In this document: in pieces, positions 1 to 46,505 of the stretch
How the letters are laid out: each line of letters opens with the position of its first letter
Numbering within the stretch: the stretch's first letter is position 1
Assembly: GCA_903887005.1 (NCBI GenBank)
Contig: CAISOH010000176.1
Span: 1 to 46,505 of the forward strand
DNA from: an uncultured Bacteroidota bacterium
GTDB lineage: Bacteria > Bacteroidota > Bacteroidia > Chitinophagales > Chitinophagaceae
Reading direction: 5' to 3'
Length of the DNA: 46,505 nt
Notes under the pieces: generated by a model
Databases searched by the model: none
The model's input: the letters and a program-made list of their open reading frames with translations, nothing else
What the model was told of the DNA's origin: nothing
Program-made: the position numbers and the translations under genes

Positions 1-2
1 AC

Positions 3-131
3 CTCAACGCAATATCGCAGGACAGGATAGATAAAGTGCAAGAAAAGCTCAACAACAGGCCTAGAAAAAAGAACAATTTTACCTCACCAATTAAATTGCT
101 AAATTTACATAACGTTGCATTTGCTGCTTGA
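3..131 (+). mobile_element. IS30-family transposase, C-terminal end (partial, runs off the left edge)
   Basis: The frame starting at base 3 is open to the TGA at 129-131 and encodes about 42 residues. It contains an ISQDRIDKVQEKLNNRPRKK-type segment followed by a short tail, the usual C-terminus of IS30-family DDE transposases (LNxRPRK followed by a TP/SP position). Only the end of the protein is in the window. The stop codon overlaps the TTG used as start of the next gene. In IS30 elements the reading frame reaches almost to the right inverted repeat, so the element edge should lie within about 15 bases of the stop. Family assignment is from motif recognition only. Confidence 0.7.
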
Positions 132-1687
132 ATTCAGCGTCCAAGATTTTAGGCTTGTTGCTGTTTTTATTTTTAACTCCATCTCAAACCAAATCCCAAA
201 TACTGCCAAGGGAGGGTTGCAACCTTCATTACAGGCTCATCGGCTTTTCATTTCCTGCAAAAATAAACGAGGTTTATTCCTGCAAACTTGAAATTGCATC
301 AGGCTATTTTATTTCAGAAGATTCATTTAAAAAGAACATTGTAAAAAGATGCTCTTCAAAAGAAAACAAGATAATAGCCGAAGTTCCTTCTTTTGGCACC
401 CGATATACCTGGCGCGTAATATATACCGGCAAAAAAATAACTTCAACAGGTTTATTTCATTTTAGCACATTAATTAACCCGAATGTTGACACTAACGTTA
501 CACGCTTCAGAATTCTGGTCGCCGCTGAAAAATATAAAGACGCTTATGTTTTTTTAGATGGGGCCCAAACACTTTACGATATGAACGGGCATCCGGTATG
601 GTATGTGCCTGACAACGAACTGTCAGGTGACGGGACTACTCATTTACGCGATCTTAAAATTACGCAACAGGCAACTATTACATTCATAAACAAGGCTAAC
701 ATTTATGAAATAAATTACAATGGCGATGTTTTATGGAAAGGGCCAAATAATGGCGCTGTAAGTGGGGCTAATGTGGAAGCTTATCATCATGAATTTACCC
801 GTCTGTCCAATGGACATTATATGGTGCTGGGAATGGAATCCGTTTTATGGGACAGGAAACAACCATCTCCAAGTGATATTAACTTACAGCCAGTTTCCGT
901 ATCTGCAATCAAAGATGAAATAAATAAACCTGCTAACCGGAAAACACCGCTCGGAACGATTATAGAATATGATGAAAAAGGAACTGTAGTCTGGTCATGG
1001 AAATCTTCTAACTATTTTACAACATCTGACCTTAATTACTACAACGACCCGCTAAATATGGCAATTATAGATCCCCATAGCAATTCATTTTTTTTTGACG
1101 AAAAAGAAAAAGTCATTTATGTAAGCTATAAAAACATCAGCAGGGTAATTAAAGTCAAATACCCGGAGGGAACAGTTATAAACACTTATGGAGAAATTTA
1201 TAAACCTGGTGTACCCGTAAAAGGAAACGGTATGTTTTGCGGCCAGCATTCCGTCAGGCGATCTCAAATAGGGTGTTTATTCCTGTTTAACAATAATAAT
1301 TGCGATTCCGGGCAGGCCTCCCCTAAGATCAAAAAGTTCCTGGAGCCTGCTAATGAAAACGGGCAGCTCAAAAAAATCTGGGAATACGAATGTACAGTTG
1401 AGGGCGATTTTGCAAGAAGATTTCCATCCGGCGGTAATGTTATTGAATTACCCGATCAGTCAGTATTTGTATGTATGAGCGGGCTTTACAGCAAAGTATT
1501 TATTGTAAGTAGTGATAAACAAATTTTATGGAGCGCTTTGCCGGAAAAATGGGACCCATCTGAAAAAAAATGGAACGTTTGTAGCCAATACCGTGCAAGT
1601 ATCATCCCAGGCAGGAAAGAACTGGAACGTCTTATCTGGAATGATGAGAGAAATAATCTATCAGGCAAAACTGCACAAAGGCCATGA
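128..1687 (+). CDS. Arylsulfotransferase-like (ASST) beta-propeller protein, copy 1
   Basis: 519 residues. A signal peptide (hydrophobic core about residues 8-18, ending near KSQ) implies export. The body looks like the arylsulfotransferase propeller family, whose characterised members move sulfate between phenolic compounds in the periplasm: YDMNGHPVWY at about 150-159, a HH pair at 220-221 before an EF(T/R)RLxNGHYMVLGME stretch, a GQH motif, and GGNVIELPDQS near the end. About three quarters of the residues match copy 2 by eye. The first in-frame start is TTG at 128, inside the IS30-like end. Where copy 2 has its ATG this copy has GCG, so the native start seems lost. Copy 1 also has H317-S-N where copies 2 and 3 have H-D-N. 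Function as a sulfotransferase is inferred from family; activity may be altered. Confidence 0.75.
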   Translation: MNSASKILGLLLFLFLTPSQTKSQILPREGCNLHYRLIGFSFPAKINEVYSCKLEIASGYFISEDSFKKNIVKRCSSKENKIIAEVPSFGTRYTWRVIYTGKKITSTGLFHFSTLINPNVDTNVTRFRILVAAEKYKDAYVFLDGAQTLYDMNGHPVWYVPDNELSGDGTTHLRDLKITQQATITFINKANIYEINYNGDVLWKGPNNGAVSGANVEAYHHEFTRLSNGHYMVLGMESVLWDRKQPSPSDINLQPVSVSAIKDEINKPANRKTPLGTIIEYDEKGTVVWSWKSSNYFTTSDLNYYNDPLNMAIIDPHSNSFFFDEKEKVIYVSYKNISRVIKVKYPEGTVINTYGEIYKPGVPVKGNGMFCGQHSVRRSQIGCLFLFNNNNCDSGQASPKIKKFLEPANENGQLKKIWEYECTVEGDFARRFPSGGNVIELPDQSVFVCMSGLYSKVFIVSSDKQILWSALPEKWDPSEKKWNVCSQYRASIIPGRKELERLIWNDERNNLSGKTAQRP

Positions 1688-1765
1688 TAATACATTGGTC
1701 ACAGCCTTAACCTATGACCAAAAATATTTACATCCAGTTAATAAATATCTTTTAAACAAACTCAT

Positions 1766-1787
1766 TTATAGGTATTTATACCTATAA
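1766..1787. promoter_or_regulatory. 9-bp inverted repeat between the ASST copies
   Basis: TTATAGGTA and TACCTATAA face each other across a TTTA loop, 79 bases after the stop of ASST copy 1 and 53 bases before copy 2. There is no U-run after it, so it is more likely an operator or an mRNA-processing hairpin than a classical terminator. Confidence 0.4.
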
Positions 1788-1840
1788 CTATAAGGCGGAT
1801 TTTACTAAATTTACAATTCACTCCAAATCTAATATTTTTC

Positions 1841-3379
1841 ATGTCGAGGATTTTAGGCATGTTATTGTTTTTATTTCTTACTCCATCTCAACTTAAATCC
1901 CAGATACAACCACGGGAAGGTAGCAAGCTGCATTACAGGCTCATAGGCTTTTCATTTACCCCGAAAATTAAACAGGTTAGTGCCAAACTGGAAATTGCAA
2001 AAGGCTATTATAATTCAGAAGATTCATTTAAAAAGAATATTGTAAAAACACTGTCTTCAAAAGATAACAAAATAATAGCCGAAGTCCCTTCATTCGGCAG
2101 CCAATATACATGGCGTGTAACTTATAAAAGCATAAACATAACTTCAGAAAAAACCAGTTTATATCATTTCAGTACATTAACTAACGGAAATGTGGATACA
2201 AACATTACCCGCTTCCGGATCCTGCATACGGCTGAAAAATATAAAGATGCTTATGTTTTTTTAGATGGCACCAGGACGCTTTACGATATGAACGGGCATC
2301 CGGTATGGTATTTACCGGATGTGGAGGGATCTGATGGCGGAAGTATTGATATTCGTGATCTTAAAGTTACACCCCAGGGCACTATTACATTTATTGACAA
2401 CATAAACATATACGAAATAAACTACAATGGCGATGTTTTATGGAAAGGGCCGAATAATGGCAAAGTAAGTGGAGATTCACTGGAGCATTACCATCATGAA
2501 TTTACACGTCTCAGAAATGGCCATTATATGGTGTTAGGAATGGAATACGTGACATGGGATAAGGATCTGAAATTCTCAGAAGGCGGTAATTCACTGTCTC
2601 CTTCCAATGCAGGAATGAACGTAAAAACAGATACTCCACATAAATGGAAATCGCCTTTCGGAACAGTAATAGAATATGATGAAAAGGGGAACGTTTTCTG
2701 GTCGTGGAAATCTTCAAATTATTTTATAGCCTCTGATATTATGTATTACAACGACTCATTAAAAAGTCCGTTTATGGATGTGCATGACAATTCATTCTTT
2801 TTTGATGAAGAGGCTAAAGTCATTTATATAAGTTACAAAAAACTCAGCAGGATAATTAAAGTGAAATATCCCGAAGGAACAGTTATGAACACTTATGGCG
2901 AAATTTATAAGCCGGGTGTTCCGATAGCCGGAAACGGCTTGTTTTGCGGCCAGCATGCAGTCAGGCACTCACAAACCGGGTGTTTATTCCTGTTTAACAA
3001 TAATGATTGTAATAACGGGCACACTCCTAAAATCAAAAAGCTGCAGGAACCTACTAATCATGGAGAACAGATTAAAAAAATATGGGAGTATGAATGTACT
3101 ATTGAAGGTAATTATCCCGGAAAATTTCACACCGGAGGGAATGTAATAGAATTACCGGACCAGTCATTATTTGTTTGTATGGGTTCCAGCTACTGTAAGG
3201 TATTTATTGTAAACCCGGAGAAAAAAATACTATGGAGCGCACTGCCCGAAAAATGGAACCCATCAGAAAAAAAATGGAACGTATGTAGTCAATACCGGGC
3301 AAGTATCATCACCAACCGGAAAGAGTTGGAACAACATATCTGGAACGAAGAGAAGAGCATAACCTTACAAGTTCAATAA
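1841..3379 (+). CDS. Arylsulfotransferase-like (ASST) beta-propeller protein, copy 2
   Basis: 512 residues with a signal peptide (residues 1-20, MSRILGMLLFLFLTPSQLKS). It shares the ASST-type propeller layout of copy 1: YDMNGHPVWY at 148-157, HHEF at 218-221, HDN at 315-317, GQH at 370-372, and a closing IELPDQS blade. Histidines of this kind carry the transient sulfo group in characterised ASST enzymes, but I cannot say which is catalytic here. It starts at an ordinary ATG with no Shine-Dalgarno sequence, normal for this phylum. It follows copy 1 by 153 bases, so the pair looks like a tandem duplication. Substrate unknown; expected location is the periplasm or outer surface. Confidence 0.8.
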   Translation: MSRILGMLLFLFLTPSQLKSQIQPREGSKLHYRLIGFSFTPKIKQVSAKLEIAKGYYNSEDSFKKNIVKTLSSKDNKIIAEVPSFGSQYTWRVTYKSINITSEKTSLYHFSTLTNGNVDTNITRFRILHTAEKYKDAYVFLDGTRTLYDMNGHPVWYLPDVEGSDGGSIDIRDLKVTPQGTITFIDNINIYEINYNGDVLWKGPNNGKVSGDSLEHYHHEFTRLRNGHYMVLGMEYVTWDKDLKFSEGGNSLSPSNAGMNVKTDTPHKWKSPFGTVIEYDEKGNVFWSWKSSNYFIASDIMYYNDSLKSPFMDVHDNSFFFDEEAKVIYISYKKLSRIIKVKYPEGTVMNTYGEIYKPGVPIAGNGLFCGQHAVRHSQTGCLFLFNNNDCNNGHTPKIKKLQEPTNHGEQIKKIWEYECTIEGNYPGKFHTGGNVIELPDQSLFVCMGSSYCKVFIVNPEKKILWSALPEKWNPSEKKWNVCSQYRASIITNRKELEQHIWNEEKSITLQVQ

Positions 3380-3570
3380 GCGGCAAAATAATTCCTGTAA
3401 TATGATAGGCTTTAAGACATTAATGCTGAATCATAACTATTCAGTGCTGCTGAAAATAATGATACCATCCTAATCCGGCCTGGCGCAGTGCTCCAACAAA
3501 ACACTTGTATCTATAATAACGTAAGTTAGACGGTTTATTGTTTGAAATTCAACCAATAGTAGATTAAAAT

Positions 3571-3628
3571 CCCGATAGGGATGACATTATTATAGAAAAT
3601 AAAAATGATAAATGGCAAAACCCTCTGA
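3571..3628. repeat. Two short Bacteroidota-style hairpin boxes
   Basis: ATCCCGATAGGGAT followed by GACATTATTATAG, then about 30 bases later ACCCTCTGAAAGGGT followed by GACAT. Each is a small palindrome with the same GACAT tail, so they look like two copies of one dispersed element. Similar boxes are common between genes in many Bacteroidota genomes; that last point is recall and was not searched. Confidence 0.5.
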
Positions 3629-3709
3629 AAGGGTGACATAAAACACAGGTTATAGATAGTTGCAACTTATTGGTTTTCAGTGACTAGACCTCCGAACTCA
3701 TGTTAACTT

Positions 3710-3966
3710 AAGCCCTGAAGGGCCTCAAGGGGCGGAATATATTAGCGATGGGCAACGCCCATCGGTTAAATGAAAAAAATACCGTTAAGCCCTCAAGGGG
3801 CGGAATATATTAGCGATGGGCAACGCCCATCGGTTAAATGAAAAAAACACCGTAAGCCCTCAAGGGGCGGAATATGTTAGCGATGGGCAACGCCCATCGG
3901 TTAAATGAAAAACACCGTTAAGCCCTGAAGGGGCGGAATATATTACCGATGGGCAACGCCCATCGG
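3710..3966. repeat. Four-copy tandem repeat, ~67-bp unit with an internal hairpin
   Basis: Four direct copies spaced 68, 67 and 66 bases. Each has AAGCCCT(C/G)AAGGGGCGGAAT, then a perfect hairpin CGATGGGC-AAC-GCCCATCG, then a GGTTAAATGAAAAA-type linker and an ACCGT. Copies differ by only a few bases, the first has a small insertion, and the fourth lacks the linker. No reading frame spans them. The copies are too few, and the unit is hairpin-plus-linker with no distinct spacers, so this is not CRISPR. Possible roles are a REP-like dispersed element or a stack of transcript-end hairpins. Confidence 0.85.
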
Positions 3967-4497
3967 AACTGTAATCAGGATAAATTAGTGCATCTATTAA
4001 TTGCCCGATCACTATTTGGATTTCGGTCATGGCCCCTCATAAAATAATCAAATATTATATTTTAGGACATTGCGTCATAATCAAATTCAATAAAAATAAA
4101 TTATCCAAATAATTTGGAATTGTCAATATTATTGTTTACATTTGTTGTGAAATTAGAGTGTTATTACGATATTTGAAATATTATAAAAATCATCAAAATA
4201 TCACAGCGCAGGAAATTGGCAAGAAAAGCGCAACAGTACGCAAAAAATGCGCAAGAATTTGTGGATAATTTTTGCCTATTTAATTGATTATCAATGACAA
4301 ACCAATTTTAATCACCCTAAAAAAAAATTTCAAGATAAATTGCGCAAGAAGATACTGTTTGTAAATTTATTATAATATCAGCTCGGCGGAATTTTTATTG
4401 ATGATTAGTAGATCTCTCAAATCCTGGAGGAATGGCACCAATAAATAGGAGTAACCACCAATGCACCAATCTATGCCGTGCTAGGTATAACCTGTAA

Positions 4498-4550
4498 AAT
4501 AATACAGAGTCTATCCCGGATTTTCGAGATAGCCTCTGTATTATTTTTTA
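4498..4550. terminator. Strong bidirectional terminator hairpin
   Basis: Twelve-base perfect arms AATAATACAGAG and CTCTGTATTATT enclose a 24-base, partly self-pairing loop. A T-run follows on the plus strand and a TTATTTT tract follows on the minus strand. It sits 20 bases beyond the stop of the minus-strand adhesin gene and should end that transcript. Confidence 0.85.
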
Positions 4551-4569
4551 ATTCCTAATCTTACAACTA

Positions 4570-7500
4570 TTATTCAACCACAAAATGGAACACATTATGC
4601 TCATTGGCTGAACGCACATTCAATATGTACATCCCGCTGGCCAATCCATTGCTCATCTGTACCTGCTCATTTAATTTACCATCGCGGGCCATTACTTTAT
4701 TGCTGTACACAACCTGGCCAAGCATATTCGATATTTCCAATGATACCTCTTCATCAATACCTGTACCAATGGTGCCCTTAATTATAAACGTACCATTGTT
4801 TGGATTTGGCATCACCCTGATATCACTGCCTTTGCCGGCCTGGTCAACTCCAAGACTGTGAATGTTCATGATCACAGAATGAGATGTTGGCAAACCGCCG
4901 CAATCCCCGCTACCCGTTACTATGCACGTTACAGAATCCTTATTGAACAGATTGCTTGTTTTCAGGGTATTCGCTGTCTCTCCCAATAGCGGTGTACCAT
5001 TTAACACCCACTGGAAAGTGGGGGCTGGCCCGCCATTTGAACTTATTACCACCTTCAATGTAACGGGCTGACCGATTACCAATGCGCCCGATGGTGTAGC
5101 TGTTATTGAAAACACAGGCGCTAATGGCGGCTGTACTACCATCGTTACACTGTTGCCTCCTGATGGCAGCAACGCACATGGGTCATTACTGGTCATCGTC
5201 ACAGATACCATATCATTATTGACCGGCACATATGAATATGTAAGTCCTGCACCTTTAACAGTACCTCCTACGCTCCATGAATAAGTTGGAGCCGATCCGC
5301 CAAATGCAGGGGATACTGCACCGAATGTCACCTTCGTACCCTTACATACTGTAGCGCCAGGGTCTTCAGATATTGATACCGATGGATTGCCCGTTGGATT
5401 TACCGTCATCACCACTGAATTACTTACCGCAGATGGTAAAGCGCATTGTGCACTGCTCGTCATGATTACTTTTACAATATCCCCTGTTTTTGCAGGTATG
5501 TAACTATAGAACGAATCCATGCCTGTTACTAAGGTACCGTTCACAAACCATGCATACACGGGAGTTAAGCCACCGTTCACAGGAATAGCAACAAATGAAT
5601 CTGCAGCGCCTTCGCATACCGTAAACCTTGTTATTCCTTTTATAACGATTTCACTCACGCTGACAGATGGAATAACTATCGGGATGATGTTCACTATTGC
5701 ATTGGATAACATATTGGACGTACAGCCGGTAGCCGCATTTACTGCCTGTACCGTATAGGTGCCTGCTGCCGTTTGTACTCCAAGGTCAAGGCTGCTGCCG
5801 CTACCCCATGCAGGGAAACCGACTGCAGTACTGCCTAAGTATAACTGGTAGGTAATTCCTAAATCTGAATTTTTAAGCCTGATATTAACTCCCGTACCGC
5901 CGGCGCAATAACTGCCACCGCCCAGTACACTGTCGGCTGTTGGTAATGGATTGATGGAGACCATGGCCGAAGACAGCATGTTCATTGAACAGCCCGTAGT
6001 CGTATTAACAGCTACTACCGTATAACTGCCACCTGCCGTCTGAGCTCCAAAATCAAGAGCTATGCCTGTGCCTGTTACAGGCGTGCCTGTAATGACGCCG
6101 CTGTTATATAACTGGTATCCGGTACCAACATTGGAACCGCTCAGGAAGATATGTTCGCCGGAGCCGCCGGAGCAATAGCTGCCACCGCCGCTTACCGTAT
6201 ATACCAATGGTAATGGATATGCGTTGATTACCGCGCTGCCCGACATTACCGCTGTGCATCCGCTTACCGCATCTGTAGCCATAACTGTATAGGTGCCCGC
6301 AGCAGCCTTTATACCAAAGTCAAGCGCGGAACCTGTGCCGGCAACGGCACTGCCTACCTTCGTCGTTCCGTTTAATAACTGGTAATTGATGTTGATATCC
6401 GACATGTTCAGACCAACATCCATTCCGGCGCCACCGGCGCAGTAATTTCCGCCTCCGGTCACTGAATAAGCATTGGGCAACGGATTTACATTGATTGTTT
6501 CACTGCCCGACATATTGATGCCGCACGAGGTAACCGCATTGGCTGCAATAACCGTATAGGTGCCTGCTACCGTCTGCAATCCGAAATCAAGCGCAAGGCC
6601 ACTGCCATGTGTTGTTCCTCCTACGGGCAGCGTACCATTGTATAACTGGTAATTGATCCCTATGTTAGACGCGCTTAAACCAACATGTACACCGGTAGTC
6701 CCTGCACAATAGTTGCCGCCGCCGGTCATTGTATATACCGTAGGCAGAGGAGTAGTATTTACAGAAACGCTGCCGGTCATATTGTTCGTACAGCCAGTAG
6801 CTACATTCGTGGCTGCTACTGTATAATTACCTATACCTGTCTGTAAACCAAAATCCAGCATTCCGCCGCTGCCTGCAAGCGGGCTGACACCGGTCAGCAC
6901 AGCTCCGTTCAGGTACAACTGGTAATTAACACCCGGCTCAGAAAAGGACAGCCCGACTGACTGGCCCAAACCACCAACGCAATAACTGCCACCGCCGATA
7001 ACCGTAAACGCTGTAGGCAATGGATTGGATGTTGCCAGAACACTGTTGGACATCGCATTCGTACATCCGGTACCAGTATTAGTTCCGATAATGGTGTAAG
7101 TCCCCGCTGTTCTCATTCCGAAAAAGAGGGATAAATTCGTACCCGGAAGATTAGATAATGGACCCGTTACAGCAACTCCGTTCTGGTATAACTGGTAATT
7201 AACACCAATATCTGAAGCGGAAAGCTTAATATCAATACCTGTGCTTCCTGTGCAATAGTTGCCTCCGGGAGCTGTCGTTAATACAGCATATGCCGTGGGC
7301 GCCGCATTCTTTGTAACCGTAACGCTGCCGCTCATATTATTGCTGCAGCCGGTCAGGCTACTGGTGGCAACAGCCGTATAGGTACCATTAGGTTCAAAAC
7401 CAAAATTGAATGAAGAACCTGTTCCGGTAGCGCTACCAACAGGTGTAATGCCATTAAATAACTGGTAGGTAGTGCCCGCGTCGGAGCCGGTTAAGCCAAC

Positions 7501-9936
7501 AAGGCTGCCACTGCCACCTGCACAATAACTGGCAGGGCCGGTAATTGTCATTAAATATGGCGTTGGAAGGGGGCTGACAGCTATTGTGGCGCTGCCGCTC
7601 ATATTGCCAACACAACCCGTATATGTATTGGTACCGGTTATCGTATAAGTTCCCGGTGCAGTTTTTAATCCGAAATCAAGCGCTCCGCCTGTGCCCGATA
7701 AACTGTCAACAAGGGTACCGCTTTTGTATAATTTATACAGGATACCTAAACTCGAAAAACTCAGGCTGTCGTGTACACCAACACCACCGGGGCAATAACT
7801 GCCACCGCCCGTTACTGGGTATGGAGCAGGCACCGAATTAATGGATACCAGCACACTGCCAGACATATTCTTGGTACATGAAGTGACTGCATTCTTCGCA
7901 ACTACCGTATAGGTGCCTGCCGTAAATACCAATCCAAAGTCAAGCCCTGAACCTGTACCTGATTTTACAATTCCTGTCGTTATACCACCTGCAAATAACT
8001 CATAATTAATCCCCAGGTCCGAACTGTTGAGCAACACATGGACACCGGCACCTCCGGCGCAAAAACTACCGCCATTAGTTACAGATACCGTATAGGAATT
8101 GGGTAATGGATTGATACTGATGCTGACGCTGTTAGACATAGGTCCGCTGCAGGTAGTAATTGTATTCGTACCAACTATAGTATAAGTACCTGCTCCGGTA
8201 TATAAACCAAAATCAAGCGCACTGCCGGTGCCTGTAAGAGTCGGGCCTACCTGTAATGCACCGTAAAATAACTGGTAACTGATACCGGCATCGGAATTAC
8301 TTAACTGAATATCAAGGCCTGTTCCGGTTGCACAAAAACTACCGCCACCAGATACAGTAACCGTATAAGGATTAGGTAACGGATTAACAGTCATTGAAGG
8401 GCTGCCAACCATATTTACAGGACAACCATTTGTGGCATTGGTAGCCTTTACTGTATATGCTCCTGCGAGTGTTTTTAAACCAAAATCAAGAGGAGAACCT
8501 GTACCTGCAATAGCGCCTCCCAAAGTAAGGCCCACATTATACAACTGGTAATTAACTCCGGGATCTGTACCGCTCAGCAAAACATGGGCCCCGGGAGCGC
8601 CGGAACAAAATATGTTAGTACCTGCCGGTATAGACGTTGTATAAATTACAGGTAAAGGATTGACTGTTTGCGTTTGCATAGCCATGCAACCTGTAGCAGT
8701 CACCTGGTAAGTAATAATAGAGGAACCAGATGCAACACCATTAACAATACCGGTGGTTGCACCGATAGTTGCAACAGTAGTAGTTCCGCTGCTCCATTTA
8801 CCGCCGGGGGTAGCGTCGCTTAATGTATTCGTAAGGCCCACACATGAATTTATGGTACCTGATATTGCAGCAGGTAAATTATTTACAGTAATGAGCTTTG
8901 AAGGGTTTGCAAAACCACAGCTTACAACATAAGAATAGCTAATAGTAGTAGTACCTGCAGATACACCGGTTACAACTCCTGAAGTTGGATTAATGGTTGC
9001 AACAGCAGTATTGGAGCTGAACCATGCACCGCCTGGTGTACTGGTTGTGGTATAAGAAGTAGGTACGGATACACATGCCAGGGAAGGCCCGGATATAGGG
9101 CCATTAAATGGTATAGAACATAACACAGTAATGGATACGGAACCATTGCCGGTAGCTCCGGAATAACCCTGTGTATGAATTACTGAAGAGCACAATGTAG
9201 GATCTGTATAAGAAGATCCGCCACCGCTGCCACCAGATGTGCCGGAACCGCTATTTCCACCCCAGTAACCGCCGCCGCCACCGCAATAAGAACCACGGGG
9301 AGCGCCAACACCTAATGATCCAGCTCCACCAACTGGGCCAGGGCCGACCTGAGTACCGCCCGAGCCGCCGGTACCACCATAGGTAGGATAAACATAGCCC
9401 GTGCCGCCGGTTAGGCCACCACCTGCGCCGCCGGTACCATAATAATCAGCGCCGCCGCCGCCGCCGCCGGCTACTACTACCCGGTTTGTGGAAGTATATG
9501 GCAACACCTGCGCGGGAGAACCGGATATTGTACCAGCAGCTAAGCGTATATCAGTGCCTCCACCGCTTCCGCCGGCACAGCTGCCACTGGAAACGCCTCC
9601 ATTAAAGCCACCGGTTTGTGCAGTACAATTACTACAGGTTTCACTCCCTCCTGCGCCTCCTACATAAATATATAACGTCTGGCCGGGCGTAACCGCCAGG
9701 GTACATTGCACGCGCCCCCCAAGGCCATATGCCACTGAGTTGCTGCATTGCCAGTAAGGATAACCACCTACGCCGCCAATAGCATCAATACCAAGATTTG
9801 TAACCCCAGGCCCCACTAAATAGGTCTGTTGCCCGCCGGTATAGGAAAAAGTAGTGGTTTGAGCAAACGAGCTCACATTCCATCCTGCTAATAGAGCTAA
9901 CAAGACTACCAGTTTTGAAAAGTAGATTTTTTTCAT
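4570..9936 (-). CDS. Giant T9SS-secreted, Gly-rich, repeat-containing adhesin-like surface protein
   Basis: 1788 residues from the ATG at 9936. That start was chosen over an upstream in-frame ATG at 10056 because MKKIYFSKLVVLLALLAGWNVSSFAQ is an immediate signal peptide. After it come a Gly-rich domain (about 250 residues, many GGxGG runs and paired cysteines), two Ig-like/Big-2-type segments with AxINPTSGVVTGVSAG wording, 11 tandem ~90-residue repeats, three more Ig/PKD-like domains, and a T9SS C-terminal sorting domain (PNPNNGTF... GMYILNV). The repeat consensus is YCxGGxGxxVxLxxSDxGxNYQLY, GTGxALDFGxQTAAGTYTV, then a single C before an NMSGS-like motif. Expected to be anchored or released at the cell surface; adhesion is inferred from architecture. 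Monocistronic and closed by the hairpin at 4498-4550. Confidence 0.85.
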   Translation of the reverse strand: MKKIYFSKLVVLLALLAGWNVSSFAQTTTFSYTGGQQTYLVGPGVTNLGIDAIGGVGGYPYWQCSNSVAYGLGGRVQCTLAVTPGQTLYIYVGGAGGSETCSNCTAQTGGFNGGVSSGSCAGGSGGGTDIRLAAGTISGSPAQVLPYTSTNRVVVAGGGGGGADYYGTGGAGGGLTGGTGYVYPTYGGTGGSGGTQVGPGPVGGAGSLGVGAPRGSYCGGGGGYWGGNSGSGTSGGSGGGSSYTDPTLCSSVIHTQGYSGATGNGSVSITVLCSIPFNGPISGPSLACVSVPTSYTTTSTPGGAWFSSNTAVATINPTSGVVTGVSAGTTTISYSYVVSCGFANPSKLITVNNLPAAISGTINSCVGLTNTLSDATPGGKWSSGTTTVATIGATTGIVNGVASGSSIITYQVTATGCMAMQTQTVNPLPVIYTTSIPAGTNIFCSGAPGAHVLLSGTDPGVNYQLYNVGLTLGGAIAGTGSPLDFGLKTLAGAYTVKATNATNGCPVNMVGSPSMTVNPLPNPYTVTVSGGGSFCATGTGLDIQLSNSDAGISYQLFYGALQVGPTLTGTGSALDFGLYTGAGTYTIVGTNTITTCSGPMSNSVSISINPLPNSYTVSVTNGGSFCAGGAGVHVLLNSSDLGINYELFAGGITTGIVKSGTGSGLDFGLVFTAGTYTVVAKNAVTSCTKNMSGSVLVSINSVPAPYPVTGGGSYCPGGVGVHDSLSFSSLGILYKLYKSGTLVDSLSGTGGALDFGLKTAPGTYTITGTNTYTGCVGNMSGSATIAVSPLPTPYLMTITGPASYCAGGSGSLVGLTGSDAGTTYQLFNGITPVGSATGTGSSFNFGFEPNGTYTAVATSSLTGCSNNMSGSVTVTKNAAPTAYAVLTTAPGGNYCTGSTGIDIKLSASDIGVNYQLYQNGVAVTGPLSNLPGTNLSLFFGMRTAGTYTIIGTNTGTGCTNAMSNSVLATSNPLPTAFTVIGGGSYCVGGLGQSVGLSFSEPGVNYQLYLNGAVLTGVSPLAGSGGMLDFGLQTGIGNYTVAATNVATGCTNNMTGSVSVNTTPLPTVYTMTGGGNYCAGTTGVHVGLSASNIGINYQLYNGTLPVGGTTHGSGLALDFGLQTVAGTYTVIAANAVTSCGINMSGSETINVNPLPNAYSVTGGGNYCAGGAGMDVGLNMSDININYQLLNGTTKVGSAVAGTGSALDFGIKAAAGTYTVMATDAVSGCTAVMSGSAVINAYPLPLVYTVSGGGSYCSGGSGEHIFLSGSNVGTGYQLYNSGVITGTPVTGTGIALDFGAQTAGGSYTVVAVNTTTGCSMNMLSSAMVSINPLPTADSVLGGGSYCAGGTGVNIRLKNSDLGITYQLYLGSTAVGFPAWGSGSSLDLGVQTAAGTYTVQAVNAATGCTSNMLSNAIVNIIPIVIPSVSVSEIVIKGITRFTVCEGAADSFVAIPVNGGLTPVYAWFVNGTLVTGMDSFYSYIPAKTGDIVKVIMTSSAQCALPSAVSNSVVMTVNPTGNPSVSISEDPGATVCKGTKVTFGAVSPAFGGSAPTYSWSVGGTVKGAGLTYSYVPVNNDMVSVTMTSNDPCALLPSGGNSVTMVVQPPLAPVFSITATPSGALVIGQPVTLKVVISSNGGPAPTFQWVLNGTPLLGETANTLKTSNLFNKDSVTCIVTGSGDCGGLPTSHSVIMNIHSLGVDQAGKGSDIRVMPNPNNGTFIIKGTIGTGIDEEVSLEISNMLGQVVYSNKVMARDGKLNEQVQMSNGLASGMYILNVRSANEHNVFHFVVE
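5685..8655 (-). repeat. Eleven tandem ~270-bp coding repeats inside the adhesin gene
   Basis: Eleven repeats of about 88-94 residues, each with two conserved cysteines (YC near the start, GC or SC near the end), the YQLY core, an LDFG turn and a closing PLP linker. They have diverged clearly at the residue level, so the array is not freshly amplified. Boundaries are approximate to a few tens of bases. Confidence 0.8.
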
Positions 9937-10643
9937 AAAAAAATACGCGTTTAAAAATGTTCGGTAATTCTTCCTTAATAACTTAAAATTAATATTGACA
10001 GTACATATTCCCTCATTAAAATCCTCTATCGGCAAGCCTCTTAGCACTTTATCCACTCCATTTCACCAACTCAATTCCCATCAACCTGCACTTGTTAAAT
10101 TACCTATAATTAAGTAATAAAAACATCGTGAAAACACTATAATAATAAATTTTAAAAGGTAAATTTAACAAAATAATTTGATAATAGACAGTTTAGGTAA
10201 AAAAAATTTTATTGTCTTTTTGATATTTTTATTATTAAAACATATAATAGTAATTAGCCTCCCTTTAAAAGGCGTAATTATTTGCCGGAATGTTAGTATA
10301 TCATAAAGATATTTTTTTAATTACTCCATAAAAGACCGGCTAGTAACCCATAATCCCCCCTTTAGGAACGCGGATAAAGCATTTATGCGACATAGATTCG
10401 TGCATGGGATATGTAATTGTGTTGAGAAAGATGCTTTTTGGACTGATTATGCGCTTTATGTCAAAGCTTCAGCTTACAGAAATAAGCCGCATTGGCAATA
10501 TTATTATAGAAAACATAATATAAAAACAAGTGAAATCCGGAAAAGTGGCATTAATAGTTCACTTGAAAGAGAATAAATAATGATGCAATTATGCCTGGGA
10601 ACTCATCTTAATCTACCTCAATTTCAATATTATATGGACTTAC
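9937..10643. other. Gene-free AT-rich stretch between the adhesin and ASST copy 3
   Basis: About 700 bases upstream of the adhesin start and downstream of ASST copy 3. A 63-codon plus-strand frame (10385-10576) resembles no protein I know and has no start signals. The adhesin promoter must lie in the part next to 9936, but I see no clean TTTG-N20-TAnnTTTG pair on the minus strand. Nothing else recognised. Confidence 0.5.
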
Positions 10644-12155
10644 TCATTGTGAAGACCGCAGAGTTTGAGCATTCCAGATAAGTCGTTCCAGATCTTTACG
10701 GCTGATAATATTTGCCCTGTATTCATAAATTGGCACCCACCTTTTCTCAGTCTCTATGTATCTTTCCGGGAGTGCACTCCAGAAGACTTTTTTCTCCCGG
10801 TCAACAATAAACAGCTTACTGTATTTGCTTCCCATATTTACAAACAGCGAACGATCCGGCAGTTCTATTGCATTGCCGCCCATTGCAAAGTTTTTATTAA
10901 ATTTCCCTTCAACCGTACAGTTAAATTCCCATACTTTTTTAAGGGTGTCAGACAGCGAGACCGGTTCCTGCATCATAACGACTGTTGGAAGTGCATCAGG
11001 AAGGCAGGAATTGTTGTTAAAGCAGAGTAAATATCCATCCTCAGTCATGCCAATGTTATGCTGGCCGCAAAACAGTCCCGCACCTGTTCCCTTTACTCCG
11101 GGCTTGAAAATTTCCCCATAAGTTCGCAGTATTTTCCCGCTTGGGTACTCAATTTTGATTATCCTGTTCAGGTTCCTGAAACCCATATAAATAACCTTAT
11201 TTTTTTCATCAAAGAAAAAGGCATTGTCATGTGCATCAAATTTTTTATTGGAATCAGTTGGATTATAGTAAGCAAAATCAGACTCCATCAGGTACTTTGA
11301 AGTTTTCCATGACCAGATTGCATTGCCCTTTTCATCATATTCTACTATACCTCCAAATTTCCCCAATTTATATCCATTTCTTTCTGTTTTATCTTTATCA
11401 TCAGAAAATATAATATAACTACTATCTTTCGATACAACCGACTTGCACAATAGCAATTCCATTCCCAATATCATATAATGGCCATTGGAAAGCTTCCTGA
11501 ATTCATGATGATACAACTCACTGTGGGCTGTATCGCCGCTAATCACCCCCTTGTTTGGTGTTTTCCATAAAATATCACCATTAAAATTTATCTCATAAGC
11601 AGTCATGCAGATGAAAGTAACAGTACCCTGCGGCGTGAACTCGAGGTTGGCTACGTTACCTCCAAATCCATTTGTATCTGTAATAAACCATACTGCCTGA
11701 CCATTCATATCATACAGCACTCCGCCAGCATCTACAGCCACATAATCATCTTTGTATTGCTGCTCGGCAGGTTGCAGAATTCTCAGCCGTAATTTAGTCG
11801 TATCAACATGAGGGTTCATTTGTGTACTGAAATGATATAAGGTGTTGTTTTCTACAACGGCCTTTTTACCGGAAGAAATAATGCGCCATGTATATTGACT
11901 GCCAAATGCAGGCACTTCTGCTATTATTTTATTGCTTTTGCTATCAACAGACCGGATAATTTTTTTCTTAAAAGAATCAGCTTTGTTATAATATCCCGTT
12001 GCAATTTCAATTTTATAGCTATTTGCACCTGCTTCTGCCGGAAAAGAAAAACCAATCAGCCGGTAGTTGAGCCTACTGCCTTCTTTGGGTAGAATTTGGG
12101 CTCTTAGCTGAACCGGCACTATAAAAAAAAACAGTATAAATAAGCCCTTTGACAT
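10644..12155 (-). CDS. Arylsulfotransferase-like (ASST) beta-propeller protein, copy 3
   Basis: 503 residues from the ATG at 12155. That start puts a signal peptide (MSKGLFILFFFIVPVQLRAQ) at the N-terminus; an in-frame ATG at 12203 would add 16 residues and cannot be excluded. It is colinear with copies 1 and 2: LPKEGSRLNYRLIGFSF, YDMNGQAVWF, HHEFRKLSNGHYMILGME, DAHDNAFFFDEKNKV, FCGQHNI, GGNAIELPDRS. It is clearly more diverged and lies on the opposite strand, so it is an older paralogue than the copy 1/2 pair. Expected to be periplasmic. The sulfotransferase role is inferred from family resemblance; substrate unknown. Confidence 0.8.
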   Translation of the reverse strand: MSKGLFILFFFIVPVQLRAQILPKEGSRLNYRLIGFSFPAEAGANSYKIEIATGYYNKADSFKKKIIRSVDSKSNKIIAEVPAFGSQYTWRIISSGKKAVVENNTLYHFSTQMNPHVDTTKLRLRILQPAEQQYKDDYVAVDAGGVLYDMNGQAVWFITDTNGFGGNVANLEFTPQGTVTFICMTAYEINFNGDILWKTPNKGVISGDTAHSELYHHEFRKLSNGHYMILGMELLLCKSVVSKDSSYIIFSDDKDKTERNGYKLGKFGGIVEYDEKGNAIWSWKTSKYLMESDFAYYNPTDSNKKFDAHDNAFFFDEKNKVIYMGFRNLNRIIKIEYPSGKILRTYGEIFKPGVKGTGAGLFCGQHNIGMTEDGYLLCFNNNSCLPDALPTVVMMQEPVSLSDTLKKVWEFNCTVEGKFNKNFAMGGNAIELPDRSLFVNMGSKYSKLFIVDREKKVFWSALPERYIETEKRWVPIYEYRANIISRKDLERLIWNAQTLRSSQ

Positions 12156-12279
12156 AAATACAAGATTTCTAATTCCATGTAAATGTAATCCAAAAACTTT
12201 CATTGCATTGGTCAGCTATTTGTTTTTTACATGATTGGATTGTCAATTACAAAATAGGTATTTCAAGAGTATAGTTTAT

Positions 12280-12287
12280 TATTTTTG
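12280..12287 (+). promoter_or_regulatory. Candidate -7 box for gldB
   Basis: TATTTTTG matches the Bacteroidota TAnnTTTG box 20 bases before the gldB start. No convincing -33 TTTG at the expected distance. Confidence 0.35.
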
Positions 12288-12306
12288 TAGTAATTAAATT
12301 GAAATA

Positions 12307-13395
12307 ATGATAAAAAGCGGATTCAGCAACCAGATTTTTAAACAATTAATTAAGTTTTTGCCTGTAATCTTTACATCTGTCCTGTTACTGGCCGGTTGCA
12401 ATAACCAGGGGGAAAAGATTCCGGATGTTTCCAATATTAAAGTGTCCTTACAAACCTATCGCTTTGATAAGGACCTGTATGCCGTTGATACAAATCATAT
12501 TGGGGAAGGATTACAAAAGCTTTCTTTAAAGTATCCCGATTTTCTCAACTTCTTTTTAGATACCATTATGGCTTTTGGCATTAACAGCAATTTTGCGGAC
12601 AGCAATAAAGCAATAAAGGAAGGGTTAAGGGTTTTTCTCACTTATAAAGATTTTACAGGCCTGGAGAACACTATTAACAAACATTATCCCGACACAAAAG
12701 AAACAGATAATGAACTGGAAAAAGGCTTTCAGTATATGAAGTACTATTATCCCGATTTTAATCCACCCAAAGTAATTTACGTTTCTTTAGGGTTAAGAAA
12801 TTTACCCGCCTTTACTATTGATACCGCTATTCTTGGCATATGCCTTGATATGTTCCTGGGAGAAGAATATCCTTATTACCGATCCATTGGCATACCTGCT
12901 TATATGGGGTCCCACCTGGCGAAATCATATATACCGGTAGCCGCATTCAAAGTTATCTATTCACATAGTCATCCGTTCATTATGGACGACAGAACACTGC
13001 TTGATCTCATGATCCAACGAGGCAAAGAGCAATATTTTTTGCACAAAACTCTGCCACGGACACCAGACTCTGTATTGTTTGGATTCACACAATCACAGGT
13101 GGATTGGTGTAATGAAAATGAAGCGATGATCTATAACTTTTTCATTAACCGGAATTTATTGTACAATAAAGAATCCCAGAACATAATACCATACATTAAT
13201 GACGGGCCATTTGCGCCGGGAATTCCGGCATCGGGAAAAATAAAATCTACACCAGGCAACGTAGGTTCCTGGCTTGGCTACAAAATAGTTTGCAACTATA
13301 TGGCACAACATCCAAAAGTAACTTTAGAAGAATTATGTAACCAGCAAACTGACCCGGCAAAATTCCTGAATGAAGCAAGGTACAAGCCTAAATAG
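12307..13395 (+). CDS. gldB: Gliding-motility lipoprotein GldB
   Basis: 362 residues. A lipoprotein signal with lipobox LLLAGC places the lipidated Cys at about residue 31. The rest matches GldB: an early LQTYRFDKDLY segment, a central PPKVIYVSLGL... AILGICLDMFLG core, GIPAYMGSHLAKSYIPVAAFKV, and the diagnostic tail GNVGSWLGYKIVCNYMAQHP...ARYKPK. GldB is needed for gliding in Flavobacterium johnsoniae, and orthologues also occur in non-gliding Bacteroidota that have T9SS. Predicted periplasmic face, membrane-anchored. It stands alone between ASST copy 3 (divergent) and scpA. The T9SS structural genes themselves are not in this window. Confidence 0.9.
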   Translation: MIKSGFSNQIFKQLIKFLPVIFTSVLLLAGCNNQGEKIPDVSNIKVSLQTYRFDKDLYAVDTNHIGEGLQKLSLKYPDFLNFFLDTIMAFGINSNFADSNKAIKEGLRVFLTYKDFTGLENTINKHYPDTKETDNELEKGFQYMKYYYPDFNPPKVIYVSLGLRNLPAFTIDTAILGICLDMFLGEEYPYYRSIGIPAYMGSHLAKSYIPVAAFKVIYSHSHPFIMDDRTLLDLMIQRGKEQYFLHKTLPRTPDSVLFGFTQSQVDWCNENEAMIYNFFINRNLLYNKESQNIIPYINDGPFAPGIPASGKIKSTPGNVGSWLGYKIVCNYMAQHPKVTLEELCNQQTDPAKFLNEARYKPK

Positions 13396-13456
13396 GTTAA
13401 TTGGTTAGTAAGTAACTCATGGCATTAATTTTATACATTCTTCTTAAAATTTTATT

Positions 13457-13630
13457 ATGCAAATGAAATTATTTTTTTTACCCGCTTTCATTTATGATAA
13501 TAAAATCCCTTACAGCCATACTTATCTGAACAGTGCGGGTGTTACTGTATCAAAAGATGTTCCGGGCAACGATTGGGGCTGGATACAGGTAAAACAGGTT
13601 TTCACGCTTGGTTTGGAATATAAATTTTAG
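13457..13630 (+). pseudogene. Fragment of an outer-membrane beta-barrel protein gene
   Basis: A 57-codon frame ending QVKQVFTLGLEYKF. An alternating aromatic/hydrophobic strand that ends in Phe is the usual last strand of an outer-membrane barrel. The N-terminal part (MQMKLFFLPAFIYDNKIPYS) has no proper signal peptide. It is far too short for a barrel, so it is most likely the surviving 3' end of a deleted gene. An independent small protein is possible but less likely. Confidence 0.45.
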
Positions 13631-13681
13631 ATGATTATAAGCTTAAAAGGCTATTTTTGTCCGGATAATTTCTGGGATTGT

Positions 13682-13709
13682 TTTTGAATTTTGAATTTTG
13701 AATTTTAAA
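13682..13709 (+). repeat. Heptamer tandem repeat abutting the scpA start
   Basis: TTTTGAA three times and then TTTTAAA, with the last A being the first base of the scpA ATG. It belongs to the 7-nt repeat family also seen at 24170, 27099, 27854 and 30895. The TTTG inside each unit resembles the phylum's promoter core. Confidence 0.7.
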
Positions 13710-14512
13710 TGTCTGTATCATACCAAATAAAACTGCCGCAATTTGAAGGCCCGTTCGATCTCCTGCTTTTCTTTATAGAGCGGGATGAACTGGATATTTA
13801 CAACATACCTATCGCCAAAATCACTAACGAGTTTCTCAGTTATATACATTCGTTAGATACTTTGAATATAGAGCTTGCAAGCGAATTTATACTGTTTGTA
13901 TCCACCCTCATGCGCATAAAGGCGCGCATGTTACTGCCACGCAGGGAAGTTGACGCCCATGGCAACGAAATAGACCCCCGCCAGGAATTAGTGGATAAAA
14001 TACTGGAGTATAAACGTTTTAAAGAAGCATCGGAAGTGATGATGGTAATGGAAGCTGACCGGCTGATGCAGCAAAAACGCGGCAATATAAAACTGGAAAT
14101 GGATACCCTTGGCGAGTCTTATTCTGAAGGTACGGAAATACAAACCGTAACTATGTATAAACTGCTGCAGGCTTATGAAAAAGTGATAAAGAAATTTAAT
14201 GAACGAATGAACAAACCACAGCATGTGGTAGTAAAATATAATTACAGTCTTGAAGGCCAGCGCACTTTTTTGATAGATCATTTGCAGGAAAAAAAGCGTG
14301 TACCGTTTGAAATGCTGTTTGCCGGTTGCCAAAACAGGATACATGCCATTTTTACATTCCTTGCAATGCTGGAACTCATACAGCAGAAATTTTTAGCAAT
14401 TCTGATAGGTACCGGCAGAAACAATTTTATTGTAGAATGGACCCCGGAAGAAGACCGGATTGATGAAGCGCCAATAAACGAGGAAACAAAACCGGAAAAT
14501 CTGGCACAATAA
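13709..14512 (+). CDS. scpA: Segregation and condensation protein A (ScpA)
   Basis: 267 residues. It is the kleisin subunit of the SMC-ScpA-ScpB condensin that compacts and separates chromosomes in the cytoplasm. The N-terminus is diagnostic: FEGPFDLLLFFIERDELDIYNIPIAKIT, then the ASEFILFVSTLMRIKARMLLPR helix that contacts SMC. The C-terminal winged-helix part (about 190-245, VPFEMLFAGCQNRIHAIFTFLAMLELIQQK) would bind the other SMC head. Length is typical. scpB and smc are not nearby. It is convergent with the next gene across a hairpin. Confidence 0.93.
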   Translation: MSVSYQIKLPQFEGPFDLLLFFIERDELDIYNIPIAKITNEFLSYIHSLDTLNIELASEFILFVSTLMRIKARMLLPRREVDAHGNEIDPRQELVDKILEYKRFKEASEVMMVMEADRLMQQKRGNIKLEMDTLGESYSEGTEIQTVTMYKLLQAYEKVIKKFNERMNKPQHVVVKYNYSLEGQRTFLIDHLQEKKRVPFEMLFAGCQNRIHAIFTFLAMLELIQQKFLAILIGTGRNNFIVEWTPEEDRIDEAPINEETKPENLAQ

Positions 14513-14542
14513 TTGATGTACCTATAGTGTAGTTAGCTACAC

Positions 14543-14594
14543 AAAAATTCCCAAAGAGGCTGTCGGACAGCAAGGCTGGGATTTTTAGTTTTTA
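14543..14594. terminator. Bidirectional terminator between scpA and the TPR gene
   Basis: AAAAATTCCCA pairs with TGGGATTTTT (one bulged T) around an inner GCTGTC-GGA-CAGC-type hairpin. A T-rich run follows on the plus strand and an A/T-rich one precedes it. It lies between two convergent genes. Confidence 0.6.
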
Positions 14595-14613
14595 TTAACA
14601 ATCCGCAGGAAAC

Positions 14614-16659
14614 CTAAAAATTCTCATGCCTTACTTTGGCGCTTTCCGGAACATTTGGATCTTTTAACGCTGTCATGGCAGCCTGCATGCCCTGTTGCGC
14701 CCTTTCATAATCAGGTTTCAGTTTCAATGCTATCTGCCACGCCGCAATAGCATCAGCCAATTGTTTGTTTGAAAACAGCGCGCCCCCCATATTATACCAC
14801 AACTCAGCATTTGCTGAATCTATTGCGATGCCTTTTTTAAATTCCGCCACCGCTTCAGGGTATTTACCATACTTTCCGTAAGAATTCCAACCTTTTTTCA
14901 TGTAAAAATCACCAATCAGTTTATACATGCCCGGCAATGTGGGATATGTAGGATAAAGCGCTTTCACTGAATCAAAATTAGGCTTGGCCTTATCAATACT
15001 ATCTAATTTATACCATGCTATCCCCCTGTTGAGAAAAGCAGCTACGAACTTTGGATGTATTATTAATGCATGATTCAATAATCCTATTGCTTTGTAGAGA
15101 TAATCATTCTTCACTTTCATATCACTTTGAAGATCGGCAATAGTAATATAGGAGGCCGCAACATTGGCATTCACCAATACGCTGTTTGGCACAACATTAA
15201 TATCCGCGGCAAAAAGGGTACTGTCATTTTTCCATTCTGCATTACGCGTTATTGTTTTGAAACCGGATAGCACTATAATGATTGCCATAAATGCCAAAAG
15301 CGCTCTCTGCCCTGCTACAGCCGGCTTTATCTTTTCTGCTCCTTTAATCAGAAAATAGGCTATTGCTATTGCAAAACCTACAGAAGAATGATAAATAAGC
15401 CGTTCGCCCATTGTAGCTCCGATATCGAAAAAGATATTGCACACCAAAGCAAGATGAAGGAAATAAAAAGCTATTGCGAAACAAAGCACATTGCGCTTTT
15501 TAAATAATGCGATCATAGCAGCAAAAAGCCCGCCATACACTATGATTGACAACCATACAGAGAGGTTTGAAAAATCCTTATAGGGTATAGAATTGTAAGA
15601 ATAGTCAGCTGATAAAGGGTGCGGGAACAGAAGCAATTTCAGATAATTCAAAGAGGTGGAAATTTCGGTAGCCAGCTTTTCCGCATACGAAGCAAAAACA
15701 TATGGATTATTGAGCACTTCGGTCTCGGAATTTTCTCCCATTGGCGATACTATCTGGAACCTAATTGCAAGATAAACCGCTATTACTCCAAGGAAAGGTA
15801 TAACAGCAATAAGGCTTTTTTTAATGGAGTAATTCCTGAATAAATACAAGGAAAGCGGCAACAGGGCCACCATAGTAATCGCATATTCCTTTGACAAAAA
15901 CGCAAGAAAATAACAGCCAAGCGAGGCTATCAGCATTTTTATGTCCTTTTTATTCTCTTCATACTTAAAGGCGAAAATAAATGTCAGGCACATAAACAGC
16001 AGAGACATAATCTCATCCCGGCTTTTTACATTCGCTACCACCTCCGTATGTATAGGGTGTATGGTGAAAATAATAGCCGCAATAAAGGCCATTAAAGGGT
16101 AATTCTTAAATATTATATACCTCAGAAAATAAAGCAGGACTATAAGTGAAGCTATATACCAAAGCACATTAAGTATATGCCTGACATGCATATCGCTTAC
16201 TAACTTATGTTCCTGGTCACCTCTTACTCCATAAGAAATGTTTTGCTTTAACACACTGTCTATATGGTCTGCTGATGTTGCGCCTAAAAACTGCTGCTCC
16301 ATAGCGAAAGTAACAATAGACAAAGGACGGTAGCGCCCTCCCGACAACTGATTGATTGTATTCAGTTGCCGGTAATAACTATCATACGCATCCCTTGAAA
16401 GAATTTTCGGAATACCCGCAAACCCTTCCTGTACATACTCATTTTTTATGATGACTATGCCATCATCATGAGCAAATTCATTAAAGAAACTATTGAAATA
16501 AAATATTAAAGCCAGCAGGGAAATAATTATGGCCTGTACTTTAAAATCATAAATAGTAAAAGGTGGTTTAGGAATCTGCACCTCAGGCATTCCTGCTACT
16601 TTAGGTTCCTCCGTTTGCTGAATGATCTCTGCGGGTTTTATTTTCTGTTTTTTGGCCAT
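14614..16659 (-). CDS. Polytopic membrane protein with C-terminal TPRs, TMTC-like / GT-C fold
   Basis: 681 residues: a short cytoplasmic N-terminus, a first transmembrane helix at about 40-58, and then an extracytoplasmic loop with the acidic pair in AHDDG (residues about 66-67) expected of GT-C glycosyltransferases that use lipid-linked sugar donors. About 10 further membrane segments follow, then TPR repeats (about 555-660, for example AELWYNMGGALFSNKQLADAIAAW). The RYRPLSIVTF loop and FTIHPIHTEVVANVKSRDEIMSLLF match the layout of eukaryotic TMTC O-mannosyltransferases and their bacterial relatives. Target unknown; protein or surface glycan mannosylation is a family-based guess. Last gene of the minus-strand run that starts at the CCA enzyme, 57 bases after gmk. 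Confidence 0.7.
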   Translation of the reverse strand: MAKKQKIKPAEIIQQTEEPKVAGMPEVQIPKPPFTIYDFKVQAIIISLLALIFYFNSFFNEFAHDDGIVIIKNEYVQEGFAGIPKILSRDAYDSYYRQLNTINQLSGGRYRPLSIVTFAMEQQFLGATSADHIDSVLKQNISYGVRGDQEHKLVSDMHVRHILNVLWYIASLIVLLYFLRYIIFKNYPLMAFIAAIIFTIHPIHTEVVANVKSRDEIMSLLFMCLTFIFAFKYEENKKDIKMLIASLGCYFLAFLSKEYAITMVALLPLSLYLFRNYSIKKSLIAVIPFLGVIAVYLAIRFQIVSPMGENSETEVLNNPYVFASYAEKLATEISTSLNYLKLLLFPHPLSADYSYNSIPYKDFSNLSVWLSIIVYGGLFAAMIALFKKRNVLCFAIAFYFLHLALVCNIFFDIGATMGERLIYHSSVGFAIAIAYFLIKGAEKIKPAVAGQRALLAFMAIIIVLSGFKTITRNAEWKNDSTLFAADINVVPNSVLVNANVAASYITIADLQSDMKVKNDYLYKAIGLLNHALIIHPKFVAAFLNRGIAWYKLDSIDKAKPNFDSVKALYPTYPTLPGMYKLIGDFYMKKGWNSYGKYGKYPEAVAEFKKGIAIDSANAELWYNMGGALFSNKQLADAIAAWQIALKLKPDYERAQQGMQAAMTALKDPNVPESAKVRHENF

Positions 16660-16716
16660 GGTTATTTTATGATACCCAAAAATAATTATTTATCCTGTTG
16701 AAAATATATTATGGGA

Positions 16717-17286
16717 TTAGCACCCGGAAAAATTCTCCACTACCTGTATTAATTCCTCCCTGGCTTTATCAAGGTTATCATTGATAATAATACAATCGAA
16801 CCTGGAAGCGAATGCCAGCTCATGAGCAGCTTTGTTTACCCGTTCTTCAAGGCTATGTTCCGTTTCTGTACCACGGGCAATCAGCCGCTGGCGTAATACT
16901 TCCAGCGAAGGCGCTTCAATAAATATTGTTTTGCAAATATCGGGATACTTATCCCTGATGGCAAGCGCACCGTGCACATCAATGTCCACCAATGGCGATT
17001 TACCGGAATCCCAGATTCGCTGCAACTCTGCTTTCAAAGTACCGTAATACTTGCCGGTATAAACCATTTCCCATTCCACAAAAGCATCTTCTTCTATTAA
17101 TTTTTTAAACCGGTCTTCTTCATAAAAATAATAGTCTCTGCCGTCCACCTCTCCTTTCCTCGGATTACGTGTACAGGCGGATATGGAAAATGCCAGATGC
17201 GGACATGCTTCCAGCAAGTGTTTCACCAGCGTGGTTTTACCCGAACCTGATGGAGCCGTGATCACTATTATCTTTCCTGTGGACAA
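16717..17286 (-). CDS. gmk: Guanylate kinase
   Basis: 189 residues. It converts GMP plus ATP to GDP plus ADP in the cytoplasm, an essential step to GTP and dGTP. It has the P-loop APSGSGKTT at 11-19, the GMP-binding stretch STRNPRKGEVDGRDYYF-like (here SACTRNPRKGE...), EWEMVYTGKYYGT, and the DIDVHGALAIR segment. Length is standard for bacteria. It lies between the EF-Tu-barrel-like gene (62 bases upstream) and the TPR gene. Confidence 0.96.
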   Translation of the reverse strand: MSTGKIIVITAPSGSGKTTLVKHLLEACPHLAFSISACTRNPRKGEVDGRDYYFYEEDRFKKLIEEDAFVEWEMVYTGKYYGTLKAELQRIWDSGKSPLVDIDVHGALAIRDKYPDICKTIFIEAPSLEVLRQRLIARGTETEHSLEERVNKAAHELAFASRFDCIIINDNLDKAREELIQVVENFSGC

Positions 17287-17348
17287 ATGAATGCGTTAAT
17301 TATCTGCGAATAACGCAAAAAAAAACGGCTTTTTCTAATTGGAGAACC

Positions 17349-17747
17349 TTATTTGCTTTTCTGATTTGTTTGAAGTCCTAATATTTCAATGACGATACAT
17401 TCTGCCACTTTTGTTGGACCTTCCATGAAATATCCTGTTAGTCCAATGTGAATCCATTTTGAATGTGTAATTCGGAATTCAGGATTTAATATCCACATTC
17501 TTGCAGTTCCGCTTCTGTTCACTGATTTAGCATTATCAAAAATAACATTCCCATATATATCCTCAAACTCAGGATGAATCATAAAAAGCTGCCGCGGATT
17601 AGGATAATCTGGATTGTCATACCAGAAGTCTGATCTATACCCTTGGGCCGGAATGATATTTCGTCCACCCTCTTCCGGATCGTAAAAACGATAACTAACC
17701 CGAAAGTCAGCAGGATGCCCAAATTTCTTATCTAAAGTTTCATGCAT
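17349..17747 (-). CDS. Small protein resembling an EF-Tu C-terminal beta-barrel
   Basis: 132 residues with no signal peptide or membrane segment. The order of VSYRFYDPEEGGR, an aGYRSDFWYDN turn, a central F-D-x-x-x-V strand and a closing GPTKVAECIVIEI strand resembles the C-terminal barrel of elongation factor Tu (TxEEGGR...GYRPxF and ...GxGVVxEI). Stand-alone small proteins of this type occur in bacteria and are usually annotated hypothetical. No GTPase domain is present, so it cannot be a translation factor. Function unknown. It lies on the minus strand between the macrodomain gene and gmk. Confidence 0.6.
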   Translation of the reverse strand: MHETLDKKFGHPADFRVSYRFYDPEEGGRNIIPAQGYRSDFWYDNPDYPNPRQLFMIHPEFEDIYGNVIFDNAKSVNRSGTARMWILNPEFRITHSKWIHIGLTGYFMEGPTKVAECIVIEILGLQTNQKSK

Positions 17748-17902
17748 TCAGATGTATGCTTTCAAATAGAAAACAAATATTACGCCATATTTACTAATGT
17801 ATGATCTCATACTTGAACCTAATACAATTCCTAACTATAAGTACAAAAGTCGCTTTTTTTTTGAATTTTATTCGAATGAACATTCAATTCGTTTTATAAA
17901 CA

Positions 17903-18418
17903 CTAATTTCCCGAAATAACAAGCTTATTATAAATCCCGAAATTCTCATCATCAAAACAAACAAAAATTATTTCAGTAAAAGCATCAGGGTATGTCTTGC
18001 AAAAATCATTTATAGCTTTTAGCGCTATTTCCGCCGCCAATGGTTTTGGAAAACCATAAACACCCGTGCTGATATTTGGAAAAGCTATTGTTTTGATGTG
18101 GTTTTCCATTGCCAGTTGCAGGCTATTGTGATAGGCATTATGCAACAACTGATTTTCATTATTGTTGCCGCCATGCCATACAGGGCCTACAGTATGTATC
18201 ACATATTTAGCAGGCAGTTTATACCCTTTAGTGATCTTTGCTTCACCTGTTTTGCATCCATTCAGAGTCATGCATTCATCCAGCAACTCTTTTCCTGCCG
18301 CCCGGTGTATTGCCCCATCCACGCCGCCCCCGCCAAGCAACGAAGTATTTGCTGCATTTACAATCGCGTCAACATTTAATTTGGTAATATCTCCTTTTAT
18401 TACACTTATTTTAGTCAT
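17903..18418 (-). CDS. Macrodomain ADP-ribose hydrolase (O-acetyl-ADP-ribose deacetylase type)
   Basis: 171 residues, essentially one macrodomain, probably cytoplasmic. It has [35 protein letters not shown] at about 8-42, with the Asn and the GGGGVDGAI loop that bind the distal ribose, the [12 protein letters not shown] strand, and the substrate loop [10 protein letters not shown]. This matches the MacroD/YmdB class, which removes ADP-ribose from acidic residues and O-acetyl-ADP-ribose. It is 37 bases downstream of the CCA enzyme on the same strand. A PARP-like gene lies about 4.5 kb away on the other strand, but nothing in the layout links the two. Confidence 0.9.
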
Positions 18419-18455
18419 AATAGACTTGTTTAATGGAAATTGAAGGGAAGTCCCT

Positions 18456-19892
18456 TTAGTGGTTTGGGGTTTTTAAATTTAATTCTTTCGCTTTCTCAAT
18501 CAGCAATGCATAAGCCGCTTCCTGATTATTTGGTATGATCCCATCCAATATCGCTTCTCTTATCGCAGTCTTAAGTACACCTACCTCGCGCGATGGCGTT
18601 AAATTGAATATGCGCATGATCTCATCACCGGTAATAGGGGGCTGCCAGTTGCGTATCTTATCGTTTTCTTCTACTTCCCTCAACCGTTGTTTTACCAGCT
18701 CAAAATTTTCAAGATAGCGTTTTACTTTCAACCTGTTTTTGGAAGTAATATCACTTTCACAAAGTATCATCAGATCATCTATTTCTTCTCCCGCATCAAA
18801 CAGCAAACGGCGCATCGCCGAGTCTGTAATATCTTCTTTTGTAAGGCTGATGGGGCGCAGGTGCAGCAATACCAGTTTCGCCACATACTTCATGCGGTCA
18901 TTCTGCGGCAGCTTCAGTTGTTTAAAGATTTTCGGCACCATCCGCTCCCCTACTACCTCATGTCCATGAAATGTCCATCCATGGCCTTCTTCATAACGCT
19001 TGGTTGCGGGCTTGGCTATGTCATGCAGCAGCGCAGCCCAACGCAGCCAAAGATCTTCACTTTTGTCAGCAGTATTGTCCACCACCTGCAAGGTGTGGTA
19101 GAAATTATCCTTATGCCCTTTGCCTTCAATGATTTCCACTCCCGAAAGGGCAACCAGTTGCGGGAAAAATTCTTTCAGCAGTCCGCTGCTGAACAACAGA
19201 TCAAAACCAACTGAGGGTTTCTTTGCAGACATTATTTTATTCAGTTCATCAGTAATACGCTCCTGTGATACAATTTTAATGCGCTCCTTGTTTCTATTAA
19301 TCGCTTCAAAAACATCATCCACAATTCTGAAGCCATCCAACTGTGTTGCAAAACGAATTGCCCGCATCATACGCAAAGGGTCATCTGAAAAAGTAATGTC
19401 AGGGCCAAGGGGGGTGCGTATGATCTTATTCTGCAAATCTTCCACACCATTGAAGGGATCAACCAGCTTTCCAAAGTCATCTTTGTTCAGGCTTATTGCA
19501 AGCGCGTTAATAGTAAAATCTCTGCGAAGCTGGTCATCTTCAATAGTGCCGGGCTCCACCTGCGGTTTGCGGGAATCAGTAGTGTATGATTCTTTGCGTG
19601 CTCCCACAAATTCCACATCAAAACCTTCATAACGAAACTGAGCAGTCCCAAAGGTTTTAAAAAAATTCACCTGCGGTTTATGAGGAAAAGTAGCAGCAAC
19701 AGCATGTGCCAGGGCAATGCCATCGCCGGTGCAGACAATGTCCACATCCTTTGTGGGCCTGCCTAAAATCTTATCACGCACAAAGCCACCCACGAGATAG
19801 CTGCGCACATCCATTTTTGTAGCTGCCTCACTTACGTGCTCAAATAATTTAAGTTCCTGTTGAGAACAAACAATATCCATAATCGGTGGCAA
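18456..19892 (-). CDS. cca: CCA tRNA nucleotidyltransferase with HD domain
   Basis: 478 residues. It adds or repairs the 3' CCA of tRNAs from CTP and ATP. The nucleotidyltransferase head has [19 protein letters not shown] (residues 35-53, catalytic D49 and D51), then [10 protein letters not shown] (123-132) and the [13 protein letters not shown] neck (170-182). An HD phosphohydrolase domain follows (H290-D291 in [12 protein letters not shown], and [10 protein letters not shown]), as in CCA enzymes with added phosphatase activity. An internal ATG four codons on (MDIVCSQQ) is an equally possible start. First gene of the minus-strand run reaching to 14614. Confidence 0.93.
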
Positions 19893-19902
19893 AGCTATGA
19901 CA

Positions 19903-19935
19903 TTGGGCGATTCTGTGAATAAATACGTAAATTTG
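19903..19935 (+). promoter_or_regulatory. Candidate promoter for the antitoxin-like / mcrB / mcrC genes
   Basis: TAAATTTG at 19928-19935 fits TAnnTTTG exactly, 19 bases before the ATG at 19955. A weak TTGG at 19903-19906 lies 21 bases upstream of it. No other clear promoter is seen before mcrB, so the three genes may be one transcript. Confidence 0.45.
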
Positions 19936-19954
19936 AGTATAAAAATTATTCAGC

Positions 19955-20269
19955 ATGAAAGGAGTAGGTTATTTGACGGATGAAAACAATCATAAAAAAG
20001 CGGTTGTTATTGATATAAAAACCATTGAGCGTTACGATGAAGAATTAGAAGACCTGTTTGATGGCATCATAGCTGAATCACGAAAAAATGATGAAAAAGC
20101 ACCTTTGAAAAAAGTAATAAGCAATTTGAAAAAGGCAGGAAAGCTCAAATCTGAAAGCAATAGCCAAAAAGTAATTGTAAAAAGAGAACATACATTGCAG
20201 GAAAAGCTTAATAAAGCAAATCGTTTGTTATCAAGGGTTGTAAATCCCGAAATATTGAAGTTACAGTAA
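19955..20269 (+). CDS. Antitoxin-like small protein at the head of the McrBC locus
   Basis: 104 residues, charged, no signal peptide. The first 45 residues (GYLTDENNHKKAVVIDIKTIERYDEELEDL) have the look of Phd/RelB-type antitoxins found in Bacteroidota: a short strand with D-E-N-x-K-K-A-V-V-I-D-I and then an acidic helix. The C-terminal half is lysine-rich and ends in a predicted helix (HTLQEKLNKANRLLSRV). No toxin gene follows directly; mcrB starts 80 bases later. It could be an orphan antitoxin, a regulator of the restriction genes, or an unrelated protein. Confidence 0.5.
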   Translation: MKGVGYLTDENNHKKAVVIDIKTIERYDEELEDLFDGIIAESRKNDEKAPLKKVISNLKKAGKLKSESNSQKVIVKREHTLQEKLNKANRLLSRVVNPEILKLQ

Positions 20270-20349
20270 TATCATTTGCCAATAGGTGGATATTTATTGC
20301 TTTCAACCTATTCTGTCTACCTTATTTTAGCAAACTAATTGAATAAGCT

Positions 20350-21711
20350 ATGGGAAAGTCCGATGAAAAATTTAGAATTGATGATAACCGTTTTATGGCG
20401 ACTAAAGCCAACCTTAGTAGACAGGGTAACATGCTTGAAGCGGCAAAGCAAATAAGAGATTACGTTGAATCAGGGATGACTCAAGCTGATATTTCCAGAA
20501 AGATTGACGCGTCTCCTATGCATGTATCCGATTGTCTGATGCTGCTTAAAAAAGCGACTAAAAAGATCATTGAGTGGATTGAAGGAGGTCAAATTACGGC
20601 TTCCCTAGTTGTCGAAATGCTTAAAGTTATCCATCCTTTAGAAGTGGAAAATGCAATAAAGCTAACATTGGCTAAACGAGAATCAACAGAAGAACCAAAC
20701 GTTTCAGGTAAAAAACAGGTTAAACCCTTAACGAGATTAGAAATTGAAGAAGTATATGGTTTACCCGTGACTCCCAAAAGCAAAAAAGAAAATTCAATTC
20801 CAAACAAAATAAATAACATAACACAGAAATCTGCAACAAACTCAATATACAATTTCACAGAAGACACCGACAAACCATTTATTAGTGAAACTGATTTCGA
20901 CAAAGCAGTTGCTTTGTTAAAACGAAAGAAGAATATCATTTTGCAAGGGCCTCCGGGAGTTGGCAAAACATTCATTGCCCGGAAACTTGCTTATGAAATT
21001 ATGCATGAGGTGAAAAATGAAAATATTGAAATGATACAGTTTCACCAATCCTACAGTTACGAAGATTTCATACAGGGGTTAAGGCCAACTTCAAAAGGCG
21101 GTTTTGAATTGCGAAATGGAATTTTTTACACTTTCTGTCAAAAAGCGTTGAAGCATCCAAAAGAGGAATTCTTTTTTATTATTGATGAAATCAACAGAGG
21201 CAATCTGAGCAAGGTTTTTGGTGAGTTAATGATGCTGATAGAAGCTGACAAACGACATGAAAAATATGCATTAAAGCTAACCTATACCGAAGATGAAAAA
21301 GACCGGTTTCATGTTCCTGAAAACCTGTTTATAATAGGAACAATGAATACTGCCGACAGGTCATTAGCTATTGTTGATTATGCTTTGAGAAGGCGTTTTG
21401 CATTTTTCCCGTTGCGTCCTGACTATGGAGAAACTTTTAAGTCCTTCCTTTCCGAAAAGGGAGTTTCGGATAATCTGGTTGAACACCTTTGTTTATCAAT
21501 AACAAAAGTGAATAGCAAAATAAAAGAGGATAAAAATCTTGGTGATGGATTTCAAATTGGGCACAGTTATTTTTGCTCATTCAATAAAGGCGACGATGAA
21601 AGCAAATGGTGGGATGACATATTGAGTTTTGAATTGCAACATCTGTTAGATGAAATTTGGTTTGATGATTCCGCAAAAGCAACTGAAATGATTAAAATTC
21701 TGTCAAGATAA
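20350..21711 (+). CDS. mcrB: McrB-type AAA+ GTPase with an N-terminal ParB/KorB-like HTH domain
   Basis: 453 residues. The C-terminal two thirds is a McrB motor: Walker A GPPGVGKT at 200-207, an HQSYSYEDFIQGLRP segment at 232-246, Walker B FFFIIDEINRG at 274-284, the McrB signature MNTADRS at 332-338, an arginine-rich sensor LRRRF at 346-350, and the FQIGHSYF close at 401-408. McrB normally hydrolyses GTP to drive the McrC nuclease. The N-terminus is unusual. Instead of a DUF3578 or other modified-base reader it has a ParB-type helix-turn-helix (about 28-110: GMTQADISRKIDASPMHVSD, then WIEGGQITASLVVEML), with no ParB CTPase box. A low-complexity linker (115-175) joins the two parts. Two bases separate it from mcrC. 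Confidence 0.85.
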   Translation: MGKSDEKFRIDDNRFMATKANLSRQGNMLEAAKQIRDYVESGMTQADISRKIDASPMHVSDCLMLLKKATKKIIEWIEGGQITASLVVEMLKVIHPLEVENAIKLTLAKRESTEEPNVSGKKQVKPLTRLEIEEVYGLPVTPKSKKENSIPNKINNITQKSATNSIYNFTEDTDKPFISETDFDKAVALLKRKKNIILQGPPGVGKTFIARKLAYEIMHEVKNENIEMIQFHQSYSYEDFIQGLRPTSKGGFELRNGIFYTFCQKALKHPKEEFFFIIDEINRGNLSKVFGELMMLIEADKRHEKYALKLTYTEDEKDRFHVPENLFIIGTMNTADRSLAIVDYALRRRFAFFPLRPDYGETFKSFLSEKGVSDNLVEHLCLSITKVNSKIKEDKNLGDGFQIGHSYFCSFNKGDDESKWWDDILSFELQHLLDEIWFDDSAKATEMIKILSR

Positions 21712-21713
21712 TC

Positions 21714-22763
21714 ATGCAGATTCCAATAGAAAATATCTACTATCTGCTTTGCTATGCATGGAACAAACTGGATGAGAAAGACCGTGTTGACGTTGCCATT
21801 GACGACAAAACAGAACTGCTTGATTTATTTGCGAAGGTTCTTATCAATGCAAGCAGAATGCTCATTAAACGAGGCATTGACAAAAGCTACATTGATTATA
21901 CTTCAGAAATAGCCGGGGTAAAAGGGAAGTTAGCAATAAGCCAGACTTTAAAAAGCAATTTACTTTTTAAGCAAAAAACGATTTGCACTTTTGATGAATT
22001 TTCCGCGAATATTTTATCTAACCAGATTCTTGTCACTACTATTTACACCCTGATACGAATTAAAGGTTTAGACAATGAACTAAAAGCTGAATTAAGAAGT
22101 TTATTAAGAATGTTTCCAGGCATTGAACAAATCGAACTGAAGCCATTATTATTTAACCAGGTAAAAATCAACCGGAATAATTACTTCTATGGTTTCATAA
22201 TGAACGTTTGCCAGATTATATACGAAAGCACTTTGCCAACAGAAGAAAAAGGGGCCTACAAATTTGCAGATTTCACAAGAGACGATAAAAAAATGAATCA
22301 GCTTTTTGAAGCGTTTGTAAGAAATTTCTATAAGATTGAACAGAATAAATTTAAAATAAATAATAAGATTATTGATTGGCAGTTTTCAAGTAATGATACT
22401 GAATCATTAAAGTATTTACCTCGAATGGTAACTGACATCACCTTAGAAAATGACAACGAAAAAATAATCATTGACGCGAAATACTATAAAGACACAATGA
22501 TGGTAAATCGTAGTGGTAAAGAAAAAATAGAATCTGCCAATATGTACCAGTTGTTTAGTTATCTCCTTAACCAACAAAACCAAGACCCAAAAACAATAAA
22601 TGCAACAGGGATTTTACTCTACCCAACTATTCACGAAGAGTATAATCTTGAGTTCAAATATCAAGACCATAATATTCAAATCAGAACCGTAAACCTGAAT
22701 ACAAACTGGAAACACATTTCTTCCCGTTTAAAGCAGATAATCCAGCTCAATAATCCAATCTGA
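21714..22763 (+). CDS. mcrC: McrC-family restriction endonuclease subunit
   Basis: 349 residues, typical McrC length, cytoplasmic. The N-terminal part begins IPIENIYYLLCYAWNKL and includes the usual DFTRDD-like region before the nuclease. The C-terminal PD-(D/E)xK nuclease shows D241 in LPRMVTDI and D254-A-K256 in IIIDAKYYK, followed by the MYQLFSYL helix of this superfamily. All catalytic residues are present, so it should be active. It pairs with the McrB-like motor 2 bases upstream to make a modification- or site-dependent DNA cutter. What the complex recognises cannot be read from sequence. Confidence 0.88.
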   Translation: MQIPIENIYYLLCYAWNKLDEKDRVDVAIDDKTELLDLFAKVLINASRMLIKRGIDKSYIDYTSEIAGVKGKLAISQTLKSNLLFKQKTICTFDEFSANILSNQILVTTIYTLIRIKGLDNELKAELRSLLRMFPGIEQIELKPLLFNQVKINRNNYFYGFIMNVCQIIYESTLPTEEKGAYKFADFTRDDKKMNQLFEAFVRNFYKIEQNKFKINNKIIDWQFSSNDTESLKYLPRMVTDITLENDNEKIIIDAKYYKDTMMVNRSGKEKIESANMYQLFSYLLNQQNQDPKTINATGILLYPTIHEEYNLEFKYQDHNIQIRTVNLNTNWKHISSRLKQIIQLNNPI

Positions 22764-22795
22764 TTTGTTACAAATACAATAAATTATTACCTTTG
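22764..22795 (+). promoter_or_regulatory. Consensus Bacteroidota promoter for the 51-aa / PARP-like pair
   Basis: TTTG (22764-22767), exactly 20 bases, then TACCTTTG (22788-22795). This is a full match to the TTTG-N19/21-TAnnTTTG promoter. The start site would fall near 22802, about 11 bases before the ATG at 22813. The -33 box begins one base after the mcrC stop, so the pair is transcribed independently of mcrBC. Confidence 0.75.
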
Positions 22796-22812
22796 TTATC
22801 TAACTTTATTTT

Positions 22813-22968
22813 ATGACGGATCAAGAAATGAAAAAGCTCGAAAAAGCTTTAAAAAAGCAAAGAAAAGAGGTTAATTCCTCGAAAGAAGCTGCGGGAAACC
22901 TGTTGAGAAAACTAGGAATTATTACAGCTAAGGGAAATTTCACAAAAGCATTCAGACCTGCAAAATAA
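22813..22968 (+). CDS. 51-residue lysine-rich protein, putative antitoxin partner
   Basis: 51 residues from ATG 22813 to TAA 22968. It is mostly one charged helix (DQEMKKLEKALKKQRKEV), then SSKEAAGNLLRKLGIITAKGNFT. Short proteins with an SKEAAxxLLxxxGI core often sit just before genes of the PARP-like family that follows here. Support for it being real: the consensus promoter ends 17 bases upstream and the next ATG begins 2 bases after its stop. An antitoxin role is inferred from layout, not shown. Confidence 0.65.
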   Translation: MTDQEMKKLEKALKKQRKEVNSSKEAAGNLLRKLGIITAKGNFTKAFRPAK

Positions 22969-22970
22969 CA

Positions 22971-23576
22971 ATGTATTCAGTAAAATCAGGATTAATTATT
23001 GCTTTTCATGGATGTGATGAAAAAGTGTGCGATGAGATTGTCAGAGGCGCACCTTTTAAAGCAAGCGATAATGATTATGACTGGTTAGGGCATGGGATGT
23101 ATTTCTGGGAATATAATGAGCAACGAGCGCTTGAGTTTGCTATAGAGCAGAAAAATAACCCACGTGCTGAAGGCCAAACCATTAATACTCCAGCCGTTTT
23201 AGGTGCGGTTCTTGATTTACAACACTGTTTAGATTTAACGGATAGCAAGTACCTGGGTTTTGTCAAAAAGAGTTATGACGTTCTTTCAGATTCTTATAAA
23301 TTATTCGGGAAAGATCTGCCAAAAAATAGTTCTGCCAAAAGCTCGAATGATATATTATTACGAAGATTAGATTGCGCTGTTATTGAAAATCTTCACTCTC
23401 TTATGGATAGGCCATTTGATTCTGTAAAAGGTATATTCGTTGAAGGAGAACCTTTATATGAAGGCGCTGGTTTTAACACAAAAAACCACATTCAAATTTG
23501 TATCAGAAATCCAAACTGCATAAAAGCATTTTTCTATCCAAGGAAACTTGAGCCATGGCCGGAAAAGAAAAAGTAA
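22971..23576 (+). CDS. PARP-like ADP-ribosyltransferase-fold protein, putative toxin
   Basis: 201 residues, no signal peptide. The N-terminus shows a PARP/diphtheria-toxin-type NAD site: AFHGCDEKVCDEIVRG (His15 as H of the H-Y-E triad), then NDYDWLGHGMYFWE (Tyr47 as Y) and an RALEFA helix, which line up with the HG...GxGIYF...A pattern of PARPs. The third residue may be the Glu in IFVEGEPLYEGAGF (about 155-168). Small proteins of this type are widespread, mostly annotated hypothetical. With the 51-residue gene 2 bases upstream and its own promoter it looks like a toxin-antitoxin pair or an anti-phage effector. NAD consumption or target modification is inference. Confidence 0.6.
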   Translation: MYSVKSGLIIAFHGCDEKVCDEIVRGAPFKASDNDYDWLGHGMYFWEYNEQRALEFAIEQKNNPRAEGQTINTPAVLGAVLDLQHCLDLTDSKYLGFVKKSYDVLSDSYKLFGKDLPKNSSAKSSNDILLRRLDCAVIENLHSLMDRPFDSVKGIFVEGEPLYEGAGFNTKNHIQICIRNPNCIKAFFYPRKLEPWPEKKK

Positions 23577-23586
23577 TCTAAAGTAG

Positions 23587-24159
23587 TTACCCCCTCAATA
23601 CCTCAATCCCCCCATCCTCCATTATCCTCACCAATCGCGAAGGCGCATGAACCGCATCATCGTCCTGCCGGTACTTTACGACATAATCAACACTATTTAC
23701 AATAGCATTGTTAATCATTTTAAATATGGTGGAAGCTGGCTGCCCGCTGATATTGGCAGAGGTGGAAATGATGGGTTTCCTGAACCGTTTTATCAACGTC
23801 TTACAAAATGGATCAGTTGTTACCCTGATAGCAATACTCCCATCCCTGTTCACCACATTTTCAGGAAAATCAAGGGCATTTTCATAGATAACTGTGGTAG
23901 GCTTATCAAAGCTTTCTATGATTGCAATAATATCAGGGTGAGGAGCGGCAACATACTGTAATACATCTCGTGCATCGGCAAGCAATACTATCATGCTTTT
24001 GTTTTTCGGGCGTTGCTTTACAGCAAATATTTTTTCCGCTGCAACCGCGTTCATAGCATCGCAACCAATGCCCCATATCGTATCAGTAGGATAGAGTATC
24101 ACCCCACCCTGCTGCAGGACTTTTATACAGTTCCTTATGTCGTTTTCAAAATCTTCCAT
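23587..24159 (-). CDS. tsaC: L-threonylcarbamoyladenylate synthase (TsaC/YrdC/Sua5 family)
   Basis: 190 residues. It makes threonylcarbamoyl-AMP from threonine, bicarbonate and ATP, the first step of the t6A37 tRNA modification, in the cytoplasm. It has GGVILYPTDTIWGIGCDAMN at about 19-38, the nucleotide-binding KQRPKNKSM, and STSANISGQPAS. The short (TsaC) form, without the Sua5 C-terminal domain. It is downstream of the family 9 glycosyltransferase gene with a 43-base gap that contains a heptamer repeat. Confidence 0.93.
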   Translation of the reverse strand: MEDFENDIRNCIKVLQQGGVILYPTDTIWGIGCDAMNAVAAEKIFAVKQRPKNKSMIVLLADARDVLQYVAAPHPDIIAIIESFDKPTTVIYENALDFPENVVNRDGSIAIRVTTDPFCKTLIKRFRKPIISTSANISGQPASTIFKMINNAIVNSVDYVVKYRQDDDAVHAPSRLVRIMEDGGIEVLRG

Positions 24160-24169
24160 AGCAAGCTAA

Positions 24170-24190
24170 GTCAAAAGTTAAAAGTCAAAA
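24170..24190 (-). repeat. Heptamer tandem repeat upstream of tsaC
   Basis: GTCAAAA, GTTAAAA, GTCAAAA on the plus strand (TTTTGAC-type units on the coding strand), 11 bases before the tsaC ATG. Three units of exactly 7 bases. Confidence 0.65.
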
Positions 24191-24202
24191 CCCATGAGTT
24201 AT

Positions 24203-25213
24203 TTATATCGTTTTTGATGTCCACCAGAGCAATTGTTCATTCGTTATTTCTTTCGCACAGCGAAAATGCCCTTCGGGACACGCTTTATGTCCGTGAAGCC
24301 CGCAGGGCCTGCAATACAGCCTTTCTTTTATTTCCACTACTTTGCCATTTTTCCGCAAAGGCCCAAATCCGAATGCAGGTACCGTAGAGCAGAAAACAGC
24401 AGTAACAGGGGCATCCATTGCCGATGCGAAATGCAGCGGAGCAGAATCATTGGCATAGTTCATTCCAGCGCCCTTCATTAATGCGGCAGATTGTAAATAA
24501 CTCAGTTTGCCGCATAAATTTTTTACGCCAGGATGCACCACTTTACTCAAAATAATTTCCCCAAGTGCTTTATCTCCAGGAGCCCCGAGTAAATGAATAG
24601 AGTAATGTGCAGGCAATTGATTTATCAAACTCACCCATTGTTCCGCGGGAAACTGTTTTGTAAACCATACTGAGGACGGCGCTATGCAGATGTAAGGGGC
24701 ATTTTGATATTGCTTTACATGATCATAATCCGCCTCTGACGGATACATCTGTGGCATCGCAGACTTATTGTCAGTAATATCCGCTATAAGCATTTGATTA
24801 CGCTCCACTTCATGAACAGGATTTTCGCTGTATGGTTCAGAAATAGTATGGGTCACTTTTTTGGTATAACAAAAAGAAAATGGGTTTTTATCAAATCCGG
24901 CCATGTAGGCTGCACCTGAAAGAAATGTGATAAAACCAGAAGATGCGAACCTATGCACATTAACTATATGGGTATAACCTTCTTTACGTATCTGCATGCC
25001 AATACCAAACAGATTTCTAATCTTTTTGCTTTTTTTGTCCCACACTATCAGATTCGTTATAAAAGGATGCTGCTGCAAAAGTCCTTCATTGCCCTTACGC
25101 AACAAAAAGTCGATCTGAGCCCCCGGATAACTGGAATGTAATTTTTCAACAAGGGCGGTAGCAAGCACTACATCCCCTGTAAAAGCTGTTTGTATCACTA
25201 AAAATTTAGGCAT
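24203..25213 (-). CDS. Glycosyltransferase family 9 (heptosyltransferase-like)
   Basis: 336 residues from the ATG at 25213. This start was chosen because MPKFLVIQTAFTGDVVLATALVEKL is the expected first strand and loop of the GT9 fold; an in-frame ATG at 25261 would add 16 residues unlike the family. It has an APSSVWFTKQFPAEQW donor-side segment, the LLGAPGD strand, NDSAPLHFASAMDAPVTAVFCSTVP (the GT9 nucleotide-sugar motif), and a Cys-rich tail (YCRPCGLHGHKACPEGHFRC) typical of this class. Predicted role: adding heptose or a similar sugar to the LPS core at the inner face of the inner membrane. Specificity cannot be read. Confidence 0.85.
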   Translation of the reverse strand: MPKFLVIQTAFTGDVVLATALVEKLHSSYPGAQIDFLLRKGNEGLLQQHPFITNLIVWDKKSKKIRNLFGIGMQIRKEGYTHIVNVHRFASSGFITFLSGAAYMAGFDKNPFSFCYTKKVTHTISEPYSENPVHEVERNQMLIADITDNKSAMPQMYPSEADYDHVKQYQNAPYICIAPSSVWFTKQFPAEQWVSLINQLPAHYSIHLLGAPGDKALGEIILSKVVHPGVKNLCGKLSYLQSAALMKGAGMNYANDSAPLHFASAMDAPVTAVFCSTVPAFGFGPLRKNGKVVEIKERLYCRPCGLHGHKACPEGHFRCAKEITNEQLLWWTSKTI

Positions 25214-25268
25214 CTGACCGGCAAAATTACAATTGTATAACCTTTTGGAAGGTTTTAACAATAAAAAA

Positions 25269-25299
25269 TCTGATTTTTGGATTTTTGGTACTAAATTTG
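25269..25299 (+). promoter_or_regulatory. Candidate promoter for the DUF1573 genes
   Basis: TCTG (25269-25272), 19 bases, then TAAATTTG (25292-25299). The -7 box is exact; the -33 box has one mismatch. Translation starts at 25338. Confidence 0.5.
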
Positions 25300-25337
25300 T
25301 TTTCTACAATTGCATAAATAAGTAAAATTTAATAGAA

Positions 25338-25853
25338 ATGAAAAAAACCATTCTATCATTATGTTTGTTGCTTCTATCGGCCGGTATTGCCATGGCACAG
25401 CATAAAAAGCACAAAGGAGATGATGCTTCAAATGATAAGCAACAAACAGTAAGCGCTACTGCGCCCGCAGCAACCTCTGCACCACAAACTACTTTAAAAG
25501 CCGATGATATGGCCTTTAAAGATATGAGCCATGATTTCGGTGTTGTTCCTGAAGGCCCGGATGCTACTACCGAATTTACCTTTACGAATACCGGTAAAGA
25601 GCCTATTGTAATTCAAAAAGCGCAACCTTCGTGCGGATGTACGGTTCCTTCTTTTTCAAGCGAGCCTATTTTACCAGGTGGAAAAGGTACTATCAATGTA
25701 GCTTACCATACCAAGGGAAGGCCAAATGCTTTTACTAAAACAATTTCTGTCGTATCTAATGCCGGCACAAAAGTATTGACCATAAAAGGCAATGTTGAAA
25801 AAGCGCCTACCGGGTCCGTACCTGAAAATAATTCAATGATAAAAACCAATTAA
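25338..25853 (+). CDS. Exported DUF1573 protein, copy 1
   Basis: 171 residues: signal peptide (1-20, ending AMAQ), a His/Lys-rich then Ala/Thr-rich linker (21-55), and one DUF1573 domain (about 58-155). The domain shows HDFGVVPEGPDATTEFTFTNTGKEPIVI, the CGCTVP turn, LPGGKGTINVAYHTKGRP and a closing TIKGNV strand. This is an Ig-like (ASPM/SPD-2/Hydin-related) fold common in Bacteroidota, of unknown function, expected in the periplasm or on the surface. Two close relatives follow in the same direction. Confidence 0.85.
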   Translation: MKKTILSLCLLLLSAGIAMAQHKKHKGDDASNDKQQTVSATAPAATSAPQTTLKADDMAFKDMSHDFGVVPEGPDATTEFTFTNTGKEPIVIQKAQPSCGCTVPSFSSEPILPGGKGTINVAYHTKGRPNAFTKTISVVSNAGTKVLTIKGNVEKAPTGSVPENNSMIKTN

Positions 25854-25901
25854 CCGCTTAATTTTAACCAAACAACAAGTTTTAACCACACAACAAAAAT
25901 T

Positions 25902-26459
25902 ATGAAGAAAGTATTCATCACGCTTCTCTGCCTTTCGATAAGCGCAGCAGCCCTTAAAGCACAAGATAAAAAAACAGTAGCACCTCCGCCAAATGCAGCA
26001 GCAGCGGCAGCATCGCCAACACCTGCTTCCCAGGCTCCTGGCGCTCAAACTGCACCTACAACTCCGCCTGTTGATCCAAAAGCCGGAAAGTTTAAATTTG
26101 ATGAAGAGACTCATGATTTCGGTACTGTACCTGAAGGCCCGTTGGCAGAGTATGATTTCGTTTTTAAAAACGTTGGTAAAAAACCAATAACTATTTCCGA
26201 CGCTCATGGTTCATGCGGTTGTACGGTTCCTACATGGCCTCATGAGCCTATCCTGCCAAAAAAATCAGCTAAGATCCATGTTGCCTATACAACTAACGGA
26301 CGCCAGGGAATGATAAATAAAGATGTTATTATCAACTCTGATGCACAACAAAATACAATGAGATTGCATATTACAGGTAATGTAACGCCAAAACCTGCTG
26401 AAAAACCTGCAACAACTACACCTCCTCCTCCACCACCACCAGCTCCGGCCGGTAAGTAA
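25902..26459 (+). CDS. Exported DUF1573 protein, copy 2
   Basis: 185 residues: signal peptide (MKKVFITLLCLSISAAALKAQ), an Ala/Pro-rich linker (25-60), DUF1573 (about 65-165: HDFGTVPEGPLAEYDFVFKNVGKKPITI, CGCTVPTW, LPKKSAKIHVAYTTNGR), and a proline-rich tail ending in a PPPPPPPAPAGK run that could cross the peptidoglycan. It begins 48 bases after copy 1. Both genes have ACAACAAAAATTATG just before the start, a shared 5' leader. Confidence 0.85.
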   Translation: MKKVFITLLCLSISAAALKAQDKKTVAPPPNAAAAAASPTPASQAPGAQTAPTTPPVDPKAGKFKFDEETHDFGTVPEGPLAEYDFVFKNVGKKPITISDAHGSCGCTVPTWPHEPILPKKSAKIHVAYTTNGRQGMINKDVIINSDAQQNTMRLHITGNVTPKPAEKPATTTPPPPPPPAPAGK

Positions 26460-26488
26460 GTGTAGCTGGCTAAACGTTAAGAATATCC

Positions 26489-26516
26489 AAAATGGTTGGC
26501 ACTTGCCAACCATTTT
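26489..26516 (+). terminator. Perfect 12-bp hairpin between DUF1573 copies 2 and 3
   Basis: AAAATGGTTGGC and GCCAACCATTTT around an ACTT loop. Ending in TTTT it can act as an intrinsic terminator, or on the minus strand likewise. It would partly separate copy 3 from copies 1 and 2. Confidence 0.7.
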
Positions 26517-26551
26517 AAAATAAGAATAGTCTTAGTTAACAAACAAAAATT

Positions 26552-27001
26552 ATGAGAAAAATATTCATCCCGTTATTCTGCCTGCTTTTAGGCGCTCTCA
26601 CCCAGGTAAAAGCACAAACCAAAGCTGACATTGCCAAACAAAAAATTGAAGGCCCGCAATTTAAATTTGAAGGCGGCGACACCCACGATTTTGGGGTGGT
26701 AAAAAGAGGGCCTGTTGCAATGCACAAATTTGAATTTACAAACGTAGGCAATCAACCTATTATTATTACCAATGTCACCCCTTCCTGCGGCTGCACCAAT
26801 GTGGACTGGAATAAAAGCCCCGTGTTACCCGGCCAGAAAGGCTTTATCCAGTTAGGCCTCAAAACAGAGGAACAACATGGCACTTTTAATAAAGAAGTTT
26901 ATATTCAGTCTAATGCATATGTTCCTAACGGCGAGAAGCGCTACACCTTATATATTAAGGGCAACGCAGTAGATGAAGACCCCAAAAAGAAGGAAAAGTA
27001 A
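26552..27001 (+). CDS. Exported DUF1573 protein, copy 3
   Basis: 149 residues: signal peptide (MRKIFIPLFCLLLGALTQVKAQ), then directly a DUF1573 domain (about 38-140: THDFGVVKRGPVAMHKFEFTNVGNQPIII, CGCTNVDW, LPGQKGFIQLGL, LYIKGNAV). It has no long linker, unlike copies 1 and 2. The leader again reads AACAAACAAAAATTATG. The basic end (PKKKEK) has no sorting domain. Function unknown. Confidence 0.85.
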   Translation: MRKIFIPLFCLLLGALTQVKAQTKADIAKQKIEGPQFKFEGGDTHDFGVVKRGPVAMHKFEFTNVGNQPIIITNVTPSCGCTNVDWNKSPVLPGQKGFIQLGLKTEEQHGTFNKEVYIQSNAYVPNGEKRYTLYIKGNAVDEDPKKKEK

Positions 27002-27037
27002 ATAAGAAAAAATGAAATTTGTTAGGTTATTCGTCAC

Positions 27038-27069
27038 TTAGGCTACTTTAGGGTAGCCTAAATTTTTTA
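27038..27069 (+). terminator. Intrinsic terminator after the DUF1573 genes
   Basis: TTAGGCTAC and GTAGCCTAA (9-bp stem, TTTAGG loop), followed by ATTTTTT. It lies 37 bases after the stop of DUF1573 copy 3. Confidence 0.85.
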
Positions 27070-27098
27070 TACCTTGACCCTGAACTGCACAGCCTACT

Positions 27099-27119
27099 GT
27101 CAATTGTAAATTGTCAATT
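27099..27119. repeat. Heptamer tandem repeat
   Basis: GTCAATT, GTAAATT, GTCAATT: three 7-base units a few bases beyond the stop of the minus-strand gene at 27125. Same style as the units at 24170 (GTCAAAA). Confidence 0.6.
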
Positions 27120-27124
27120 GCCCG

Positions 27125-27733
27125 CTACTCCACAAACCCCTTTATCAGCGCTTTACACGCTACATCTGAAAGCCCTAGCCATGCGATCTTCGCTATTTCA
27201 GGTTCCTGACCCTGACCTAAACTCACCAGTTCCAAATCCCCCTGTTCATTCCGGCCATGATAATAAGCGCTTAACTTTTTACCAATCCGCTCTATAACAA
27301 AGGTACTCGTAGCTTCATTATCAGAGAAATCTGCAAAAACATCATTATTTTTACTCATGGGATTAGCAGAAGGTCTTAACCGCATAGCAAAAGTTTCCAT
27401 GCAAATGTCCGGATAATCATCATATTCAATTGCTTCTATTGCAGTCCATTCAAAACCTCCGTCAAATTCATAGCCGCGACCCGCAATATCTATTCTTATA
27501 AGATCGCCTCTTCGTGCGCGCCGGTTGACGATCCTGCCATTTACATCAGTTAATTTGAATTCCACATCTGCGATGCCGCTGAATTTCTTCCAGTTATTTA
27601 CATCCAGCAGCCTTTCCTTAGCATCCACAAACCAGTCTTCAGCATCTTCCGTGGTTGGAGTGGTAATGGTATGCGAAATATTTTTTTCAAGGCCTTCAAG
27701 TTGTGTTGGTACGAGGTAGTGATTTTCCTTCAT
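27125..27733 (-). CDS. Conserved hypothetical cytoplasmic protein
   Basis: 202 residues from the ATG at 27733 (MKENHYLVPTQLEGLEK). An upstream ATG at 27847 would add 38 residues with a Phe-rich start that looks untranslated, but it cannot be excluded. No signal peptide or membrane segment. A middle part reads VEFKLTDVNGRIVNRRARRGDLIRIDIAGRG... and is followed by an acidic strand and FVIERIGKKLSAYYHGRNE, suggesting a compact beta-rich fold. I do not recognise the family. It is convergent with the DUF1573 genes and divergent from the FKBP gene. Confidence 0.6.
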   Translation of the reverse strand: MKENHYLVPTQLEGLEKNISHTITTPTTEDAEDWFVDAKERLLDVNNWKKFSGIADVEFKLTDVNGRIVNRRARRGDLIRIDIAGRGYEFDGGFEWTAIEAIEYDDYPDICMETFAMRLRPSANPMSKNNDVFADFSDNEATSTFVIERIGKKLSAYYHGRNEQGDLELVSLGQGQEPEIAKIAWLGLSDVACKALIKGFVE

Positions 27734-27853
27734 TAGGACATGGTTTATATAATACACAGAAAATTTCATGCCAAACTTTTCAAAATCACCCCAAAAAGTA
27801 AAAAAAAATTTAAAATAGGAATTATTGTCCGAAATCATACATTTCACTATCTA

Positions 27854-27909
27854 CTTTTGAATTTTGAATTTCGACTTTTGACTTTTGGCTTTTGGCTTTT
27901 GGCTTTTGA
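27854..27909 (+). repeat. Heptamer tandem repeats upstream of the FKBP gene
   Basis: Two TTTTGAA units (27855-27868), a short break, then five CTTTTG(A/G) units (27875-27909), each exactly 7 bases. It ends 33 bases before the FKBP ATG. Largest member of the heptamer family in this window. Confidence 0.75.
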
Positions 27910-27942
27910 ATTATCTCTGCCTACTTTTGAGCAAAAATCATT

Positions 27943-28377
27943 ATGGGCATAGCAGACAGACTATTCAATTTAAAAGCAGACCAGGCAGCAACCAATCTAA
28001 AGGCAGGGCAAGAGTTCCTGGAAACAAACAAGTTGAAACCGGGGGTTACCGAATTACCAAGCGGCCTCCAGTATGAGGTAATAACACAAGGTACAGGCCC
28101 AAAACCCACTGAATCTAACAAAGTAACCTGCCACTATCATGGCACATTAATTAATGGCACCATCTTCGACAGCTCGGTACAACGGGGACAACCTGCAGCA
28201 TTTCCGCTCAACCAGGTCATCAAAGGCTGGACAGAAGGACTTCAGTTAATGCCCACTGGCAGCAAATGGCGTTTCTTCATTCCGCCTCACCTCGGATATG
28301 GCGACCGCCAGGTAGGCCCCACAATCGGCCCTAACAGCACACTTATTTTTGAAGTGGAACTGCTGGGAATAAATTAA
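27943..28377 (+). CDS. FKBP-type peptidyl-prolyl cis-trans isomerase
   Basis: 144 residues, no signal peptide, so likely cytoplasmic. After a short helical N-terminus (1-35, a Mip/FklB-like dimerisation stub) comes an FKBP domain: LPSGLQYEVITQGTGPKPTESNKVTCHYHGTLINGTIFDSS, PLNQVIKGWTEGLQLMPTGSKWRFFIPPHLGYG, and GPNSTLIFEVELLGI. The active-site aromatic positions (Y, F-D, V-I-x-G-W, Y-G) are all present. It catalyses proline isomerisation during protein folding. Monocistronic, closed by the hairpin at 28433. Confidence 0.92.
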   Translation: MGIADRLFNLKADQAATNLKAGQEFLETNKLKPGVTELPSGLQYEVITQGTGPKPTESNKVTCHYHGTLINGTIFDSSVQRGQPAAFPLNQVIKGWTEGLQLMPTGSKWRFFIPPHLGYGDRQVGPTIGPNSTLIFEVELLGIN

Positions 28378-28702
28378 TTATTCCATTATTCGGAATATAT
28401 TTTCTTATCCGGAATAGTTTAAATATAAAATTCAAGGCTTTATGCCTTGTTTTTTTATTATTTGGCTATTTTCACACAATTATTCCTTGTGCTGCCCTTA
28501 CCTCCTGTTTAGGACAATATCATTAAGTTAAGAATAAATGACCCGGAAAAGGTCAAATGTTTATAGCAAAATGGAATAAATAATGGTTCCGATGCCGAAG
28601 GTATCGTATGTGATAAAGCTGAATAAAGCCTTTCAGGCTCTTAATAGATGAATTTGCTTTTTAAGGTGATATAACTCACCTGATACAGGAAATATAAAAC
28701 TT
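28378..28702. other. Intergenic region between the FKBP and adenosine deaminase genes
   Basis: 325 bases. Besides the terminator at 28433-28457 I see only a weak AGGTGA-TATAAC-TCACCT inverted repeat (28664-28681) about 20 bases before the next gene, and a degenerate box-like run at 28590-28645. No gene. Confidence 0.5.
28433..28457 (+). terminator. Intrinsic terminator after the FKBP gene
   Basis: CAAGGC-TTTAT-GCCTTG followed by a run of seven or more T. Confidence 0.8.
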
Positions 28703-30145
28703 ATGAGAAAAATACTTTTAATAGCACTAATAATTGTTTCCTTTTCAGCAATAGCCCAGCCTGTTGACAAGTATTTTGAAAGCATAAGAAATAATACGGT
28801 TGAACTCACTGCCTTCTTTTCACTGATGCCCAAAGGAGGAGACCTGCATAACCATTATAGTGGCTCGGTATATGCCGAAACCTATATTGGTTATGTGGTG
28901 CAGCAGGATTATGTAATAAATGAGAACACCCTGGAAGTAAGGACAGCAGCCCCGGTTGGCGCAAAAGGATGGGTACATTTTTCCACATTAAGCACTAATG
29001 GACAAATCGCTACGTATAAGCAAAAACTGATGCAGAAATGGTCCGTTAAAGACTACAACGGAGTCAGCTATCCATCAGACAAGCAGTTTTTTGAGACATT
29101 TGCCGGTTTTGGCATAGCAAACAATAGTATTGCCCGTTTAGAAGCAGGGCTGCTGGAACTTAAGCACAGGGCACAAAAAGAAAATGTCAGTTACATCGAA
29201 ACTATGTTTACCGGCATGCCCTGTGATAATATAAAAATAATTGACACAAGCTTCAACCGCCTGCTGGAAGACGCCCAGAATAAACGTGATGAAACACTGG
29301 CTTCCACTCTGTTTGAAAAACTATACAGGCAGATTGAGGATAAAAATGCAAAGGCATGCGCGGCTTCATTTAATGAACAACTGGCAAAAATCCATAACGG
29401 ACTTGCAATTGATGACGCCTCATTTACAATGAGGTATATGAATTATGTCACAAGGGTGATACCACCTGCCGATGTATTCAAAAACCTGGTACTCTCCTTT
29501 GAATCTGCCAATTCAAGCCCATTGGTTGTAGGCGTAAACATCGTTGCTCCGGAAGATAATGAAGTTTCTATGAGAGACTATTGGCTGCATATGCAGATGT
29601 TCCGGTTCTGCCATAACAAATTTCACGGTGTAAAATATTCCATGCATGCCGGCGAGCTTACCCTTGGCCTCGTAAAACCGGAAGAACTGACCTGGCATAT
29701 CAATGAAGCGGTACATAAGGCAGGCGCAAACCGTATAGGTCATGGCGTTGACATGCCTTATGAACATAATTGCTACGACCTGCTCCGCTATATGGCAAAA
29801 ACCAATACAGCTATTGAAATAAACCTTTACAGCAATGAGTTCATTCTGAAAGTAAAAGATGACCTGCACCCTGTTACATTGTATAAAGAGTTTAATGTCC
29901 CCATTGTTATATGCACAGATGATGCCGGAGTGCTCAGAAGCAATCTGACACAACAATTCGTGCTTCTTGCAAAACGCTACAAAGACATTTCCTATGAAGA
30001 TATCAAACACTACGTCTTCAACAGTATAGATTATAGCTTTATTAAAGAAGATGCTGTTAGGGAAAAACTTAAAGCACAATTAAGGGCCAGCTTCCGGCAA
30101 TTTGAAAAAGATGTACTTGCCACACATTTAAATATAGCTTACTAA
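28703..30145 (+). CDS. Exported adenosine deaminase (ADA/ADGF-like)
   Basis: 480 residues with a signal peptide (1-19). Metal and catalytic residues of the adenosine deaminase family are all visible: H49 and H51 in GGDLHNHYSGS, H315 with E318 in HAGE, H347 in RIGHGVD, and the DD pair at 406-407 in CTDDAG. The length and the large insert between residues 60 and 260 fit the secreted ADGF/CECR1-like branch better than the ~340-residue cytosolic enzyme. It should turn adenosine or deoxyadenosine into inosine outside the inner membrane, probably for nucleoside salvage. The stop codon touches the ATG of the next gene. Confidence 0.88.
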   Translation: MRKILLIALIIVSFSAIAQPVDKYFESIRNNTVELTAFFSLMPKGGDLHNHYSGSVYAETYIGYVVQQDYVINENTLEVRTAAPVGAKGWVHFSTLSTNGQIATYKQKLMQKWSVKDYNGVSYPSDKQFFETFAGFGIANNSIARLEAGLLELKHRAQKENVSYIETMFTGMPCDNIKIIDTSFNRLLEDAQNKRDETLASTLFEKLYRQIEDKNAKACAASFNEQLAKIHNGLAIDDASFTMRYMNYVTRVIPPADVFKNLVLSFESANSSPLVVGVNIVAPEDNEVSMRDYWLHMQMFRFCHNKFHGVKYSMHAGELTLGLVKPEELTWHINEAVHKAGANRIGHGVDMPYEHNCYDLLRYMAKTNTAIEINLYSNEFILKVKDDLHPVTLYKEFNVPIVICTDDAGVLRSNLTQQFVLLAKRYKDISYEDIKHYVFNSIDYSFIKEDAVREKLKAQLRASFRQFEKDVLATHLNIAY

Positions 30146-30910
30146 ATGGGCTTTTACGACCTGCCTAAAGACCAGCGCGATATTCTTGTTGATGAAATCA
30201 ATAAGGAAATAGCAGGCGATATTAAAACGGGGAAGAAGACATTCCTGATGCTGTTCTTTTCAGATGAGGATACCTATATCCGCAAAACAGCCTACCTCGC
30301 TATTGGTAAGATATACACAGCCTATAAGAAGCTGCAAAAATCCATTATAACAGTATTAGAAACCCTTCTTAATGAAAATGACCCCAAAATCAGGCAGACG
30401 GTAGTTAATGCCGCTGGTGAAATTGGCAAGTATGATTTCGATATTGTCCAACACTTTTTCGATACCGGCCTATTCGATGAGCATCATTCCGTTCGAAACG
30501 CAGTTATTGGCTCCATGAAAAAAATGGGTGAGAAAAACCCTGCACCGGTCATTGAATGGTCTAAAAAATTCCTTCATCATCCCGATAAGGAAATAAGAAG
30601 GGAAATATGCCATGGCATAGAGCTCAGGGGACGCACCCACCCGCAGGAAGTGCTTCCTTTGCTTCACGAACTTCAATATGATAAAACAAAGCGTGTAAGA
30701 TGGACGCTTGTTCATGTAATAGGCCAGATAAGCTATAAAAAAGGCTGCCTGGAAACAGTAATGAATGATGTTTTAAAATGGGAGAACAAAGAATTGATTG
30801 CTGACGCTATTGAGGAAATAATAGACGTGCACTACCGCTACCGTAATTTCTCTTACTATACCCAGGATCAGGCAAAAGCGCTTATCAAACAAATAACTGC
30901 AAACTGTTAA
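30146..30910 (+). CDS. HEAT-repeat protein
   Basis: 254 residues, cytoplasmic (no signal). At least five HEAT-like helical pairs run through the protein (for example DEDTYIRKTAYLAIGKIY, NDPKIRQTVVNAAGEIG, EHHSVRNAVIGSMKKMG, PDKEIRREICHGIELRG, TKRVRWTLVHVIGQIS). The aromatic/basic repeat faces recall AlkC/AlkD-like DNA-binding HEAT proteins, but no catalytic residue can be claimed. Its ATG starts at the base right after the adenosine deaminase stop, so the two are translationally coupled although one partner is exported and the other is not. Confidence 0.7.
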   Translation: MGFYDLPKDQRDILVDEINKEIAGDIKTGKKTFLMLFFSDEDTYIRKTAYLAIGKIYTAYKKLQKSIITVLETLLNENDPKIRQTVVNAAGEIGKYDFDIVQHFFDTGLFDEHHSVRNAVIGSMKKMGEKNPAPVIEWSKKFLHHPDKEIRREICHGIELRGRTHPQEVLPLLHELQYDKTKRVRWTLVHVIGQISYKKGCLETVMNDVLKWENKELIADAIEEIIDVHYRYRNFSYYTQDQAKALIKQITANC

Positions 30911-30922
30911 CTGCAAACTGCA
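30895..30922 (+). repeat. Heptamer tandem repeat at the HEAT gene stop
   Basis: AACTGCA, AACTGTT, AACTGCA, AACTGCA: four 7-base units. The TAA stop at 30908-30910 lies inside the array, so the last residues of the protein are encoded by it. Confidence 0.7.
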
Positions 30923-30926
30923 AAAC

Positions 30927-31166
30927 TCAACTAAGCTTCTTTTGGATACAAGCTACAAGGTCTCCGGCATTTTTGAATTCCATTACCTCCTTCAGTTTAA
31001 ATTTTATGGCAAAATGTTTTTCAATCTTGTCAATTATCATCATGTGCGATAATGAATCCCAGCCATCAACATCAGCAGCTGTGGTAGCAGGCGATAATTC
31101 TACTTTTCTCTTCAATATTGCTGATACAAGGTCATTTACTTTCATTAATATTTCCTGGTCTTCCAT
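30927..31166 (-). CDS. Acyl/peptidyl carrier protein
   Basis: 79 residues, one carrier domain. The phosphopantetheine site is DGWDSLSHM (Ser38), with the helix II MMIIDKIEKHFAIKF after it and an acidic overall charge. It differs from fatty-acid AcpP (which has a GADSLD-type site), fitting a dedicated carrier. Downstream on the same strand of a GNAT and an adenylation enzyme, so it is the likely thioester carrier for the acyl group that enzyme activates. The 138-base gap to the GNAT gene holds no terminator. Confidence 0.88.
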   Translation of the reverse strand: MEDQEILMKVNDLVSAILKRKVELSPATTAADVDGWDSLSHMMIIDKIEKHFAIKFKLKEVMEFKNAGDLVACIQKKLS

Positions 31167-31266
31167 AATTATTTTATTTTAAGCCGCCTGCTGTTATAGT
31201 TTCTATATTTATTAAAAGTTGTTTTGCGCCTTTACTTTTATTACTCATTAGTATCAAATAATTATG

Positions 31267-31291
31267 CTTTGCGTCTTTGCGCTCTTTGCGA
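31267..31291. repeat. CTTTGCG short tandem repeat
   Basis: CTTTGCGT, CTTTGCGCT, CTTTGCGAG: three units of 8-9 bases sharing CTTTGCG, between the GNAT and carrier genes. Not of strict period, unlike the other heptamer arrays. Confidence 0.5.
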
Positions 31292-31304
31292 GAGGCATTT
31301 ATTA

Positions 31305-31967
31305 CTATTCACAGTTTAATTTTCTTTCCATCAGGATTTTAGTATCGCAGGAAAGGAGTTTCAAAATTGCTTTATCCGGACATGTTTTTTCCTGAACAAC
31401 AGAAAAACCGGCTTTTACATATGCCTTGCGTGCGCTTTGATTATTCTTAAGTAAAATAACCTGCACTTTATTAAATGTTGCACCACCTTCCAGTTTCAGC
31501 CTGATATGCTCATTTATTAATTTTCCGCTCAGTCCCAGCCCGCGGAATTTTTCACTGGTATATATGCATTCCACCTGTAAAGCATTTGCCTCCCTGTGAA
31601 TATTTACCTCATTCATCAGTTTTAAGTAAGGGGTTGCATTCATCATTATATCCCTGTCCAAAAAGTACATCAGCAAATTGGTTTTAATCATATTGCTGGA
31701 TAATCCGGTTTCATTCTCAATCCATGCACTTACAGCGGCCGCCGGTTCGCCATCAACTTCAGCAATCAGGAAATCCCGTATATACATCTCCTGCCCTTCA
31801 ATATCTTCATCAAGTATATTACTCAGCAATTCCTTTAATTCCGCTTGTGAAATAGAAAATATGGAGCAATAACTGACCATATCAGATCCGCTTTTTTCAG
31901 CTTCAATGATGGCGGTTATCAAAAAGTCTTTATCTGACTCAGCAGCTCTCCTGATAGTAATATTCAT
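31305..31967 (-). CDS. GNAT-family N-acyltransferase
   Basis: 220 residues. The GNAT fold is shown by IRRAAESDKDFLITAI (strand 1/helix 1), LIAEVDGEPAAAVSAW (central strands), the acetyl-CoA/pantetheine loop SEKFRGLGLSGKLINEHI (about 138-155, R142-G-L-G-L-S), and NNQSARKAYVKAGF. It overlaps the adenylation gene by 4 bases (ATGA), so the two are coupled. In this setting it may transfer the carrier-bound acyl or aminoacyl group to an amine, or acetylate the product; which is unknown. Confidence 0.85.
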   Translation of the reverse strand: MNITIRRAAESDKDFLITAIIEAEKSGSDMVSYCSIFSISQAELKELLSNILDEDIEGQEMYIRDFLIAEVDGEPAAAVSAWIENETGLSSNMIKTNLLMYFLDRDIMMNATPYLKLMNEVNIHREANALQVECIYTSEKFRGLGLSGKLINEHIRLKLEGGATFNKVQVILLKNNQSARKAYVKAGFSVVQEKTCPDKAILKLLSCDTKILMERKLNCE

Positions 31968-33481
31968 ACAAGACTTGTAATTATCTTTCTCAGTGCATTC
32001 CTGTCAATTTTCCCATTGGCATTTAATGGAAAAGATGGAACAAAATACACTTGCGACGGTATCATATAGACAGGTAATTTTGTTTTTAACTCCTCCATCA
32101 TCATACCTGTATCGCTTTTCTCACCTTCAAACACAGCATATACCTGGCTTATACCATTAGCCGCAGAAATATCCAGTGCAACCACATTTGCAATCCCTGT
32201 TATCTTTCTTAAATGAAACTCAATCTCGCTAAGTTCCACCCTGAACCCCTGTATCTTTACCTGGTGGTCCACCCTACCGCAATACATAAAGTTACCATGT
32301 GCATCCTTAAATACAATATCACCGGTGCGATAATATTTTTCACCGTTATGCTCAAAGAAAGCTTCCTTGGTTCTTTCGGGATCCAGGTAACCTGCTGTTA
32401 GTTGCTTTCCATACAAACACAATTCCCCCTTCTCCTTATCATCAGATGGATTAAGGTTATCATCAACCACTATTGCATCCATACCCCGCATAGGCTTTCC
32501 TACGGTTACAATACCATTATAATCAGGAATATCTCCCCCATTATTTATTTTATAAGCCAGGCAAAATATAGTGGCTTCCGTAGGCCCGTAAACATTATCA
32601 ATAGCGGCATTTGGCACACATTCCATCCATTCCTTAACAATATCTTTATATAATGCCTCGCCGCAAAAAAGAGAGTACCTTAAATGTGGCAGCCGGATTT
32701 CACTGAAATAGGCCCGTAAATAAGAAAGTATAGATGGCACCATTAAGGCAATAGTAATATTATACGTCTCAAGTACATGGTACACATTGGTATATTTCAT
32801 CCCGCTTTCGGGAATGGTATATACACATGCGCCAAGGCAAAAGGGGATAAGATAAGACATTACCGACAGGTCGAAAGTAAGGTCGAACATTTGAAGGAAA
32901 CGATCATTTTCACTTAACTCGTATCCTAACGCATAAAAGGCGGCAACAAAAGAATCGAGGTTAAAATAGGAGATGGGCACTCCCTTAGGAATACCTGTAC
33001 TGCCCGATGTAAATAGTATATAAGCATTTCTCTCCGCTAAAGAAGCTACCGGCATTGTAATATCCGGGTTATTTTCCGGTGGTATGGAGGTAGTATCTGT
33101 TACAGGAATACTTAAATGAAAGTTTTCACCCGCCTTGGCAAGGATTATTTTTAATTGCGCTTGTTCAATAATCTGCGCTATCCTTTCCGCCGGATAATTC
33201 GGATGAATGGGAATATAAGTTTTACCGGATAATAAAACAGCCAGGATAGACGCATACGTTTCCACATCATCAGAAACAATAATTCCGATTCTTTGTTCAT
33301 TTCCTGAATCCTCTTCAATATCATGCTGAATGGCAGCAATTTTTGAAGCAAAACTGCTATAGGTATAATAGGTATCCTTAATGCACATGGCATTACGACC
33401 TGGATATTTTTCAAAAACAGCCTGTATTTTATTAAGAAAATTCATTTCAGGAAGCAAAGATGGTGCGAATATACCACTCAT
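31964..33481 (-). CDS. Stand-alone amino-acid adenylation enzyme (NRPS A-domain / DltA-like)
   Basis: 505 residues, a complete ANL enzyme without fused carrier or condensation domains. Core motifs: A3 LFTSGSTGIPKGV (156-168), A4 FDLTFDLSV (199-207, with Asp204 at the position that binds the amino group of alpha-amino acids), A5 NVYGPTEA (297-303), A7 YYRTGDIV (383-390), A8 GRVDHQVKIQGFRVELSEIE (402-421), A10 NANGKIDR with Lys491. It should activate an amino acid as AMP ester and load it on the carrier encoded two genes downstream. The side-chain pocket cannot be assigned by eye. First gene of the three-gene minus-strand cluster. Starts at the ATG at 33481, 49 bases from a 30-bp palindrome. 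Confidence 0.9.
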   Translation of the reverse strand: MSGIFAPSLLPEMNFLNKIQAVFEKYPGRNAMCIKDTYYTYSSFASKIAAIQHDIEEDSGNEQRIGIIVSDDVETYASILAVLLSGKTYIPIHPNYPAERIAQIIEQAQLKIILAKAGENFHLSIPVTDTTSIPPENNPDITMPVASLAERNAYILFTSGSTGIPKGVPISYFNLDSFVAAFYALGYELSENDRFLQMFDLTFDLSVMSYLIPFCLGACVYTIPESGMKYTNVYHVLETYNITIALMVPSILSYLRAYFSEIRLPHLRYSLFCGEALYKDIVKEWMECVPNAAIDNVYGPTEATIFCLAYKINNGGDIPDYNGIVTVGKPMRGMDAIVVDDNLNPSDDKEKGELCLYGKQLTAGYLDPERTKEAFFEHNGEKYYRTGDIVFKDAHGNFMYCGRVDHQVKIQGFRVELSEIEFHLRKITGIANVVALDISAANGISQVYAVFEGEKSDTGMMMEELKTKLPVYMIPSQVYFVPSFPLNANGKIDRNALRKIITSLV

Positions 33482-33530
33482 TTTCGGAGTGCCGTTTGAA
33501 ACTAAAGAAAGCCCCCTCTAATCAAAATCA

Positions 33531-33560
33531 CTAATAATTTGATAAATATCAAATTATTAG
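33531..33560. promoter_or_regulatory. Perfect 30-bp palindrome in a divergent intergenic region
   Basis: Arms CTAATAATTTGATA and TATCAAATTATTAG (14 bases, no mismatch) with a 2-base centre (AA). It sits 50 bases before the adenylation gene (minus) and 94 bases before the T9SS protein (plus), where a repressor or activator dimer could act on both. A TTTG lies in each arm. Confidence 0.7.
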
Positions 33561-33574
33561 AAATAATTAAGAGA

Positions 33575-33582
33575 TACGTTTG
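33575..33582 (+). promoter_or_regulatory. Candidate -7 box for the T9SS protein at 33624
   Basis: TACGTTTG matches TAnnTTTG. A start site near 33589 leaves about 35 bases before the ATG at 33624 and only 8 before the upstream ATG at 33597, favouring the former. Confidence 0.45.
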
Positions 33583-33623
33583 TCCATCATTAATCAATGC
33601 AAAAAAAATTAAACAAAACTTTT

Positions 33624-34634
33624 ATGAAAAAAATAATTTTATCCTTACTTGTTATTACTTCAGCCGCTACTGCCGCTTATGCACAACCTACGCTTACTGC
33701 AGCTACCAGCAACCCTATTGCCGGAGATGTATTTTATGGCTTTCAGGTTGACCCAACCGTTATTACGCCCGGTGCTGCCGGGCCTGCAGTAACCTGGAAC
33801 TATCCTACCCTCCCGGTTTCCGGGCTGGATACTACAGCATGGGTTACTTGTATTTCCACACCCTATTGTGATTCTTTCCTCACTAGTAATATTGCCAATA
33901 AGAATGCTGCAGGCGACTACAGCTATGCGAACGCAGGCACAAGTACATTGTCTATGCTGGGGCAGTATTCAGTTGGTATATACATGCATATAACAGGGAA
34001 TTGGGATCTTATGTATTACCCGTTTACATATTTAAGCACCCATAAAAATATAGCTTCTATACATATGATGTCTTCGGGAATAGATTTCTTCATGTACGTA
34101 AATGATAGTATGGACTATGATGGCTATGGTACACTTAAACTGAAGTCGGCAACATATACAAATGTAGTGAGGCAACATATTATAAGAATGCAAAAAGACA
34201 GTACCGGCTCCCCCTTTAATACAGTAACTATATCCCGCATTGAAATATATAACTGGTTTATTGCAGGCTTTCATAATCCTCTTTTTACATATACTATTGA
34301 TACAGCAAACGGAAATAATGCAAAATATTATTTGCTAACAGGTTCCAGTCCCTTAGTTACCAGCTCAGTGGCGCCAAACGCCACCATGGAAATATACCCT
34401 AACCCTGCTGCAGGTGTTATCCATATCAGGTTCAATACACCCGACATAAATACAACCTCTGTAACTATTACAGATATGGTAGGCCGAACCGCAGGTACCG
34501 TTAATAAGAACGAAATGAATCCCGGTCTCAATGATATCAAATTCCCTGTATATGGCCTGCCTGCTGGAATGTATATAGTGCATCTGCAAACAGGAACGGA
34601 AAACAGCACTCAAAAAATAGTGGTTACTAAGTGA
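33624..34634 (+). CDS. T9SS-secreted protein of unknown function
   Basis: 336 residues. The start at 33624 gives the signal peptide MKKIILSLLVITSAATAAYAQ; the in-frame ATG at 33597 would add nine residues. A middle part (25-255) is rich in Thr, Tyr and Asn with several beta-strand-like stretches and resembles no domain I know. A T9SS C-terminal sorting domain follows (about 258-336: MEIYPNPAAGVIHIRF, VTITDMVGRT, GLPAGMYIVHLQTG). The protein should cross the outer membrane and be attached or released. It faces the adenylation cluster across the 33531 palindrome. Confidence 0.75.
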   Translation: MKKIILSLLVITSAATAAYAQPTLTAATSNPIAGDVFYGFQVDPTVITPGAAGPAVTWNYPTLPVSGLDTTAWVTCISTPYCDSFLTSNIANKNAAGDYSYANAGTSTLSMLGQYSVGIYMHITGNWDLMYYPFTYLSTHKNIASIHMMSSGIDFFMYVNDSMDYDGYGTLKLKSATYTNVVRQHIIRMQKDSTGSPFNTVTISRIEIYNWFIAGFHNPLFTYTIDTANGNNAKYYLLTGSSPLVTSSVAPNATMEIYPNPAAGVIHIRFNTPDINTTSVTITDMVGRTAGTVNKNEMNPGLNDIKFPVYGLPAGMYIVHLQTGTENSTQKIVVTK

Positions 34635-34749
34635 CTGCAATAAAGGAATAAACAGAAAATAATCCAGCCCCATTTCTCAAATCCTGAAAACATTGACTGA
34701 ACCCTGGGTACTTTTTACATCACTTAGCCATTTTCAAATACAAATAATC

Positions 34750-35265
34750 ATGAAAAAACAAATTTATTTAACGTCAATTCTAGTGTTATTCGTACTGTCA
34801 AACATGCACAAATCATTCGGAGCATTCCCTGTCAAATATGTTGTTGTACCAAATACTCATGAAACAGATAACAGTGGGCCGAAAATTGCCTTTGTGAATA
34901 GAAATATGTCTGAAATCGGGACATTGAAGCCATTAAATTTCAGGCAACCAAAATTTGAGGATAATTCAACTTCAGACTTTGTAAATTATAGTAATCAGGG
35001 AAGGTCGTGTATCGTACATAAGGCAGGGCTTATCTTAATTTGCGGAGGTACTGCATCCATATTAATTGGGATTGTTGTTGCAAGGACATCCAACGATAGA
35101 GGTAATAATGGCATTCCATCCGGCCAAGGTGCAGTCGGACTTGAAATAGCGTTAGCAGGATTTGTGGCAGCCATCATAGGAGTACCCATTCTTATTGGCG
35201 GGTCCATACACGACCATTATAAAGGGAGATATAGTTTAATAGCTCCCAAAAGTGATCAGATATAG
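34750..35265 (+). CDS. Exported/membrane hypothetical protein
   Basis: 171 residues from the ATG at 34750 (MKKQIYLTSILVLFVL), preferred over a TTG 57 bases upstream because it starts a signal peptide. After about 75 polar residues come two hydrophobic segments (AGLILICGGTASILIGIVVA and GLEIALAGFVAAIIGVPILIGGSI), with a charged loop between them and a short tail. This looks like a two-helix membrane hairpin anchored protein. Family not recognised. It lies 115 bases after the T9SS gene. Confidence 0.6.
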   Translation: MKKQIYLTSILVLFVLSNMHKSFGAFPVKYVVVPNTHETDNSGPKIAFVNRNMSEIGTLKPLNFRQPKFEDNSTSDFVNYSNQGRSCIVHKAGLILICGGTASILIGIVVARTSNDRGNNGIPSGQGAVGLEIALAGFVAAIIGVPILIGGSIHDHYKGRYSLIAPKSDQI

Positions 35266-35411
35266 CGTAGAATTTTCGAGTTCGGGTTTTATAAAAATTG
35301 TGACGGGCTAATTATATTTATTTTTATTGACAATTGTTCTTAAGATATACCGGCTATTTTTCTACAATCTTTTTTGGTTTAGTGTCCCAGAGTTTTAAAT
35401 TAAAAAAAAAC

Positions 35412-35518
35412 ATGAAACAGTTTAAAAAAGCCATACTATTCCTGCTGTGAATACAGAGGGGAAATAGATGCCAAGGGTAAGGGGACATCTGAAGATGTAT
35501 TATGTGGCGTAAATTGAT
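35412..35518 (+). pseudogene. Possible broken small secreted-protein gene
   Basis: ATG at 35412 begins MKQFKKAILFLL, the start of a signal peptide, and then meets TGA at 35448-35450. Continuing in the +1 frame gives YRGEIDAKGKGTSEDVLCGVN before a stop at about 35515. It could be a frameshifted remnant of a short exported protein, or chance. The rest of 35266-35521 holds nothing else. Confidence 0.25.
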
Positions 35519-35521
35519 TTA

Positions 35522-36331
35522 TCAATGCGTTTGAGGTGTACTTATCCCCCCGCCTCTGTGTTTGTTATAATAACCGGAGTATAAATATTCCAGGCTGAAA
35601 TGCAGCCCCATATTTATCACAAAAAAATCATAGGCCCAGTCAGAATTTATTTTGGACACAATGATCTGTGTCTGAAATTTTGCAAACTTATAACCCAGTC
35701 TGAAAGTTAATGCAGGCTCCGCAAAGAAATAGAGATTCCCATTTCCGGGAAGTTTTTCATAAATGTTATAATTGCTCACAGCGCTGTATTCAGAGGCAAA
35801 ATAACTATAGCTCAAAGCGCCTAACCTGATATTAAAAGCAAGGTCAACAACCTTATTACTTAAACCAATACCGGGCTGCATAAAGAAGTGAATATGCTGC
35901 ATATCGCCGGTCACAAATCCGTCTGTTTTCAATTTTCCATAACCAAGGCCCGCGTAAACATCAGCTATATATTTTGTTCTGTCTCCTTTGCTTGTGTAAT
36001 AACCCGCACCCAATTCGCCTGATCGGCTTACATTATTGATATTGGAATTCGCAGTGGACGCAAACGTTACATCGCCACTCGAAAAGAAATTATGAAAATT
36101 ACTAATAATTCCCAAATGTTCAATGGGAGAATAAGCAAAAGACAACCCTAATGTACCCGCTACATTATTGTTTTCACCTGCGCCTATACCTATACTCCCC
36201 GTCATCCTCGCCTGATTTTTTTCTGATAATAAAGGCGTATTAACCGTAGAAGGACAATAAAAACTGGCTGTAGTATAGCATCCGGAAAGAAATACCAGCA
36301 AACCAATGGCAGGAAAAGCGAGGTAACGCAT
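35522..36331 (-). CDS. Outer-membrane beta-barrel lipoprotein
   Basis: 269 residues from the ATG at 36331 (MRYLAFPAIGLLVFLSGC, lipobox FLSGC, lipidated Cys18); a TTG four codons upstream is the only alternative. The body alternates Gly/aromatic strands: MTGSIGIGAGENNNVAGTLGLSFAYSP, ELGAGYYTSK, IADVYAGLGYGKL, FFMQPGIGL, AFNIRLGALSYSYF, YFFAEPALTFRLGYKF, FVINMGLHFSLEYLY. This indicates an eight-or-so strand barrel of the OmpW/DUF-type. Function unknown. Confidence 0.65.
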   Translation of the reverse strand: MRYLAFPAIGLLVFLSGCYTTASFYCPSTVNTPLLSEKNQARMTGSIGIGAGENNNVAGTLGLSFAYSPIEHLGIISNFHNFFSSGDVTFASTANSNINNVSRSGELGAGYYTSKGDRTKYIADVYAGLGYGKLKTDGFVTGDMQHIHFFMQPGIGLSNKVVDLAFNIRLGALSYSYFASEYSAVSNYNIYEKLPGNGNLYFFAEPALTFRLGYKFAKFQTQIIVSKINSDWAYDFFVINMGLHFSLEYLYSGYYNKHRGGGISTPQTH

Positions 36332-36457
36332 AACAAGTTGCAATTTATCAATATAGTAAATGTATTATTTCACAATTAATTATGCAAATAAATACACTTC
36401 TTTTTTTATAAAAGACAACAAAAATCTATCTTTAAAAGTATGGATTTATTGCTTGGT

Positions 36458-36988
36458 TTATCGCCAGCTATTAAATTCAAACCTTTTTCTAAAATGCAGG
36501 TCCCTGCCGTAAAATGCCGGGTTATTAACGTTCTTCTCAAATAGTGCCCTGAGTTCAGAACTATTTTGAATTTTATAAAGAGTTGTGTCCATAACCATTG
36601 ATGCAGTCACGTCCCAGCTTCCGGTGCTTATATATTTAATTTTCAAAAAAACATACCCTTGATGCTCCCTGTACCAATTAGGAAAAACAAGGAACTTAAC
36701 ATTATTAATTTCGGAAAAGTATGCACGTCCATGTTCTAATCCCCGGTTGTCTCCACTTCTGTTCATATAGGTCAGCACATACGCATGATCATCTTCTTTT
36801 TCTACAATAAAGTAGTTGTGGGAATCCGAATCTTCTTCCATCTTCCAGATTCCCTGCAGGTGATCATCAATTCGTACAACAGGTTTTTCATCAATAGGGT
36901 ATTTGCAAACATTTTTAATTCCATTATCAGGATGGTCTTTGAAAAAGACCTGAGGAACGAATAATAAAAAGAGGAGAAAATTTTTCAT
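36458..36988 (-). CDS. Hypothetical exported protein, possibly lipocalin-like
   Basis: 176 residues with a short hydrophobic N-terminus (MKNFLLFLLFVPQVFF) that may be a signal peptide. From residue 40 the pattern HLQGIWKMEEDSDSHNYFIVEKEDDHAYVLTYMN recalls small lipocalin-like proteins (G-x-W followed by antiparallel strands), but the match is weak. Many charged residues, no membrane segment later. Monocistronic; 245 bases upstream separate it from the next minus-strand gene. Confidence 0.5.
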   Translation of the reverse strand: MKNFLLFLLFVPQVFFKDHPDNGIKNVCKYPIDEKPVVRIDDHLQGIWKMEEDSDSHNYFIVEKEDDHAYVLTYMNRSGDNRGLEHGRAYFSEINNVKFLVFPNWYREHQGYVFLKIKYISTGSWDVTASMVMDTTLYKIQNSSELRALFEKNVNNPAFYGRDLHFRKRFEFNSWR

Positions 36989-37233
36989 AAAAATAATTTA
37001 AAATAAAATTACTATTAATTTTTATTTTTCCAAACTATTTGTGATTTCCCCCTGTTGTTCCGTTCAAGGTTCAATATTCGACTATTCCGGATTAGTAAAA
37101 CACAAGTAATCCCGTTACTATAATTATGCGGAACTTAGTAGTCAATTGTAAGTTTGATCCTGTGTTACGCAATGAAAAATTCACCTACAACGGCAGTTAG
37201 ATCCTTTGACAACAAATGCAGTTAAAAGAGAAT

Positions 37234-37893
37234 TCAAAAGTTAACATAGACCAGGTTGGTGGTAATACCGGGACATGGGGCCATGATACAATCCACTTGT
37301 TCTGTAATCCGCACCAATCCTTTTACTGAGTAGTATTCGGTCACTCTGTTCCTGGTAAGGGCAATGCAATCAAATTTTCCTGCTTTGTTTGTTATTGTAA
37401 CATATTCCGACCATTGGCCGGAATCGTTTTTATAGGATGGGTCGTAAGAATTCCATCGGGTAGTGGTATCAACAGGGAATTTTGCAATTAATATGGGTGT
37501 TGTGAAAAATTTTACAGTAGCATTTGGGATCGTCATTCCCAATGCATTCTCGAAATCATGATAATCTGCAGTTGTTCCAAGTTGGTACAATCCATCAGGC
37601 TGGTTAGCATAATAGGAAACTTCTGCATGGCCATGATTTGTTTTTAACACTTTAATAGCCTGTATGCCATTGATAATGGTATCAGATACGACCATGATGG
37701 TATCTTCGTTTTCATATGCCCAAACATTGCCCACCTTTAGTGGAAAGCTGCTCAATTGAATAACCGGGCCGGTTGTTTGAGTATTGTCTGTGTTATTAGT
37801 ATTTGTGGACTTGCCATTACCCGGCGCCTGGTGATTTTTTTCACAGCCGGGCAAAAGCAAAATGGAAAATAAAAAAACGAGCAGGGCCTTCAT
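37234..37893 (-). CDS. Lipoprotein of unknown function
   Basis: 219 residues with a lipoprotein signal (MKALLVFLFSILLLPGC, Cys17), then an Asn/Thr-rich flexible linker (20-42) and a compact beta-rich domain (FPLKVGNVWAYENEDTIMVVSDTIING..., and a closing GKFDCIALTRNRVTEYYSVKGLVRI). Such domains in Bacteroidota lipoproteins are usually of unknown role. Three Cys remain in the mature domain, two of them close together (DCIMAPCPG). Confidence 0.6.
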   Translation of the reverse strand: MKALLVFLFSILLLPGCEKNHQAPGNGKSTNTNNTDNTQTTGPVIQLSSFPLKVGNVWAYENEDTIMVVSDTIINGIQAIKVLKTNHGHAEVSYYANQPDGLYQLGTTADYHDFENALGMTIPNATVKFFTTPILIAKFPVDTTTRWNSYDPSYKNDSGQWSEYVTITNKAGKFDCIALTRNRVTEYYSVKGLVRITEQVDCIMAPCPGITTNLVYVNF

Positions 37894-38103
37894 TTAATTG
37901 AGTTTTCAGATAGTTAAAATTACATTATTAAAAAACATTTTCAAAATATTATTTACAAAGCCTTTCCGGCACAAGTTTCCCCGGTATTATTTTCACTTAC
38001 TGTTATGGGACTGACTGATATCAATTGTATCATTGACAGCAATCATAGCAGAAACTACTGTGATGCAATAAGTTTGTTGATTATTGACTACAAAAAAAGT
38101 GTT

Positions 38104-38730
38104 ATGAAAAATATTTTCTTCAAAACCTTTGTGCTTATTTTCATACTGATAGCAATTAATATTTTACCTGTTTCTGCACAAAAAAAAATAACAGATAACA
38201 ACCAGCAACATGGCGGATATAAATTCGAAAATGGTTCTGATATTCATAAGGATTATGTGGACAAAATCCTGACAAAAAAAATGAAGTTAATGCAGCATTA
38301 TTTTTCGGTTTTAATTGAAAAAAAAGAGCTGAATTATATTAAAGCAATAGATTCGGCTATGCTATTGTTCAATAATGATGAAACAAAACTGGTTACAATT
38401 ACCAGTAAAAATACTGGCAAGGTTTATGTGAAACCCGTAAAAGAATATCTTACAGATATATCTAAGCTTCCCTACAAATCTGTTGATATCACTTACCGGA
38501 ATTATACTGCCATCGAAAATATCCGTAAACAACCAGATGGTTTGTATAAAGGCGTCGCTGTTTTTCAACAGGAATTTACGGGGTTTGATAAAGAAGGGAA
38601 AGCAATGTATCACGACATTATCACCAGGAATGTAGAAGTAGTAATAAAATTTGCTCATTATATCATTAAAGAAAAACACCTCGTTTCCATGGATATTTTC
38701 TTCGGGAATATGGGTGTTACTGAAATGTGA
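38104..38730 (+). CDS. Hypothetical exported protein
   Basis: 208 residues from the ATG at 38104, which gives the signal peptide MKNIFFKTFVLIFILIAINILPVSAQ; an in-frame upstream ATG (38005) would add 33 residues that look untranslated. The mature part is mixed alpha/beta: a helical 30-80 region with many Lys, then strands (YKSVDITYRNYTAIENI, YKGVAVFQQEF, RNVEVVIKFAHY). Not recognised. 32 bases before the next exported protein in the same direction, so probably one operon. Confidence 0.6.
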   Translation: MKNIFFKTFVLIFILIAINILPVSAQKKITDNNQQHGGYKFENGSDIHKDYVDKILTKKMKLMQHYFSVLIEKKELNYIKAIDSAMLLFNNDETKLVTITSKNTGKVYVKPVKEYLTDISKLPYKSVDITYRNYTAIENIRKQPDGLYKGVAVFQQEFTGFDKEGKAMYHDIITRNVEVVIKFAHYIIKEKHLVSMDIFFGNMGVTEM

Positions 38731-38762
38731 TTTTCATAAATGGACTACCCCAAATATCAACA

Positions 38763-39632
38763 ATGACTACAGGCAGATTTTCTATAACGACAGCAATATT
38801 CTTATTGCTGTCGTTTGCTGTTTTACCCGATAGTTCCGCCCAGTATTTTGCGAATTTCAACCCTAACGATGAATATTTTAATTACGAAGTGAAGCTGATT
38901 GACGAATTCATTGAGCGGTTTAATGACGACTCCGCTACCTTTCTGCGTAAAGCATATACTAAAGATAAAAAACATCCCGCTGTATCGCGCGGCAGGCTCC
39001 TTGTATCATTATTCAATCTTGAAAACCCTTCATTTACCGACAAGGATACCACCCTGAAAGGATTTTTCCGGCAGGTATTGGATCCTCTGCACCCTGTTTA
39101 TTTATCGTTCAACGACAGTGACTGGTATGCTGAAGCCAGAGGCGTTTTTTTGAATAATGGCAAGCTGGTAGAAATACCGTTAGTGCTGCATGTAAAAAGC
39201 CAGGGCGATGAATGGTCGAAATGGATGATCACCGGTATAGGAAATACTATACAAAGCAAAGAGCCTATACCTTCTGTTTCTGTCAATAAGTTGAAAGGAA
39301 AGGAACAATACATATCCACGTCCGCCTATGCTACAAATTTTGTTGAGCTACACCACATTTTTACTGATAATATGCAGTCTGAATATTTCTTTGAACCCCA
39401 ATTATTGGTTACGGAACAAGGCAGGCAATTTGTAAAATGGATAAAAAACGGGCAACTAAAATTCCAGTATGTAAAAAGTATAACCTTTCATTTTTATCAA
39501 ATCAACGGCTGGATATTTACCGTAAACCAGTTTACCAGGAAATCGGCTAACAGAGGCTGGCTTATCAGCAGCGTACAAAAAACGGATAAAGCAGAAAAAG
39601 ATGCTGCATTAAAAAAATTATTGAACAGGTGA
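38763..39632 (+). CDS. Hypothetical exported protein
   Basis: 289 residues from the ATG at 38763, preferred over a GTG at 38727 that overlaps the previous stop, because MTTGRFSITTAIFLLLSFAVLPDSSAQ is a clean signal peptide. The mature protein starts FNPNDEYFNYEVKLIDEFIERFND and continues with alternating strands such as WYAEARGVFLNNGKLVEIPLVLHVKSQ and a late ITFHFYQINGWIFTVNQFTRKS. Proteins with this opening occur in other Bacteroidota as hypothetical exported proteins. No enzyme motif found. Second gene of a likely two-gene operon. Confidence 0.6.
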   Translation: MTTGRFSITTAIFLLLSFAVLPDSSAQYFANFNPNDEYFNYEVKLIDEFIERFNDDSATFLRKAYTKDKKHPAVSRGRLLVSLFNLENPSFTDKDTTLKGFFRQVLDPLHPVYLSFNDSDWYAEARGVFLNNGKLVEIPLVLHVKSQGDEWSKWMITGIGNTIQSKEPIPSVSVNKLKGKEQYISTSAYATNFVELHHIFTDNMQSEYFFEPQLLVTEQGRQFVKWIKNGQLKFQYVKSITFHFYQINGWIFTVNQFTRKSANRGWLISSVQKTDKAEKDAALKKLLNR

Positions 39633-39657
39633 ATCCGGAAAACATTAACCAATACCT

Positions 39658-40014
39658 CTACCCTCCCCTTTCCTTTATCCGTTCTGTTACTATCCTGATA
39701 GCTTCATCTGTTGGTGTGTAATCATTAAGTAAGTGGCCGGGGAGTCCATTAAAAGCATCGCCGAACCAGGTCATTTTGTATCCCCGAGCGATACACTCTT
39801 TATATAGTTGTTCATACCGGTCGCGCAGGTATTTCAGCTTATCGTAAAAAAATTTTACATGCCCTTTCCCCAGCGTAAATGTTTCCGGTATATCACACAC
39901 CTTAGCTTTCCCTGACTTTATTGTATTCGGCACCCGCACTATCTCCCTGTGCTCCGCTATCAGATGCTGCCTGCTCAACTGTTTTGGTGGAATGCCTGCA
40001 TTTATACGTGTCAT
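39658..40014 (-). CDS. T4 endonuclease V-like pyrimidine-dimer DNA glycosylase
   Basis: 118 residues. The ATG at 40014 is the right start because it makes Thr residue 2; in T4 endonuclease V the free amino group of Thr2 attacks the glycosylic bond. It then reads TRINAGIPPKQLSRQHLIAEHREIVRVPN, aligning H17, R23, E24 and R27 with H16, R22, catalytic E23 and R26 of the T4 enzyme after a one-residue insertion. LGKGHVKFFYDKLKYLRDRYEQLYKECIARGY also matches. The T4 protein has about 20 more residues with aromatic DNA contacts at the C-terminus; this one ends earlier. Predicted role: repair of UV dimers, or a relative with another base target. Confidence 0.8.
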   Translation of the reverse strand: MTRINAGIPPKQLSRQHLIAEHREIVRVPNTIKSGKAKVCDIPETFTLGKGHVKFFYDKLKYLRDRYEQLYKECIARGYKMTWFGDAFNGLPGHLLNDYTPTDEAIRIVTERIKERGG

Positions 40015-40129
40015 TGATGTCAAAGATAAATCATTACCGTTTTACTAATTCCGGATAATTTTACAGAAAAACATAACTTTAGAGCCTTATCATTTTTTAT
40101 TTTAAATAAAATGATTCATCAGGATTATT

Positions 40130-41182
40130 ATGAATACTAACCAGATAAATTATCTCAACATAGGACTGATGATACTTTCCTGCGGTATAGCATTCATATT
40201 GCCATTTGAGTTGTTTTTATTTTCCTATGCCATATTGGGGCCTTTGCATTATTTAACCGAAATTTCCTGGCTGCATAAAAGGCAGTATTTCAGTCCGGGA
40301 AAAAAGGATTTTATGGTGCTCGGCCTTCTTGCATTCCTTATTTCATTCGCCAACTTGTTTCCTTATTTCTATAATTTATGGGGGCCAAAAGACGATTATG
40401 GCCATACAATATTTTCTGAAGAAATCGTAACATTTATCCATAATACCCAGGGAAACATCCCCGCGCTGGTATTTATTGCATTTGCAGGCTCAGCCTTATT
40501 AATACTGGCTAAAGACCTCAAAAAACGCATCATCGGCTTTATTTTAATTATAATTGTCGGGTACTTATTCCGTTCCGGAAAAATTACCTTTTTTGCATTC
40601 GCTGTTTTTTTACCCACACTAGTACATGTATTCTTATTTACCGGTGCATTTATATTAGTTGGAGCACTTAAAAGCAAAAGCACTTCCGGCATACTTTCCC
40701 TGGTAATTTTTATTGCATGTGCCTTTAGCCTTTTTATTTTTTTCCCGGATACCATAACCCCTCCCGGCACCTACGCCATGAAGAATTATGACGCAGGGTT
40801 TTACCAGTACAACCAGCAGATATTTGATGCGCTTTTACATAAAACTGCAACAAGAGATATGATTTACAATTCCACTACCGGCATTATGATAACCCGCTTT
40901 ATAGCATTTGCTTACACTTACCATTATCTCAATTGGTTCAGTAAGACTTCTGTTATTAAATGGCACCAGGTTCCCCGCAGGTCTTTATTAATTATCATAA
41001 CCATTTGGCTTCTTTCAATAATTATCTATTTCATGGATTACCGGATGGGTATTATGGCACTTTACTTCCTGAGCTACCTCCATGTAATATTTGAGTTCCC
41101 GCTCAATTTCCGTTCTTTCCGGGACATTGGTTTTGAGATCAGATCGAAGTTCAAAACCCAAAATGCAAAGCTTCCCGCATAA
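40130..41182 (+). CDS. Polytopic membrane protein with conserved-looking intramembrane histidines
   Basis: 350 residues, about nine transmembrane segments, starting in the cytoplasm with no cleavable signal. Histidines sit inside or at the edge of helices: GPLHYLTEISWLHKRQYF (H40, H49), FLPTLVHVFLFTG, YTYHYLNWFSK and FLSYLHVIFEFPLNFR. Such a set suggests a metal or haem site in the membrane, as in Brp/Blh-type carotenoid oxygenases, but the sequence motifs do not match that family exactly. The short Lys/Arg-rich tail is cytoplasmic. Not assigned to a family. Confidence 0.65.
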   Translation: MNTNQINYLNIGLMILSCGIAFILPFELFLFSYAILGPLHYLTEISWLHKRQYFSPGKKDFMVLGLLAFLISFANLFPYFYNLWGPKDDYGHTIFSEEIVTFIHNTQGNIPALVFIAFAGSALLILAKDLKKRIIGFILIIIVGYLFRSGKITFFAFAVFLPTLVHVFLFTGAFILVGALKSKSTSGILSLVIFIACAFSLFIFFPDTITPPGTYAMKNYDAGFYQYNQQIFDALLHKTATRDMIYNSTTGIMITRFIAFAYTYHYLNWFSKTSVIKWHQVPRRSLLIIITIWLLSIIIYFMDYRMGIMALYFLSYLHVIFEFPLNFRSFRDIGFEIRSKFKTQNAKLPA

Positions 41183-41234
41183 GCTATTTTTTAAACTTGC
41201 TTGCATGTATCTGAAATGAGCATTACAAGAATTG

Positions 41235-41891
41235 CTATGTTCTGTTAGCCAATTTGAACACCTCCCCCATAGTATAGGAATGTATTCCCACAACATGCCT
41301 GAAAGTAGCGTTTATCATAGCCCTCGCAACTTCTTCTCCCTGTATGGGTTTTAATTTCCACAATCCGGGTATCATCGACAATACATCCATAACCCTTAAA
41401 CCCAATTTTTCTCCGGTTCTCACCTCTGTTCTTTTTCCTGCCAGCATACCGGGACGAATGATATGTATCGTTTCAAAAGGAAGTTTCTGTATGTCTCGTT
41501 CCAGTTCGCCCTTTATTCTTGAGTAAAATATTTTGGAATCAGGACTCGACCCGGCAGAAGATATAAGTACATATTCTTTTACCTCATTAGCTGCGGCTAT
41601 TTTTGCTACCTGGTATTGATAAGTATAATCTATTTTATATTGCGCCTCCTTACTTCCTGCTGCCCGCAGAGTTGTACCCATGGCGGAATAAAGCACATCC
41701 CCAATAACAAATTTCTTCCATGTATCAGGTTCATTAAAATCCACAATATGCTCTTCCAGTTTAGCATTGGCTGTATTAACACTCCTCCTTACAAATATCT
41801 TTACCTTTTCAAATCGGCTATCCCTTAGCAATAATGTCACCAAACTGCTGCCGACTAATCCCGTTGCGCCTATTACTATCGCTGTTTTCAT
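41235..41891 (-). CDS. NAD(P)-binding epimerase/dehydratase-like protein (HTATIP2-like)
   Basis: 218 residues from the ATG at 41891. An upstream in-frame ATG (41915) adds eight residues before the nucleotide-binding strand. Rossmann start MKTAIVIGATGLVGSSLVTLLL (G-x-T-G-x-x-G), DVLYSAMGTTLRAAGSKEAQYKIDYTY, the LISSAGSSPDSKIFYSRIKGELE segment with the S...Y-x-x-x-K pattern of short-chain dehydrogenases, and IIRPGMLAG. It matches the atypical SDR group called oxidoreductase HTATIP2-like. Substrate unknown. Confidence 0.75.
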   Translation of the reverse strand: MKTAIVIGATGLVGSSLVTLLLRDSRFEKVKIFVRRSVNTANAKLEEHIVDFNEPDTWKKFVIGDVLYSAMGTTLRAAGSKEAQYKIDYTYQYQVAKIAAANEVKEYVLISSAGSSPDSKIFYSRIKGELERDIQKLPFETIHIIRPGMLAGKRTEVRTGEKLGLRVMDVLSMIPGLWKLKPIQGEEVARAMINATFRHVVGIHSYTMGEVFKLANRT

Positions 41892-42019
41892 AGAGTAAAG
41901 TTTAGTTTCCCTCAAAGTAATAAATTTTATGCCAATAGGAATTGATTATCTCCCCATTCAATAAAAAAATATCTTATAAAATATTAAACCACTATTTTTA
42001 ATTTCAAACTATTGTCCTG

Positions 42020-43606
42020 ATGAAAAAACTACTGCTTGTTGCCTTTTTTGCTTCAATTCAATTTGCGGTATTTGCCCAAACGCCCCAATGGAGTACTGAT
42101 GTGGCCCCTATCCTGTATAATCATTGTACCACCTGTCATCATGATGGCGGCATAGCGCCTTTTGCATTGATTACATACAACGATGCTGTGCTTCACTCCG
42201 CCAGTATGAAAACGGATGTGCTTATAAAAAAAATGCCACCCTGGACGCCTGACCCTAATTATTCTCACATGGCGCATGAACGTGTGCTGACAACTGCTCA
42301 AATCAATACCATTGTAAACTGGGTAAATGGCTCTACCCCGCAAGGTAATCCTTCACTCGCTCCGCCCTCCCCTGTATATGGTACAAAAGGCATCATTCCC
42401 GGCACGCCGGACCTTGTTGTGAAAATCCCCGTTTATACTTCAACAGCAGCAACCGGAGATGTGTACCAGTGTTTCGTTGTACCCGGTGGACTGGCCACAG
42501 ATGAGTATATTTCTTCTTTTGAAGCGGTCCCCGGCAATCCGGCATGTGTGCATCATGTGTTGGTTTATTCCGACACTACCGGTGCATGCGCAGCTAAACA
42601 GGCCGCAAGCACAACCTCACCCGGATATCCGTGTTTTGGCGGCGTGGGCAGCAGCAACGCTGTCCTTTTGGGAGGCTGGGTGCCAGGCAGCGCTCCTATG
42701 TCTTACCCCTATGGTTTTGGAGTAAGGCTCGCAAAACATGCCGATATAGTGATACAGGTGCATTACCCTGCCGGAACAGCGGGTATGAAGGACAGCACAG
42801 AAATCCACTTCTTCTTTTCAAAGTCGTCTGTTGTAAGAAATATTTCCATTGAGCCGCTGCTGTATCACCAGGTACCTATTCTTAATGCGCCTTTATTAAT
42901 ACCGGCAAATACCACCCAGTCTTTTTATGAAGCTTTGCCATTATCATTAGTAACATCCGGAGATATTTCCCTGCTGAGTATTGCACCGCATATGCACCTT
43001 ATAGGCCAAAGTATTAAAAGTTATGCCGTTCATGCAACAGGTGATACCGACAAACTGATAAGTATCAATAAATGGGATTTCCACTGGCAGGGATTTTATT
43101 TGCTGCCTAAGATAAAGAAGCTCCCGGCAGGAACTGTTTTACACGCCGAAGCATTTTATGATAATACTGCGGCAAACCCCGAAAACCCAAATTCCCCGCC
43201 AAAAGATGTAGCTGCCGGAGAGTCCACCACCGACGAAATGATGCTGGTGTTTTTCGCCTATACCAATTACCAGGCAGGCGATGAAAACATACTCATAGAC
43301 AGCTCCAAACTATACACCCCCGAATTGCTGGATTATTATCATGGCCAGCAATTGCTGGATGTTTGCCCCAACCCTGCCTTGAATGACCTGGTAGTAAAAT
43401 GCTACTTCGACAAGGAAGACATAGGCAGCATAGCACTCATAGATATGCAGGGCAAAATAGTGCTGCAATTCCTCAATAATGATAAGATCAAAGAAGGTTA
43501 TACGGCTTATACTTATTCCGTAAACGGCATCGCAGCCGGCAACTACCTGCTGGAAATGAGGACCACGCACAACATACAAACGAGGAAAGTGGTGGTGATG
43601 CATTAA
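42020..43606 (+). CDS. Cytochrome c / PHM-like copper monooxygenase / T9SS fusion
   Basis: 528 residues. Signal peptide 1-20. A c-type haem site CTTCH at 36-40 with a candidate Met72 axial ligand (KKMPPW). Then a copper type II monooxygenase region like peptidylglycine alpha-hydroxylating monooxygenase: His178-His179 (CVHHVLVY) and His248 (IQVHYPAG) for one copper, His324-x-His326 (APHMHLIGQ) and Met407/408 (DEMMLVFF) for the other. About 449-528 is a T9SS sorting domain (CPNPALNDLVVKCYF... GNYLLEMRT). All metal ligands of both sites appear present. It should be secreted and could hydroxylate a small molecule or peptide with electrons from the fused haem; the substrate is unknown. Confidence 0.82.
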   Translation: MKKLLLVAFFASIQFAVFAQTPQWSTDVAPILYNHCTTCHHDGGIAPFALITYNDAVLHSASMKTDVLIKKMPPWTPDPNYSHMAHERVLTTAQINTIVNWVNGSTPQGNPSLAPPSPVYGTKGIIPGTPDLVVKIPVYTSTAATGDVYQCFVVPGGLATDEYISSFEAVPGNPACVHHVLVYSDTTGACAAKQAASTTSPGYPCFGGVGSSNAVLLGGWVPGSAPMSYPYGFGVRLAKHADIVIQVHYPAGTAGMKDSTEIHFFFSKSSVVRNISIEPLLYHQVPILNAPLLIPANTTQSFYEALPLSLVTSGDISLLSIAPHMHLIGQSIKSYAVHATGDTDKLISINKWDFHWQGFYLLPKIKKLPAGTVLHAEAFYDNTAANPENPNSPPKDVAAGESTTDEMMLVFFAYTNYQAGDENILIDSSKLYTPELLDYYHGQQLLDVCPNPALNDLVVKCYFDKEDIGSIALIDMQGKIVLQFLNNDKIKEGYTAYTYSVNGIAAGNYLLEMRTTHNIQTRKVVVMH

Positions 43607-43677
43607 CAAAGGGGCTGCTGGTGAAATTACCTTCTGTAAAACAGATCGGGGTAACTTTGATTAGATAAAACAGACAA

Positions 43678-44268
43678 TTATTCCTGCAATCTATGCACCC
43701 CACCTTCAGACAAAACATACACCCATCCGCTTTCAGGGCATTTTGCAATATTATCTTTGAATTTGAGTTTATGGCCGTGTTCGCTCATCCACCCTGTTTG
43801 CCGTGCAGGGTTACCAATCACTAATGCATAGGCAGGCACATCTTTAGTAACTACGGCCCCGGCGCCAATAAAAGCATAAGCGCCTATGTTATGCCCGCAT
43901 ACAATGGTGGCATTTGCTCCTATAGTGGCCCCCTTGCCTACGTGCGTGCGGCTATAATGCCCTCTGCGGTTTACTGCGCTGCGTGGGTTAATGACGTTTG
44001 TAAATACACAGGAGGGGCCTAAAAACACATCATCATCGCAAGTGACCCCGGTATATACAGACACATTATTCTGTATTTTTACATTCTTCCCAAGAACCAC
44101 TTCCGGAAAGATGACACAATTTTGGCCGATATTACAACTCTCGCCAATCTTACAACCCGGCATTATATGTGAAAAATGCCATACTTTAGCATTATTACCT
44201 ATCTCACATCCTTCATCAATCACCGCAGTAGGATGAACAAAATAATTCATTAAGTTATTATTTAGCAT
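43678..44268 (-). CDS. wlbB: Left-handed beta-helix acyltransferase (WlbB/WbpD-like)
   Basis: 196 residues built from hexapeptide repeats ([39 protein letters not shown]...), a classical trimeric beta-helix. PRSAVNRRG and the [20 protein letters not shown] end are typical of the enzyme that N-acetylates the 3-amino group of UDP-GlcNAc(3NH2)A in surface-polysaccharide pathways. An internal ATG six codons on ([12 protein letters not shown]) is also a possible start. It begins 5 bases after wlbA, same strand. The tail ending near 43700 ([24 protein letters not shown]) is a Cys-containing extension. Confidence 0.85.
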
Positions 44269-44273
44269 TGTTT

Positions 44274-45206
44274 TTATATAAAAGGATGATAATCGCCTAT
44301 GGGCCCTATAGGCGTCGCCACCCTGATATCGTGCGCAAGTTGAATACTCGGTAATGCGTCTTCCAGACCGAAACCATTACCCTTTATTATCTCCTTATAA
44401 CTTCTGGTATGAAGGTCTCCAAAACCTTCACTGAATTCAATCTCTTTACCGTCAACTGTTATAGTACGGTAAGTTCTTTTGCCCTGTTCTTTCATATTGT
44501 TGGGTATATAGTCATAATTGATGCTGAGAAACCATCTTACTCTTGCTTTATTAAGATGCAAAATTCCGGCAGCCCGGTCACTCTCGGAAACGTGAACGAT
44601 ATTTTCTTTCACTTCCCCGAATATCCAGGTAAGCATATCAAAGAAATGAATACCAATATTTGTGGCTATGCCCCCCGATTTACTTATATCCCCCTTCCAG
44701 CTATTGAAATACCAATTGCCCCTTGATGTCAGGTAAGTCAGGTCAATATCATAGATTCTATTTTCATTGTCCTTGTCAACTTTTTCCTTCAGGGCAATAA
44801 TGCCTGGATGAAGCCTGAGTTGGAGAATATTATAGACGCTGTTTCCTGTTTCTTTTTCTATTTCCATAAGCGCTTCCACATTCCATGGATTGAGCACAAG
44901 GGGTTTTTCACAAATGGCGTCAGCATGGTTTCGCAGTGCAAACCGGATATGCGAATCATGCAGGTAATTAGGTGTGCAGATACTGACATAATCAATCCTG
45001 GTACCTTTTCTTTTAAGTTTGTCTATGTGGCGGTCAAAACGCTCGAACTCAGTGAAAAAATCAGCTCCTGGGAAGTAGCTATCGAGGATGCCAACACTAT
45101 CGAATCTGTCCAAAGCGGCTAAAAGGATGTTATTAGTATCCCTTATTGCCCTCAAATGCTTTGGCGCTATATAGCCGGCGGCTCCTATTAAAGCAAATTT
45201 TTTCAT
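44274..45206 (-). CDS. wlbA: Gfo/Idh/MocA-type dehydrogenase (WlbA/WbpB-like)
   Basis: 310 residues. NAD-binding start [45 protein letters not shown] with the catalytic-region Lys, [43 protein letters not shown] with the catalytic-loop Lys and His, and [15 protein letters not shown]. These match the oxidoreductase that forms UDP-3-keto-GlcNAcA for later amination. With wlbB it covers two of the steps to UDP-diacetamido uronic acids; the aminotransferase (wlbC type) is not in the window and may lie beyond or elsewhere. Confidence 0.87.
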
Positions 45207-45333
45207 TGATATTTTTTATTCTGCATACAGTTTGGGCTAAGCAATTAGAATTCACCTATAAAATTTATATAGGCATGAATAAATAGCGTAAACCAACTAT
45301 GCTTGCAAAATTAGTAAAAATTATTACTATTGC

Positions 45334-46152
45334 TTACGACTTGCCCGACCCGTGATAAAGCAGTGCAGAATGATGATTGCTTGATCCATTTCCCAATCGG
45401 AACAAGCGATAACTTACTCCGATTTGCATTAATAATGGGATACCCTGGTATTGAGCGATACCATCTTTTACCAATTGATTATCCCCAATAAAATAATATA
45501 CTTTTGAATAGTCTTTGTACGGATTTTTCCAGCATATAGTTGCCGATATGTCTAAAGTAAGCCGATTGGCTAATTTGTTCCCGGTCGCATTCTTACCTAT
45601 GGAAAATCCAATTGTATTGTCAGGTGTCCAGAAATCAGGCATCACTTCAAACGCAGTGAGGCGTTGGCTTCCGGCAAATGCAACACCCTGGTATCCGCCA
45701 GAAAATGAACCGCCATTGCCACTTCCACCAAAACCATCCATATAGCCGTATGCTAATCCTATCTTTACAAAACCACCGATTCGGATATGCTCATGAAAAA
45801 TGACCTGCTGAAAATAATATCCCACAGAAAAATTATGGAGGTCAATAATATCATATTCGGTTTCTTTAGCACTACGTGAAGGGGTCAGGAATTTTATTCC
45901 GGCTTTATTGTCCGAAAATTGATACCCTATTGAAAACTGACTGTGCTCACTCACTGTAAACCGTATTTCGGGAGACAAATACAAACCTGGTTTAGAGAAC
46001 CCGTAACGCAAATTGGCAGTGCGCGGTGTGGATTGAAGAACAGGGATAAGCCTGCCAAAGCTGGCGCCTGTTTCAATGTGAATATCCCAATTTTGGGCGT
46101 TCAGGGATGTTGTAAATACGGCCAAAATGATAAAGACGAATATTTTTTTCAT
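45334..46152 (-). CDS. Outer-membrane beta-barrel protein
   Basis: 272 residues from the ATG at 46152, which gives the signal peptide MKKIFVFIILAVFTTSLNAQ; the longer in-frame start (46272) adds 40 residues that look untranslated. Alternating strands run to the end: IETGASFGRLIP, LYLSPEIRFTVSEHSQFSIGYQFSDN, NFSVGYYFQQVIFHEHIRIGGFVKIGLAYGYM, TIGFSIGKNATG, LTLDISATICWKN, LLMQIGVSYRLFRLG. A Gly/Ser-rich loop sits in the middle. Family not identified. Unlike many barrels it does not end in Phe, having a 20-residue basic tail after the last strand. Confidence 0.65.
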   Translation of the reverse strand: MKKIFVFIILAVFTTSLNAQNWDIHIETGASFGRLIPVLQSTPRTANLRYGFSKPGLYLSPEIRFTVSEHSQFSIGYQFSDNKAGIKFLTPSRSAKETEYDIIDLHNFSVGYYFQQVIFHEHIRIGGFVKIGLAYGYMDGFGGSGNGGSFSGGYQGVAFAGSQRLTAFEVMPDFWTPDNTIGFSIGKNATGNKLANRLTLDISATICWKNPYKDYSKVYYFIGDNQLVKDGIAQYQGIPLLMQIGVSYRLFRLGNGSSNHHSALLYHGSGKS

Positions 46153-46456
46153 GGGAATCTGTTTATTGAATAAACGAATATGCCGAAGTATTATTTTAAA
46201 AGGTTGACAGGATATTTTCAGCATGAGCAATAACAATAGTTTAAATAATTCATTTTTTATTATTCTGCTCAATGTATAAAAGCAAATTCCAATGAGAGGC
46301 CAATGCCAATTTCCAAACAGAAAATTCTTTTCTTAAAATTTACAGAATATCGAAGAGAGTTTCCACCTATCCTGAATTATTCATAAAAAAAGGAAAAACC
46401 CTTGTGTGATTTAAGATAATTGCTTATCTTACAATTAGTTAGAAAGTTATCACACT
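46153..46456. other. Non-coding stretch before the right-edge gene
   Basis: About 300 bases. It holds the nested inverted repeats at 46404-46455 and otherwise only AT-rich sequence. Confidence 0.5.
46404..46455. promoter_or_regulatory. Nested inverted repeats directly before the last gene
   Basis: Outer arms GTGTGAT (46404-46410) and ATCACAC (46449-46455) enclose an inner perfect hairpin TAAGATAA-TTGC-TTATCTTA (46412-46431). The outer right arm ends one base before the ATG at 46457. This could be an operator, or the terminal inverted repeat of a mobile element whose transposase starts at the ATG. Confidence 0.45.
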
Positions 46457-46505
46457 ATGAGTTTTTCCAAAAATAAAGGTACGACAAGTTTTGAAAATAG
46501 CCAGT
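46457..46505 (+). CDS. Start of an unidentified protein (partial, runs off the right edge)
   Basis: ATG then SFSKNKGTTSFENSQ, 16 codons to the window end with no stop. No signal peptide. The palindromic leader makes a transposase possible, but the residues shown do not identify a family. Confidence 0.4.
   Translation, partial: MSFSKNKGTTSFENSQ

Follow-up and report, generated by a model that had tools for sequence, protein, structure and literature searches.

What does a McrBC system recognise when a ParB-type helix-turn-helix (HTH) domain stands where its modified-base reader is expected? The question is raised by a mcrBC pair in a 46,505-nucleotide contig of an uncultured Bacteroidota bacterium, here called the window. 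McrB hexamers bind DNA through their N-terminal domain, GTP hydrolysis is stimulated by docked McrC, and complexes at sites far apart interact and cut (PMC7680126; papers are cited here for the excerpts available to us). The McrB readers described in that source include DUF3578 (methylcytosine), YTH (6mA) and the B3 domain of LlaJI (site-specific).

The motor and nuclease of the mcrBC pair

The two genes and their parts are listed in Table 1. The McrB-like protein carried GPPGVGKT at residues 200–207, IIDEINRG at 277–284 and MNTADRS at 332–338, and its Walker A, Walker B and NxxD signature, which mark an McrB AAA+ GTPase, fell in columns invariant among 24 aligned sequences. The McrB model NF008457 matched residues 160–445 with 315.3 bits; its full-length cut-off of 637 bits was not reached, as expected because the N-terminal domain differs. 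PF07728 scored 93.8 bits, above its cut-off. mcrC started 2 bases past the end of the mcrB-like ORF on the same strand, and its product scored 348.3 bits with NF007277 (curated cut-off, 338) and 120.5 bits with PF10117. The pair thus has the adjacent McrC with a PD-(D/E)xK nuclease that characterises McrBC. The roles of D241, D254 and K256 in this nuclease are assigned from family knowledge. PADLOC named neither gene Mcr; McrB matched a REase_II model best, with 78.9 bits, and the best matches of McrC were weak ones to Cas4 models. GTP-dependent DNA cleavage by the pair would be expected from the McrBC family.

Table 1. Features of the mcrBC locus, in window coordinates.
Feature	Position	Strand	Evidence or remark
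mcrB-like gene, 453 aa (ParB-type HTH, linker and McrB AAA+ GTPase)	20350..21711	+	ORF; NF008457, PF07728
ParB-type helix-turn-helix domain, residues 27–105 (predicted recognition helix, about 56–68)	20428..20664	+	PF17762, phrog_1033, predicted fold, Foldseek
Linker, residues 106–167; DNA similarity to L045 resumes at its end	20665..20850	+	DNA alignment; low pLDDT in parts
McrB GTPase motor	20851..21708	+	Walker A 200–207, Walker B 275–280, NTAD 333–336; invariant alignment columns
mcrC, 349 aa, PD-(D/E)xK nuclease subunit, intact D241...D254-A-K256	21714..22763	+	NF007277, PF10117
Two short imperfect inverted repeats in the 80-base mcrB leader	20281–20290/20303–20312; 20318–20326/20342–20350	.	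Possible operator, not significant

The N-terminus of the McrB-like protein is no longer than called, because an in-frame stop lies two codons 5' of the ATG at 20350. A leftover older reader 5' of mcrB was ruled out, as the 80-base gap to the preceding ORF is too small for a domain.

The pair resembles the Type IV system McrBC of Escherichia coli K-12 in the NF008457 match of its AAA part. We take the likeness to extend to the NTAD signature, the D...DxK nuclease of McrC and the gene order. The K-12 system has a DUF3578/ADAM methylcytosine reader (PMC11090510), whereas a ParB-type HTH takes its place here. CoCoNuTs are defined by an NxD signature and coiled coils (PMC11090510); the signature found here was NTAD, that is, NxxD.

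A ParB-type HTH domain at the N-terminus

Against a cut-off of 22.6 bits, HTH_ParB (PF17762) scored 25.7 bits on residues 1–177 and 23.6 bits on the full-length protein. The profile phrog_1033 ('ParB-like partition protein') scored 30.9 bits (E 4.9e-7) on residues 1–151 and 28.1 bits on the whole protein; by our reading, the match spans profile positions 131–206 of 334, which is the HTH part. The whole-family model TIGR00180 (parB_part), with a cut-off of 58.45 bits, gave 22.9 bits and so fell far short. The four Pfam families listed for residues 1–177 included neither a catalogued modified-base reader nor the ParB N-terminal (CTPase) domain, so that of the features of the ParB/RepB/Spo0J family the protein has HTH_ParB without the CTPase part. 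These matches establish the identity of the domain at the level of sequence.

Residues 1–151 were also compared with ParBs directly, and the scores were judged against 2000 shuffles. All four comparisons were above chance. A profile built from 12 phage ParBs reached 18.6 bits, with 9.2 for the best shuffle. Among single sequences, L002, a phage-type ParB encoded in this genome, reached 26.0 bits (best shuffle, 13.9), the ParB of Bacteroides phage Versailles 13.3 bits (8.8) and, by a narrow margin, the genome's own chromosomal ParB (L034) 11.5 bits (9.6). The domain seems to lean to phage-type ParBs, a leaning based on L002 and phrog_1033. By score, L002 was the nearest relative of the N-terminal domain that we found, with 28% identity. 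It lies on contig C170 (L127:12854–13675) and scored 111.8 bits with phrog_1033; inspection by eye of 14 kb there revealed no phage structural gene.

The recognition helix of the McrB HTH is SPMHVSDCLMLL. The helix pattern SPxxxSxCLxL was common to all 12 aligned phage ParB rows (12 chosen of 30 loci), with which the McrB HTH shares S55, P56, S60, C62, L63 and L65; L002 has just C62 and L63 of these six fixed letters. An origin within the phage-type ParBs is tentative, because L002 is without the pattern and the Versailles ParB, which has it, scored low. The phage-type ParBs of phrog_1033 resemble the McrB N-terminus in the HTH domain, and the Versailles-like rows also in the recognition-helix pattern; they are longer and have a further N-terminal part, whereas just the HTH part is fused to McrB.

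In the structure predicted from an alignment, pLDDT was 83–89 in ten-residue blocks over residues 31–110 (mean of 151 residues, 73.5). Foldseek returned ParB, Spo0J, KorB or Noc proteins in all of the top 36 of the best 50 PDB rows, with a modest best E-value of 2.0e-3 (probability 1.00), and a phage Spo0J as the best viral match (E 2.8e-4). This agreement is not fully independent, because the input alignment included the 12 phage ParBs. Folded as a single sequence, the domain was modelled poorly (mean pLDDT 57.2); the helix order was much the same, with one helix (56–78) where the aligned model has two. Residues 27–105 are predicted from these models to fold like ParB, KorB and Spo0J.

A sequence-only reading of this DNA had named the three motor motifs, an McrC with an intact D-DxK nuclease 2 bases downstream, and an N-terminus of about 80 residues resembling a ParB-family HTH without the ParB CTPase box. 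The motifs lie where given above, and the profile search and structure prediction that it proposed agree with its account of the N-terminus. Its concern that the domain might be an already catalogued McrB reader was not borne out in PMC11090510, PMC7680126 and PMC10602043, whose available excerpts do not name such an HTH among the McrB readers. 'ParB' had no occurrence in the main text of the CoCoNuT census (PMC11090510), and an McrB with a ParB-type HTH was not found in the listed titles and abstract openings of the literature searched, which was mostly open-access.

Reader exchange and rarity of the fusion

We collected 80 McrB loci, the best 80 of at least 592 stretches from at least 500 relatives. 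The best-scoring one, L045 (uncultured Bacteroidetes bacterium Umea_bin-01667), has the same cca neighbour, a motor 78% identical and the same gene order; it differs in carrying an EVE reader in a 712-aa McrB, where the protein here has the ParB-type HTH. DNA similarity to L045 begins at about 20850 (residue 167/168) and continues into McrC. On the 5' side of this point, blastn aligned nothing but the beginning of cca and short stretches, none longer than 42 bases. Because a sister locus with the same cca neighbour and so similar a motor carries EVE, these alignments indicate that the reader has been swapped in place near residue 167. Against L045, pS was 0.80 (saturated) and pN 0.10 for the motor (286 codons), and pS was 0.64 and pN 0.07 for McrC (119 codons). 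By these values the motor is under purifying selection, and the machinery was maintained by selection as the reader changed.

Two details of L045 were recorded. Its McrC ORF (L045:4909–5292) stops at 127 aa near the contig end, where the similarity breaks off, from truncation or a contig-end error. A cca-start stretch of about 31 bases is doubled around its PIN gene (L045:1795–1825 and L045:2556–2587) in the manner of a target-site duplication.

A catalogued reader was present in all seven relatives scanned, L045 included: EVE in L003, L096, L099 and L045, MrcB_N plus EVE in L006, and Mrr_N in L004 and L005 (L006 and L096 are cut at the 5' side, and their N-termini may be longer). The slot thus usually holds modification readers, and the HTH could be one too, reading methylated adenine or a phage hypermodification, for example; the system would then be a normal modification-dependent Type IV enzyme whose reader has an unusual fold. 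In DpnI and HhiV4I, winged-helix domains do sense adenine methylation (PMC11037411), and no methyltransferase was recognised by eye beside the genes (listed ORFs, 14000–30000), as would suit an enzyme of this kind; ParB-type HTHs, however, are known as sequence readers, with KorB–operator and ParB–parS complexes among the Foldseek matches, and no ParB HTH that reads a modification came up in those matches or in the excerpts cited here. We regard modification reading as unlikely, and as the foremost of the four alternatives considered here; next in order come autoregulation, then a non-functional fusion or a misassembly, and lastly a coopted role.

The pair lies in a 3.7-kb interval between cca and a Sua5-type gene (names assigned by eye), together with a RelB-like ORF and a possible toxin-antitoxin (TA)-like pair. 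We compared this interval in 6 of 10 genus-relative stretches. It was 4 kb with TPR- and WG-repeat-like genes in L142, 1.0 kb in L144 and 0.8 kb in L145; in L141, L143 and L147 other genes adjoin cca. Judged from this comparison, the interval is a variable site, as is typical of places where defence genes are acquired. GC was 0.30–0.38 within it and about 0.38–0.50 in cca and the Sua5-type gene. This is a weak sign of import and composition proves little alone, because windows as low (0.33–0.38) lie outside the insert at 17200–18199 and 25000–25599.

The RelB-like antitoxin ORF (19955–20269, +) precedes mcrB; PF18506 stayed below its cut-off and no toxin was recognised beside this ORF. In L045 this interval contains a PIN_3 toxin-like gene. 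Directly after mcrC come a 51-aa ORF (22813–22968, +) and a 201-aa ORF (22971–23576, +), possibly a two-gene defence or TA-like pair from their arrangement and matches; the second matched phrog_14664 (unknown function) with 68.7 bits and PADLOC PD-T4-9_A with E 8.6e-7. By eye, the 201-aa product may be ADP-ribosyltransferase-like, a likeness that none of its matches supports, and a macro-domain protein just past cca (17903–18418, −; PF01661, 165 bits) is perhaps of interest for that reason.

No second HTH–McrB fusion was found among the kinship samples, McrB-locus genomes, plasmids, phages and viral contigs searched. The four kinship samples overlap, so their counts are not additive. With the N-terminal domain as query, the phylum sample (395 genomes, E 0.001) returned the own genome alone. 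Eight of 396 genomes matched in the order sample (E 0.01), own included: G794, G192 and G919 matched residues 155–192 only, which is the motor start (G192 was read); weak matches in G701, G175, G213 and a second one in G919 were not McrB by eye, and a further weak match lay in G053. The family sample gave 3 of 394 (own, G175 and G252, the last in a prephenate-dehydratase-like ORF by reading). The class sample gave 3 of 395: own, G1455, where the match lies inside a sigma-factor-like ORF, and G1264, where one of two matches was read and lies in a partition-protein-like ORF, the other being L185. The whole protein matched 54 of 294 family genomes and, among the matches listed, the own genome alone before residue 122.

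No fusion was found in the 79 genomes that contain the 80 McrB loci: 1 of 49 matched, in an aspartate-kinase-like ORF, and 0 of 30 in a search that carried no separate positive control. Plasmids gave no match to the N-terminal domain at E 0.1. The whole protein matched 323 plasmid records; among the 40 listed, one (H3) exceeded 80% coverage, and its N-terminal part reads as an unrelated winged-helix sequence. Phages gave no match at E 0.01, and viral contigs none to the N-terminal domain; 13 McrB loci in the viral contigs were not matched before residue 166. These searches reach near relatives only, because the N-terminal query missed the genome's own chromosomal ParB, which PF17762 found; they would therefore miss any McrB whose ParB-type HTH is more distant. 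The fusion, which the sequence-only reading had proposed to seek in other Bacteroidota, had no second copy among the near relatives searched.

A fusion known from one draft genome of 453 contigs, and lacking a second copy in the N-domain searches of the kinship samples, could be the recent, accidental joining of part of a ParB, or an artefact of assembly, leaving the motor without a working reader. The open 453-aa frame with a complete McrC 2 bases on argues against both. The flanking cca and Sua5-type genes fit the genus relatives on both sides, so that a misassembly would need two joins, and the HTH was modelled with high block pLDDT, helped by the phage ParBs in the alignment. We judge either origin, a fusion without function or a misassembly, decidedly improbable.

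What the HTH domain may recognise

A domain of DNA-binding type occupies the N-terminal specificity slot of McrB and would, by its place, set specificity. We transferred ParB residue numbering to the McrB HTH through an alignment with the genome's own ParB. At the parS-contact positions Q162, G170, K171, S172, N178 and R204 the McrB HTH has Q, D, A, S, D and V, and so keeps two of six. Specificity residues of ParB and Noc have been mapped, and R173 and G201 are described as 'absolutely conserved' in ParB orthologs (PMC7383237); these ParB-specific contacts are P56 and S85 here, both changed. parS is an unlikely target because the canonical contact residues are lost, and we rejected it as the target of the McrB HTH.

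The loss also bears on a role outside defence, in which an McrB-family protein would be tethered to the chromosome by its ParB HTH. PcdA, which acts in division-site choice, shows that McrB proteins can be coopted for cell-biological roles; its Walker motifs are degraded and it lacks an McrC partner (PMC10602043), whereas the Walker motifs and McrC are intact here. With the parS contacts gone as well, we consider such a role very improbable.

The HTH might instead act mainly as an autoregulator on the mcrB leader, limiting expression, with cutting specificity lost or relaxed. KorB, one of the structural matches, is a transcriptional repressor, and one of the two inverted repeats in the leader touches the start codon. 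As an operator, however, these repeats were rejected as near chance, since the best arm score was equalled in 88 of 1000 shuffles or exceeded there, and the number of repeats found in 37 of 1000, and an additional regulator domain would leave the nuclease without a target reader. Autoregulation seems quite unlikely.

Site-specific cutting has a precedent. The McrB/McrC-like subunits of LlaJI (R1 and R2) restrict unmethylated DNA at a fixed site and are accompanied by two methyltransferases (PMC1459862). LlaJI resembles the pair here in its McrBC-like motor and nuclease; it has a B3 domain (PMC7680126), whereas residues 1–177 had an HTH and no B3 match, and no methyltransferase was seen in 14000–30000. 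The McrBC of Thermococcus gammatolerans likewise pairs McrB with an unrelated reader, a YTH fold that reads 6mA (PMC7680126); its fold differs from the HTH here, and the ligand is presumably different. The locus is one of a known type with another reader. GmrSD enzymes are not known to have the McrB motor. They share with this locus the word ParB and Type IV restriction ('ParB and HNH'; PMC12839542), whereas their ParB (DUF262) domain (PMC3710099) is not the HTH found here.

These comparisons limit what the sequence-only reading had drawn from the locus. A ParB-type HTH in the reader slot, without the CTPase domain, stands; a partition-like site of the parS kind as the trigger is not supported, given P56 and S85, and 'a different mode of McrBC immunity' was too strong, as LlaJI is already site-specific on unmethylated DNA.

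On balance, we think it probable that this is a working McrBC with the HTH of a phage- or plasmid-type ParB as its target-recognition module, probably reading sequence, and that the host is spared by rare or absent sites. The HTH domain of such a ParB would have taken over the position of the modified-base reader. By analogy with other McrBCs, McrB would assemble on GTP into hexamers, the HTH domains would hold the hexamer at a DNA site, and McrC would be recruited to it, with GTP hydrolysis driving the cutting. The HTH would read a rare operator- or centromere-like sequence of an invading element rather than a modified base. DNA binding by the HTH, its preference for sequence over modification and the defence role are our inferences. 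With no methyltransferase seen nearby, a common recognition site would be self-harming; if the HTH reads sequence, self would therefore be spared by rare sites, or by a need for more than one site, and not by methylation.

A further-reaching version is doubtful: that a phage or plasmid ParB was the source of the captured reader, and that the system destroys DNA bearing the clustered centromere or operator repeats of that ParB, as a methyltransferase-free, sequence-triggered McrBC whose need for at least two sites spares the host. If true, the invader's own partition code would be turned against it.

The architecture is real and unusual, and it is an McrBC of known type with a different reader rather than a system of a new kind. 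Site-specific McrBC is already partly known from LlaJI; what differs is the ParB-type HTH as reader. It adds a domain class to the McrB readers, one that the excerpts of the three sources compared above do not name. Across sister loci the reader slot changes, whereas motor and nuclease do not. Should the HTH read sequence, this McrBC would tell self from non-self without an adjacent methyltransferase, and its target would be set by a well-studied DNA-binding fold with mapped specificity residues (PMC7383237).
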